Below, one piece after another: positions 1-64,000 of a stretch of DNA of 64,000 bases; position 1 is the first letter of the stretch, and the number at the start of each line of letters is the position of its first letter. Location: assembly GCA_012845835.1 (NCBI GenBank), contig JABAKD010000014.1, positions 7,279,074 to 7,343,073 of the forward strand, read 5' to 3'. The notes beneath the pieces are model-generated. The model did not search any database, had not been told where the DNA came from, and saw only the letters and a program-made list of their open reading frames with translations. This DNA comes from Undaria pinnatifida (taxonomy: Eukaryota > Sar > Phaeophyceae > Laminariales > Alariaceae). A program made the translations under genes and the position numbers.

Positions 1-1063
1 CTCTCTTTCTCTTTTCCCATATTGCTCCCTCCCCTGCCCTCTTGCCCTCTGTCCCTCTCTGTCCCTCTCTGTCCCTCTCTGAGGCATGAAACGACAGAGG
101 TGCACCTACCTTTTATGAGGGGCGTCACTACAGATACGTACAATACAGCAGAGGAGCTACATACCTCAAACCAGAAACCTGACTCGGGAAAAAATGAAAA
201 AGGCGCACCTAACCCGATGAAGAGGCGTTACCGCATGATACTAGCACACAACGAAGCATATCAAGATAGAGGTGCACCACTTTTTTTCTGAGGTTCATCA
301 AATTTGGGAGCTTAAGACCTCTCCGCAAATCTGATTTGAGAAAAATATGACTGCTTCCGGATGAAAAATCCCATGGCCTGGGTGTACACAACGAGAAATC
401 ACGAAAAAAAAGGGCCTGCGTATTCAAGACGTTTTGGGGTTAAGGAGCCCTGTCATTCAGAAGCCAATTTAAAACGAAAAGTTCTACGTCTATTGTAGCA
501 TGCGTCCACCAACACACAACAACCTTGCAAAACGTAAACGGTGTGTATGTTCTTCACATCAAACTGATATTTCCACCCATCCACATCCAGCATAAGCAGT
601 GTCTGTGCCGATGCCCCCTCTTGCAGAGACGCGCTCACAAAGCTCTGTGGTGTCACAAACCGCAAGGCAGAGGTACACATTGCAGATACAGCAAGGTGAT
701 TTGGACATGCATGCAATGTCAACCGCGACGAGCACGAGGGCAAAACATATGCAAGCCAGTACACCCGACTATGCGCAAAAAGGGGGGGGGGGGGTGGAAA
801 AGGAGGGAAACGGGACGGCACCAAACAATATTCTAGCGATGTTGGGTACTTTGTTAGTGTACTTGAGAAGCCCCATCAGCCAAAATTCGCTACCATGCCC
901 CTATCATACCATGCGACTCCCCCCTTCTCCCCCCTTCCTCTCCCGCCTTTACCTCTCTTACCCCCACCACTGATTCCGTATGCCAGGTAAAATCATCAGT
1001 ATCAACAGAAGGCCATGTATTGCATGGCAACCGATGTTGCTGCTCCTTTGGTCCGGGGTAGGG
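1..1063. other. Region downstream of the unit A Lin0512-family copy
   Basis: CT-rich DNA shared with 23.9 kb and 44.8 kb, then a degraded MITE (251-507) with its flank, a poly-G run near 781, and pyrimidine-rich DNA at 915-960. I see no supportable gene here; the short ORFs are not conserved between units. Confidence 0.6.
251..507. mobile_element. MITE related to the 22.1-kb element, degraded left end
   Basis: About 257 bp, alignable along most of its length with 22,097-22,356: AGGTGCACCACTTT near the left end, 'ctcatggcctaggt'-like centre, and TAGCATGCGTC at the right end. It is absent from the corresponding place in B, where the flanks join directly. CACACAAC lies on both sides (near 254 and 512) and may be the target duplication, so the exact ends are uncertain by a few bases. 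Confidence 0.6.
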
Positions 1064-1130
1064 TCAGTAGCCCACCGTAACGCAGCTAATCGCGACGATC
1101 GAGTCGTCTCCTACATCTGCGAGTGCCATC

Positions 1131-1560
1131 AACGGGAAGGGGGGGGGGGGGGTAACGGGGGGGGGGGGATCGGGACGAAGAGGGGAACGGGGGAGTGGAG
1201 ATGTACTCGTTTCATGCGTACTTTCTTGCGTATGGATGACAGCTTCGGATGGATTAATTTGTTTTCCGGTGTGGCCATCCAGGGGGGGTAAGGGTCGGCG
1301 AGGGGGAGACAGAGGGACAAGGGAGGGGTGCAGGGGAGGTAGGGGGGGGGGGGATATGGGGGATGCATGGGTGGATGGGTGGGGATGCATGGGTGGGTGG
1401 GGATGTATGGGGGAGGGGTGTAAGGTTGGGTGGGTGGGTGGGGGGGTGGGGATGTAAGAAGGGGGTGGAGAGAGGGTGTAAGAAGGGTACGGGAAAGGGT
1501 GTATGGGGGGTAGGGGGGGCAGGGAAGTCAAGGGGATGATGGGAAGCGGAGGCCAGGGGT
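1131..1560. repeat. G-rich block (C-rich intron 4 tract), unit A
   Basis: Long runs of G on the plus strand with ATGGGTGG-type microsatellite, giving C-rich pyrimidine on the gene's strand. It lies directly before the acceptor of the last Lin0512 exon (AG at 1117-1118). The matching block in B is 24,540-24,955; in C it has shrunk to about 45,499-45,540. G-quadruplex potential is high. Confidence 0.75.
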
Positions 1561-2945
1561 AATAAAACGTCGGGTCAGTGCGTACTGCGCTGCCAATGGT
1601 TTGTGTTATTTTTGGGAAACACCACAGCTACAGCAGCACAGTTTTGTTTTACTTGTTTGCTTCGATGAATCGGCGGGGAAAAAAGCGCCATGAAGAGGAA
1701 GACGAACCACCAAAATCGCCCACAAAAACCAATATGCCGGGGAAAAAATACGAAACCGAAAATAACCCAACAGAAGAAGCCATAACAAAGGAAAAAAGGA
1801 AAGAAAGAGGGAACGCAATGACTCAATGAGCAGCTTATAAACCCTGGAGAACTGCAACAACATTTTTGGGTGCAAAGTAGTTGGAATTGTCGTGGGATCT
1901 TTCTTTCGCACGTGCAAGGGTTAATTAAGGTTGGCGATTGAGCGATGTGACAGCTATCACACAGAAGGTGCTGCAGATCAAGAAAAGGTTGCCCCTATGG
2001 TTCACTGGCTAAAAATGTTATGGTATCCCCCCTCCCCCGTAGCGGCGTTGTGATATATAATAGCAGTTGTCCCCTTTTTTACCTGGCAGGTGTTTATCGC
2101 CTGACTGAACGAACGGTTCCGCTCCCTTCGGTCAGAAGGCATCCAACGGACAGCAAACACTTATTAATAACATACCAGAGATTAACATGCAAAGCAACCC
2201 TCGTGTGAGCGAGTGACCAGCACAGAGCCAGAGGCACCCCTGCAAATGCAGCAGAAGTCGGCCCCAAGGTCCATACTCCCCAATTTACCACACTAACTCC
2301 ACCGCTTCCATCCATTTGTCAACCAAAATATGAAGCAGCAAGGAAGGGCGGGCGGCTGTTGTTACGGGAGAATGCGACTGTCGAAGTTGCAGGGGACGCA
2401 TGCTACGATAGAGGCAACACACTTCGGCTAAAAAAAACTGAATGACGGGGCTCTTTATCCCGAACTGGTCAAAATATCATTCGTTTAAATGAACTTTGGC
2501 CTTTGCGCGCGCATAGGCCATGGGGGTGTTGTCCATGGTGTTGCAGTTCCAGTTCACACAAAATAAGAATAAAAAACTTTTCTCTTGGGTGGGGTATAGA
2601 GGTCCTCAATTATCGAACCTAAAAGATATTATAAGTGGTACATCTCCACCGACATTGCGTTGTCGAATGCATTACGATGCATTATCTCTGTGTCGTGGCT
2701 TGTGACCACAGAGCTGATCTTTCTAGGGTGAAGAATCAGTACGGACACCGGGTGTGCTGGATGTCGACGAGTAGAAGAACGGTTTAATGTGAAGAACACA
2801 CACACACACACACACCGCAGTAGTATGAGTATAATACTAGTATTTAGTATCCATACTATTAGCAGCATGTGGCAGCCCTGGCGCCAAACAAAGGGACCCA
2901 GACCCCCTTTCCAGATGGTTCGGTGAGGCCTATTACTAAATTACT

Positions 2946-3121
2946 CAGTACGAGAACTTACCACTTTTCGAGACGATGGTTGACGCACACTGTGTACGAG
3001 GCAAAGAAAGTTTCGCCGTACATTGGTTGGTTGCGTTTCATTGGGTTAGGGTTAGGGTATATATATAATTTACAGAGCATGTCAACCATTTTCTCGAAAA
3101 AGCGGTAAGTAAGGTACCCTC
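2946..3121. mobile_element. hAT-like MITE, 176 bp, with 8-bp target duplication
   Basis: Flanked by AAATTACT on both sides (2938-2945 and 3122-3129). The ends are imperfect inverted repeats of about 37 bp: CAGTACGAGAACTTACC at left, and GAGGGTACCTTACTTACC as the reverse complement at right, both continuing to GGTTGAC. Unit C has the empty site (…GATTACTTGAT… near 46,750). An 8-bp duplication with CAG/GAGGG ends fits the hAT superfamily. The centre contains a two-copy TTAGGG motif. Confidence 0.8.
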
Positions 3122-4184
3122 AAATTACTTGATAAAACTAATGAGGTGATTTTGACGGCGGAGCGATGCTGCACATCAACCAACCAACCAACCAATCACC
3201 GCACCCAACTTGACCACAGCTGTTATAGACAAAATCATAAATATCAATCTAAGTTATTATTAATAGTTCCCAACGACAGCTATAATATTATACAACAAGA
3301 ACCATTCATATCCTCATAACCATAGGGCACAAACTGGACCCCCCCAAGAAAACTAATTCCAAGTAGTCTGTCTCCCCAACGAGTAGCGCACGATACTAGT
3401 GCAAGACAGCAGTTGTTGTATCGTGTACCAAGGACCCCCGCCAACAAGAAAAGCCTACTCTATTAAGCACGGCTGAAAGCTCTCGCCGTTGAACAGGGAA
3501 TCTTATACCAAACTTTCTTACGCGTTACGAAAAAAGCGGGTCTACGTTTTTTGCTTACTTACTTATTTTTTGTTTTATTTGCCCATACAACGCACAATAC
3601 TGCTGTAGTAGGGCAAAAGCGTATCGGTGGGTTCGAAGAAAACGCCTCGAACGGGGAGGGGGGGACGCGGGCACTGCTTAAAAAAAATGAAAGTTTTACC
3701 CGCCTTATTATGCGTGGCACGTTATACTGGTGCTGCATATCTACAGCACTCATTCAGTGCGTTACCTTCCATCTCGGGCAATTCGATGCCACTGGACGCC
3801 CTCATGGCTCCCGCTTTGAACTCCACGGGTAACAGCTGGCCGTACGGGAAAACTCTCTTTATCGCCTCCACGTCCACATCCTCCTGTTGAATGCGGTGCG
3901 AGCGAAAGCCGGGCTCCAGCCGCGGTCAGGACTTAAGATAAGAAGGAGAAGTAAAACTATCTATTGCTTTTAATACTATAAAGAGGTGAAATAGTAATCA
4001 GCAGTATCTGTAACCTATGTTGAGATTGGCACCTACCGGTTTCAAGCTGAAATCAGCCTTCCCCGCTATCTAGCTGCTGCATCCGCAAATGCGTTTGTTA
4101 CGTCAAATGGACGCACTCTGCTGCCCTGCTGCTGGAAAAAATGTAGGGTTTCCATTGGCTACCGAGGGCTCTGTATTTAGGGGA

Positions 4185-4500
4185 CAGGGGAGACGGAAAA
4201 GTAACTACCGTGGCCCGAGTAGCGAGTACTCTACCCGACGAGTTCGGTACCGGTTATAACCGGGAAAAAAAACGGTAAAAAGATTAGGGGTTCCTTTGAA
4301 AATGGAGCAGTAAAAAATGTACGGGTTTCACTGAAAACGGAGGCGCTTTCATTTGGAGGATAATGGAGACAAAAAAAGTAACCACCGTTGCCCTAGTGCC
4401 TTGCCCGACGAGTTCGGTACCGGATATACCCGGGTTATTATCACCGGTACCGGTTATTGTAACCGGTTCTAACCGGGTTCAGAAAGACATCCCTGGTTGT
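4185..4500. repeat. Intronic degenerate direct repeat, unit A
   Basis: Two copies of a roughly 145-bp module containing GACGAGTTCGGTACCGG, followed by ACCGG-TTATAACC variants. The same module doublet is found in B (26,370-26,720) and C (47,735-48,030), so it predates the segmental copies. It sits in intron 3 of the Lin0512-family gene. Confidence 0.65.
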
Positions 4501-4984
4501 AACGAACGCGGTTGGCTTTAGGAGACCGTGCTATCCGACGAACGTGAAAGCACAACTATTCTCAACCATTCTTGCATGGAGAACATACACCGCTGGAATT
4601 GGAATTCGAGGTTCCGTCATTTTAAGGGTCGATTTTACTGCTGCTACTGCTCCCCCTACTACTAATCACGATGGCGTTTGTACTACTGCTGCTGTTGTTG
4701 CACGAAATCCGCTTTTTCACAAGTTTAACCTAGACTGTCGTGTTGCTGCACGGCGTCCGTATGCTTCTTGCTGTCAAATCTACCAAACAACAAAAAAACG
4801 CAATACGGTGTCTGCTAAAAAAATACAGATATAAGAAGGTATCGTTCGCGCACCTCGGGCACCGGAACGACGAGCTGCGCCCAGGAACGATGGCGTTTAT
4901 TGAAAGGATAGAGTTGAACTCAATGACGTTTCGGCAGTCCCTGAACACGGCGAGGCTCCCTTAGGGTTTCAGCGACGAGGTTTC

Positions 4985-5145
4985 GTATGGGAGGGGGCGG
5001 GGGGGCGGAGAGGATGACAGAGGGGGCGAGAGCGGGAGGTGGTAGAGTAGGGTGGGTGGAAGGGGGGGGGCGTCGGAGAGAAAAAGGGTCTGTGTGAGGG
5101 GGGAGGAGGGGGGGTGAGATGGGAGAGGGGAAGGGGGACTGGAAT
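4985..5145. repeat. G-rich block (C-rich intron 2 tract), unit A
   Basis: Near-continuous G runs on the plus strand; on the gene's strand this is a C-rich pyrimidine tract ending close to the exon 3 acceptor (AG at 4941-4942). Equivalents are at 27,250-27,370 and 48,545-48,700. Confidence 0.7.
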
Positions 5146-5738
5146 GCGAGCTATGCGCGAACACATTGAGGGCTTGGTTCGGAGTGCCGCAATGTTTACG
5201 ATGGGTGTATCCATATGCACTGCACGGGTATTGTTAAGTATTACTCTTAATAGTATCACCTTTGGGGCCCGCCGACACAAATCAAGAAAAACAGGAACTT
5301 AGAGCGAGGGACAGAGCGATACGCGAGACCGCACCCGTGTTTACGCTGCTGCTGCCGTTCTCGCCATCATACATACCTGACGTAGGCCTTGGTGGGGTCT
5401 TGGCCGTGTTGATCGTTGCCGAAGCTGACGTCTACGAAGAGCACCTTCGACATGCCGCTGCCGCCGCCGCTGCTGCCGCCGCCGCTGCCGCCACTACCAT
5501 CATCGTGGCTAGAGTCGCCCTGAGGTTATACCAGTACGGCAGTTGTATGATATCATATGCTACTGCTACAGCATAATTAGCCCCTTTCGTAGGACTTGAG
5601 AGGGCTTCTGAGGTAGGGGATAGGGGGGGTGGTATACCTCGTCATATACGGTAGCTCTCACGCAACACAACAATGAACATCACGTACGATTAATTGGTGG
5701 AGTATTAATAGCACAGAACACGCCCTACCACAACACTG

Positions 5739-6110
5739 TGTTAAGGTATTAGTGGGGTATTAGTCCGTTTGACAACTTGCAAAACGTTAACCAATAGCTT
5801 ACCCCAACTAAGCCTTATAGAACTCTTGCCCCCTGAAACGGCGAGATACCAGGTCGGCCGGATACACGGGCGCCCTTGTCAATATCCAAGCCGTTTCATT
5901 TCCTGGGTATACCGTGGAGAGTATTTTCAAGTTCGACATGGGGAACGTCTGAAAAAGTTTATCATTGTGGATGGTGGAATTTGAACCCACGACCCGAAAA
6001 ACCCATGGTCTGTTGACGACGCCATTGTTAAGATATTAGCGGGGTATTAGTCCGTTTGAACCACTTGCAAAAGCTTGACCAATAGCTTACCCCAACTAAG
6101 CCTCATAACA
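5739..6110 (-). mobile_element. Miniature LTR-like element (TRIM type), non-coding
   Basis: Two direct repeats of about 84-85 bp (5739-5822 and 6026-6110), about 90% identical, surround roughly 200 bp. The terminal repeats begin TGTTA and the element ends TAACA, and ACTG is duplicated at both ends (5735-5738, 6111-6114). Unit C has the empty site (CAACACTGACCAC near 49,308). Read on the minus strand, a purine tract (AGGGGGCAAGAG) precedes the distal repeat, and TGGCGTCGTCAACAGACC follows the proximal repeat by one base, where a primer-binding site would lie. A tRNA-like T-arm motif (GTGGGTTCAAATTCCAC) follows it. There is no coding capacity. Confidence 0.6.
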
Positions 6111-6926
6111 ACTGACCGCATTTATGGTGTTTCTCGTTTTTTTTCTTCCCCCCCCTCTGTGCTCCTTTTCCCTCCTTTCCGTTTTCCCTTTGTATGTTCT
6201 CTATAATTTTATTTTGCTCTTGAGCAGTCTGCTGTGTTGGCCTGCTTCTGTTTCGCCCCATATATACCCATTTGCGTTTGGTATCGCCACTTCGTCGTAT
6301 GGTTGTCTTGAAGTTTGTGACCACAGAGCTTCCCGGATTACGATTTCTCTCCCTTTTTTTTTGTTTGGTGGAAATGACATTACCGATTTACATGTCTGAA
6401 AGTCATGGAGGGAAGAAGCGCTACAGCCCCGCCTGTTTGGGGCAGCGCTATTACTAAAGGGATTGCAACCCTTCAGTGCTGCTGTGGTAGATCCGAGGTC
6501 CAGGCTAAAACAACCGCCAGATGAACTTCGGATCGAGCTCATATTACAGCAGCAGTATTAATAGTACATGTACACCATGCACCATAACCACTGGCAGCGT
6601 TGACTGCAAACCTCAGTGGTTGTGGTGTTACCAGGTATCCCATGTGAAGACAACAACAATGTACACCATACACATAATCACTGGCTTTTAATGGCAGGCA
6701 GCGTTGACCGCAAAGCTCAGTAAGTGGTAATGGTATATCTCTGATCTAGTCAGTTGTTGTGATGTACGGTGCACATGCACGTGGTGTTGTATCGTTTCTC
6801 TAGGAGAGGCACTAGCACGGATACTGATACTGGTACTGGTTGTGCAGGATGGAGATGGGCGGAAAGAACAGACAGAAGACACCAAAGATACTGCCAGGTA
6901 TGATACTGCTGTACAACACAGGTACG

Positions 6927-8083
6927 TAGGGTCTTACCCAATAGTCTAAGTTTTTTTTCTGATATAAGTTTTTTTTTTTAGCGAGCATAGGCTTTAAAAC
7001 TGGATATAAGCTCGCGATTTATGCCAGTATTGCGCGGATGAGCTCGACTTATGCTCGCTCTTTATTCCATCTCTAGCTTGATTTTTGTTCGATAAAAGAT
7101 AAAAGCGTGTTTACTCGTCTAACACTCGTTGGGCATCCTTGCTTGTCGTCGATAAGCTCGTGAAATGTGGGTTCCTCGGCTAATTGTTTTTTCTTCTACA
7201 AGCCACATGGCAGGTGCAGGTGTATCAGTGCTGTAGAATATACCAGGTATACTTTGTATATGCTCCTATATACTTCGAAAGTACATTATTTACGTATTAT
7301 ATTACTGATGCTGTTGTTGTGTCATTGTGTGTTGTGTCCATATACCGCACAGTGCGCACAGCAGTGCCTTGCTGCCTTTTCCATACCACCGCACCATCAT
7401 GTCAATTGGAAAGCTTGCTTGAACTCTCTACATGTACTCGAAACTCGACAGCAAAAACAGAGCTGGCGAGCTAGCCAATCAGAGCGGACTACCCAGCACC
7501 CCCACACCCCGCTCGACGCAATGCTACTTCCCACCCCCCCTGTTGTACTTGAGAAGAGTGGATGCTGCAATGCGGTTACTGAAGCTAAACTCCTGTCTCT
7601 CGTCCATACAAGCACGCAGAATAGAAAATACCCGTTCTATGAACGCGGAGGATGGCGGAATCAACGCGATGTCCTCTGCAATATCATACCAACGCGGCAG
7701 GTTGAGCCTACAGTCATGCCAGAATTGCCACAGATCTTACCCGGCGTCAGCGTTAGAAGCTAAGATGTGGCACTCATCCTTCGTGTGTTAATGTGTTCTG
7801 ATGCAGGGCCGTCCAATATCGCGATAATAGGTGTGATTAAGCCTCGTGAATTTGTATCATTACCGCGCGGCCACCGATTTAGCGTCTCCACCGTGCTGCC
7901 AGACAACCAGACGGACATATACACCCGAAATGGGGGCGGGCATAACCACCTTATGCTCGATTTCCCTTGCTATAATGCTCTCACATAAAAAAGCTATTTG
8001 GCATGTTGGCTATGCTCGGCCGCTCAAAAAGCGATATCAGCTAAAATATATGCTACGTACGTAGCTTATTGGGTAAGGCCCTG
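6927..8083. mobile_element. Non-autonomous hAT-like transposon, 1157 bp
   Basis: Perfect 8-bp target duplication CAGGTACG at 6919-6926 and 8084-8091. Terminal inverted repeats TAGGGTCTTACCCAATA (left) and CAGGGCCTTACCCAATA (right, reverse complement). Units B (about 29,905) and C lack it and join the flanks directly. Subterminal copies of a TTATGCTCG/CGAGCATAA-type motif recur within roughly 250 bp of each end, as expected for hAT transposase binding sites. The longest ORF inside (198 codons) shows no hAT dimerisation or RNase H-like motif I can recognise. It lies in intron 1 of the unit A Lin0512 copy, about 45 bp from the exon 1 donor. Confidence 0.85.
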
Positions 8084-8288
8084 CAGGTACGAGTAACACT
8101 TTATTTGTGCATGTATTCGTGTTTCTCACCTCGAGCGCTTCTGGTCGGCCAGCTGTCGCCATCCTTGGTGCTTTGCAGTGCCTGCCGAATCCAGGACTCG
8201 TTGGTGTGGGGGGTATCCGGAAGCTGTCAACAACAGTGGTTGTCGCCAAGACAGCGACAACCACCCACAATACTTCTGGCAGCCTCAT

Positions 8289-11042
8289 CGTACATGGTGG
8301 GTGGTGTGTGTACCAGTCTCACTTTGGTATACTCCCCCCCTCCCCGGTCCCTTATTGCTTAAGACCTTCAAGGCTTCGTCGTCTCCAAGAAAAATAACTT
8401 TCACTGGTTTTCTTTTTCCATTTGTCTTAATAATATTCAAGTAATTTGTACCCATGTCGGGAGCGCAATGCTAAAAGGGTACGCGGGTACATGTGATATG
8501 CGTGATACAAATTGAAACGACGAGTAAATATGACAGCACTATGGACGCAAACATGCTACTCGCGTACGTGCAGCTAATTTCCTCGAACCTAGCGGGCGTG
8601 TAAACTCATCGCCGTGTCAGCGGTGTGTCATCTCCAAGTCGCAACGTCGTGGTGTTGCAAGCCGCAAGCGCAACGTCGTCCCGTTGCAACGTCGCTCGTC
8701 GCCAAAAACGATAGGAAAATTCAACCGTTTGTGACTGATCCGCATATTTATCTGCACTCCGCATATGCGCTCGGCGCTCTGAGGTCCTCTCGGCTGCTCT
8801 GCACTCTACCGCGGGTCTGCAGGATAGCTGCTTGCATGAGTGCCGCAGGTGAATACTGTAAACTCGTAGCTCGGTAGCTGTAATAGCTCTTCGGATGCGA
8901 TAACACTCGTAGATAAAATCGTGCAAAAATATATGGTTGAAAGTTGAAGATTGACGGTGCTGGTGTATCGTACGTCGAATGCCGTACAACGAGTACGCCG
9001 CATAACTTCGTGAGGTCAGTGTAGTGTCAGCTAGTGTTCACCAGTCAGTCAGCTATGAGGCAAGGCCTCTTGAACCAGCTGCATATATATACCTTTTGTG
9101 CCTTGATGTCTTCATGGAACACGTGAGGGAGGCCAGCACGAGGCAAGCACGGAAGTGTATGCGGGACAGTCCTAGGTCTGTAGACAAACAGGCCTCATCA
9201 ACACGGAAGATCCAAGATCTTAACACGGAAGATCCAAGATCCCCCCGTGTGGTTCTACGGTAGCCCCCCCAACTTTTCTTTAACGAAATCGCCGGTTTTG
9301 AAACCAGCTCCTGGCCGTATCTCCTGAAATACGGTCCCCCTCACCACCCGGACGTCATCGTTCGATAGTCCTCCGCAAACAAAATAATACATGCAGATAT
9401 TCTTTTCATAGCATCCTTCCTCGTGTCGAGCAGCCATGAAACGTTCGTTAAAGAAAACCGCTGGTTTTTGGGGGGGCTTTCATGGGGATGAAAAAAAATA
9501 AAAATTGAACATAGAAAAGGAAAAAAAAGAATCACAAGGGCAGGGGCGGCCCAAAGGACACGAAGCCTCTCCCCTCTCTCACCACGGGTATAGCAGTACA
9601 CAGCTACCTATCTATATATGATGCGCAGTGTCGTCGCCATTCAGCGATGAAACAATCGAGCCCCCACCAACAGCACATCGCATGCTGCATGCACGAATTC
9701 TGAAAGCAACGTACACGTAGGGTCCGGGATCCAGGCGCATGCATTCACGTACCAAACCAAAGTTGAGCGTGCTTTGATATAAGGAGGTGTATGTGGCCGT
9801 GCGATGAATGCCTACTGCACTGGATACAAAAGTCGCAAGCACCACAGCAAGCACCATAGTCCAAACCTCTCACCTTCCAAAACGTACCCTCCCGCAGAAA
9901 GGATCACCTCTCCAACGTTCCAAGCTCCTTGGTATTCCTATTATTCGGCCCCCCTCTCTCTCGCTAGAGACGAGCCGTGCCACGACCACAAATGACCTAG
10001 CGAAACGTCCCACATCGTCAACGCCCCGAGAGATTACCACATTCATGAGGGGAATATAATGTAGAAGGCGCCCCTAACCCGCGCGACCGTGTGCTGTGCC
10101 TTTATTAGCCTACACGATAGTGCTACAGCCGTGGGCCTCTGGAAGTGCGGTACCTTTTGCCATTTGCTAATAGCGCGTGGCCCCAGTTTATTGCGGTGAA
10201 AATCGTTGTCGCGACCTCGTCCTATACAGTATAGCGTCGCGCGCACTACCCCGGGATAGTTTGCCCCCCCCTGTAGTGCGGTTCATTCTTCCTGGCAAGG
10301 CACAGCACTGGCTAGCGAGGACGCACGCTACTCTACCTTGTATCAGATGGTTCAGGTGCATGAATGTGCCGTCTGTCGTGCTTCGAAATTCCACAAAAAA
10401 GTAACTGGGGGCTATTGAGAAGGCAGTCACCCATAAAGCGCCAGGATACGTCTCTAACATACCAAATACAGTAGACTAGACAATAGCTTTACGTTAGACT
10501 CTTCGCAATAAAACGCCAAGAAGTGTCCCTAACATACCAGTTACAGTATTGTAAACCGCCGGCGATACGACCCCCTTGATATACCAGATATCTAGATTTA
10601 TTTATGTGTGTTGTATGCGCCAATACGTTGGTGTTGCCCCTGCTGCTGCTGCTGTTTTGTTGTTTTGTTTGCAAATTTTTCGCGAAAATGTTAATGTTGT
10701 CGAATTCACGATCTGCGACAGACCAATGGGCGCGAAACTATAGTTTTTTTCTGCAAAACCCAGCATATGTGACTGGCCCAAAAACAAAAATGATGGGCAA
10801 GCGGCAACATCTGCGAGATAAACGAGGAGTTCCAACTTTTTGGCGTTTTGGCCGTGGAAACCATGTGTGTCCTGATCACGTGGGCACCAGCTCGCACGTT
10901 CTACGTGACCACGACTCGATCGATACCCCGTGCCAATCCACCTGGCAAAGGAGAAGGCTTGAGAGTTTTTCGCACGCGTTCTTGCGCTCTACTACTTGAC
11001 GCGCCCCCGTTGTTCTGCGCTTCTTCCTTTCGCGCCACGGCA
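8289..11042. other. Shared upstream region between the two divergent genes, unit A
   Basis: The Lin0512-family copy lies to the left on the minus strand and the acidic-protein gene to the right on the plus strand. The region aligns throughout with 30.1-32.7 kb (B) and 61.9-64.0 kb (C). It contains the GCAACGTCG cluster, a segment near 9,540-9,740 that is conserved but not in one consistent frame, and MITE-like CCAGTTTAGTGCGGTG sequence near 10,180-10,280 related to 16,764-16,946. I see no gene I can support. Confidence 0.6.
8641..8694. promoter_or_regulatory. Cluster of GCAACGTCG motifs upstream of the Lin0512-family gene, unit A
   Basis: Three exact GCAACGTCG copies at 8641-8649, 8670-8678 and 8686-8694, about 350-405 bp upstream of the candidate start at 8288 on the minus strand. 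The cluster is conserved in B (three exact copies) and C (one exact, two variants). ACGT-core motifs of this type are bound by bZIP factors; a role here is inference from position and conservation. Confidence 0.45.
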
Positions 11043-11576
11043 ATGACGTCGACATCCGCAACTAGCAACGCTACCTTCACCAGCGAGGCTAGACCGTTTT
11101 TGTTTGTTTTCAAGGCCGGGATACAGCAACCCGAACAGACTACCCAACTCCAGCAGAGCGACACTTCAGAGGCAACCCAAGGCGAGCTCTCTCCTGCCAG
11201 CTGCATCGGCAGCACCGGCATAAGCAGCACAGCGTCAGAGGAGTCCGAGGGTTTATCATCCGCAACTAGCAGCGCTGCCTTTATGAGCGAGGCTAGGCCT
11301 TTTCTATTTGTTTTCAAAGCCGGGCTGCAGCAACCCGCCGAGACTACCCAACAACAGCGGAGCGACACTTCGGTAGCAACCCAAGCCGAGCTCGCCCCTG
11401 CCAGCTGTCCCGGCAGCACCAGCATCAGCAGGACTGCACCAGAGGAGTTCGAGGGCTCATCACCCGACCTGCAAAAGTACAGGCAAGACGATGGGCAGCC
11501 CTGCTGTGCTGTTCTGTGTTCTGTCATGGCAGCGACATTGGCAGTTGGGAAATTTCAAGAGCAGTTTGCAAAATAG
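11043..11576 (+). CDS. Ser/Thr-rich ORF with an internal repeat; likely 5' exon of the acidic-protein gene, unit A
   Basis: 177 codons from ATG at 11043. That ATG is chosen because a 2-bp indel between A and B just upstream rules out the longer reading frame. The protein holds two copies of a roughly 70-residue repeat, each with SEARPFLFVFKAG followed by QQP and a Ser/Thr/Gln/Ala-rich stretch. The B copy at 32672-33208 differs by substitutions and one in-frame insertion. The acidic ORF downstream has no Met for its first 370 or so residues and therefore needs an upstream exon; this ORF is the natural candidate. A donor at 11477 (CAAAA|GTACAG, phase 2) would fit an acceptor at 11858 (CCGCAG, phase 2) in both units, but the donor is weak. 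No family recognised. Confidence 0.6.
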   Translation: MTSTSATSNATFTSEARPFLFVFKAGIQQPEQTTQLQQSDTSEATQGELSPASCIGSTGISSTASEESEGLSSATSSAAFMSEARPFLFVFKAGLQQPAETTQQQRSDTSVATQAELAPASCPGSTSISRTAPEEFEGSSPDLQKYRQDDGQPCCAVLCSVMAATLAVGKFQEQFAK

Positions 11577-11858
11577 ATGTGTTTGCTGTATTCGTCGGCA
11601 TGCCGTTCAGTCCAGACTGCTGTGTGGTAGACGATCTGATCACTTGGCGCCGCAGCCCCCGTGGCTTCTTTCGTTCTCGAGGTGGCATGCCTCTCTGTAA
11701 GTACTACGTACACGTAGTGTTGGAAACAATCCACAGCATGACGGCTGCAAACAAACGAGTTAGTAGCAAGAGTCTGCACGAGCCCTTGCATCCATCGTCT
11801 ATGAATCTGATCAATTGTTTGGCCCTTCCAACCTGCGACCCTCGTACCCATACCGCAG

Positions 11859-13480
11859 GCGCTGCTCGTACTCGAACGTACCCGACATCTCCAACGACGA
11901 CTCGGACGACGAGAGCACCATCAGTCACGATTCTCACGACGAGAACGTCATCGGTGTTGACGGCAACAACGAGAGCACCATCGGCGACGGCTATCATGCC
12001 GAGAGTATCATCAGCGACGACGAGTGCTACACTGTCGAAGCTGAGGATGTACGCTACACGGACGCATCTGACACCTCGAGCGACGTCAACGACCACGAGA
12101 GCACCATCAGTGACGACTCCATCAACCATGAGTTTACCATCAGTGACGATGACTACGAGTCCAACGGCCATGATGATCTCGAGCCCGACCACGCCTCCTT
12201 CGATGATGGCAGCAGTTGGAACGAGCGTGCGTCCGATATCTCTGGCGTCTCGTCTTGCGTTGATGATCTTGGCGATGGTGGTGCTTCTGAAATCTCCACC
12301 GGGTCTTCTTGCGATGATGATGAGGGTTGGGAGGGTCGGGCTCCTGACATCTCCGCTGACTCTTGTTGCGACGATGGCGATGATGATCTTGACGAGTGCG
12401 CTTCCGACATCTCCTCCGACTCCTACGATGGCGATGATGAAGCTCTTGACGGCAATGATGGTAGTGCCTGCGGATTTTCTCGAGATGATGATGATGATGA
12501 TGACAGCGACTTCGATGGCTCGAGCGACGTTTACGAATCCGACTACTACGACAACTCGAACGGCTTCGATGGCTCGAGCGACGTTTACGAACCCGACTAC
12601 GACGACAACTCGAACGAGTTCGATTCCTCGAGCGACGTGGACGGAGTCGAGTACTACCATGTAATCGACGACGCGAGCGATTTTGAAGAACCAAAATACA
12701 CCAGCGCGGTTTCCTTCGAGTTCGTCGACCTCTCCTCCGCCACGGTCGAACTCGAGCCGGCCGGGCCTCCACCAGAGCTTACCCCGACCGAATGCCTCAC
12801 CCACCTCCCGACCGCTGTTGGCCTCTGCCCGCCAAACAAGCCTGAGGTAGGCCTCAAGGTGTTCAAGTGGGGGGCCAAAGCAATTAGCGGCGTGGTGATT
12901 GAGTCCTATCTGGCGGGCGGCGATCCTTTCGAGGATGGAGGAATTATGCAGACTGCGGCTGCCCCCGCCATCGTTAAGCTCGCCAAGATCCGCAAGGAAT
13001 ACCAGGAGGACTTCGATGATGAGTGCATCTCGCTCGACCTCGCCATTGAGAACCTGTGTGAAGAGTTGGCTAGGGTGCCGTGGAGTGCTAAGACCGTGGA
13101 GGACCTTGGCAGCACGCCGCCAACGCCGAGTGCTTGTGGCGTCCTAGAACTTGACAGCACGCCATCGCCGTCAGCATCATCGTCCATACCGTCAGCATCA
13201 GCATCCACGACGCCAGCATCGGCGTCAGCATCAGCGGCGGTGTATCAGCAAGATACTGCATCGACTTCAGCACGTGCACCCACGACCTCGCCAGCGAGAA
13301 GCTGTAGCGCCGCCGCGGAGGAGGAGTGGGAGGAGATGTCCTTCGGGGTTCCCTGCACTCCGGGCGCTGTGACGGAGGATGATGGCGGTGGCGGTGGCGG
13401 TGGCGGCGGCATGGACATGGTTTTCGGCATCCGCGACAGCTGTGCAGGGTTGGTGGTCGACAAGCCATCGTGCCGAGCGG
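11859..13480 (+). CDS. Acidic Ser/Asp-rich protein, large central exon, unit A
   Basis: Open from 11767; the start given assumes the acceptor CCGCAG at 11853-11858. The first 290 or so residues are almost all Asp, Ser, Glu, Gly and Asn, with repeated DESTIS/ESTIGDG-like and GSSDVYE-like units typical of CK2 phosphoacceptor sequence. A more ordinary globular-looking part follows, around KVFKWGAKAISG, then GIMQTAAAPAIVKLAKIRKE and DLAIENLCEELARVPW, then Ser/Ala/Pro repeats and a Gly run. It ends at a strong donor (CGAGCGG|GTGAGT, phase 1). Copy B has only in-frame length changes (Asp run, Gly run). No domain recognised; a nuclear or chromatin role is possible from composition only. Confidence 0.75.
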
Positions 13481-14351
13481 GTGAGTGATTATTAGCGGTG
13501 GGATGCTTCTGGCTGAAGTGTGGTGGTGTTTGCGCGGTGTGTGTCGTAATAGTTTGGCTATTGAGCTTGAATATTTTGAACTAGTGTTGTTGCGCCTGGC
13601 TGCACATACGAAGGTTAAATTGTTTTGCGGAATGTGAATTTTGCGTGCGTAAATTAGCGTGCTTTACATGAAAAACAATTTGGTACTCCGCAGATGTATT
13701 TTTCCTTGACGGGGGGGGGTACTCTAGAATCAAGTGAAATGAATATAATTTTTTTGCCTGAACAGGGGCGGCACCCTAAAGCCGAGTGAAAATATCCAAC
13801 AACGTGTTTTTTCCGGGGGTTACTTTATAACCATAGTAAAATATTGATCCAATAAAACGTCCTTTATTTATGACACAATATTATTCTAACCTTTCGTCGT
13901 GTAATCATCGTCCTGCATTTTTTTCAATCAAATTATTACCTCTGGAGGTCTGGTGTGGTGTGTCGCTTTGTCTTTTTCTTTGTTGTGTTCACTGGCTTTA
14001 GTTTTGAACCTCTTGAATTAATTATACGCTTTAGTGCTGTACCCGTCCTAGGTCATGCTCATTGCCGCCGGTACATAGATGATGAAGTATTTCCCCAAGC
14101 GACATCGATATGGGTTTGATGCTTGGCGAGTACCGTGAGCCGTGTACCTGGCACCTGATATGTTTTACTCCACAGTTGTTCCATTGCTGAATATATGATG
14201 GAAACTTCAGCAGTTTCCCTCCCTAGTTGATCTACCCTCCCACCACCCCCCTCCCCTCCCTCCTTTCTGCCCCCCCCATCCCTGCCCTTCCCCCTCTCCT
14301 CCCCCCCCCGCTTCCTGTCTCCCCCCTCCCTTCTATATTCTTATTATTCAG
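13481..14351 (+). other. Intron of the acidic-protein gene, unit A
   Basis: Starts GTGAGT and ends TTATTATTCAG, with a C-rich pyrimidine tract at about 14,221-14,335. Flanking phases are 1/1. Equivalent to 35,122-35,986 in B. No other feature seen. Confidence 0.7.
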
Positions 14352-14468
14352 GTTCTGTGACAGCAGATGATGATGATGGCGGCGATGTTGACCTTCATGA
14401 CATGGACATCGTCGACCAGCAGCGTGGCCCCATGGGAATGTTTGAAGCATCGGTCGCCCAGGGAGAGG
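14352..14468 (+). CDS. Acidic-protein gene, 39-codon exon, unit A
   Basis: Encodes an Asp-rich stretch and then DIVDQQRGPMGMFEASVAQG. The acceptor is TTATTCAG, the donor GAGAGG|GTAAGC, and both introns are phase 1, which keeps the frame of the preceding exon. The B exon (35987-36085) is exactly 18 nt shorter, a multiple of three, which supports coding function. Confidence 0.75.
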
Positions 14469-15510
14469 GTAAGCATTATGCAGCATTCTTTGACTTTCAT
14501 GCGTTGTACGTACAGCGCGATGAGTTCGTGTCCATTTTTAGCACAACAGATATGCGGTATTCGCGATAATAAGTGAAAGTAAGTGCGAGTGAAGAAATCT
14601 TGCGGGGTACCTGATACAATCGAGTCAGCCCTTCCTGGCAGCTGTAGCGAATGAGAAGTAACACATAGTCAATCTAGTATATTATATTAAAAGCGTTCGA
14701 ATAGACTATCTGTTCCGCCGGCCGGATTTGTTCTTTCTGTGCAGTAGCTGTTTATGACAATCATTGTTGGACGGTCAGCACGACAATACCATGCTATACT
14801 TTGATACTGCTAAAATCGACTACCGCAGCAATATTCCGTCTTGTTCTGTAGTTTTTCTTTTGTACTTATGATTTGCTCGAGACTGATCCCCCCCCCATTC
14901 CTCTCCAAAGCGGTATATGTTTCGTATGAGAAACGCTCGATCGACGCTAATAGGTTGAATCGGAAAACGTCAGTGTGTGGCACTGCTACATTTCTACATG
15001 ATCACTGCTTTTCACCCTCTCCACGTCTTGTCAAGCACGGATAGTCGATATCGATATTATATTATTGATTTTGGTTTTCCCGTATTTCCTTTTGCAAGCT
15101 ACCACCCATTTTTTTTGCTTGTTACTGTATTGACCCCCCTCCCCTCTTTTTGGAACATGGCTAGCCAATATTCGCTTTCATTTTCTTGTATTCCGCTTTG
15201 GAGGCGAACAATTTTTCATACATAGTTCTCTCGTATTCTCGATTTCAAGCGAACCTTTATTTATATTTTCCGTGCCTTCCACCCCCCCCCAAAAAAACTG
15301 TTCGCGAACATGGGTAGTCGACGTCACTGCTAGTTTTCTCGCATTATTTTTTTAATTGAACCCTTTTTCGTTTTGCTCTCCGTTTCTAATCCCCTCATCC
15401 TCTTCCGCCCCCCTCCTCCTCCGCCCCCGCCCCCGTCTCCCCAGCTCTCCTTTGCCCCCTCCCTCCCCCTCCGTTCTTCTCGCTGTCCCTCTCTCTCCCC
15501 TTGAAAACAG
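14469..15510 (+). other. Intron of the acidic-protein gene, unit A
   Basis: Starts GTAAGC and ends CCCTTGAAAACAG after a long C-rich tract (about 15,395-15,505). Phase 1 on both sides. Contains no supportable ORF; aligns with 36,086-37,126 in B. Confidence 0.7.
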
Positions 15511-16205
15511 AGCTGGCGTACGAGACGTCCTTCCTCCCCACGGTATGCCCGGCCGAAGACTGCGACGACAACAGTTCCAACGCTGAGAAGAGCGAGACAG
15601 AAGAGGAGGAGGAGGAGGAGGAACCTATTATCGACCGGTCTGTCACCTCCTCGTCGCAAAGGGGTGACTCCCAGGTTTTCTTGTCAAGGGTAGCAGAAGT
15701 AGTAGAAGACGCCCCGGTCACATTGGTAGTTCCGCCTATCAAAGTAACGCATTGTTCAAAAGATAGTTCCGAGAAGCGTTCCGAGAAAAATTGCGAGAAG
15801 AAAATGGAGAACAAACGCGGGAAAAAATCCGAGAAATGCCTCGAGAAAAAATGCGAGATGCATCCGGAGAAGCGTTTCGACAAAATGTCTGACACAAATT
15901 CCGATAAAATTTCCACTTTTGATAAATATTCTGAAGAAAAACCCGAGAAAAATTCCGATAACAAATACAAGAAGCGTTCCGAAAAAAAATCAGAGAAAAT
16001 ACAAACAAAGCGTTTAGAGAAACATTCCAAGAGAAAACCCGATATGCGTTCCGAGAAGAGCTGTTTGGGAGTTGTAGATTACGTAGCGCGGAGGACGCGA
16101 AGCAGCCCAGGAAGGCCTTTTGCCAACCGTACGGCCCGTGTCAGCAGAGCTAAGAGCTTAAAGGTGAAAGCGGGAGAAGCAGAGCTCCGAGTTGGTATAG
16201 GGTAG
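15511..16205 (+). CDS. Acidic-protein gene, last exon with basic Lys/Glu/Ser-rich tail, unit A
   Basis: 231 codons plus stop. It begins LAYETSFLPTVCPAEDCDD, passes through a Glu run, then a hydrophobic patch (APVTLVVPP), then a long series of SEK(R/K)- and CEKK-type repeats that should be helical and highly charged. It ends with an Arg-rich segment (DYVARRTRSSPGRPFANRT). The whole product would thus join an acidic N-terminal half to a basic C-terminal tail. Copy B (37127-37824) is one codon longer in the Glu run and otherwise collinear. An AATAAA lies 79 nt after the stop. Confidence 0.75.
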
Positions 16206-16283
16206 GTCTATTAGTGAAGGAGATGTATAGTATATATGTGAAGAAAAAAAACTTACATGAAAAAGAAAGAAACCAAATAGACA

Positions 16284-16289
16284 AATAAA
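16284..16289 (+). promoter_or_regulatory. Candidate poly(A) signal AATAAA, acidic-protein gene, unit A
   Basis: AATAAA 79 nt after the stop codon, in conserved sequence and at the same distance in B (37,903-37,908). Confidence 0.45.
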
Positions 16290-16763
16290 AGGAAACCAAG
16301 CATAGAGAGGGTCCGTAGGTTTGCATGGTACTATCTGTGTAAACGTAAAAAAATGTAACTTTAAAAAAAGAGAGAGTCGGTAGATTTGCATAGTTCTATT
16401 ATACAAGTAGTGTGGTGGTGTTTCGTGCACAAGGTTGTCTACAGAGGGCATCATGGGCGACATCAAGGTGAGACGAGGAATTTGGGGGGCGTTTTACGTA
16501 CATTGTCTATTGGTTGGTAGGGGTGCACTCGTACAGTAGTATAGAAACAGGCATTGTTATAGGTAGGGGTCGATACAACCCCCTCCCCCCCGTGTACACG
16601 GGCTCCGAACCGTATCAACGCCCACTACCTCGTAGAAACCTCTCACTGTATTCCCCCTCTGGTGCATATAGATTCCCTCTTCCGGCCTCCGCCGACTATC
16701 TGATCCAGCGCACATGATTTCTGCGCTTCACGTATGGTATGTACCTGGTATATGTACAGCCAT

Positions 16764-16946
16764 GGTCCCGCGTTAGTGCGGTACTGTACCCTGTAGTGCG
16801 AGGTCCCAGTTTAGTGCGGTGAACATCGCGTGACACGACCTCGTCCTACAGAGTACTATGCTATGCCGCACTATACCGGGATAGCTCGGGGTCCCAGTTT
16901 AGTGCGGGTATTGTCGTCTGGCAATGCGCCGCACTATAGAGGGACC
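16764..16946. mobile_element. MITE, 183 bp, GGTCCC…TAGTGCGG inverted ends, unit A
   Basis: Left end GGTCCCGCGTTAGTGCGG; the right end reads GGTCCCTCTATAGTGCGG on the other strand. Internal copies of CCAGTTTAGTGCGG are present. The same element occupies the same place in B (38,383-38,565), so it inserted before the duplication. Related sequence lies near 10,180, 31,810 and 63,590. Confidence 0.65.
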
Positions 16947-17216
16947 ACCATTACTGTACTACTGTATGTATGTATCCAAATATCAAGAATCGGCTATATA
17001 TCGTGCATGCGGGGGCCCCCCATGATTCACATACAGTTATAACGAGGTCGATATCTGATTGGTACGGATCAGTCGAACAATCGATCGCTGCGGTCCCCTC
17101 CCATTTTTCTAGACTTGAAGCATAAAAAACTCGGGGGAGATTCCGCAGTGATTGTCGGTCGGGGTCGGTGGGGAACCTGTACCGTACGATAAACCTTGGG
17201 GGCGGGTACTTTATTG

Positions 17217-18215
17217 GGGAGTCATTTTAGCGCGGTTGTAGACGTTGCTGTGGTTTGGATTTTATGTATACGAGGGGGGGAGGGGGGGTCGTAGACCGTA
17301 GCTGGGGGGAGGGTACGTTGTTTGTGGTTAGGTAGATACGATTGGCTACGAGAGCACGGACGCGTGTTTTCTTGGGGGGACGGGACGTGTAGGGAAAGAT
17401 TTTTGTAGTTAGAGACGAATAGCATTTTCTAGAGGGGGTCGGGTAGGTGTTTTTCACAAAAATATTGACACGGCGTCAGCTGTGTGTTCGACGACTTTAG
17501 GGTCGATACTCATCTTTGCAAGCTGCGTACTAGATCGATCGCCCGCCTTTAGTAAGATTCATAAATCAAAACCTAACATGAGATGATATTGTATTATGCT
17601 ACCTGTCACGTATAACCAATTGACATACGTACCATTAATTATCTGAACACTTTGACGTATCAACATCCTCTCATTAATTGATGTTTTATTAGGTAGTAGT
17701 AGTGTACCGGTTTGGTCTACCTTATTAAAGTAGTAATAGGGTACTTACTTGTGTACTACTGTAGGTGGTAAAAGCAAAATCCAATACCAGGTATAGACTA
17801 TATATATTTTTACCATTGCACTTTCTACAATACTGCTGTAGCATGTACATGGCGGATGGTTTTATCAGGGTTGTTAGTACTTGGGGTGTAATACACGGGT
17901 AAGTTTTTTCTATAATGGTTTTGTACGTAGGTACTATAGATAAAAACGAGATATCTGGGGGGTAAGGTCGGGAAAGGTTTTCGCACGTACGTAGAAATGA
18001 GCGATGTTTTTTATGGGGGGGGGGGGCAAGGCAGGGCAAGCGTTTTGTGCGTGGGTAAATGCGAATGGCAGTTTTTTTTCCTATGAGAGCATGGACGAGT
18101 GTTTTCTTCGGGGGGGTAGGGTAAAGTAGGGCAATGTGTAATTTGTTTGGTAGGTAGGTAGAGACGAATGGATATCATCGCTAACGGAGGCACGGACGCG
18201 TGTCTTCTAGAGGTG
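17217..18215. repeat. Degenerate minisatellite of roughly 110-bp units, unit A
   Basis: Recurring modules TAGAGACGAATGG, GAGAGCACGGACGCGTGTTT and runs of G separated by AGGGTAAGT-like sequence. Unit length and copy number differ from the B array (38,818-39,480). The repeated GGTAAGT/GGTAGGTAG words look like splice donors but are only repeat content. Confidence 0.6.
17457..17520 (+). repeat. Dispersed repeat family (GACGTCAGC…TTCGACGA), diverged copy
   Basis: Matches the family seen at 39,946, 49,738, 49,961 and 51,128: AAAAATATT, GCGTCAGC, GTTCGACGA, GGGTC-ATACTCATC, TTTGCAAGCTGCGT. Confidence 0.55.
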
Positions 18216-18844
18216 ACGGCATTTGTCCCGCTTCCATTCCGATCGGAAAGGTTGTGGTGACCGGGAAAGATCGATGCCTCCACGTGGCCCCGGTTGGAGA
18301 AGCCAGGGAGGGTTTCGTTAGCCTTGACCTTCCTCAGGCCGAGCTGAACGCGATCACAAACACGAGAAGGATACAAGAGGGGCAGTATGATATGAGGAAG
18401 AGACTGACTGGTATTGATGCCTTTTTGTTGGTGCTGTTGTTGTCGTCGGTGTTGTAGTTGTTGTTGTTGTTATTGTTGTTGTTGGGATACGAGATTAAAG
18501 AAGGCTTTTTTTTCCAGTGGAGGCGTTCGAAGCGCTGAGCCCATAACGGGGCAGGTATATGGGCGGTTAGTGGTACCTAATGGCATTTCTTCAAATTCCG
18601 TTGTGAGAAGCTGTGCACGAGTTTTGGTGGAACTGTGCATAGGAAACGTGCCATATTTGGAGTTGTAATTGTTGTGTTTTAGATATATTTTCCCCCCCAC
18701 CAAGCTGAAATCTTGATAATTATTTCATTTTACCCGCCGACAATGTCAAAACTCAAATGTCGATGCCAATTATGTCTCCAATAACAATTGCCAGTTTTTC
18801 TTCTTGTGAATAGTACGAAATGCATTTTCGTATGTAACCGTCCG

Positions 18845-19165
18845 CCCTCGATAGCGGTACCCGACACCCGGTAAGGTCGGTACGAACTCGCTAGGTACCG
18901 GTACCCGTCGCTTTCGGTTAGTGCGGTACGGTTTCGATACCCGTACCCCATGTACCGGAATACCCTCGGCAACAACGCCGGGGGTACGGGTATTTGTTCG
19001 GTACAGGATCGATACTTGTACCCGACAATTCGGTAAGATGAGTAAGAACTTGATACCGGTACCCGACACTTCGGTAACTTCGGTATAAACTCGATACCGG
19101 TACCCGGCACATCGGCAAGTTCGGTAATTCCTCCAATACCGGTGTTTCCCCAACACGAGACGGTA
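18845..19165. repeat. Degenerate ~42-bp tandem repeat rich in GGTACCGG, unit A
   Basis: About seven units built around GATACCGGTACCCGACAC followed by TTCGGTAA and CGGTAT-AACT. Matches 40,279-40,585 in B. Both strands stay open in places, which creates spurious ORFs. Confidence 0.7.
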
Positions 19166-20595
19166 AGTTCGGCGCTGCTAAAGTACGACTTCGGTAAGTT
19201 CGCTATGACCCACACAAACACTCTTGGTACCAGTATGCCCCATCGAAGACAACCTGGCTACATATTGTCAATAGTATATGGTTTTCTAAAAGCTAACTAG
19301 TTGATCATTTAGCCCATTTCATACCAAGTCCCTACAGCCTGGTTCACGTTGAAAGCCACAAATCTATTCCCCGGCGAATGTCCACGCCGTTTTTTCGATT
19401 CAGGCCGTGAATTTTTCCCACGTCTTCTGTGTGCTCTTGCAAAGACCTCACCCGATGCTTTTTTTGTAGCCTGATTTTCGCTAGTTTTCGAAAAATAAAT
19501 GGAGACCACTTTTTTAGCCCAAATATTTTCGGCTTAAAAAAAAGAGAAGAAAAACGCCGAATTTCAGACCTCGGAATGGGCACGTAAAACACGTGTGCAA
19601 AACTTCAGGGTCTATCTCTAAAATACGGCGTGGACATTTGGACTTTTATGCGTAAAAATGTGTAAGACACGTTATTTCCTTCAAATTACTTGTTGTTGGT
19701 GTATGCTCCAGTTTTTTTGCTAGATTCTGCTTAATAATGTTGAACACAGGCAGGTCAGATCTTCGCTTTTTTTCGCGAAATAACCTACAGACATGCCATG
19801 GAGTGTGTACCTCGAACCGGTTCGTGCAAAATGCGGTGCGATTCTTTTCTCGCCTGCCGCTCGGAAAAAGCCTGAATATTACCAGGTATTCAAAAAAAAA
19901 TGAAGGCCCGTCATTGGTCGCTACGAGTTTCGCTCCTAGAGACAGCCCGAGGCCGTAAAAACAAAACTGGCCATGTCACCCTCTTCTATTGGTCATTGGG
20001 GTCAGTATGGTACTAAATATCCACTCTTTGACTAGATATTGCGAGCGGCATTCGGGAGGGAAAGAATTTGAGTTTTTTTGCTTGAACCGGCTTGTACTAT
20101 CTACTTCTATTTTATTGCAAAACTTCTCAATGGGTTTCGTACAGATTTGCTTTGTCCTCCTTTGCGCGCGTCTAATATATAATAATGTGTAGTTTTCTCT
20201 CTATACTAGTGCCGTATTTCGTGTTTCCTTTTTCGTCCCGTTTATGGTGGTCAACACGCACACACTCACTCGTGGACCGAGATACTTCACGCACCATTAT
20301 TACAAGCCGGGGACAATGGTAAACAGCACCAGAATTAACGCAGGCTGCAGTACGCTATTCAGGGGGGGCTAAGGTCAAAGAGACGGGTGTCCCGCCATGG
20401 AATATACCTCGCTTGACTTAATTGCCCTCTCTTACACATTTACTACTTGACCAAGTGTAAGAATGACCCCGCACTATTTCCAAGTAGTTTAAACGCGGGG
20501 TTGTAACGAAGACCACTGATAGGGACAGCTTACGCTATACCTACAATGGGACCCGAAGGGTGCGCCAGCTAGCGTTGGGCTGCGAAAGCAACTGA

Positions 20596-20687
20596 GTTAA
20601 ATCGACACACGACGCGTATGAAAATACGTGGAAGTGTGGTGAGCTAAAGCTTTATTTTTCCCCATCCGCCGGAGGATAAAAAAAAAA
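20596..20687 (+). mobile_element. Short poly(A)-tailed retrosequence, copy 1
   Basis: About 82 bp starting GTTAAATCGACACACGACGC and ending CCGCCGGAGGAT followed by 10 A. The same unit, with the same 5' boundary and its own poly(A) tail, is present in reverse orientation at 61,217-61,319 and 62,800-62,896. It contains a CGTAT-GAAA-ATACG hairpin and a short ATCC…GGAT hairpin next to the tail. Unit B lacks it at the matching site (near 41,748). Confidence 0.65.
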
Positions 20688-20778
20688 TGAAAACAAAATT
20701 AAACGTGGGTGCAATTCAGTGTGTCAACATAATATGACATCTGCCGTTACATCCCAGTTTCTCTTGTAATGAGCTCTC

Positions 20779-20931
20779 TTAAGCCGTAGCCTCCGCTGCA
20801 CCAGGTACTACTGCACATATTACGAAGTGCTTGAAACGACGTTTTCTTGTGTTGAGTAGCTCTTCGACAGCTAGCTCTGCTTGGAGTTCGCCTTGTTCTT
20901 TGTGACACAAATCGCAGCGCGAAGGATTCAT
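20779..20931 (-). CDS. Small ORF with CxxCH motif, 50 codons, unit A
   Basis: Starts ATG at 20931, reads RCDLCHKEQGELQAELAVEE and then NTRKRRFKHF, and stops at 20779. In unit B the second half (AELAAEEL…NTRKRRFKHFV…VPGA) is kept in frame but the CxxCH part is shifted by an indel. It could be an exon remnant of an unrecognised gene or chance. Weak support. Confidence 0.25.
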   Translation of the reverse strand: MNPSRCDLCHKEQGELQAELAVEELLNTRKRRFKHFVICAVVPGAAEATA

Positions 20932-23900
20932 TGCCTATATATTCGTTCGGCGCGCACATACACGAAAATGCCATGTTTTTCTTTTCACTCCTGAGCATTG
21001 GGACAACCTCGGACGTGCGATATAGTCTATATATATCAAAGCTAGCCTACAAAAAAAGCAGGAACGCACGGTAGAGTGCACGGTAAACGCAACACCGATC
21101 TGCAGCTGTGCCCTATGAAGCTGTCTAAGGAAACGATTGGGGGTTAGGAATAGAGGTACAATAGCGTGTAGGGTTAGGGTTTGGCGGTGTGTCTGTCTCG
21201 GCTCTTTCAGCTAAAGATGACCAAAATGTGGCTGCAACCTGTGAGTTGCTAGTAGGCTTTCCCCCTGCCCCCCCGTCAACCCTCACCCCCCCCCAAACCA
21301 ACTCCTCCCCCCCCACGCGGTCCTTGTATTCACGCCATATGTCTAGCATGTGGTGTATAAACACGGGAAGGCATGTACCGGGCGGAAGAAGGGAAGACAC
21401 CCTTTCTCTCCCCTGCGGCATCCCGCTCCCGCCCCGCCGGCTGTGGAAAGTGGGGAGCGGTATCTCTGGCTGGTGTCGTCGTGCGCATGTGTGTACCGAT
21501 CGCGAGACACAGAAGACATGACGCAAAACAGGGTATAGCTCGAGCAACTTTGTTATATGGCGTTTCTTTTCTCTTTTCTTTTGTTTTTGGGACCCACGTA
21601 TAACGACCCCCTCCCCCAAAACAAAACCGAACCATTAAGGAGGTCTTTTCAGAAAGCCTACTACTGTAGTAAGAGCGAGCAACAGCACGGGTATCAACAT
21701 GCTTTGCACCTATCGAAGGTAGCACATGTGGTACCCAGGTCCTTGCAGTGCTGTGCGGACACCCCCCGCCTGCTTGGTGTGGCCGAAGCTGTAACCACAA
21801 CTAGTTAGTCATATTTTTCCGAGATTTTTTTCGTCTGAAGCTACTATGTGATGCCAATAAGTTGCATCGTTGTACGACACGCGTGTTGGCGTGAGAGCAC
21901 TGTTCGCTGTGAAAGTGATATGGTCGGCCGTTTTGTTGACCGCGGCAGAACGCACGCCGGTTTTCTCTATTCAATTCAGAGGAGCTCATATCTCTTATTT
22001 AATGTGTGACTATTAATATTAATGACACAAAGGAGAAACCGTGAGCGAAAATTGAAATTGCAATCTATCTGACGAACAACCCCGTGGGCTTGCAATGACG
22101 CACACGTGCTACGATAAAGGTGCACCACTTTTCTTCTGAGATTCCTCAATTTGGGAGCTTGAAACCTCCCCCAAAAACTGATTTGGAGTAAAATAAAACT
22201 GCTACCGCATGAAAAAATCTCATGGCCTAGGTACACTAACTAACGAGAATCATGAAAAAAGGCCTATTTCCGACGATTTTGTGTTAATAAGGAGCCCCGT
22301 CATTGAGAAACCATTCATTTCAGACGAAAGCTGATACCTCTGTCGTAGCATGCGTCCAATACAAAGCACAACCAGCTTGTTTCCGACGATTTTGAGTCAA
22401 GGTTCCCCGCCATTGGGATAATGTTTACTGTAGGCCGAAAAGTGCTACCCTCTAGTATCAACGCACGGGTCAGAAGTTACGGGTTTCGACGTTTTCGCGC
22501 TCGCGCTTCTGAACCAAAAAAGATACCACTATTAAAAACACTAACACTCGCTGTTGTTGTCGTGTCAATTAATTGGTGGTGCATCCCACACTCAACGCAG
22601 GGCCGGCATCATCTTCAGCATCCATGAGCAAAGCATGACGAGGATGGAGGTGGCATACTTCGGCATTTTTTTTTCTGAATGACGGGACTCCATATTTCAA
22701 CAATCGTCGGAGGGCCGATCTTGTTTCCCACTCTGTGAAAAAAATTTACGCCTAGGCAATGGGCTTTCGTCATCGGGCTCCATTTTCAGTTTAGATAATT
22801 CCAAATGCGTTTTTTTTGTGTGAGGTAAAGAGTAGTGTATCAAGTCAGTCCTGAGCAGCCTCTTCAGAAAAAAAGTGTTGCACTATAACTGTCGTAGCAC
22901 GTGTCGCATACTCTATTACTACTACGATGACTATCTTACTAGTCTATATTACTATTAATACTACTATTACTCGAGGCCGTCGAGAAAAGGGCACTTCTTC
23001 TCGCCTGCTTGATCGCTGTGTATACCCTGCGCTATTTGATTGGCATGTGTGTCGTCTTCATCAGTCTTGACAATAAGCCGTTTTCTTTCTACCAAACGAC
23101 GTAACGGACGTGAAACGAACAGTGCACTCAGGCTACGGCGTGGGAATGCTGAAGCCTCTGCGCGATAAAAGAAATGAAGCCGTGTACCGGGGGGGGGAGA
23201 AGTGACGACAAATGTGACGCACACCTTGTCCACAAACTGAAAAGCAAAGGTGAGATAATAAAGACAAAAAACAACAAAGAAAAAAAAAGACGAAAAAAAA
23301 GGGGGGTGCCATCGTTTTCACTTAATTTGAATGGTGTATAGACCTCTCGCGCGATTTGCTCTTATCAATATAACTCGCTCAAAAACGCGTCCATGCCAAA
23401 TATTTCGTTGGCACAGCGCAACAAACAATACAATCACATGGTACCTTGGTGTGGCGGTGCATATTCTGAAACCGAAAAGCACGGAAGCTCAACGTTGTAA
23501 AAAAAAAATGTGGCCGCCGTCAGTGTAGCATGTACGAGTGGGACTGTAAATATGTTGAGTATGGAGCAGCGTGCTTGTGTTGCCTTCGCAATAAACCGTT
23601 CATCGCACATGAGAGTTCGGTATACCCACTGCTCGTTGGTTCAATTGTCATCGCATGCGATACGCTCGATAAAAGCCAAGCCATGGGGACCGAGAAAGAG
23701 AAACGGGACAGGTATACCACACTTGTGTTTTTTTGCTCGTTTGACACCTGACAAGAGGGACACCATCACACAGCCTCTTGTCGTCCCACCTCATGCCGGC
23801 ACCAATCGCCTGTGTCCACTAGATACCGCTGTAAAATATACTCAGTAGTAGGTAAGAAAAAACACACCGAGTGGCAATAAAAAGAGTCTTCACATTGGTC

Positions 23901-24465
23901 TTTCTTTCACCCTTGCTCTCTTTCTCTTTTCCCATATTTCTCCCTCCCCTCCCCTCCTGCCCTGTCCCTCTCTGTCCGTCTCTCAGGCATGAAACGACAG
24001 AGGTGCACCTACCTTTTATGAGCGACGTCACGACAGATACATACAATACAGCAGAGGAGCTACATACCTCACCAGAACCTGACTCGGGAAAAAAATGAAA
24101 ATGGCATCCCTAACCCGATGAAGAGGCGTTAACGCATGATACCACAACATACCTATACACACAACGACACCCAACTCGGTTGCAAAACACGAACGGTATT
24201 ACAGCGATGTTGGCTAGTTTGCTTGTCTAATTCAGGAGCCTCATCAGCCATGAAACAAGACGTACTGTACCTCTAGCATAGCACGCACCTCCTCCCTTCC
24301 TACATCTCCGTCTTTCTCCTTCTCCTCCCTCCTTCTCCTCTCGCTCTCTCTCTACCCCGCCCCACCTCGTTTAGCATACCAGGTAAAATCACAATAGTCA
24401 GTATTAACAGAAGGCCATGTATCACGTGGCAACCGATGTTGCTGCTCCTTCGGTCCGGGCTAGGG
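20932..24465. other. Junction region A/B without a supportable gene
   Basis: Aligns with 42.0-45.4 kb. Contains a single-copy TAGGGTTAGGGT motif (21,170), C-rich tracts (21,260-21,330), a MITE (22,097-22,356), poly-A/T runs and a segment at 22,980-23,240 conserved with 43,815-44,050. None of the short ORFs is preserved between copies. Confidence 0.55.
22097..22356. mobile_element. MITE, 260 bp, GACGCA…TGCGTC ends
   Basis: Inverted ends GACGCACACGTGCTACGA and GACGCATGCTACGA, CAAT repeated on both sides (22,093-22,096 and 22,357-22,360). Unit B has the empty site (CTTGCAATACAAAG near 43,204). A relative lies at 251-507. Isolated ends of the same kind (GGACGCATGCTACGATAGAGG) occur at about 2,396 and 46,378. 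Confidence 0.75.
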
Positions 24466-24539
24466 TCAGTAGCCCACCCGTGACGCAGCTAATCGCGATT
24501 ATCATGTCGTCTCCATCATCTGCAAGTGCCATCAACGGG

Positions 24540-24955
24540 TTGGGGGGGGTGGGGGGTACGGGAAGAGGGGGGGGGGGGCGTACTCATTTCATGCATAGCC
24601 GTAGTCTTGAGCCTATACTTCGAAGTATGGTATACCATAGCCGCTTCTAGGGGGGGGGTAAGGGGCGGCCGGGGGGAGAAAGAGGTGAAAAGAGAGGGAC
24701 GAAGGGGAGGTAAGGGGGGGAGGGGTGCAAGGGGGGATGGGGGGAGGGGTGTAAAGGGTGGGGGGGAGGGAGATGCATGGGTGGGTGGGTGGGTGGGTGG
24801 GTGGGCGAGGATGCAAGAGGGGGTGGAGGGAGGGATGTAAGAGGGCGGTAGAGGGGTGACTCTAAGGGGTGGGGGAGGGTGGGGCTCAAAGGGGGGTGGG
24901 GGCAGCGGAGTCAAGGGGATGAGCGGAAGGCAAGGGAGTGGAGGCCGGGGGCGGT
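24540..24955. repeat. G-rich block (C-rich intron 4 tract), unit B
   Basis: Runs of G and GGGTGGGTGGGT microsatellite (24,779-24,806) on the plus strand, ending beside the acceptor of the last pseudogene exon. High G-quadruplex potential. Antisense proline-rich ORFs here are composition artefacts. Confidence 0.75.
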
Positions 24956-25096
24956 AAAACATCGGGTCAGTGCGTACTGCGGCTGCTTATGGCTTGTGAA
25001 ACACCACAGCTGCAGCAGAACAATTTTTTTCAGCTTGTTTGCTTTGATGAATCGACGAAGAAAAAGCGGAAAGCCTCTATCAACGGCGGGAGGGAG

Positions 25097-25126
25097 AAAG
25101 GAAGGAAGGAAGGAAGGAAGGAAGGA
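25097..25126. repeat. (GAAG)n microsatellite
   Basis: About seven perfect GAAG repeats, absent at the matching places in A and C. Confidence 0.9.
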
Positions 25127-26369
25127 TAGATGGATCGTGCGAAGAAAGCAGCCACCATAAATCGAACGCCTACAAAGCGCGACACGAAGAGGAGGAACAC
25201 TAACCAACAAAATCGTCCACAGAAACCAATCTACCCGGGGGAACAAAGCGCAACCAAAAAAAGCCCTACATAAGAAGCAAATAAAAACAAAAAATGAAGG
25301 GAAAAGGGAACGCAATGGCTCAGTGAGCAGGCTAAAAACCCTGAAGAACTGCAACAAAAAAAATGGGTACAAAATACTTGGGATTGTCGTCGGATACTTC
25401 TTTCGGTCGTACAAGGGTTAATTAAGGTTTGGCGATTGGGCGACGTGACAGCCATTACACAGAAGATGCTGCAGACCAAGAAAAGGTTGTCCCTATGGTT
25501 CACTGGCTAAAAATGCTATGGTATCCCCCCTCCCCCGTAGCGGCGTTACTATTTATCATAGCACTCTTGACCCCGTTTTGCCTGGCAAGCGTATCGCCTA
25601 CCTGAATGAACGATTCCGCCCCCCCGTAAGTCAGAAGGCATCCAACGGACAGCATACGACTATTGATAGTCACAGAGACGCAACACCCCAGCAACCCTCG
25701 TGTGAGTGAGTGACCAGTACAAAGCCAGAGTCAACTATCATTGTGTAGGAGAAGCCGGTCCCTTGATCTATACTGCCCAATCCTACTGTACTAGTTCCGT
25801 CGCTTTCATCTACTTTTCAACAAACACGAAGCTGCAAGAGCGGGCAACTGTTCTTTCGAGCGCATGCGACTTTCGAAGCTACAGGGGCAAAAAACAAAGG
25901 GACCCCCCTTCCGACATGGCTGAATACCTTTATTACTTTAGCCAAGTGCGTTACCTCCAATCTCGGGTAATTCGATGCCACTCGACGCCCTCATGCCTCC
26001 CGCTTGAAACTCCACCGTCAACAGCTGGCCTTATAGAAACCTCTCTTTGTCGCCTCCACGTCCACATCCTCCTGCTGCATGCGATGCGAGCGAAAAGAAG
26101 GGCGCCGCGATAAGGACATACGACGAGACAGACAAGTAGAACCACCGATTGCTATTAGTACCATGAAGAGGTAAAATGCTAGCCAGGGGTGTCTGAAACC
26201 TGGTGCTGAGGTCGGCACTTACGGGTTTTAACCCGAAATCAGCGCTCTCCGGCATCTAGCGGTCATGTCCGCCAATAAGTTGATGTCAAATAACGTGCTC
26301 TGCTGCTTTGCTGCTGGAAAAAATTTAGGGGTTCCGTTGAATACGCAGGCGTTTGTATTTAGAGGATAC

Positions 26370-26720
26370 TTCGTAGGGGAGGCGAAAAAATTACTACCGT
26401 TGCCCGAGTGCCCTAGCCGACGAGTTCGGTACCGGTGATGGTAAAAATGTAGGGGTTCCGTTCAATGCGGAGGCGTCTTCATTAAGAGGATAGGAGAGGC
26501 GAAAACATTACTACCGTTGCCCGAGTGCCTTAGCCGACGAGCTCGGTACCGGCCATAGCCCGGTCATAACCGGCGTCGGTTATAATAACCGGCATCGGTT
26601 ATAATAACCGCTTATAACCGATATCGACCATAAACCTGTTATAAACGGTATCCGTTATAATATTCGGGATACAACCGGTACACGGGTTCATCACCGGGAC
26701 CAGGTTATAGACGTCCCTGA
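26370..26720. repeat. Intronic degenerate direct repeat, unit B
   Basis: Two copies of the GACGAGTTCGGTACCGG module followed by ATAACCGG variants; counterpart of 4,185-4,500. Confidence 0.6.
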
Positions 26721-27249
26721 TGTCATTTTGTATATATATATTTTTTCAGGAGACCGTACCATCGAACACATATGAAAGAACAACTATTCTCACCGATTCT
26801 TGCATGGAGAACACACCGCTGGAGTTTGAAATTCGAGCTTTCGTCATTTTAAGGGTCTGCTTTACTGCCGCTACTGCTGCCTCCACTACTTATCATAAAT
26901 GCTTGTACTACTGCTGCTACTGTTGCACGAAATCCGCTTGATTCACATAATTAACCTAGACTTTCGTGTTCCTGCACGGCGTCCGTGTGCTTTCTGTCAA
27001 ATATATAAAACAGTGAAAAAAGGTAATACAGCGCCCACCGCAAAAGAAAGCACAGATCACGAGCGAATACGGTTCGCGCACCTCGGGCACCGGAACGACG
27101 AGCTGCACCCTTAGCTTCATCTTCGCGTAGACCCCAGGAAAGTTGTCGCTTATGGAAGGGATAGAGTTGAACTCAATGGTGTTTCGCCTGGCCCCGAACA
27201 CGCCGAGGTTCCCTTAGCGCAGTAGAAGGGCTTCAGCGACGAGGTTTCG

Positions 27250-27370
27250 TGTGGGAGGGGGCGGGGCGGGAGCGGGGAGCGGTAGAGGAGGGGGGCGTGG
27301 CAGAGGAAAGGCGTGGGGGGAGAAGGCTGGATCGGATGGGAGAGGGGAAGGGGGACTGGAATGCGAGCGA
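27250..27370. repeat. G-rich block (C-rich intron 2 tract), unit B
   Basis: Counterpart of 4,985-5,145, close to the mutated exon 3 acceptor of the pseudogene. Confidence 0.65.
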
Positions 27371-27691
27371 TGCACGAACACATTGAGGGCTTGGTTCGGA
27401 GTGCCACAATGTTTGCGATGGGTAGCAGGGGATAGGGGATGCGTCCGAACTGCAACGCAAGTACCTGTACGACACTCGTGCTGTTTTTAGACAATCAGGG
27501 CTTTTCGCGGGTCGGGTCGGGTCGGGTCGTGTATGGAACGAGCTTTGTGTAGCATGTACAGCATGTTCTCCACCCACATACTACACGAGATAAAGCACCA
27601 GATGTACAGGAGTAGTTCGAGTTTTGAGGTGGTCCGCACATTTTTCGCGGATTTTCCAAAACGCGCTGCGAAGCCGCCCTTGAGTCAGAGC

Positions 27692-28343
27692 CTAAGGGTC
27701 GTTCCTAACGAAGCCATCATTTCGTTTTTTGCCGAAAGTTTCGGATTTTCCCGAAATTATTTCGGGAAAAACCTACATTTTTCACCCCCGAAAAAGCTGG
27801 CCTTCAAGTTTTGCAGTTTTTTTTAGGGAAAAAACTAAAATTTAGGTACAAGGGTGTAGAGGATTGGGCAGCGGCACGGCTCGAGCTGTGCCACCACTCG
27901 CGAGCACACGAGACTGAGCAAGGTCGTTCCCAAGGTCATTGGCAGGTTATGGCTGATCGCAGAAGGCGCAGTGAGCTTCTGAGCTCACGTCGTCGACTTG
28001 ACAAAGTGATCGCACCGAGGCGGCCGACCGAACGAGCTCGCTGACGGCAACAACTGAGACTTTTGTCACGTTGGGCGTTGTAGTGCGACGAGTTGGGGAT
28101 GGATTTCACTCTCCAAGGCACCGACACGTGCCTACGAGTAAGGCCGACTCCACTGGGACAACCACGTGGGTGTCTTCCGCGAGCGTTGCTGCTATAGTGA
28201 CGGTTCTGTGCCGGGTGGACGATTGTTTTGCGAGCCAAATGAGGCTCGTATTCGTGAAGATTCAACTTTCGCAGATTTCGGTAAAATGCCGAAAATTCAT
28301 CAAAAACTGAAGCGCTGCACGTATCGTTACAACCGACCCTTAG
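27692..28343. mobile_element. Candidate TIR element, 652 bp, CTAAGGGTCG ends
   Basis: Left end CTAAGGGTCGTTCCTAACGA; the right end, read on the other strand, is CTAAGGGTCGGTTGTAACGA. No convincing target duplication flanks it (GTCAGAGC versus CGTGGGTT). Interior has TTTCGGGAAAAA-type words and no transposase ORF. Confidence 0.5.
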
Positions 28344-28354
28344 CGTGGGTTAGG

Positions 28355-28612
28355 GTTGCTTTTCTTGTCTTTTCTTTTCTTCCCTTTCCTTTTTCGTTTC
28401 TCGCTTCCTTTATCTTTTCTCTCCTTTTACACACTTTTCTTTTCTTTGATTCTTTTTTTCCAATTGACTTGCGTTTGTCGTGCGTATGCGTAGTGATAGG
28501 TACTACGTGCAATATATACGTGGTAGTCTTTCTTGGGTGGCAAGCGGTATAAGTCGGTTTTTCCAGGCGCGAGCAGTGACTTGATTATGCGAGTTAATGT
28601 GAGATCAACAAC
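28355..28612 (-). repeat. Retroposon-like family member, internally deleted
   Basis: On the minus strand a (GTT)n start, then sequence encoding YRLPPKKDYHVY and YHYAYARQTQVNW, then a GA-rich tail. It lacks about 200 bp present in the copies at 50.2 and 60.2 kb. Host or element origin unknown. Confidence 0.5.
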
Positions 28613-30122
28613 AACAACAACAACAACAAGGGCTACATTTGGGTTGGTTGAACGCCCTCTCGTGCTATGCCCTCTCGAGATTCGTAAAACAAAAGCACAA
28701 AAGCACAGAAAACAGCCTACAGCCGTCTGCAAAGTTAAATGTATCCGGTGTTTTACCTGGTACCTGGGTATGACTTTTGTGGGTGGAGGTCGGTAAAGGC
28801 ATCATCCACCTATCCACCTGGTATGATTTGGGGTTGAGACCGGCAAAGGCACCTCCAGTACCACGGTATCTTTCATACGTGCAATGAATGCATGCGTACA
28901 GAAAACGACACCGGTGATGCTGGTACGCTTTATCAAATCCCAAAACGATCACCCACTTTATCACCGGGGTACGTTGAATATCCTCCCCCGGATTAAAATA
29001 AACCGGGGGGAGAAGTTTTCGGATGCACCAAACATTATCACCGGGGGTGTGGTATACCTCGTCATATACGGTAGTTCTACGTGCAACAGAACAGCAACAA
29101 TCAGCACCTAAAGATATATTATCCTAGTAATAGTGGTATTGATACTATAGAACACACACCACAACACTGACCGTATTTTTTATTCGTGCTTTTCGCTTTT
29201 ATTGTTTTCTGGGTAGCTTTTCTTCCCCCCCGCCTGTGTTCCTTAGCCCTCTTTCTTTCCATTTTCCCTTTTTTGTTTCTTCCATTTTATTCGTTTCTTT
29301 CTTCCTTGCAGTAGTTTGGTGTGGTGGCTTGCTTGCTTGCGTCTCGCCCTCGTACTCACTGCGTTTGGCGTTGCACGGCCACTACATATCTGTCTTGTAG
29401 TTTGTGACCACAGAGCTTCCCGGCTGGATTGTGCTTTCTCTCAATTTTCTCTTGCTTTATGGAAACTACGGGTTTCGACTCGTGAAGTCATGGTACACAT
29501 TCCCAGTTCCAGGGGAGAAGACACTTCCATACCAGGTAATAATTTCGCCTGCTGGGGGCAGCGCTGATTAAGAAAGGGATTGCAACCCTTGAGTAGATCC
29601 GCGGTAGATGAACTTCGGATTGTGCTCATATTGCAGCAGTACATGAACACCATACGCACCATAACAAAAAGCTTTTAATGGCAGGCAGCGCTGACCGCAA
29701 ACCTCAGTAAGTGGTTATGGTACGAACATCTCTGATCTAGTCAGTTGCTGTGGTGTACGGAGCACATGTACGTGGTGTTGTATCGTCCCTCTAGGAGAGG
29801 CGCAAGCATGGATGCTGATACTGGTACTGGTTGTGCAGGATGTAGGTGGGCGGAAAGAACAGACAGAAGACACGAGTCATACTACCAGGTACCAGGTACT
29901 GCTGCACAACACTGGTATCAATAGCACTTTCTTTGTGCATGAATTCGTGTTTCTCACCTCGAGCGCTTCTGGTCGGCCAGCTGTCGCCATCCTCGGTGCT
30001 TTGCAGTGCCTGCCGAATCCAGGAGTCGTTGGTGTGGGAGGGAGCCGGAAGCTCTCAACAGCAGTGGTCGTCGCTGAGACAGCGACAGTCAGCAGCACGG
30101 ACAAAACTTCAGGCCGCCTCAT

Positions 30123-32671
30123 GATGCATCATACATGGCGGTGTGTCTCACTTTTTGGTACTGTATACTTTTCGCCTCCCCGGTCCCCGGTACTGTACGG
30201 CCTTCGAGGCTTCGCCGTTCCCAAGAAAATAAACTTTCTCTAGTTTGTATATTTCCTTTTTTTCGGGTTAAAGTTCAAGTAATTTGTACCCATGTCGGGA
30301 GTGCAGTGCTAAATAGGTACGCGGGTACGCCTGATGCGCGTGTACACACACAACAGACAGAACACACACACGTCTTCTGAAAACGATGAGTAAATATGTA
30401 AACATGGACGCAAACATGCTACTCGCGTACGTGCAGCAAATTGCTTCGATTCTCGCGGGCGTGTGAAGTCATCGCGGTGTCTGCAGTGTGTCGTCTCCAA
30501 GCCGCAACGTCGTGGTGTTGCAAGCCGCAAGCGCAACGTCGACCCGTTGCAACGTCGCTCGTCGCTACACCAAAAACGATGGGAGAAACGAACCGTTCGT
30601 GATTGAACCGCATATTTCTCTGCACTCCGCACTCTGCGCTCGGCGCTCTGCGGTCCTCGACTGCTCTGCAGTCTACTGCGGTTCTGCAGAATAGCTGCTT
30701 GCACGAGTGCTGCAGGTGTATACTCGTAGCTCGGTAGCTGTATATAGCTCTGCAAATGCGATACTCGTAGATATAGTCGCGTAAAAATAGATGGTTGACG
30801 GTGTGTCGTGGTACGTCGTAGGCCGTACAACGAGTACGTCGCATAACTTCGTGACGTCACAGCAGTGTGGTGTCAGCTAGTGTCCAGCAGTCAGCCATGA
30901 GGTAAGCCCTCTTAAACCAATCTCATGTACCAGTTGTGTCTCGATGTCTTCAGGGAACACGCTAGGGAGGCCAACACAAGGCAAGCACGGAAATGTACGA
31001 GGGACAGCAGTCTAGACAGAGAGGTAGGCCTCATCAACACGGAAGATCCAAGATCTCCAAATAAAAAAGGAAACATTGAACAGAAAGGAAAAAAAAAAAT
31101 GCCTAGGGGGTAGCCCAAAGGACACGAAGCCTCTCCCCTCTCTCACCACGGGTATAGCAGTACAGCTAAGCCTATATGATACGCGGTGTCGTCGCCATTC
31201 AGCGATGAAACAATCAAGCCCTCACCAACAACAGCACATCGCATGCAGCATGCATGCTTTCTGAAAGCAACATATGCGCAGGGTCCGGGATCCAGGGGCA
31301 CGCATTCATGTACCAAACAAACCAAAGTTGCGGGTGCTTTGGTACAAATAATAGTGATTGCTACAAGATTACTATATTATTATCATACTTGTACATACCC
31401 AGCACACATCGCAAGGAGATGTATGTGACCATGCAATGCCAAACGCACCTGGGTACGAACGTCCCAAACACCACAGCAAGCACCATAGTCCAAACCTCTC
31501 ACCTTCTAAAATGTGCCCTCCCGCAGAAAGGGTCAACTCTCCAACTTGTCAAGCTCCTCGGTATTCCTGTTTTGCCTCCCTCCCTCTCGCTAGAGATGAG
31601 CCGTGCCACAGATGACCGAGCGGAGCGTACCACATTGTCAACGCCCCGAGAGATGACCGTAATCATGAGAGGCACACGTAAAAGACGCCCAACCCGCGCT
31701 ACCGCATGCATGCTGTCCCTGTAAGCCTGCTCGATACTACTATACAATCGTGGACCTGTGTGCGTGCGGTGCCATCTACCAGGGCCCCAGGACCATATTA
31801 TTAGTAGCGTTTGCCCCTAGTTTAGTGTGGTGGAAATCGATTGCCACGACCTCGTCCTACACAGTATAGCGTCGCGCACTACCCCGGGATAGTTTGGGCT
31901 CCCCCTTTAGCGCGGTTCATGCTTCCTGGCAAGGCACAGCACTAACTAGCGAGGATGCACGCTACTCTACCTTGTATCAGATGGGCCAGGCGCATGCACG
32001 TGCCGTCTGTCGTGCTTCGAAGTTCGATGGTAAAAGTAACTGGGGGCTACTGAGAAGGCAAGTCACCCATAAAGCGCCAGGATATGTCTCTAACATACCA
32101 AATACAGCATAGCTTTACGTTAGACTCTTCGCAATATAACGTCATGAAGTGCTCCTAACATACCAGTTACAGTATTAAAAGCGTCAACGATATGACTCCC
32201 TACCATATACCATCCAAGTACCTAGATTTATGTGTGTTGTATGCGCCAAAACATTCGTGTTGCCCCTGCTGCTGCTGCTTTTTTGTTGTTTTGTTTGCAT
32301 ATTCTTTTCAAAAATGTTAATGTTGTCGAATTCACGATCTGCGACAGACTAATGGGCGCGAAGCTATAGATAGTTTCTACAAAACCCAGCTAGATGTGAT
32401 TGGCCCAAAAACAAAAATGATGGGCGAGCGGGAACATCTGCGAGATGAACGAGGAGTTCCAACGTTTTGGCGTTTTGGCCGTGGAAACCATGTGGGTCCT
32501 GATCACGTGGGCACCAGCTCGCGCGTTCTACGTGACCACAACTCGATCGATACCCCGTGCCAATCCACCTGGCAAAGGAGAAGGCTTGAGAGATTTTCGC
32601 ACGCGTTCTTGCGCGCTCTACTACTTGACGTCCCCCCGTTGTTCTGCGCTTCTTCCTTTCGCGCCACGGCA
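30123..32671. other. Shared upstream region between the two divergent genes, unit B
   Basis: Aligns with 8.3-11.0 kb of A. Contains the GCAACGTCG cluster and the conserved but non-coding-looking segments noted for A. No gene supported. Confidence 0.6.
30504..30557. promoter_or_regulatory. Cluster of GCAACGTCG motifs, unit B
   Basis: Three exact copies (30,504-30,512; 30,533-30,541; 30,549-30,557) upstream of the decayed Lin0512 copy, in the same arrangement as unit A. Confidence 0.45.
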
Positions 32672-33208
32672 ATGACGTCGACATCCGCAACTAGCAACGC
32701 TGCCTTCATCAGCGAGGCTAGACCTTTTCTGTTTGTTTTTAGGGCCGGGACACAGCAACCCGAACAGACTACCCAACTCCAGCTGCAGAGCGACACTTCA
32801 GAGGCAACCCAAGCCGAGCTCGCTCCTGCCAGCTGCATCGGCAGCACCGGCACAAGCAGCACAGCGTCAGAGGAGTCCGAGGGTTCATCACCCGCAACTA
32901 GCAGCGCTGCCTTCATCGGCGAGGCTAGACCTTTTCTGTTTGTTTTCAAAGCCGGGCTGCAGCAACCCGCCGAGACTACCCAACAACAGCGGAGCGACAC
33001 TTCGGTAGCAACCCAAGCCGAGCTCGCCCCTGCCGGCTGCACCAGCAGCACCAGCATCAGCAGCACTGCACCAGAGGAGTTCGAGGGCTCATCATCCGAC
33101 CTGCAAAAGTACAGGCAAGACGATTGGCAGCCCTGCTGTGCTGTTCCGTGTTCTGTCATGACAGCGACATTGGCAGTTGGGGCATTTCAAGAGCAGTTTG
33201 CAAAATAG
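32672..33208 (+). CDS. Ser/Thr-rich ORF with an internal repeat; likely 5' exon of the acidic-protein gene, unit B
   Basis: 178 codons from ATG at 32672, collinear with 11043-11576 and carrying the same two SEARPFLFVF-containing repeats; one Leu-Gln pair is inserted in frame. The candidate donor at 33,109 (CAAAA|GTACAG) and acceptor ending at 33,490 give the same 382-nt intron and phase 2 as in A. The strong-looking donor of A at 11,697 (CTCT|GTAAGT) reads ATAAGT here, so it is unlikely to be the one used. Confidence 0.6.
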   Translation: MTSTSATSNAAFISEARPFLFVFRAGTQQPEQTTQLQLQSDTSEATQAELAPASCIGSTGTSSTASEESEGSSPATSSAAFIGEARPFLFVFKAGLQQPAETTQQQRSDTSVATQAELAPAGCTSSTSISSTAPEEFEGSSSDLQKYRQDDWQPCCAVPCSVMTATLAVGAFQEQFAK

Positions 33209-33490
33209 ATGTGTTTGCTGTATTCGTCGGCATGCCGTTCAGTCCAGACTGCTGTGTGGTAGACGATCCGATCACTTGGCGCCGCAGCCCCCCGTGGCTT
33301 CTTTCGTTCTCGAGGTGGCATGCCTCTCTATAAGTACTACGTACACGTAGTGTTGGAAGCAATCCACAGCATGACGGCTGCAAACAAACGAGTTAGTAGC
33401 AGAGTCTGCACGAGCCCTTGCATCCATCGTCTATGAATCTGATCAATTGTTTGGCCCTTCCAACCTGCGACCCTCGTACCCATACCGCAG

Positions 33491-35121
33491 GCGCTGCTCG
33501 TACTCGGACGTATCCGACATCTCCAACGACGACTCGGACGACGAGAGCACCATCAGTCACGATTCTCACGACGAGAACGTCATCGGTGTTGACGGCGACA
33601 ACGAGAGCACCATCGGCGACGGCCACCATGCCGAGAGTATCATCAGCGACGACGAGTGCTACACTGTCGAAGCTGAGGATGTACGCTACACGGACGCATC
33701 CGACACTTCGAGCGACAACGACGACCACGAGAGCACCATCAGCGACGACTCCATCAACCATGAGTGTACCATCAGCGACGATGACTACGAGTCCAACGGC
33801 CATGATGATCTCGAGCCCGGCCACGCCTCCTTCGATGATGGCAGCAGTCGGGACGAGCGTGCGTCCGATATCTCTGGCGACTCGTCTTGCGTTGATGATC
33901 TTGGCGATGGTGGTGCTTCTGAAACCTCCACCGGGTCTTCTTGCGATGATGATGAGGGTTGGGAGGGTAGGGCTCCTGACATCTCCGCCGACTCTTGTTG
34001 CGACGATGGCAATGATGATCTTGACGAGTGCGCTTCCGACATCTCCTCCGACTCCTACGATGGCGATGATGAAGCTCTTGACGGTGATGATGGTGGTGTC
34101 TGCGGATTTTCTCGAGATGATGATGATGATGATGATGACAGCGACTTCGATGGCTCGAGCAACGTTTGCGAATCCGACTACTGCGACACCTCGAACGGCT
34201 TCGATGGCTCGAGCGACGTTTACGAACCCGACTACGACGACAACTCGAACGAGTTCGATTCCTCCAGCGACGTTGACGAAGTCGAGTACTACCATGTAAT
34301 CGACGACGCGAGCGATCTTGAAGAACCAAAATACACCAGCGCGGTTTCCTTCGAGTTCGTCGACCTCTCCTCCGCCACGGTCGAACTCGAGCCGGCCGGG
34401 CCTCCACCAGAGCTTACCCCGACCGAATGCCTCACCCACCTCCCGACCGCTGTTGGCCTCTGCCCGCCAAACAAGCCTGAGGTAGGCCTCAAGGTGTTCA
34501 AATGGGGGGCCAAAGCAATTAGCGGCGTGGTGATTGAGACCTATCTGGAGGGCGGCGATCCTTTCGAGGATGGAGGCATTATGCAGACTGCGGCTGCCCC
34601 CGCCATCGTTAAGCTCGCCAAGATCCGCAAGGAATACCAGGAGGACTTCGATGATGAGTGCATCTCGCTCGACCTCGCCATTGAGAACCTGTGCGAAGAG
34701 TTGGCTAGGGTGCCGTGGAGTGCTAAGACCGTGGAGGACCTTGGCAGCACGCCGCCAACACCGAGTGCTTGTGGCGTCGTGGAACTTGACAGCACGCCAT
34801 CGCCGTCAGCATCATCGTCCACACCGTCAGCATCAGCATCCACGCCGCCATCATCGGTGTCAGCATCAGCGGCGGTGTATCAGCAAGATACTGCATCGAC
34901 TTCAGCACGTGCACCCACGACCTCGCCAGCGAGCAGCTGTAGCGCCGCCGCGGAGGAGGAGGGAGAGAAGATGTCCGTCGAGGTTCCCTGCACTCCGGGC
35001 GCTGTGACGGAGGATGATGGCGGTGGCGGTGGCGGTGGCGGTGGCGGTGGCATGGACATGGTCTTCGGCATCCGTGACAGCTGTGCAGGGTTGGTGGTCG
35101 ACAAGCCATCGTGCCGAGCGG
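33491..35121 (+). CDS. Acidic Ser/Asp-rich protein, large central exon, unit B
   Basis: Near-identical to 11859-13480. Differences are amino-acid substitutions concentrated in the acidic part plus in-frame changes in the Asp run (one longer) and the Gly run (two longer). The segment from KVFKWGAKAISG to CEELARVPW is nearly unchanged, suggesting it is the constrained folded part. It ends CGAGCGG|GTGAGT, phase 1. Antisense ORFs over this exon arise because Asp codons read as Val/Ile on the other strand. Confidence 0.75.
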
Positions 35122-35986
35122 GTGAGTGATTATTAGCGGTGGGATGATTCTGGCTGAAGTGTGGTGGTGTTTGCGCGGTGTGTGTCGTAGCATTTTGACT
35201 CTTGAGTTTGAACATTTTGAACTAGTGTTGTTGCGCCTGGCTGTACATAGGTTAAATTGTTTTGCGGAATGTGAATTTTGCGTGCGTCAATTAGCGTGCG
35301 TTACATGAAAAACAATTTGGTACTCCGCAGATGTATTTTTCCTTGACGGGGGGGGTACTCTAGAATCAAGTGAAATAAATATCATTTTTTTTCCCTGAAC
35401 AGGGGCGGCACCCTAAAGCCGAGTGAAAATATCCAAAAAAGTGTTTTTTCCGGGGGTTACTTTATAACCATAGTAAAACATTGATCCAATAAAACGTCCT
35501 TTTTTTACTACACAAGATTATTCTGACCTTTCGTCGTGTAATCATCGTCCTGCATTTTTCCAATCAAATTATTACCTCTGGAGGTCTGGTGTGGTGTTTC
35601 GCTTTGTCTTTTTCTTTGTTGTGTTCACTGGCTTTAGTTTTGAACCTCTTGAATTAATTATACGCTTTAGTGCTGTACCCGTCCTAGGTCATGCTCATTG
35701 CCGCCGGTACATAGATGATGAAGTATTTCCCCAAGCGACATCGATATGGGTTTGATGTTTGGCGAGTACCGTGAACCGTGTACCTGGCACTTGATATGTT
35801 TTACTCCACAGTTGTTCCATTGCTGAATATATGATGGAAACTTCAGCAGTTTCCCTCCCTAGTTGATCTACCCTCCCACCACCCCCCTCCCCTCCCTCCT
35901 TTCTGATCCCCCCATCCCTGCCCTTCCCCCTCTCCTCCCCCCCCGCTTCCTGTCTCCCCCCTCCTCTCTTTATTCTTATTATTCAG
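35122..35986 (+). other. Intron of the acidic-protein gene, unit B
   Basis: GTGAGT…TTATTATTCAG, with a C-rich tract at about 35,865-35,970. Phase 1/1. Confidence 0.7.
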
Positions 35987-36085
35987 GTTCTGTGCGCGGT
36001 GATGTTGACCTTGATGACATGGACATCGTCGACCAGCAGCGTGGCCCCATGGGAATGTTTGAAGCATCGGTCGCCCAGGGAGAGG
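35987..36085 (+). CDS. Acidic-protein gene, 33-codon exon, unit B
   Basis: Counterpart of 14352-14468, shorter by 18 nt in the Asp-rich part. Keeps DIVDQQRGPMGMFEASVAQG and the phase 1 borders (GAGAGG|GTGAGT). Confidence 0.75.
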
Positions 36086-37126
36086 GTGAGTATTATGCAG
36101 CATTTCTTGTCTTTCATGCGTTGTATGTACAGCGCGATGAGTTCGTGTCCATTTTTAGCACAACCAAAAAGCGGTATTCGCGATAAGTGAAAGTAAGTGC
36201 GAGGGAAGAAATACTGCGGGGTACCTGGTACAATCGAGTCAGCCCTTCCTGGCCGCTGTAGCGAATGAGAAGTAACACACAGTCAATCTAGTGTAATATA
36301 TTAAAAGCGTACGAATAGACTATCTGTTCCGCCGGCCGGATTTGTTCTTTCTGTGCAGTAGCTGTATATGACAATCATTGTTGGACGGCCAGCACGACAA
36401 TACCATGCTATACTTTGATACTGCTAAAATCGATTACCACAGCAATATTCCGTCTTGTTCTGTAGTTTTTCTTTTGTACTTTTGATTTGGTCGAGACTGA
36501 TCCCCCCCCCCATTCCTCTCCAAAGCGGGGTATATTTCGCATGAGAAACGCTTGATCGACGTTAATATGTCGAATCGGAAAACGTCAGTGTGTGTGGCAC
36601 TGCTACATTTCTACATAATCAATGTTCTCACCCTCTCCACGTCTTGTCAAGCACGGATAGTCGATATCGTTATTATATTATTGATTTTGGTTTTCCCGTA
36701 TTTCCTTTTACAAGCTACCACACATTTTTTCTGTTTGTTACTGTATTGACCCCCCTCCCCTCTCTTTGGAACATGGCTAGCCAATATTCGCTTTCATTTT
36801 CTTGTATTCCGCTTTGGAGGCGAACAATTTTTCATACATAGTTCTCTCGTATTCTCGATTTCAAGCGAACCTTTATTTATATTTTCCGTGCCTTCCACCC
36901 CCCCCAAAAAAAACTGTTCGCGAACATGGGTAGTCGACGTCACTGCTATTTTTCTCGCATTATTTTTTTAATTGAACCCTTTTTCGTTTTGCTTACCGTT
37001 TCTAATCCCCTCATCCTCTTCCGCCCCCCTCCTCCTCCGCCCCCGCCCCCGTCTCCCCAGCTCTCCTTTGCCCCCTCCCTCCCTCTCCGTTCTTCTCGCC
37101 GTCCCTCTCTCTCCCCTTGAAAGCAG
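36086..37126 (+). other. Intron of the acidic-protein gene, unit B
   Basis: GTGAGT…CCCTTGAAAGCAG after a C-rich tract (about 37,020-37,120). No ORF supported. Confidence 0.7.
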
Positions 37127-37824
37127 GGCTGGCGTACGAGACATCCTTCCTCCCCACGGTATGCCCGGCCGAAGACTGCGACGACAACAGTTCCAACGCT
37201 GAGAAGAGCGAGACAGAAGAGGAGGAGGAGGAGCAGGAGGAACCTGTTATCGCCCGGTCTGTCACCTCCTCGTCGCAAAGGGGTGACTCCCAGGTTTTAT
37301 TGTCAAGGGTAACAGAAGTAGTAGAAGACGCCCCGGTCACATTGGTAGTTCCGCCTGTCAAAGTAACGCATTGTTCAAAAGATAGTTCCGAGAAGCGTTC
37401 CGAGAAAAATTGCGAGAAGAAAATGGAGAGCAAACGCGGGAAAAAATCCGAGAAATGCCTCGAGAAAAAATGCGAGATGCATCCGGAGAAGCGTTTCGAC
37501 AAAATATCTGACACAAATTCCGATAAAATTTCCACTTTCGATAAATATTCTGAAGAAAAACCCGAGAAAAATTCCGATAACAAATACAAGAAGCGTTCCG
37601 AAAAAAAATCAGAGAAAATACAAACAAAGCGTTTAGAGAAACATTCCAAGAGAAAACCCGATATGCGTTCCGAGAAGAGCTGTTTGGGAGTTGTAGATTA
37701 CGTAGCGCGGAGGACGCGAAGCAGCCCAGGAAGGCCTTTCGCCAACCGTACGGCCCATGTCAGCAGAGCTAAGAGCTTAAAGGTGAAAGCGGGAGAAGCA
37801 GAGCTCCGAGTTGGTATAGGGTAG
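37127..37824 (+). CDS. Acidic-protein gene, last exon with basic tail, unit B
   Basis: 232 codons including the stop; collinear with 15511-16205 with one extra codon in the Glu run. The SEK/CEKK repeats and the Arg-rich end (RRTRSSPGRPFANRT) are unchanged apart from a few substitutions. Confidence 0.75.
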
Positions 37825-37902
37825 ATCTATTAGTGAAGGAGATGTATAGTATATATGTGAAGAAAAAAAACTTACATGAAAAAGAAAGAAAACGAATAGA
37901 CA

Positions 37903-37908
37903 AATAAA
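37903..37908 (+). promoter_or_regulatory. Candidate poly(A) signal AATAAA, acidic-protein gene, unit B
   Basis: 79 nt after the stop codon, as in unit A. Confidence 0.45.
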
Positions 37909-38382
37909 AGGAAACCAAGCATAGAGAGGGTCCGTAGGCTTGCATGGTACTATCTGTGTAAACGTAAAAAAATGTAACTTTAAAAAAAGAGAGAGTCGGT
38001 AGATTTGCATAGCACTATTATACAAGGAGTGTGGTGGTGTTTCGTGCACAACGTTGTCTACAAAGGGCATCATGGGCGACATCAAGGTGAGACGAGGAAT
38101 TTGGGGGGCGTTTTACGTACATTGTCTATTGGTTGGTAGGGGTGCACTCGTACAGTAGTATACAAACAGGCATTGTTATAGGTAGGGGTCGATACAACCC
38201 CCTCCCCCCTGTGTACACGGGCTCCGAACCGTATCAACGCCCACTACCTCGTAGAAACCTCTCACTGTATTCCCCCTCTGGTGCATATAGATTCCCTCTT
38301 CCGGCCTCCGCCGACTATCTGATCCAGCGCACATGATTTCTGCGCTTTACGTATGGTATGTACCTGGTATATGTACAGCCAT

Positions 38383-38565
38383 GGTCCCGCGTTAGTGCGG
38401 TACTGTACCCTTTAGTGCGAGGTCCCAGTTTAGTGCGGTGAACATCGCGTGACACGACCTCGTCCTACAGAGTACTATGCTATGCCGCACTATACCGGGA
38501 TAGCTCGGGGTCCCAGTTTAGTGCGGGTATTGTCGTCTGGCAATGCACCGCACTATAGAGGGACC
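38383..38565. mobile_element. MITE, 183 bp, unit B copy
   Basis: Orthologous position to 16,764-16,946 with the same ends. Confidence 0.65.
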
Positions 38566-38817
38566 ACCACTACTGTACTACTGTATGTATGTATCCAAAT
38601 ATCAAGAATCGGCTATATATCGTGCATGCGGGGGGCCCCCATGATTCACATACAGGCATAACGAGGTCGATATCTGATTGGTACGGATCAGTCGAACAAT
38701 CGCTGCGGTCCCCTCCCATTTTTCTAGACTTGAAGCATAACAAACTCGGGGGAGATTCCGCAGTGATTGTCGGTCGGGGTCGGTGGGGAACCTGTACCGT
38801 ACGATAAACCTTGGGGG

Positions 38818-39480
38818 GGGGTACTTTATTGGGGAGTCATTTTGGCGCGGTTGTAGACGTTGCTGTGGTTTGGCTTTCATGTATACGGGGGGGGGAGGGG
38901 GGGTCGTAGACCGTAGCTGGGGGGGGGTAAGGTAGGGTAAGTTGTTTGTGGCTAGGTAGATACGATTGGCTATGAGAGCACGGACGCGTGTTTTCTTGGG
39001 GGGACCGGACGTGTAGGGAAAGCTTTTTGGTAGTTAGAGACGAATAGCATTTTCTACGGGGGGTCGGGTAGGAGTTTTTGAGCGTATGTACTATAGATAC
39101 AAACGAGATTTTTGGGGGGTAAGGTAGGGTGAGGTTTTCTTACGTACGTAACACGAGTGGTGGTATTTTTTAGGGGCTAAGGAAGGGTAAGTGTTTTGTT
39201 CGCAGGTAAATGCGAATGACAACTTTTCTATGAGAGCATGCACGCGTGTTTTCTTAGGGGGAAGGCGGGGTAAAGTAGGGCAATTTGTAAGTTGTTTTGT
39301 AGGAAGGTAGAGACGAATGGATATCATCGAATGGCATTTTTTCTATGAGAGTATGGACGAGTGTATTCTTGGGGGGGTGGGGGGGTAAAGTAGAGCAATT
39401 TGTTATTTATTTGTTTTGTAGGTAGGTAGAGACGAATGGATATCATCGCTAACGGAGGCACGGACGCGTGTCTTCTAGAG
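38818..39480. repeat. Degenerate minisatellite of roughly 110-bp units, unit B
   Basis: Modules TAGAGACGAATGGATATCAT and ATGAGAGCACGGACGCGTGT alternate with G runs. About 340 bp shorter than the array in A. Confidence 0.6.
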
Positions 39481-39945
39481 GTGATGGCATTTGTCCCGCT
39501 TCCATTCCGTTCGGAAAGGTTGTGGTGACCGGGAAAGATCGATGCCTCCACGTGGCCCCGGTTGGAGAAGCCAGGGAGGGTTTCGTTAGCCTTGACCTTC
39601 CTCAGGCCGAGCTGAACGCGATCAAAAGCACGAGAACGATACAAGAGGAGCAGAAGATATGAGGAGGAGACTAAATGGTGTTGTTGTTGTCGTTGGGATA
39701 CGAGATTAAAAAATGCTGTTTTTTCCAGTGGAGGCGTTCGAAGCGCTGAGCCCATAACGGGGCAGGTATATGGGCGGTTGGTGGTACCTAGTTTCATTTT
39801 GTAAAATACTGTTGTGAGAGCTGTGCATGTTTTTTGGTGGAATTGTGAATAGGAAACGTGCCATACTTTGGTGGGGTTGTAACTATTGTGTTTTGCTTAT
39901 GTTTTCCCTCCAACAAGCTGGAATCTTGATAGATATTTCAATTAT

Positions 39946-40053
39946 ATAAAAATATTTCAAGGACGTCAGCCGTGAGTTCGACGAATTTCGGGTCAATACT
40001 CATCTTTGCAAGCTTCGTTGTTGTTACTTGTAATATACTATGTGGGTGAGTTT
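39946..40053 (+). repeat. Dispersed repeat family (GGACGTCAGCC), unit B copy
   Basis: AATATTTCAAGGACGTCAGC, TTCGACGAATTTCGGGTCAA, then TGTAATATACTATGTGGGTG. It shares nearly the whole length with copies at 49,738 and 49,961. Confidence 0.75.
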
Positions 40054-40278
40054 CTTCATAATGCGAGGGGCCATATTGTTATGTTAAAAAACAAAAACAC
40101 ACACATATATATACGAGTGTATACAAATTTTGTAAAAAATAATTTACCCGCCGACAATGTCAAAACTCAAATATCGATCCCAATTATTTCTTATCAACAC
40201 GTGCCTGTTTTGGTTTTTGTTTAAAGTATGAAATGAATTTTTATATTTGTAATCGGATGTTATCGTGGAAACTGTCCG

Positions 40279-40585
40279 CCCTCGATATCGGTACCCGACA
40301 CCCGGTAAGGTCGGTACGAACTCGCTAGGTACCGGTACCTGTCACTTTCGGTTAGTGCGGTACGATTTCGATACCCGTCGCCCGGGTACCGAAGTACGCT
40401 CGGCCACAATGCCGGGGGTACGGGTATTTGTTCGGTATGGGATCGATACTTGTACCCGACACTCCGGTAAGTGGGGTACGAATTTGATACCGGTACCCGA
40501 TACTTCGGTAACTTCGGTATAAACTCGATACCGGTACCCGACACATCGGCAAGTTCGGTAAGTCCCACAATACCGGTGTGTACCC
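40279..40585. repeat. Degenerate ~42-bp tandem repeat rich in GGTACCGG, unit B
   Basis: Counterpart of 18,845-19,165. Confidence 0.7.
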
Positions 40586-43500
40586 AACACGACGGTAAGT
40601 TCGGCACTGCTTAAGTACGGGTACTGGGCACTTCGGTAAGTTCACTATACCCCACATAATATAAACACTCTTGGTACCAGTATGCCCCATCGTCGAAGAC
40701 AACCTTGCTACATACTGTTACTAGTATATCGTCTTCTAAAAATCAACCAGTTGATCGTTTAGCCCCTTTTATACCCCTATGCCAAGTCTCTACAGCCTGG
40801 TTCACGTTAAAAGCCCCACATGTATTACCCGGCGAATGTCCATGCCGTTTGTTAGATTCAGGCCGTGAATTTTTGCCACGTCTTCTTCTGTGTGCCCTTG
40901 CGAAGACCTCACCCGATGTTGTTTCTTTGTTTTTTTACCTTATCTTTCGTCAGTTGAGGTTTTTCAGAAAATGTGGACCACCTTAGCCCAAATAATTTCG
41001 GCGAAAAAAAAGAAGCAAAACCCGAAGGTCAGACCTCGGGATGGCCATGGGCACGTAGAACACGTGTGCAAAACTTCAGGGTCTATCTCTGATAAACGGC
41101 GTGGACATTTAGATTTTTGTGCGTAAAAATGAGTAAGCTACGTTATTGCCTTCAAATTACATGGTTTTAGTGTAGCATCCAGTTTTTCGCTAGATTCTGA
41201 TTAGCGTTGAACACAGGCAGGTCAGATGTTCGATAATCTGCGCGAAAAAAATTACAGACATGCCTTGAAGTTCGTACCTCCAACCGGTTCGTGCAAAATG
41301 CGGCGCGTTTTTTTTCTCGCCCCTGCCGCTTGGAAAAAGCCTGAATATTATTGAAAAATTTGAAGGCTCGCCACATTGGTCGACATGAGTTTCGCTCCTA
41401 GAGACAGCCTGAGGCCGTAAAAAACAAACTGGCCATGCCACCCTCTTCCATTGGTCATGGGGGTCAAAGTATGATGCCATATATTCACTCTTTGACTAGA
41501 TATTATTGCGAGCGGCAATCGTGGGGAAGATAATTTGGGCTGTTTCACTTCCCGCACCATTTCGAGCCGGGAACAATGGTAAAGAACACCAGAATTAACG
41601 CAGGCTGCAGCACGGTATTCAGGGGGGGACTACGGTCAAAGAGAGGGGTGTCCCCCATGGAATAGACCCCTCTTGACTTAACGGCCCTCTCTTAGATATT
41701 TACTATTTAACTCAGTGTGAGAATGACCCCATACTATTTCTAAGTAGTTAACGTGGGTGCACTTCAGTGTGTCAAGATAATTTCACCTCCGTTAAACCGT
41801 TGTTTCTCTTTTAATGAGCTCCCTTAAGCCCGTAGCCTCCACTGCACCAGGTACTGCTGCACATCCTACGAAGTGCTTGAAACGACGTTTTCTTGTGTTG
41901 CGTAGCTCTTCGGCAGCTAACTCTGCTTTGAGTTGGCCTTTTGTTTTTTGTGATGCATATCGCAGCGCGGAGGATTCATTGCCTATATAGAGATTCGTTC
42001 GGCGCGCACATACACGAAATGCCATGTTTTTTTTATTCCTAAGCATTGGGACAACCTCGGACGTGCGATATATATACACATATTGCAAAGCTAACCCACG
42101 AAAGCAGGAACGCACGGCAGAGTGCACGGTAAACGCCACACCCATCTGCAGCTGTGCCCTATGAAGCTGTCTAAGGGAATGATTGGGGGTTAGGGATAGA
42201 GGTACAATAGTGTGTAGGGTTGGGGTTTGGCGGTGTGCCTGTCTCGGCTCTTTCAGCTACAGATGACAAAATGTGGTTGCAACCTGTGAGGCTCTCCCCC
42301 TGCCCCCGTCAACCCTCACCCTCCCCCCCCAAAACATCCCCTCCTCGCCCCCGCCCCCACCCACCCATCCTTGTATTCACACCATCTGTCTAGAGTTTGG
42401 TGTGTATAAACACAAAAATACATGTATCGGGCGGAAGAAGGGAAGACACCCTCTCCCTCCCCTGCGGCATCCCGCTCCCGCCCCGCCGGCTGTGGAAGGT
42501 GGGCAGCGGTATCTATGGCTGGTGTCGTCGTGCGCATGTGTGTACCGAGCGGGAGACACAGATAGACATAACGCAAAAAAGGTACAGCTTCAGTAACTTT
42601 GTTAGGGCATTTATTTTATCCTTTTATATTTTTTGGGACCCACTTATAACGACCCCCCCCCAAAAAGCAACTAAGGCGGTCTTTTCAGAGAGCCTACTAC
42701 TGTCTGGTAAGAGCGAGCAACAGCATGGGTATCACCATGCTTTGCGCGTATCGTAGGTAGTACATGGTACCCAGGTCCTTGCAGTGCTGTGCGGATACCC
42801 CGGTAGCCCCCGCCTGCTTGGTGTGGCCGAAGCTGTAACCACAACTAGTCATATTCTTCCGACATTTTTTTCGTCTGAAGCGCCAAATGGGTAATAATGT
42901 GATGCCAATAATTTGCATTGTTGTATTGTTGTACGACACGCGTGTTGGCTTCAGCACACCATTCGTTGTAGAAGTGATATTGTATGGTTGGCCGCTCTGC
43001 TGACCGTGTGCCAGAACGCACATACATGCTATCATACCGTAGACGTGTGCACGCCGTTTCTTCTCCATTGTTAAGGCTCCTTCCTCACTTCAGAGGAGCT
43101 CTTATCTTATTTAATGTATGACTATTAATATTAAAACACAAAGAATAAACCTTGAGAAAAAAACTGAACGTGCAATCTGACGAACAGCCCCGTGGTCTTG
43201 CAATACAAAGCACAACCAGCTTGTTTCCGACGATTTTGGGTCAAGGCTCCCCGCCATCCGGAAAATGCTTACTGTACGCCGAAAAGTGCTACCCTCTAGT
43301 ATCGAGTCAGGGGTCAGAAGTTACGGGTTTCGACGTTTTCGCGCTCGCGCTTTTGGACCGAACACCAACACTCGCTGTTATTGTGTCGATTCGTGCATCT
43401 TCCAATGAACGTTGGGCGGCTTAAGGCCAGTATCATCTTCGGCATACGTGAGCAAAACATGGCAAGGACTACCGTACGATATAAACGTATTTTTTTCGGG

Positions 43501-45171
43501 CCAAGAAGTTTCTGAACGACGGGGTTCCTTAACACAAAATCTTGGGAAGGAATGCCATTCTTGGTTTCCTCTACTGCTGACTGTATTATTACTTGTTTTA
43601 TGACCATGAAAGGCCATCGGCTTTGAAAATCGGTTTCCTTTCCATTTTCAGTTTACTCAAAACATCCGTGTGGGGGGGGAGGCATCGAGTAGTTGATCAA
43701 GTCAAGCACCTTGCAGGGCAAAAGAGTGTTGCGCCTTTAACGTCGTATGGCACGTGTCGCACAGTACATTGCAATTACTAGCACTATTGGTATTAGTATT
43801 ACTAGACAGTAGATAAAAGCGAACTTCTTCTCGCCTGCTTGATCGCTGTACCCTGCGCTTTATGATGGGCATGTGTGTCTCGTCTTCATCAGTCTTGACA
43901 CAATAAACCGATTTCTATATGCCCAACGATGTAACAGACGTAAAACGAACAGTGGACTCAGGCTACTAACAGCAAGAATGCTGAACCCTGCTGCTCAATA
44001 CAAATGAAGGCGCGGGGGAGGGACGGCACTTGTGGCCATGGCTTGTCCACAAACTAAAAAGTAAACGTGAGATAAAAAAGGCAACAAAACGAAACAAGAT
44101 ATAAAAAAGGGGGGTACCCTTATTTTCACTTTTTTTTTCAGAGTGTAGGCCTCTCGCGCGATCGGCTCTATGAACATAACCGCTCACCATTGCAAATGAA
44201 CTTCAAATGTTTCGTTGGCACGGCGCAAAAATCAACACAATCCTCCCCATGTTGGCGGTGCATGCTCTGAAACCGAAAAGCACGGAAGCTCAACGTTGCA
44301 GGAAAATAATGTGGTCCACGTCAGTGTAGTGGGGACTGCACATATGTTAAGAGTTAAGAGTACGGAGCGGCATGCTTGTGATATATTCACAATAAACCGT
44401 TCATCGCACATAGAGTTCGGTATACCCGCCGCCCGTTGGTATGATTGCCATCGCATGCGATATGCTCGATAAAAGCCAGGCCATGGGGGCCGGGAAAGAC
44501 AAACGTGAACACTTCCAGTACAGTAGCTGTGGCCACACGGCTTGTCTACAATATCAACAAGCGAGATATAAAACAAAAGTCATTCGAACGGAGTTGAGCT
44601 GGAAAGTGAAAATGCTGCCAAAAAAACAAAACCAAAAAGTCATGGGGCAGACACGTCACTTGCGTGTTTTTGCTCGTTTGACACCTGAGAACATGGGGAA
44701 CCATCACAGCCTCTTGTCGCTCCACCTCACGTCGGCACCAAACCGCCTGTGTCCACGAGATACTGCTGTTGAATATATCAGTCGTAGGTACAAAAAAAAC
44801 ACACCGAGTGGCAATGAAAAGAGTCTTCCCATTGGTCTTTCACCCCTGCTCCCCTTTTCTGTTCCCGTGTTCTCCCACCTCTCCTGCGATCTCCTCTGTC
44901 TGTCCCTCTCTGAGGCACGAAACGGTACAGGTGCACGAGACCTTTTATGAGAGGCGTCACCACAGTTACATACGGTGCAGGAGCTCCGTATCTGACCATA
45001 AATCGAACTCAGAAAAGAATAAAAGTGTCACCCTAACCCGATGAGGAGGCGTTATCTTGTGATACTACCACGTACCTATACACACAACAACGCTGCAACA
45101 CCCAAACACTCAAACGGTATTACAGCGATATTGACTAGTTTAGTTGTCTAATGCAGGAGCCCCATCAGCCA

Positions 45172-45293
45172 TCAAACAAGGGGTACTGTACCTGTAGCGT
45201 AGCACGCGCCTCCTCTCTTCCCCCCCCCCCTTTCAAACAAGGGGTACTGTACCTGTAGCGTAGCACGCGCCGGCTCTCTTCCCCCCCCCCCTT
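45172..45293. repeat. Perfect-looking 61-bp tandem duplication
   Basis: Two consecutive copies starting TCAAACAAGGGGTACTGTAC and ending in a C run; they differ by only two or three bases. Single copy in A and B. Confidence 0.85.
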
Positions 45294-45426
45294 TCTTCCC
45301 CTCCCCTCTTCCCTCCTTTTCTCCCCCCCCCCCCTCTTTCAATATACCAGGCAAAATGACAATAGTCGTATTAACAGAAGGCGATACGTCCCCAGCAATG
45401 CTGTGCTCCTTTGGTCTAGGTTAGGG

Positions 45427-45479
45427 TCAGTAGCCCACCGTGACGCAGCTAATTGCGATGATCATGTCGTCTCCTACAT
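45427..45479 (-). CDS. Exon 5 of the unit C Lin0512-family gene
   Basis: 53 nt; finishes the split Asp codon, then VGDDMIIAISCVTVGY and TGA. The acceptor CACTTGCAG is preceded by C runs. The VTVGY end is a family hallmark. Confidence 0.85.
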
Positions 45480-48400
45480 CTGCAAGTGCAATCAACGGGT
45501 AGGGGGGGGAGGGGGGTACGGGAAGAGGGGGGGGGGGGGTACTCATTTCATGCATAGCCGTAGTCATAATTAAGACTGTAGTGGTATGACCCTCCCATCC
45601 CTACACTTTCGGGACGGAGCAGTTCGATTTTCACCGACCAGGGGAGCATCGCGTACGCCAACCGCGAAGCGCCGTGAGGTGTTCGGCGAGTCACATAACG
45701 GGTGAGTTGCATCCTACTAAGAACCACAGTGCTTGTGAGGCGGACTTCCGCACTTTGCGCGCACTTGCTTGCACATCGGACGACTAGTTTTAATGAATGT
45801 ATTTGTTTCCTGGTGTGGCCACTTCACAGAGACAGCAAATGAGGATAAAACACTTGGAATTTGTGCGGGATATTCTCGGTCGTAAAATGATGAATTAAGG
45901 GTTTGGCGGTTGGGAGATGTGACAGCTATTAACAGAAGGTGCTGCAGATCAATAAAAGGTCGTCCCTATGGTTCATGGGCTAAAAAAGTTATAGTATCCC
46001 CCCTCCCCCGTCACGGCGTTACGATTTATAATAGCAGTTGTTCCCTTTTGTTCCCATTTGGCCTGGTAAGCGTTATCGCCTGCCTGAACGAACATTCCGT
46101 TTCCCCTTCGGCCAGAAGGCACCCGGCCGACAGCAAACACCTATAAATAGTACCAGAGATTAGCATGTAAAGCAACCCTCGTGTGAGTGAGTGGCCAGCA
46201 CAGAGCCCGTGGCACCCCTGCATTTGTAGCAGTAGTTGGGCCCTAGGTCCATGCTGCCTAATGTTACTACACTAACTCCACCGCTTTCATTTACTTTCAA
46301 CAAACACGACCCAAAGCTGTACCTGGTAAGAGCGGGCGACTGTTGATACCAGCGAATGCGACTGTCCAAGTTGCAGGGGACGCATGCTACGATAGAGGCA
46401 ATACATTTCGGCAAAATTATTTTTTGAACGACGGGGCAACGCTTTTACAAGTGGAAACCCTTTAGGGGGACAAAATTACTCAAAGTTAGTGTAGGGGGGG
46501 GTTGTGGGGCTCCAAAGGGGTTGACCCCGAATCGTCGAAACATTTTTCAAAAAGTGCATGCCGTTTTGTGCATGCCTAGACCATGGGTTTGTCCATAAGG
46601 TCGCAATATCAGTTTATTCAAAACCAGGTTTTGGGTGGGGTAGGAGTACTTTTATCAAGTGAGGATAGGAATAGTAGCAGCAGGTGGCAGTCCTGGCGCC
46701 AAAGAAACGGACCCACCCCCCTTCCAGATGGCTGAAGCCCTTTACTAGATTACTTGATAAAAATAACCAGGTGATTTCAACAGCGGAGCAATGCGACAAA
46801 TTCACCAACCAACAGACACACAACTTGGCGACAACTATTAATACATTACTACTTTTCATGATACACAATATCCATTTTCTTTCAGCATGGTTGTACATAC
46901 GAGTAATTTACCATACCATAACGATCCGTACGGTGTCTAAGCGCTTGATATTAATTCCAAGCGACAGCTATGCCATTCTAACACACGTCTTCTAACAAGA
47001 AATGCCCACTCCATTAATAAACACGGCTGAAAGCTCTCGCCGTTGAGCAGGGTATCGTACACCAAACTTTTATATCGTTCCGAAAGAAGAGAGTCTTCGT
47101 GTCTTGCTTGCTTGATTTTTTGTTTTACTTGCCCGTGCAATGCACTATATTGCTGTAGAGGGGCAAAGGCGCATCGGTGGGTTCGAAGAAAACGCCTCTA
47201 ACAGGGAAAACACTAGAAAAAACGTGAATAAACTGCTTTGAAAAAAAAAAAAAGCTTTACGGGGCGTATCCTACTTGGAAAACCATACTGGTGTTGTATG
47301 CAGCAGCCACTGAGTTCGTCACCTCCCAACTCCGGCAATTCCATGCCGCTGGACGCCCTCATGCCTCCCGCTTGGAACTCCACCGGCAACAGCTGGCCGT
47401 ACGGGAAAACTCGCTTAATCGCCTCCACGTCCACATCCTCCTGTGGAAAACCGTGCGAGCGAAAAGCCGGGCGCCGCGGTCAGGACAACGAAAGAGAAGT
47501 AAAACCACCTATTACTAATTGATACTCTAAAGAGGTGAAGTAATAACCAGGAGTGTCTGTAACCTGGTGCTGAGGTCGGCACCTACCGGTTTAAAGCTGT
47601 AATCAGCCCTTCCCAGTATCTAGCGGTTATATCCGCAAATGTGTTCACGTCAAATGGCCGTACTCTGCTGCTCTGCTGCATGAAAAGTGTAGAAGTTCCA
47701 TTGAATACGGAGGCGTTTGTGTTTAGAAGACATGGGAGACGGAAAAGTAACCACCGTCGCTCGAGTACCATACCCGACGAATTTGGCACCGATTATATCC
47801 CGGTAAAAAAGTAAGGGTTCCATTGAATACGGAAACGTTTTGTTCAGGGGACAGGGGAGACGAAAAGGTAACCACCGTTGCCCGAGTACCTTACCCGACG
47901 AGTTTGGTACCGGTTATACCGGGCTAATAACCGGTAGCGGTTATTGTAATCAGTTATAACCGGGTTAACCAGGTTAACCGGGCCATAGCAGCTATCGGGT
48001 TATACCGATTATAGACATGATACTTACCGGGTATAGTCTCAAGAGACCGTACTATCGGACAAACGTGGAAGCACAGCTGTTCTCCACGATTCTTGCATGG
48101 AGAACACACACACCGCTGGAAATTGGAATTCGAGGTTCAGCAATGTTAGGGGTCGGGGGTACTGCTGCTACTGCTGCCTCTAATACTCATCACGATGGCA
48201 TTTGTACTACTGCTGCTTTTGTTGAACAAAATCCGCTTTTTAAAAATTTAACCTAGACTATCGTGTTGCTGCACGGCATCCGTATGCTTCTTGCTGTCAA
48301 ATATACGAAACAACACCAAAAAAGGTAAAACAGCACCCACCGCGAAATAAAATACAGATCACGAGCAGGTATAGTTCGCGCACCTCGGGCACCGGAACGG

Positions 48401-51400
48401 CGAGCTGCACCCTTAGCTTCATGTTCGCGTAGCCTCCAGGCACGATGGCGTTCATGGAAGGGAGAGAGTTGAACTCAATGGCGTTACGGCAGGCCCTGAA
48501 CACGGCGAGGTCCCCTTAGCGCAAGATAAAGGTTTCAGCGACGAGGTTTTGCGTGGGAGGGCGGGGGGGGGGGGGGGGGGGGGGGGGGGATGGCAGGGGA
48601 GGGGGCGGGGCGGGGAGATGCAGAGGAAGGAGGGGGCGTAGCAGCTTAATGGGGGGGGGGGGGATGGGATGGGAGAGGGGGGCGGGGAAAGGGGAGAGGG
48701 ATGCGAGCGATGCGCGAATACATTGAGGGCTTGGTTCGGGGCGCCATAAAGTTAACAAATTGGTGTATCCACTTTTACTGCACGGGTATTACTAAGTTAT
48801 TGCCTGGTAAGTATTACTACTAACAGCAGTATCCCCTTTGGGGCCCAACGACACAAATCAAGAAAAACAGAAACTTAGAGGGAGGGACAGGGCGATACGC
48901 GAAACCGCACCCGTGTTAACGCTGTTGCTGCCATTTCTGCCATCATAGCGATACATACCTGACGCAGGCCTTGGTGGCGTCTTGGCCGTGTTGGTCGTTG
49001 CCGAAGCCGACTTCTACGAACAGCACCTTCGACATGCCGCTGCCGCCGCCGCTGCCACCACCACCACCATCATGGCTAGAGCCGGCCTGACGTTACACCA
49101 ATACGGCAGTTGTATGATATCATATGCTACTGCTGCAGCATGATTAGCTCCTTTCGTAGGACTTGAGAGGGCTGCTTGAGGTAGGGGATAGGGGATGTGG
49201 TATACCTCGTCATATGCGGTAGCTCTTACGCAACACAACAGCAACAAGCAGCACGTACTATATACATTCGTAGAGCATTAATAGCACAGAACACGCCCTA
49301 CCACAACACTGACCACATTTGGTGGTGTTTCCAGGTGTTTTTCGTGTTTTGTTCTCCCCCCCCCCTCTGTGCTCCTTTTCCTTCCCTTCCATTTTTCCTT
49401 TATTCGCTCTCTATTTTGTTCTCCTTTCTTTCTTCCTCGAGAAGTCTGCTGTGCAGGGCTGTTTCTGTTTCGCCCTCAGACCCATGCCACTACGTCGTAC
49501 AGCAGTTGTCTTGTAGTTTGTGGCCGCAGAGCTTCCCGGATCATGCTTTCTCTCCCATCTTTCTTGTTTGGTGGAAATGACATATTACGGATTCACATGC
49601 CTGAAAGTCATGGAGGGAAGAAGAGCCATAGCCCCGCCTGTTTGGAGCAGCGCTGACTAGTAAAGGGATTGCAACCCTTAAGTACTGTGGTAGATCCGAG
49701 GTCCCGCCAGATGGACTTCGGATTGTGCTTTTATCATTTTATAAAAATATTTCAAGGACGTCAGCCGTGAGTTCGATTAATTTCGGGTCAATACTTATAT
49801 TTGCAAGCTGCGTTGTTGGTACTTGTAATATACTATGTGGGTGAGTTTTTTCCTAATGGGAGGGGTCATATTCCTTTTTAAAAAAAAACAAACACATACG
49901 ATATATATACATATTTTGTTATTCTCCACTATAATGGTTGGCGTTGGTACATGAAAAAAAAATTAAGGACGTCAGCCGTGAGTTCGACGAATTTCGGGTC
50001 AATACTCATCTTTGCGAGCTGCGTTTTTGGTACTTGTAATATACTATGTGGGTGAGTTTTTTTTTATATTAATATTTATTTTAAAACGGTCCTTATATTT
50101 ATGAATGTACTGGTAAAAACAGCAGAGAAGAGCAAGCGCACCACCAGCGAGGGGCGAGTACCGGCTCTTCGTGTCTTGTCTTTTTCTTTTCTTTTCTTTC
50201 CTTTTTCGTTTTTTTTTCTAATTCGCTCTCTTCCCTTTTCTTTCCTTTCCTTTACCTTCTTTTCTTTTCTTTGTTTCTTTTCTCCAATTGACTTGCGTCT
50301 GTCGTGCGTATGCGTAGTGATACATACTACGTGTAATATATACCGTGGCCGTCTTTCTTGGGTGGCAAGCAGTAACGTCGGTTTCTCCAGGCGTGAGTAA
50401 TGAGACGTATGCACCGGTATGGACCTGGCACATCGTAGATTGACTCCCGATTTCACTTTTATATGTTTCTGGTGGAGACATGAATTGCGTCAGCTGTGAT
50501 ACATGCGAGCACCACCTTGGGTTGTTTGTGTTTTTCCCTGGGGTATTCCTCAGCTCCTGAGTGACTGGAGCCTGTCCTGTGACCACGAACTTGAATATGC
50601 GAGTTAATGTGAGAACAGCAACAACAACAACAACCGGCATGCTCGAACCCGAAATAGAGCAAAGCCACGTGACAAGGCATAAGCAGCAGACGCAGCAACA
50701 ACGCAAAGGACACCGGGATGGAAGGGCCCTCACCATGACTGTCGCCGTCGTTGACATGTATGCTTTGTTTTTTCTCCACTATAATGGTTGGTGTTGGTAT
50801 TTTTACTTTAGGTGGGGAATTTTGAGCTAGATCTAACGTCATAGTCTAGTTATTTTATAAATTTATTACTGTAGTTTCCACTATACTGCTCTATCATATA
50901 GACAATATGGTAGGTGGTTTATTTTGTTTTTTCTCCGCTTTAATATCGGAAGGAGTACGAATATAGAGTATTACTAGTCATGTAACATGATAATATTAAT
51001 GCGGCATTCGAGAATAAAAGTCGGCTACTCCCCCCCCCCCCCAAAAAAAAAAGAAAAAGAAGAAGAAAAAAAACTCTGTGGGACACGAACCCACGGTTCC
51101 AAATTGATACGCTGTCACTCTAACAGTATATAAAAATATTTTCAGGACGTCAGCCGTGCGTTCGACGAATTTCGGGTCAATACTCACTTTTTCAAGCTGC
51201 TTGTTGGTACTTGTGGGTCAAGTTTTTCCTTAATGGGAGGGGTCCTATTCTTTTGTTGAAAAAATGTTTTTCTCCACTATAATGATTGGTGTTGGTATTT
51301 TTACTTTAGGTGGTGAATTTTGAACTAGATCTAACATAATCTATTTTGTAATACTATTTCTGTAGTTACCACTATACTGCTCTATCATATGTACGGTATT

Positions 51401-54400
51401 AATAGATGGTTTGCGGATGTATGGCTTGGTCAGGGTTGTTGGGGAATTGTGGTTAAGTGCGTAGGTAAGTTTTCGCTACCTGGGGGTGGTCTTATTTTGT
51501 TTTTTGCACTGTAATGGCGGGTTTTGGTAGCATAGTAGTGATGCACGAAGTGATGTAATAAATATCATGTAAAAGCCCCACCCTGAAAAAAAAACAAAAA
51601 AACTTCTGTGAGGCTCGAACCCACGTTCCCAAGTTGACACGCTGTCACCCTCACACTTTAACTACAGACACATTTACGCGTCAAGGCAAATTGTGTTTTT
51701 ATAAATATGTAAGAATGTCGGAACAATCTGGAGTTTGGCGGAGCGAACAGGACACATCGGAGAACCGGGTGGCATAGGGGGGGGTGGTTCCAGGGGGAGG
51801 ATTTGCGGGAAAATAGGAGGACCTCAACAGCAACAACGTAGCACAGCAGCAGCACAGCAGCAGCGAGTATCGGACACAACAACCGGTAGAGGAAGGAAGT
51901 AGCGCCCACGCAGCAGCGCAAGCAGCAGGAGTAGCAGTAGGGAGAAGACCGTCGGCAGGAGCACAGGGGTAGAGAGGCGGCACGGGGAGACACCAATCGC
52001 AATCTATCGGAGACGAATTAAGGCTGGGAGAGAGGTGTACGAACACATGTCATCGTCACAGGAACGTGAAGCAGGCTTCCAGGCGAAGATCAGAAAGCTG
52101 CGGAAGGAGCTGGACGAGACGGAGTGCATGAGGAAGGAAGGACTGGAGAGGAGGGAAAAAGCAAGGAGAGCGAAGGGGAGCGTCGACGACGTGCGGGAGA
52201 TACGAAAGCCGGGGACCAGACAGCAGGCTCCCAGAAGGAGGGTAACGGTGGGAACCAACTTCCTGAAGAACTGGGAAAGGAGAGAGACGAGGGTGAAAGT
52301 AGAAGGGCGGAAGAGAGGTGGAAAGCAATATTTGAGGGCGAGGTCGAAAAGGAGGTTGGTAGAAGGATGCGCGCGAGAGAAACGAGTGAGGACAAGACCG
52401 ACGAAATGGACGAACTTGCAAGTAACCCACAACAGCAGGAGCGGCACAAAGAGCCGAGGAGGCAAGATCGGCACGACCAGCCGGAGGAACGGAGAAACAT
52501 GGGCCACCTTCGCGAACGCAAGGGGGTTTCACATGACACGGACGCCGGGGAGGGTAGGGAAAGAACGAGACAAATTTTACTCTCAAAGAATGCCGCTGAA
52601 CGACGGATCGAAAGCCAAGAGGTGGGGAGATGGGAAGCAGGAGGCAGGGGCCCGCAAATAGAACCCACGAGAACGGCTACTGGAGGCAGATGAGACAGGA
52701 ACACGGGGAAGGGTGGGAAGGAAGGGGTGGAGGTCCGATTACAGAACCTACAGCCGAGAGCGGCTATTGGGGAGGTAGGAGGGGAGGACCGGAACAGGGA
52801 GGGTGGATACAAGAGGGGAAAGGGAAACGCTAGCACAGGGATAGGACAGCAGAGAAAGGCTGGTGGTTCAGTGACGAAAAGGGTAGAGGCGCACGGACGG
52901 GGCAACTGGCCGAAGACGGCTACTGGGGGACGACAAGAGGAAGGGTCAATGGGAGGCGAGGATGGGAGGACAAGGAGGCGGCACCGGGTGGGAAAGACGA
53001 GAAAGGTTTGGGGGCGAAGGGTGGAAGTAGGGAGAAAGGGGAGCGGACAGGGGCACAGGGCCCAGCAGTTACTTCAGGGAGCCGGAACCATCATCATGGG
53101 CGCAGTTGATGGACATGGGGATGGTCATGTGGGGGGTAATCAGGGCAGACGGGGGAGTACCGCCATGGGGTTCGGTGAAGGAACGGGCGATGTCTTTGCT
53201 GTGCAGTGGGCGGTTCTTTATGAACCGGAAAGGAGAAGGGGACCTGATGCGTTTTTCCGACCTGGACATGACCATGTATTCGAGGACAGAGAAGTCGGGG
53301 AAGCGCCGGAGTGAGGGGGGGGCAGCCTTGCCAGACAGGGTGGATGCTACTCTGGGTGTGATTCTGTACATGGCGAGGCTCGCGACGGACGTGCACACGA
53401 AGATGGGGCGGGAATCGTTGGGACGGGTGGAGAATCAATGGGGAAACCATTCCACAGCATAAAGGAAGGGGTAAAACATTTTTCCGTGACGAACAGGAGG
53501 GTGGTAGAGTCGGAGTACTTTCAGGATGAGTTCGTGACGCGGTTCAATATGGACCTAGCGGAGTTCGGGGAAGAGGTGCGGACGCAAGCGCCGAGGCTGA
53601 AGCGGAGGGGGAACACGTGGCCGACGGTGGAAGAGGCCGGGCCCCTACCAGTCCCGGAGTTTAAAGCAACGCAGGCGTGGCTGGAAGTGGCGCCGCTATA
53701 CATGAAAAAGGGCGGTGAGTGGAGGGCTGGGGAAGGGAGAAAGGGGGGGGGGAGGGGTACGAAGAGGGCAACCGGCGGGGGGAAGAGGGGCGGGGGGGGG
53801 AAGGGGTGTAGCAGGAAAACGCAAAGGTGAAGAAAGGAAGGAGGGGGGGGGAAGCAGGGAGTGCTACTTCTTCAAGAGCGGCAAGCCTTGCCCGTACATG
53901 GAAAAGTGGGGGGATTGCAAGTTCGAACACGGGGGCGAGAAGGGAGGGAAAGATGAGCGAATGGGGGGGGGGATGGGGTGAGAAGCGGGCAGCCCCGCGG
54001 AGGGAGGGGGGGGAGAAGAAGGGCAAGAAGGACGAATGAAGGTACGGGCCCTGCCAGAGCGCAGGGCCAGCCACGGACGAACGGGGACCGGGGGGCGAAT
54101 GCAAGCACAGAGAGGGCCACCGGGCGGACCAGAAAGGCTGGGAGACCAACATCACCGGGGGGCCGACACCGGGATCGGTCAGACCCATCAATTCAGGTGA
54201 AAAAAATAAGGGGCTCGAACGGGGGGAGGAGGTAGGGGTGGGGAACCAGAGAGGAACAGGAACAGAAGGGGGGAGAATAAGGAAAGGAAAGGGGGAGGCA
54301 ATAAGATATGAAGAGGATAAAGGAACACGGGGGGGGATAGGGCGCGCGAGCGGAAGGGAGGAAGAAGGGTACGGAAAAGGAATCGTACAGGAACAGGAAG

Positions 54401-57400
54401 GAGGAGCTAGTGGTATCGAGGCAGAAAGGCCGCGAGTAAGAAGTACCGAGCTGGGAAAAGGGGGGAACGACGGCGGCCAGGCCGCGAGCTCAAACAAACG
54501 GGGGGTGCGCGGCAAACGGGCCGTGAAAATGGGGGGGGGGGGTGTACGGCAACGAGACCGTTCACGACCCGGCCGGGGGGGAGCGCGGCAACGGGGCCGC
54601 GCAAAGAAATGGGGGGGGGGGTGTGCGGCAACGGGGCCGCACACACTCAGGTCGGGAAGGAACGCGGTGACGGGGCCGCGCAGAGCGACGGCGGCCAGGC
54701 CGCGGGTTTAAACAAATGGGGGGTGCGAGGCAAAGTGGCCACGCAAAGGGTTGGGGGGGGGGGGGTGCGGTAACGGGACCGTACACGACCCGGCCGGGGG
54801 GAAGCGCGGCAATGGGGCCGCGCAAATAAATGGGGTGTGTGTGTGCAGCAACAGGTCCGCACACGACGATCAGGCCGGGAGGGGCCGCGCAAAACGACGG
54901 CGGCCAGGCCGCGGGCTCAAACAAACGGGGGGTGCGAGGCACAGGGGCCGCGCAAAAAGGGGGGGGGGCTGTACGGCAACGAGATCGTACACGACCGGGC
55001 CGGGCGGGAGCGCGGCAATGGGACCGCGCAAAGAAATGGAGGGGCGGTGTGCGGCAACGGGGCAGCACACGATCAGGTCGGGAGGGAACGCGGCATCGGG
55101 GCCGTGCAGAGCGACGGCGGCCAGGCCGCGGGCTCGAACAAACGGGGGGTGCGCGACAAAGGGGTCGCGCAAAAGGGGGGGGGGGGTGTACGGCAACGAG
55201 ACCGTACACGACCCGGCCGGGGGGAAGCGCGGCAACGGGGCCGCGCAAAAAAATGGGGGGGGAGGGCGCGGCAACGGGGTCGCACACGTTCAGGCCGGGG
55301 GGGAACGCGGCAACGCGGCAACGGGGCCGCGAAAAGAAAGGGGGCGGGAGTGGGCGGCGATGGGGCCGTACATGACCAAGGGGGGGGGGAACGCGGCAAC
55401 GGGGCCGCGCGGGGAAAAGGGGGGGGGGGGGGGCGGCAACGCGGCCGTACAAAACCAGGCGGGGGGGGAACGCGGCGACGGGGCCGCGCAAATGAAAAGG
55501 GGGGGAGCGGGCGACAACGGGGCCGCACACGCTCAGAAACGGGGAGCTTTCGGTAACGGGTCCGGAGGAGTGGGGCGTTGAGAAGGAGCTACCCACGGGG
55601 GGGGGAGGACAGAGCGTAGCCACGGGGCTGCGCACGAGTTCAAGGGCGAGGAACGGGAGGCGGTCCTGAGTTGGAGGAGCGCAATGGGGCGCCTGGGGCA
55701 GACAGGGGAAGATGCAGACGAAAAGGATCGACTGCTAGGAGTCGTGGCTAGGTTGGGAGAAGAGATGCTACTAAGGAAAGGAGGGGACGTAGGGAAGGTG
55801 GTGTGGGCGTTAGGTCGAGAGCTGCTCGCACCACATATTGACGTAGAGCGCGTGAAGATTTTTTTTCGGGAAACGACACAAGGTCGACCAGTTCGCACTG
55901 CTGGAACAGATAGCGAGGGTAGGCGTGCCGGTGGATGTGGGCCCAGGAGGTAATCTCGAGCGGGAACTGGCATACGGGAACCATAGCAGCGCCAGGAAAC
56001 ACGTGGCCGACGTGTGGGAGAACGCAGTGGAAGACGTCAAGAAAGGGCGAGCGATCGTGATGCCGGTGAGAGTAGCGCGGAGCGTGCAAGGTTTGCGGAT
56101 AAATCCAGTGGGGGTGGTGGAAGAAAAAGGTAAGATGAGGATAGTCCATGATTCGACGTTCAGCAGCGAACCGGAGCTACCCGGGGGGGTGGGGGGGGGG
56201 GGCGGTTAACGAGACGACGTATTGGGACCAGATTCCAGAATGCCACCTGGCGGGCGTGATGGGCCAAATTATCAAGAGGGTGTTGGGGCTGCGGGACAAT
56301 TTCGGGACAGGTAAAAGGATTCTGATACAGAGGATGGACGTGAAGAGCGTCTTTCGCCAGGTGGGAGTGGATCCAGCAGGGGCAGCAAACTTCGGGTACG
56401 TGCTGGGAGGGTATTTGTTTATCGACTTGCGGTTGCAGTTCGGATGGAGGGGGAGCCCAGGGTGGTGGGGAGTGATCGCCAGCGTGATCCAGCAGGCACA
56501 GGGGCAGACGACAAAGGCATCGGCGACGATCCTAGCCGCCGGCAAGGAGGCCACAGCGCACGTTAAAGTCGCGGGGCATACGGGAGTAGCGGTAGAGCCG
56601 CTGCCGCGGGGCTGCATGGTCGAGGAGGTGGAAGGGGAAGGGGAGGAGGACCCCGCGTGGGTAGTTTCTCCATGGATGATGCCGTTTCGGTGAAAGTGCA
56701 GTGGGAAGCAGGCGAGGGGGGGTGCCTAGTGCTGTCGCAGGCACTGGCGTCGAATCACCACCAGGCGATGGGAGAAAGGGCAGTGGGAGAGGGGCCTCTG
56801 CTGTCACATAAGAAGGTGACGGATTGGGCCCCCCGGCAGGAGGTACTGGGTTTTGACTTAGACACGGAGAGAATGACGATATCCTTACCGGGAAGGAAGA
56901 TCAATGAGCTACGGGAGATGCTCCAGGAGTGGCCCGAGGAGAGGAGCAAGGCAACTGTACGGGAGGTCCTCGTGCTGGCAGGCAAACTGCACCACGTGGC
57001 GTACGTGATCAGACCAGGGCGGTATTTCGTGCGGCGGCTTCTGCAGCTGAGCAAGCTGCATATGAGTGGGCAGGAGAAAAGGGGGGGGGGGGGGGCCTGG
57101 GGAAAGGACAGGAAGAAGGCAGAGGAAGGGAGGGTGTTATATCTGACGGAAGAGTTCATGGCGGACGTGGAGTGGTGGAGATGGTGCATGACGGAGGGCT
57201 TGGCCGCACAAGCTAAGGAGTTGGCGGCACTGTTCTTCCGATTCGTGAAACAGCCCCATAAAAGGACCTGGTTTTCCGACGCATCATTCGAGGCAGTAGC
57301 GGGGCTATGCCTGGAGACGGGGGTGTATTGGAGGTACAACCTGACCGAAGAGAGAGCGAGAACGGTCAGGAGCGGGAGAAGGGACCACGTGAACAGGCTG

Positions 57401-60400
57401 ACCATCAATGTTCTGGAGCTGCTCGGGATGGTGATGACGGCATTCGTGATGATCGTGATCAGGAAGGATAGGCCGGGGAGGGTGGGAGAGCCAGTACTGA
57501 TGAGGGGGAATACCTCGTCAGCGTTTCAGTTGGTGAGGAATTGCAAGGGGGGGAAAGGGGAAGTGAGATCGGGAGGGATGATGAGAATTTTGGGGGTGTT
57601 GGAGCAGATAGGGGGGTGGTGCTTCCAGGCGAAGCACGTGCGGGGGGTGGAGATCGGGTTAGCAGACGGGATAACAGGTGGAAAGAAGACGAAATCCAAT
57701 CGAGGCTGACCAAAGAATGCCCCGCCGTCCCGTGGCAGGCCCAGGAGCTTGGACCGGAAGGACGGGGATGTGTTCGGTGATTTTGCACGAGGCTATAGAC
57801 TTGGGCGGGTTGCGAAGTCGACTAGAAATACTCATGTGCAAGGTTGGAGAAAGTGGGTGAGTTGGAGGATGATGAGGGTGAAAGGGAACTGGCTAGGGAA
57901 GGAACTAGGCGAGTGGGAGCTGGTGGAGGAGCTGACAGAGTTTATGGCCCCCTGCTGCGCGAAAAGGAAGAATAAGGAGGCGACCGTGGCAGGGAAGTTG
58001 ATGGCGGTTGACTATTATCACGAGCAGTGGGGGGGGCTGTCTCTGCCGCTGCAGCACTTCAGGATTCAGGCAGTGAAGAAAGGAATCAGGAGGGCGCATG
58101 CGGAGGCGGGGAACCAGGCACGGGTAAGGAGGCCGCTGACGTGGGAGATGATCAGAGTGATGGAGGAGAGTACCGGCGCGTGGGGGGTAGGGGGGAGGAT
58201 CGTGTGGATCGGGCTGGCACTGACGTACTGCTGCTGAGGGCCTCGGAACTGTTCGCGGAGGAAGGAGGAAAGGTGCAAGAGGTTTACTGCTTGAGAAGGG
58301 GAGATGTGGCCTTCTTCGAGAAAGGGGTGCAGCTAGGACCGGGAAGGAGGGAAGCCGCGGATACGGTGGAGATCCGTTCCAAGGGGGAAAAGGGAGACCA
58401 GGGGAGAAAAAGCGCGGTAGCCGTGAGAACAAAAGGACCCGGGGGGGTCAGGGGAGGGCCGGTAGGGAACGTAGTGGACCTGATGGTAGAGCTAGTATGC
58501 TACTATGGGAAGACGGTTCCGGGGGAGAACGCCCCGTTGATGACATACAGGAGCGGGGGAAGATGGAAGGTGTGAACGAAAGGGCAAGCGACGTTTTGCT
58601 TAAGGAGCGGGCTGGAGAGAGTGGGGAGGAAATGGAAGGAGCAAGGGAGGGGGGCAGTGGGAGAGCTGGTTCCAGGGGAATTCGCGCTGCACTCGGGAAG
58701 GATAGGGGGAGCGACAAGGCTGGCGGAGATGGGAGCACAGCCGTGGGTGATCCAGAGAGAAGGAAGGTGCGCGTCGCAGGCATTCATGGGGTACGTGAGA
58801 TCCAATATGGAAGACCCCCTTTGGGTGTCAAGGATATTGGTAGGGAGGTCAGGAGCACCGAGCAGACAGCCGGGGCAAGGGACGAGATGGGGGGGGGGCG
58901 AGGGTAGAATAGGGTAGGAGCGGGCGTAGAACGCGGCTTCCGAATGGGCTTCTGGTTGTTGAGGTTATCTGTCGAAGAAGGGGGCAGGTCAGCCGCGTAC
59001 AATAGCCGGGAGAGGGAGCGGGGGAGGGGGAGGGGGGCAAGGAAAACTGGACGAGGGTGAGCCGTCAGTTTCCACGCCCCCCCACCCTCCCCCCGCGGGG
59101 AACACCATGATACTAATGAACACGCATATTTTCGTGAAGAGGAGACCGAAATGTAAGAATGTCGGAACAGTCTGGAGTTTGGCGGAACGAAGAGGAAATG
59201 TCGGAGAACCGGGTAGCATAGGGGGGGGTGGTTCCAGGGGGAGGAATGGTGGGAAAATTGGAGTACCTCAGCAGCAACAACGTAGCACAGCAGCAGCACA
59301 GCAGCAGCGAGTATCGGACACAACAACCGGTAGAGGAAGAAGAAGTAGCGCCCACGCAGCAGCGACAGCAGCAGCAGTAGCAGTAGGGAGAAGACCGTCG
59401 GCAGGAGCATAGGGGTAGAGAGGCGGCACGGGGAGACACCAATCGCAATCTCAAAGACCTATTTCCGCTCTCTCATTATTTCGGTTTAATTCTAGTACGA
59501 AATGTTTTTGTTTACAATAGTAGCTGATCGCAATAAATATTAATCTGCACATGGTGCCATTTATATTACTGAGTCAGGTCATCATGCAAAAATTGCGAAG
59601 TTATCTCCCGGCATGGGGAATACATTATTTTATCACCTGTTAACTACACTGGCTATTTGCACTAGCTGAATGTGAGAACAACAACAACTAGGTTACTGAG
59701 TCAGGTCATATGAAGAGTCGATGAATTGGAAGTACACTCATCATGGAAAGTCGACGAGTTGTGAGCATGGATTGTGAGCCCATGAGTTGTGAGCATGACT
59801 AGTGAGCATCATCAGCATGTTGTGGTATACACATGGTACTTCCCTTGTAGAGGCAGTGCACAGCAGCAGTGTGTATCCAGTCCATCCCGTCCTTCCCGAC
59901 TTGTTATGGTCGCTCCAATATGAATGCTTGTATCTCATCTATGACATGCCATTCTCGTTTTTCTTGGACCGGACTTCTTTTCAGTTATAATATTCACTCG
60001 TATATTAAATTCCTTCACCACCAAATGTTCACGTGTATATTTGCCGCAGATGAAGGAAGTCTTTCAGTTTTTCAGCACGTAACCAGCTTAGCAATGCACT
60101 TGAACATGTCACTAAGGCTCCCTGGTTCCCCTCAGTCACTACCGGACGGTACTGTAGCACAAAAGGCTGAGCTCAAAGCCTTGATTCCGCACACAACGAA
60201 GGTTGAAGCACGGAACCAATACCGACTGAATGTTGTTGTTGTTGTTGTTACATTGACTCGCATAATCAAGTCCGTGGTCACAGGACAGGCTCCAGTCACT
60301 CTGGAGCTGAGGAATACCCCAGAGGAAAACACAAACAACCCAAGGTGGTACTCGCATATATCACAGCTGACGCAATTCATGCCTCCACCAGAAACATACC

Positions 60401-61889
60401 TGGTGTAAAATCCGGAGTCAGTCTACGATGTGCAAGGTCCATACCGGTGCATATGTCTCATTACTCACGCCTGGAGAATCCGACTATACCGCTTGCCACC
60501 CAAGAAAGACTACCACGTACATACTACACGTAGTATCTATCACTACGCATACGCACGACACGCGAAGTCAATTGGAGAAAAGAAACAAAGAAAAGAAAAG
60601 AAGATATAGGGAAGGAAAGAATAGAGAAGAAAGTGATAAAAGTGCGTTGCTTATTTTTTGTGTAGTTGATTTTCCATGATCTTGATCAGTGATGAGAAGT
60701 ACCGGGGTACCGGTAATTACCGGTAACGATGTAGGGGGGTACGTAACATGAAAAAATGGGGTAATTTTCACCTGGGTACCCCCCTGTTCCCCGCGGGCCC
60801 CCCTCTTTTTGGCGGGCAGCTGATTTCAAAATTTTCAAGTTCACAGCAGACAGCAGACCACACGACTCAAACCACAGAAGCACACCACACACAGCAACAA
60901 GACAAACATCATGGCACTGGTAATTACCGGTAGGTAAACACAAAAGGTGATTTGCGGTAAATTACCGGTAGGTAAAGTCCTTTTTCTGCGGTACTTCCCA
61001 TCACTGATCTTGATTGAAGTACCTGTGTACGAAACGAAAGTACAGAAAGATTGGTTCATCCTTTTCACGGCTATATTTCATGTAGACGTACTAGACAGTA
61101 AGAGGCAGATAAGTTGGGAGACTATTCATAATGTTACTTATTATTGAATTTTGCAAGCGTGAGGTTGGTTCTGTTGATAAGTAGATGCATTTAACAATCT
61201 TGAGGTTGGTTCTGTCTTTTTTTTTTTTTCTTCATCCTCCGACCGGCGGATGGGGAAAAATAAAGCTTTAGCTCACCACACTTCCACGTATTTTCATACG
61301 CGTCGTGTGTCGATTTAACTCTGTAGTTGGTTCTGGCGAGAAATAAATAAGTTAGTGTAGAGTTTCATCTTAGATTTTGGTAATGCATTATTTTGTGTAT
61401 CATTTATTGCAGTACGAGTCGTAGTGGATGTATACCATACGCACCTTGGCCACGGACTATTAATAGCGGCCAGCGCTGCCTGCGAATCTCAGTGGTGATG
61501 GTGTGTCTCTGACAGCCAGTTGGTACAAGTATGGTGTAGGTCTACAGTAGCATCGTCCCTCTCTAGGAGGCACGGGCACGGAAACGGATACTGGTCGTAG
61601 TGCCGGATGTAGATGGGTGGAAAAAACACACAGATTCTGAACACACCCTACGAGTACTACATACCTGGTGCAGCAGTACTTCGACTGCTGCACCGTAACA
61701 CTTGGTGCATGTATTTGTGTTGCTCACCTCGAGCGCTTTTGGTCGGCCAGCTGTCGCCATCCTTGGTGCTTTGCAGTGTCTGCTGAATCCAGGACTCGTT
61801 GGTATGGGGGGTACCCGGAAGCTGTCAACAGCAGTGGTTGTCACCGAGACAGCGACAATCAGCACCGACAATACTTCAGGCAGCCTCAT
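45427..61889 (-). CDS. Lin0512-family protein with candidate plastid presequence, unit C (intact copy, five exons)
   Basis: Joined exons on the minus strand: 61889-61728, 49086-48959, 48495-48384, 47440-47323, 45479-45427; 190 codons plus stop. All introns are GT-AG and all phases agree (0, 2, 0, 1). The last four exons carry the whole Lin0512 family domain (PF09585/TIGR02058): LFVEVGFGNDQHGQDATKA, CRNAIEFNS, GGYANMKLRVQLAVPVPE, VFPYGQLLPVEF, GGMRASSGMELPELG and the terminal VTVGY. Function of the family is not known. Exon 1 encodes a signal-peptide-like start (short basic end, hydrophobic stretch, then VDS|FRVPP), the pattern of secondary-plastid targeting. Linking it to exon 2 rests on phase fit and on conserved splice signals in A and C; intron 1 would be 12.6 kb and contains a retrotransposon. 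If exon 1 is not used, translation could start at the ATG at 49035 inside exon 2, giving about 119 residues, a normal family length. Confidence 0.75.
45499..45540. repeat. G-rich block (intron 4 tract), unit C, contracted
   Basis: Only about 40 bp of G runs remain, compared with about 420 bp in A and B; the nearby sequence 45,575-45,805 is an insertion private to C. Confidence 0.6.
45575..45805. other. Insertion private to unit C, intron 4
   Basis: About 230 bp with no match in A or B at this place. Contains hairpin-prone GC-rich sequence (CGCGTACGCCAACCGCGAAGCG). No ORF; ends not resolved, could be a SINE or MITE. Confidence 0.4.
47323..47440 (-). CDS. Exon 4 of the unit C Lin0512-family gene
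   Basis: 118 nt with EDVDVEAIKRVFPYG and GGMRASSGMELPELG. Acceptor TTCCACAG, donor GGGAG|GTGACG, phase 1. Confidence 0.85.
47735..48030. repeat. Intronic degenerate direct repeat, unit C
   Basis: Counterpart of 4,185-4,500 with two GACGA(G/A)TTTGG(T/C)ACCG modules and ATAACCGG variants, in intron 3. Confidence 0.6.
48384..48495 (-). CDS. Exon 3 of the unit C Lin0512-family gene
   Basis: 112 nt; 37 full codons containing CRNAIEFNSLPS and MKLRVQLAVPVPE. Acceptor GTTCAG, donor GAG|GTGCGC. This is the exon shortened by 25 nt in A and deprived of its acceptor in B. Confidence 0.85.
48545..48700. repeat. G-rich block (C-rich intron 2 tract), unit C
   Basis: Includes a run of about 27 G near 48,563-48,589; close to the exon 3 acceptor on the gene's strand. 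Confidence 0.7.
48959..49086 (-). CDS. Exon 2 of the unit C Lin0512-family gene
   Basis: Acceptor GTCAG at 49,087, donor GTATGT at 48,958. A Gly/Ser linker (SSHDGGGGGSGGGSG) leads to MSKVLFVEVGFGNDQHGQD, the first conserved family block. The poly-Ala reading on the opposite strand is an artefact of the Gly/Ser codons. Confidence 0.8.
49738..49848 (+). repeat. Dispersed repeat family (GGACGTCAGCC), copy C1
   Basis: Begins at the left edge of the large insertion in intron 1. Near-identical to 39,946-40,053. Confidence 0.75.
49961..50058 (+). repeat. Dispersed repeat family (GGACGTCAGCC), copy C2
   Basis: Second copy about 220 bp after C1, same orientation. Confidence 0.75.
50150..50625 (-). 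repeat. Retroposon-like family member with residual ORF
   Basis: Minus strand: (GTT)n-like start, then an open segment with VTGQAPVTQELRNTP, NTNNPRWCSHVSQLTQF and YHYAYARQTQVNW, ending in a GA-rich tail near 50,150. Its partners are 60,226-60,612 (plus strand) and 28,355-28,612. Shared peptide reading suggests a once-coding element; no family recognised. Confidence 0.5.
50768..50900 (+). repeat. Companion repeat (CTCCACTATAATGGTTGG), copy 1
   Basis: TCTCCACTATAATGGTTGGT through ACTATACTGCTCTATCATAT; repeated at 51,273-51,390 and in part at 49,922. Confidence 0.65.
51068..51118 (-). repeat. tRNA-like fragment 1
   Basis: Minus strand contains GGTTCGTGTCCCAC-like B-box sequence following GGAACCGTG. 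Only the 3' half of a tRNA can be folded; no acceptor stem partner. Likely part of a SINE-type or other repeat, not a tRNA gene. Confidence 0.4.
51128..51224 (+). repeat. Dispersed repeat family (GGACGTCAGCC), copy C3
   Basis: Third copy, more diverged; lies between the two tRNA-like fragments. Confidence 0.7.
51273..51390 (+). repeat. Companion repeat (CTCCACTATAATGATTGG), copy 2
   Basis: Follows dispersed repeat C3 with the same spacing that follows C1, indicating a larger repeat unit of at least 250 bp. Confidence 0.65.
51606..51655 (-). repeat. tRNA-like fragment 2
   Basis: Minus strand GTGGGTTCGAGCCTCAC, a near-consensus B box/T arm, about 80% identical over 50 bp to fragment 1. No complete cloverleaf. 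Confidence 0.4.
51707..52005 (+). repeat. Left terminal direct repeat of the DIRS-like element
   Basis: 299 bp from ATGTAAGAATGTCGGAACA to CACCAATCGCAATCT, with CAG-rich middle. About 93% identical to 59151-59451 in the same orientation. Confidence 0.85.
52047..53981 (+). pseudogene. Gag-like region of the DIRS-like element, frame-shifted
   Basis: Opens with ATG at 52047 and a charged coiled-coil segment (KIRKLRKELDETECMRKEGL), which continues in another frame after about 52,170. A second block spans 53,106-53,830 in two frames and includes GVILYMARLATDVHTKMGRE and EYFQDEFVTRFNMDLAEFGE. A third, near 53,860-53,935, holds CYFFKSGKPCPYMEKWGDC followed by KFEH, a CCCH-like zinc knuckle. The order resembles the nucleocapsid end of DIRS Gag proteins. 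Frameshifts fall at or near G runs. No catalytic domain is expected. Confidence 0.6.
54480..55560. repeat. Tandem array of GC-rich hairpins within the DIRS-like element
   Basis: At least 15 short inverted repeats share the loop region GGCAACGGGGCC or GGCAACGAGACC, with stems that vary together: GCGCGGC/GCCGCGC, GTGCGGC/GCCGCAC, GTACGG/CCGTAC. They are arranged in a higher-order period of about 205-220 bp, seen from the recurrence of TGTACGGCAACGAGACC near 54,544, 54,764 (variant), 54,969 and 55,187. All six frames are partly open because of composition, producing meaningless Gly/Ala/Arg- and Pro-rich ORFs. Lies between Gag and RT. Confidence 0.75.
55684..57709 (+). pseudogene. Reverse transcriptase/RNase H of the DIRS-like element, frame-shifted
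   Basis: RT N-terminal block GLRINPVGVVEEKGKMRIVH (about 56,085-56,150); motif A MDVKSVFRQVGVDP (about 56,334); LQFGWRGSPGWWG; catalytic motif C FSMDDAVSVKV (56,666 onward), reached only after a shift from the preceding frame. The thumb follows (VLGFDLDTERM, VREVLVLAGKLHHVAY). RNase H: TWFSDASFEAVAG with the first Asp (about 57,270), LELLGM with Glu, and HVRGVEIGLADGITG with the last Asp (about 57,650). Shifts occur at the G run 56,183-56,203 and between about 56,600 and 56,660. Confidence 0.8.
57749..58917 (+). pseudogene. Tyrosine recombinase of the DIRS-like element, frame-shifted and with a stop
   Basis: SAM-like N-terminal part (STRNTHVQGWRKWVSW), then a shift near 58,230. Box I Arg lies in LLRASELFAEEGG (about 58,230-58,270). 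Box II HSGRIGGATRLAEMG (58,690 onward) supplies the HxxR pair. The nucleophile is the Tyr of AFMGYVRSN (58,792-58,794). A TGA at 58,573-58,575 separates box I from box II. The recombinase replaces the integrase in DIRS elements. Confidence 0.8.
59151..59451 (+). repeat. Right terminal direct repeat of the DIRS-like element
   Basis: 301 bp, direct copy of 51707-52005, with roughly 20 differences. I found no second short repeat pair around it, which a split-direct-repeat (PAT-type) layout would need. Confidence 0.85.
59452..60225. other. Right part of the compound insertion, no gene
   Basis: AT-richer DNA with two copies of TACTGAGTCAGGTCAT (about 59,567 and 59,694) and AACAACAACAAC. Not matched in units A or B. 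No ORF supported. Confidence 0.5.
60226..60612 (+). repeat. Retroposon-like family member, plus strand
   Basis: (TTG)n start, then VTGQAPVTLELRNTPEENT and NNPRWYSHISQLTQF in frame to a stop at 60,408, later TYYTRS-like sequence and a GA-rich tail. Partner of 50,150-50,625 and 28,355-28,612. Confidence 0.5.
60687..61006. mobile_element. hAT-type MITE, 320 bp, with perfect 8-bp target duplication
   Basis: Target duplication ATCTTGAT at 60,679-60,686 and 61,007-61,014. Inverted ends CAGTGATGAGAAGTACCG and CAGTGATGGGAAGTACCG; CAGTGATGGG is a classic hAT terminus. Subterminal copies of TAATTACCGGTA lie at both sides. No coding capacity. Confidence 0.9.
61217..61319 (-). mobile_element. Short poly(A)-tailed retrosequence, copy 2
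   Basis: Reverse of 20,596-20,687: poly-T (13) at left, GTTAAATCGACAC boundary at right. GTTGGTTCTG occurs on both sides and may be the target duplication, although the same word also occurs nearby. Confidence 0.65.
61728..61889 (-). CDS. Candidate exon 1 (presequence) of the unit C Lin0512-family gene
   Basis: 54 codons from ATG at 61889. Starts MRLPEVLSVLIVAVSV, a hydrophobic leader; the likely cleavage site is before FRVPP, followed by a Pro/Arg-rich part (CKAPRMATAGRP). Ends AAAGCGCTCGAG-like sequence with donor GTGAGC, phase 0. Frame, leader and donor are kept in all three units, with length differences of one or two codons only. A plastid location is an inference. Confidence 0.65.
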
Positions 61890-62255
61890 CGTATGTGATG
61901 GTTGTGCTCCAGTCTCACTTCTGGTATACTTCGCCCCTTCCCGGCCCCCTATAGCTTCAGGCCTTCGAGGCTTCGTCGTTCCCAAGAAAGATAAGTCTCA
62001 CTGATTTTCTTTTTCATTTCTTTTAATAATAATCTTCAAGTAATTCGTACCCTCGTCGGGAGTGCAGTGCTAAAAGGGTACGCGGGTACGAGTGATATAT
62101 ATGCGTTGTACAAAATACAAACGACTAGTCTATTATTAATAGTAAAGATAACGATATGGACGCCAACACGCTACTCGCGTACGTGCATCTGATTGCCTCG
62201 AACCTCGCGGGCGTGTGAACTCATCGTCGTGTCAGCGGCGTGTTATCTCCAAGTC

Positions 62256-62309
62256 GCAGCGTCGTGGTGTGGCACGCCGCAAGCGCAACGTCGTCCCGTT
62301 GCAACGCCG
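62256..62309. promoter_or_regulatory. Cluster of GCAACGTCG motifs, unit C
   Basis: One exact copy (62,285-62,293) and two single-base variants (62,256; 62,301) about 370-420 bp upstream of the start of the intact Lin0512-family gene. Confidence 0.4.
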
Positions 62310-62799
62310 CTCGTCGCTATACCAAAAACGATGGCAGAATTCAACCGTTTGTGATTGATCCGCATATTTCTCTGCACTCCGCATTCTGCGCTCGGTGCTC
62401 TGAGGTCCTCGGCTGCTCTGCACTTTACCGGGGTTCTGCAGGATAGCTGCTTGTGTGAGTGCCGCAAGTGAATGAATACTGCTGTATACTCGTAGCTCGG
62501 AAGCTGTACATAGCTCTGCAGATGCGATACTCGTAGATTTATATTCAAGGAAAAATAGATGGTGTGGTTGACGGTTGGTGGTTGACGGTGTAGGTGTGTC
62601 GTACGTCGAATACGTCGCATATCTTCGTGAGGTCAGTGTGTTGTCAGCTTGTGTTCATCATGTCGGCTATTAATAGTGTCCACCAGTCAGCTATGAGGCA
62701 AGCCCTCTAGAATCAATTGCATGTGCCTTTTGCGTCTTGATGTCTTCAGGGAACACGCGAGGGGAGCCAGTCCGAGGCAAGCACGGAAGTGTGTGCGAG

Positions 62800-62896
62800 T
62801 TTTTTTTTTTTTTTATCCTCCGGCGGATGGGGAAAAATAAAGCTTTAGCTCACCACACTTCCACGCATTTTCATACGCGTCGTGTGTCGATTTAAC
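62800..62896 (-). mobile_element. Short poly(A)-tailed retrosequence, copy 3
   Basis: Reverse orientation, poly-T (15) at left. It interrupts a segment that is continuous at 9,160 in A and 30,995 in B, so it is a recent insertion in C. Confidence 0.7.
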
Positions 62897-64000
62897 AGTC
62901 TAGTCTGAAGACAGAGGCCTTATCAACACGGAAGATCCAATATCCCCCCATAAAAAGAGCAAAAATTGCACACAAAAGAAACAAAAGAATACCAAGGGGG
63001 CAGCCCAAAGGACACGAAGCCTCTCCCCTCTCCCATCACGGGTATTGCAGTACAGCTAAGCCTAAATGATACGCAGTGTCGTCGCCATTCAGCGATGAAA
63101 CAGTCAAGCCCCCCACCAACAGCATACCGCATGCTGCATGCACGCATTCTGAAGGCAACGTACCCGGAGGGTCCGGGATCCAGGCGCATGCATTTACGTA
63201 CCAACCCAAAGTTGAGTTGTTTTGATATTATTAATAATAGTGCTTACTGCAATTATCAGGGACGCGTAAATATCCAGAGAAAACCGTAAGTAAGGAGGTG
63301 TATGTGGTCGTGCAATGAATGCCTACTGCACTGGATACAAAAGTCACAAGCACCCAAGCAAGCACCATAGCCCAAAGTTCTCACCTTCTAAAGCGTACCC
63401 GCAGAACGGGTCAACTCTCCACAACTTTGCAAGCTCCTTGATATTCCTTATATTGGCCTCCCTCCCTCTCGCAAAGGCGCCCGACCCGCGCTACCGCATG
63501 CTGTGTCTTTACAAGCCTACACGACACTGCTACATTCGTGGGCCTGTGTAAGTGCGGTGCCATTTACCAGATATTTTAGCTTGGCCCCAGTTTAGTGCGG
63601 TGAAACTCGCTAGTTACGATCTCGTCCTACACAGCATAGCGTCGCACACCACCCCTGGATAGTATGGCCCCCTCCTTTAGTGCGGTTAAAGTTTTCTGGC
63701 GAGGCACAACACTGACTAGCGAGGAGGCACGTTGCTGTACCTTGTATCAGATGGTCCAGGTGCATGCATGTGCCGTCTGTCGTGCTTCGAAATTCGACGA
63801 AAAAGTAACTGGGGGCTATCGAGAAGGCAGTCACCCATAAAGCGCCAGGATACGCCCCAATCATACCAAATTGAGTATAGCTTTAGGTTAGACTAGTCGC
63901 AATAAAACGCCCAGTAGTCCCTAATACACCAGTTGCAGTATTATTATAAACCGCCAGCGATACGACTCCCTACCATATACCATTCAAGTATCTAGATTTA

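Follow-up and report, generated by a model that had tools for sequence, protein, structure and literature searches.

A retrotransposon of Undaria pinnatifida that, to judge from its repeats and gene order, is Ngaro-like carries at its gag-pol junction a minisatellite of palindromic units of about 39 nt, for which we tentatively propose a role as a structured cis RNA signal. The array lies in a dead copy of the element within the window (the whole 64,000-nucleotide stretch of DNA analysed here); in some young copies it is part of an open reading frame that continues into reverse transcriptase (RT), the arms of its stems covary, and the arrays of gene-poor derivatives are longer still. On the proposed reading, the element RNA would use the array region as a structured and redundant cis signal, most plausibly as a multivalent site bound by Gag, whose sequence includes a CCCH-like pattern, or by the RT complex; copies that lack intact genes would gain from extra hairpins when mobilised in trans, and the redundancy would account for the near-neutral drift of single units. 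Folding of the RNA in vivo, its recognition by Gag or RT and the benefit to gene-poor copies are steps that we infer.

Layout of the Hairpin Array

The array occupies positions 54466-55536 of the window and is highly organised; it holds 24-27 units (about 27) of roughly 39 nt apiece, each consisting of a G-tract and a stem of 7-9 bp capped by an AACGGG-like loop. TRF analysis of the window array recovered a period of 217 bp (4.0 copies, 81% match) together with shorter periods of 78/79 bp and 39 bp, and by eye each higher-order repeat is composed of six unit types. The 16-mer GCGGCAACGGGGCCGC occurs 21 times at no more than three mismatches, against 0.66 occurrences expected from dinucleotide shuffles; the GC content of the window is near 0.5. 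The GC-rich hairpin array with a constant loop that had originally been predicted is therefore real, by its TRF periods and 16-mer enrichment at 54466-55536, and the predicted higher-order period of about 215 bp corresponds to the 217 bp found here. The stems, which were said to change on both sides together, do so in the paired variants GCGCGGC/GCCGCGC, GTGTGCGGC/GCCGCACAC, GTGTACGGC/GCCGTACAC and GCGCGAC/GTCGCGC, and pairing between the arms of one unit exceeds that after permutation, as detailed below.

Loose hairpin counts are not specific to the array: its 1.1 kb contain 15 hairpins where shuffled sequence contains 5.6, and an RT stretch likewise gave 15; in a loose hexaloop scan the density there did not exceed that of the window as a whole (35 in 1.9 kb vs. 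2244 in 64 kb). As these counts do not discriminate, permutation and energy tests were relied on. Rfam 15 gave 0 matches at gathering score across the window. A search of viral contigs with the 16-mer core returned 58 stretches with one match each, which were taken as chance.

The Host Element

The element that contains the array is probably a tyrosine-recombinase retrotransposon; it begins at 51707, reaches at least 59451 and has the following features:

51707-52005, forward strand: A1, the left-hand terminal member of the split direct repeats, 93.7% identical to 59151-59451
52010-54039, forward strand: gag region with approximate start, its reading frame disrupted in the window copy; CCCH-like Cys/His pattern within 53862-53975
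54037-54068, forward strand: gag TGA stop (54037-54039) and 8-bp stem-loop (54047-54068), the stem-loop beginning 7 nt past the stop
54466-55319, forward strand: hairpin array, four higher-order repeats of about 217 bp with six units each, one unit partly deleted near 54880
55312-55536, forward strand: hairpin array, additional two-unit repeats (78-79 bp)
55614-55633, forward strand: single extra diverged hairpin unit, GCGTAGC / CACGGG / GCTGCGC, beyond the end originally predicted for the array
55640-57709, forward strand: RT and RNase H region, start approximate, split into separate frames in the window copy
57749-58860, forward strand: tyrosine recombinase region with HSGRIGGAT ... GYVR, disrupted in the window copy, end approximate
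58947-59150, forward strand: B1 internal repeat, start approximate, assigned by eye in the window; copy L093 has the same sequence on both sides of A2
59151-59451, forward strand: right terminal direct repeat, A2, about 300 bp, 93.7% alike to A1

The window copy is dead, with frames broken in gag, RT and recombinase, and the B2 repeat was found neither in it nor in copy L094. Young copies are more complete: A1 is present in L089, and the right end of L093, downstream of the recombinase, reads B1-A2-B2. In L089, open frames encode gag (675 aa), the array together with RT (875 aa, with the motif FMDD), RNase H (284 aa) and the recombinase (416 aa); the RNase H frame (5560-6414) overlaps the recombinase frame (6306-7556), which leaves no space for a methyltransferase, and a Pfam search of the element gave no methyltransferase match.

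RT and RNase H were assigned by eye from FMDD and RNase H-like residues; sequence searches of Pfam and PDB with this region returned nothing meaningful. The recombinase was assigned from HSGRIGGAT ... GYVR; PF00589 (Phage_integrase) matched its catalytic end only at E=0.21, below the cutoff, and a PDB sequence search with this protein matched no recombinase. As protein queries, the RT/RNase H piece and the recombinase found no relative in viral contigs, nor did RT in prokaryote genomes. The 3' part of gag (53862-53975) has the pattern C-X8-C-X8-C-X3-H, which is CCCH-like; Pfam zf-CCCH_DUS3L reached only E=0.094 here, below the cutoff.

Ngaro elements are defined, in the available sections of two papers, by split direct repeats and the lack of a methyltransferase (PMC4157794, PMC8547959), and are exemplified by the Cafeteria Ngaro types (PMC8547959) and by 15 families in Ectocarpus (PMC12477816, available sections). 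The element resembles them in its arrangement A1-[ORFs]-B1A2B2, in the order of gag and its putative RT, RNase H and recombinase, and in having no methyltransferase; split direct repeats of the form B1-A2-B2 are common to Ngaro and PAT elements, and a methyltransferase domain, lacking here, is a feature of PAT as of DIRS1-like elements. RT, RNase H and a tyrosine recombinase, for which candidate regions exist here, are also found in DIRS1-like elements; the termini of those elements are inverted repeats, and they carry a methyltransferase as well as internal complementary regions, as described in the available part of PMC3266345. Unlike them, the element described here has split direct repeats at its termini and no space for a methyltransferase; a search for inverted terminal repeats of the DIRS1-like kind found direct repeats as the element termini. 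The label DIRS-like, which was part of the original prediction, is therefore wrong: because of its split direct repeats, its order of gag, RT-RNase H and recombinase and the lack of room for a methyltransferase, the element, as far as its sequence tells, is Ngaro-like and not DIRS1-like. The word "hairpin" has 0 occurrences in the main texts of PMC8547959 and PMC12477816, and no such array is mentioned in these main texts.

Copies in the Genome

A search of the genome (511,146,479 bases in 68 contigs) with the array as query gave 53 matched rows from the best 40 scored of 178 candidate places; among these best 40, at least 37 array matches, the window's own included, have at least 80% identity and span more than 800 bases. 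Since all copies were retrieved by the array itself, the sample covers array-bearing copies; 30 of the 40 scored copies, one of them the window copy, were aligned. The array measures 1,096-1,125 bp in 21 full-length matches, which are the best-scoring ones and hence selected for length, and 20 of these 21 are 83-86% identical to the window array. For 14 of the 30 copies the nearest neighbour is at least 99.3% identical, and two of these 14 have terminal repeats with identities of 99.7% and 100% (terminal-repeat identity was measured in 3 of 5 further copies; for the remaining two, the right repeat lay outside the retrieved sequence). The presence of the array in intact relatives, which had been proposed as a check, is seen in young, nearly intact copies, all of them found by the array query.

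Stem Pairing and Predicted Fold

The pairing of each unit's own arms was compared with that after permutation of whole arms, with D-type units (triloop CAG) excluded. In the window copy, 152 of 189 cells are Watson-Crick paired, against 130.2 (sd 3.8) after permutation, and 0 of 2000 permutations reach 152. Expressed as z values, which overstate the number of independent events because array units share ancestry, the own 3' arm pairing in the first array amounts to 5.7 in the window, 6.0 in L068, 5.0 in L083 and 4.4 in L081; the value for the window is 5.4 with duplicate stems removed, distinct stems only give 4.2-5.4 in three copies (7.2 pooled), and permutation within linker classes gives 3.5-5.2 in five copies. 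The excess comes from pairs 1-4 (z 3.8) and pairs 5-6 (z 5.6), pair 7 alone falling short of significance, and about five compensated pair positions are recognisable by eye.

Structure scores against shuffles were more uneven. Across 24 window units, 77.3% of cells are paired, against 72.8 in shuffles (0/500 reach the observed value), and the covariation score is also higher (0/500); the counts of pairs with both partners altered (4 vs. 2.7, 88/500) and of pair types (8 vs. 8.1, 340/500) are not unusual. Over the 30 copies, scored for 27 units of which two are of D type, 65 cells are changed on both sides, against 29.9 in shuffles (0/500); the corresponding counts are 22 vs. 17.8 for pairs changed on both sides (23/500) and 91 vs. 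94.1 for pair types (464/500).

Predicted folding on the coding strand, given as z from 40 dinucleotide shuffles each, is -5.8 and -9.3 for two parts of the window array, -8.8 for L068 and -10.6 for L103; arrays on the opposite strand give -8.6, -9.7 and -3.7, and the values for gag and RT are +0.2 and +0.5. Checked against shuffled sequence, the array is thus far more stable, in the window as in a young copy, with gag and RT near zero.

Gene-Poor Derivatives

Three derivatives (L090-L092) combine the left terminal repeat with a 5' region of about 1.4 kb that matches nothing in the full copy; an array with about 540 nt of pol and a second array come next, followed by fragments of RNase H and gag and most of the recombinase. 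L090 is visible to both ends, its terminal repeats being 91.5% alike. A query with the second array gave 117 matched rows at 38 or more places (best 38 scored of 186 candidates). The junctions of the RNase H, gag and recombinase fragments are identical in 11 of 11 loci checked (L101-L111), which suggests a single founder of the gene-poor group.

Arrays in these derivatives, whose presence is partly a matter of ascertainment as gene-poor copies were found via array queries, are longer than those of full copies; in L112, units extend over about 6 kb, with 157 motif hits against 17-29 in shuffled sequence of equal composition. Ten of the 12 loci from the second-array search (all except L100, the query itself, and L101) were analysed for spacing and pairing. 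Unit spacings of 30-50 nt leave remainders of 0, 1 and 2 modulo 3 in 245, 296 and 68 cases; they are free of codon register, and the arrays in the gene-poor loci are therefore non-coding. Own-arm pairing across the ten loci gives z 4.0-6.1, and 4.8 for distinct stems seen at least three times. The second array alone covaries weakly, with permutation z of 1.7, 2.8 and 1.7, values of 1.15 and -0.1 within class, and 2.5 for states common to at least 7 of 10 copies.

Selection on the Fold and Expansion Without Function

From the paired changes, the original prediction had suggested that the fold is or was selected. The covarying arms and the extreme fold speak for this suggestion, and the event counts on the tree of copies, which equal those of a mispaired control, speak against it. 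Matched arms alone are no proof of a selected fold, because double transitions always yield a Watson-Crick pair and template switching mends stems; in the available text of PMC8794818, template switching can both create and mend stems in RNA genes.

On the tree of 30 copies (Fitch reconstruction, 25 units kept), events on internal branches preserve pairing in 19 cases, break it in 25 and restore it in 18, and the mispaired-arm control on the same tree gives matching counts of 19.0, 28.5 and 19.9. Double changes on internal branches number 8, against 0.4 in the control; five of them result in a paired and three in an unpaired state, and in some, whole units seem to have been exchanged. Pairing-preserving and other changes stand at 11:11 on the young branch and at 50:131 among private changes, a marginal difference (p = 0.047). 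The ratio of fixed to private changes, compared over 27 units in 15 young and 13 old copies, with L061 and L063 excluded, shows no difference between core and linker (p = 0.22). Among units, the core differs half as much as the linkers (0.23-0.25 vs. 0.45-0.49), and private differences among copies are more nearly equal for core and linker (0.0127 vs. 0.0188 and 0.0452 vs. 0.0471), in a comparison that is somewhat biased as units were located by their core. Private changes away from paired states comprise 24 A-C and 20 G-U; shared states lean to G-U by 34 to 10, solely via pair 5, without which the count is 13 to 9.

These results bear on an account in which the array has no function, and which we hold to be nearly as plausible as the cis signal. 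A palindromic repeat would grow by slippage, and template switching inside the hairpin, at DNA replication or at reverse transcription, would keep its arms matched; coding copies would tolerate only frame-preserving lengths, and gene-poor copies would expand freely. Such an expansion is consistent with the agreement between the tree events and the mispaired control, with the three of eight internal double changes that end unpaired, and with the common fixed/private ratio of core and linker, and it accounts for near-neutral drift in every zone. It also agrees with the unconstrained amino acids of the array (see below), with unit spacing off the codon register and with the 157 motif hits in one gene-poor copy, and a template-switch mechanism is described for RNA genes (PMC8794818, available text). 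It is opposed by the steady length of the array in the full-length matches, themselves selected for length, and by the marginal excess of pairing-preserving changes on the young branch.

The structured cis region is favoured over function-free expansion by a hair, because it explains the extreme fold and the existence of derivatives that consist so largely of array. A further elaboration, that the in-pol-frame array is a multivalent signal for Gag or RT for which gene-poor parasites compete by amplifying it to more than 100 hairpins, or about 6 kb, appears unlikely as a whole. If the array works in cis, the element constitutes a natural experiment, in which full copies hold the array in frame and derivatives hold hairpins over kilobases, and the packaging and trans-mobilisation of tyrosine-recombinase retrotransposons would become testable. 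If it is functionless, it is a clean case of a tandem repeat whose stems covary although no selection on folding is detectable, and a warning for RNA-structure inference.

Comparison with Other Hairpin Elements

Gene-poor copies of non-autonomous LTR elements of the LARD/TRIM type retain their termini and internal cis RNA regions, and retroviral packaging signals are built of multiple hairpins; unlike these, the internal region described here is a long tandem hairpin array with a putative cis role. GC-rich covarying hairpins also form the mitochondrial double-hairpin elements and the yeast GC clusters, which are small dispersed units in mitochondrial DNA, whereas the present array is tandem and belongs to one nuclear retrotransposon family. 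Hairpins maintained by template switching, as presented in the available text of PMC8794818, are similar in the matched changes on both sides of their stems; they occur in RNA genes, in contrast to a tandem array in a retrotransposon. Titles and abstract openings in the mainly open-access literature searched on DIRS, Ngaro, hairpin elements and packaging signals contain no comparable array.

Reading Frame and Encoded Residues

The position between Gag and RT that was originally assigned to the array holds, with the correction that in young copies the array sits inside the RT open frame. In two of the 30 copies (L068 and L071) a single frame crosses the array and RT without a stop as far as the retrieved sequence goes, and in L077 the frame that is open through the array reaches partway into RT. 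Unit spacing is divisible by three in 28 of 29 steps in L068 and in 21 of 30 in the window copy; in the derivatives L081 and L083 this applies to 12 of 23 and 12 of 22 steps.

Selection on residues was assessed from nonsynonymous and synonymous changes (N/S) in 3 young and 5 old copies. On the young-copy branch, N/S is 30/37 for gag and 14/37 for RT, against 250/77 (p = 6e-7) and 253/123 (p = 1e-7) among private changes; for the array it is 75/35 against 230/94 (p = 0.63), without purifying selection on residues. The frame of the array is thus preserved and its residues, unlike those of gag and RT, are free. The codons of the palindromes are atypical for the element: GGC accounts for 28% of Gly codons in the array and for 8-13% in gag and RT, and GCC for 56% of Ala codons, against 12-14%.

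It is therefore improbable that the array matters as protein, that is, as a 13-residue repeat (about xGNGAAxxxxGG) in Gag-Pol or at the Pol N-terminus, with the hairpins as a by-product; such a repeat might be a low-complexity stretch that is flexible or binds nucleic acid. The frame that is open through array and RT and the three-fold spacing in L068 would fit such a role, but the array residues lack the purifying selection seen in gag and RT, the stem codons deviate from element usage, and the codon register is lost in gene-poor copies. A coding function of the residues was set aside as the main account on the N/S values of the array.

The first long G-run of the array (L061-L079) comprises up to 18 bases and varies in length among near-identical copies. 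These length differences accompany different frames that are open through the array, and may represent real slippage or assembly error.

The Stem-Loop at the gag Stop

Frameshift and readthrough signals generally need no more than one or two structures. That the array itself is a translational signal of this kind between gag and pol is very improbable: its place at the gag-pol junction and the association of variable G-runs with different open frames would agree with such a role, but the G-run differences are possibly assembly errors, and a better-placed structure exists in the separate stem-loop that follows the gag TGA after 7 nt. The end of gag was located in 20 of the 30 copies; TGA is present in all 20, and all 8 pairs of the stem-loop are intact in 18. 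Past the stop, 15 of the 20 copies have no further stop in the gag frame for 453 nt or more, which is weak evidence as the stretch is G-rich and stop-poor; the other two frames are open for 192 and 108 nt in young copies. The folding z of the 70 nt at the gag stop is only -0.6. From its position and preservation, we suggest this stem-loop as a candidate readthrough signal, and it is a better candidate than the array for a translational signal.

Other Repeats in the Window

Elsewhere within the window, no match of the retrotransposon was found. A pair of 408-bp inverted repeats (50223-50629 and 60231-60636, 89% alike) flanks the element, with partial copies near 28363-28624. As candidate ends of the element these repeats were dropped, the element's own termini being direct repeats; they are probably a dispersed repeat. 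The window also contains a segmental duplication (9781-17454 and 31413-39079) with an offset of about 21.6 kb and 93.7% identity over 7.7 kb, of which an additional, more diverged copy extends from about 61428 onward.
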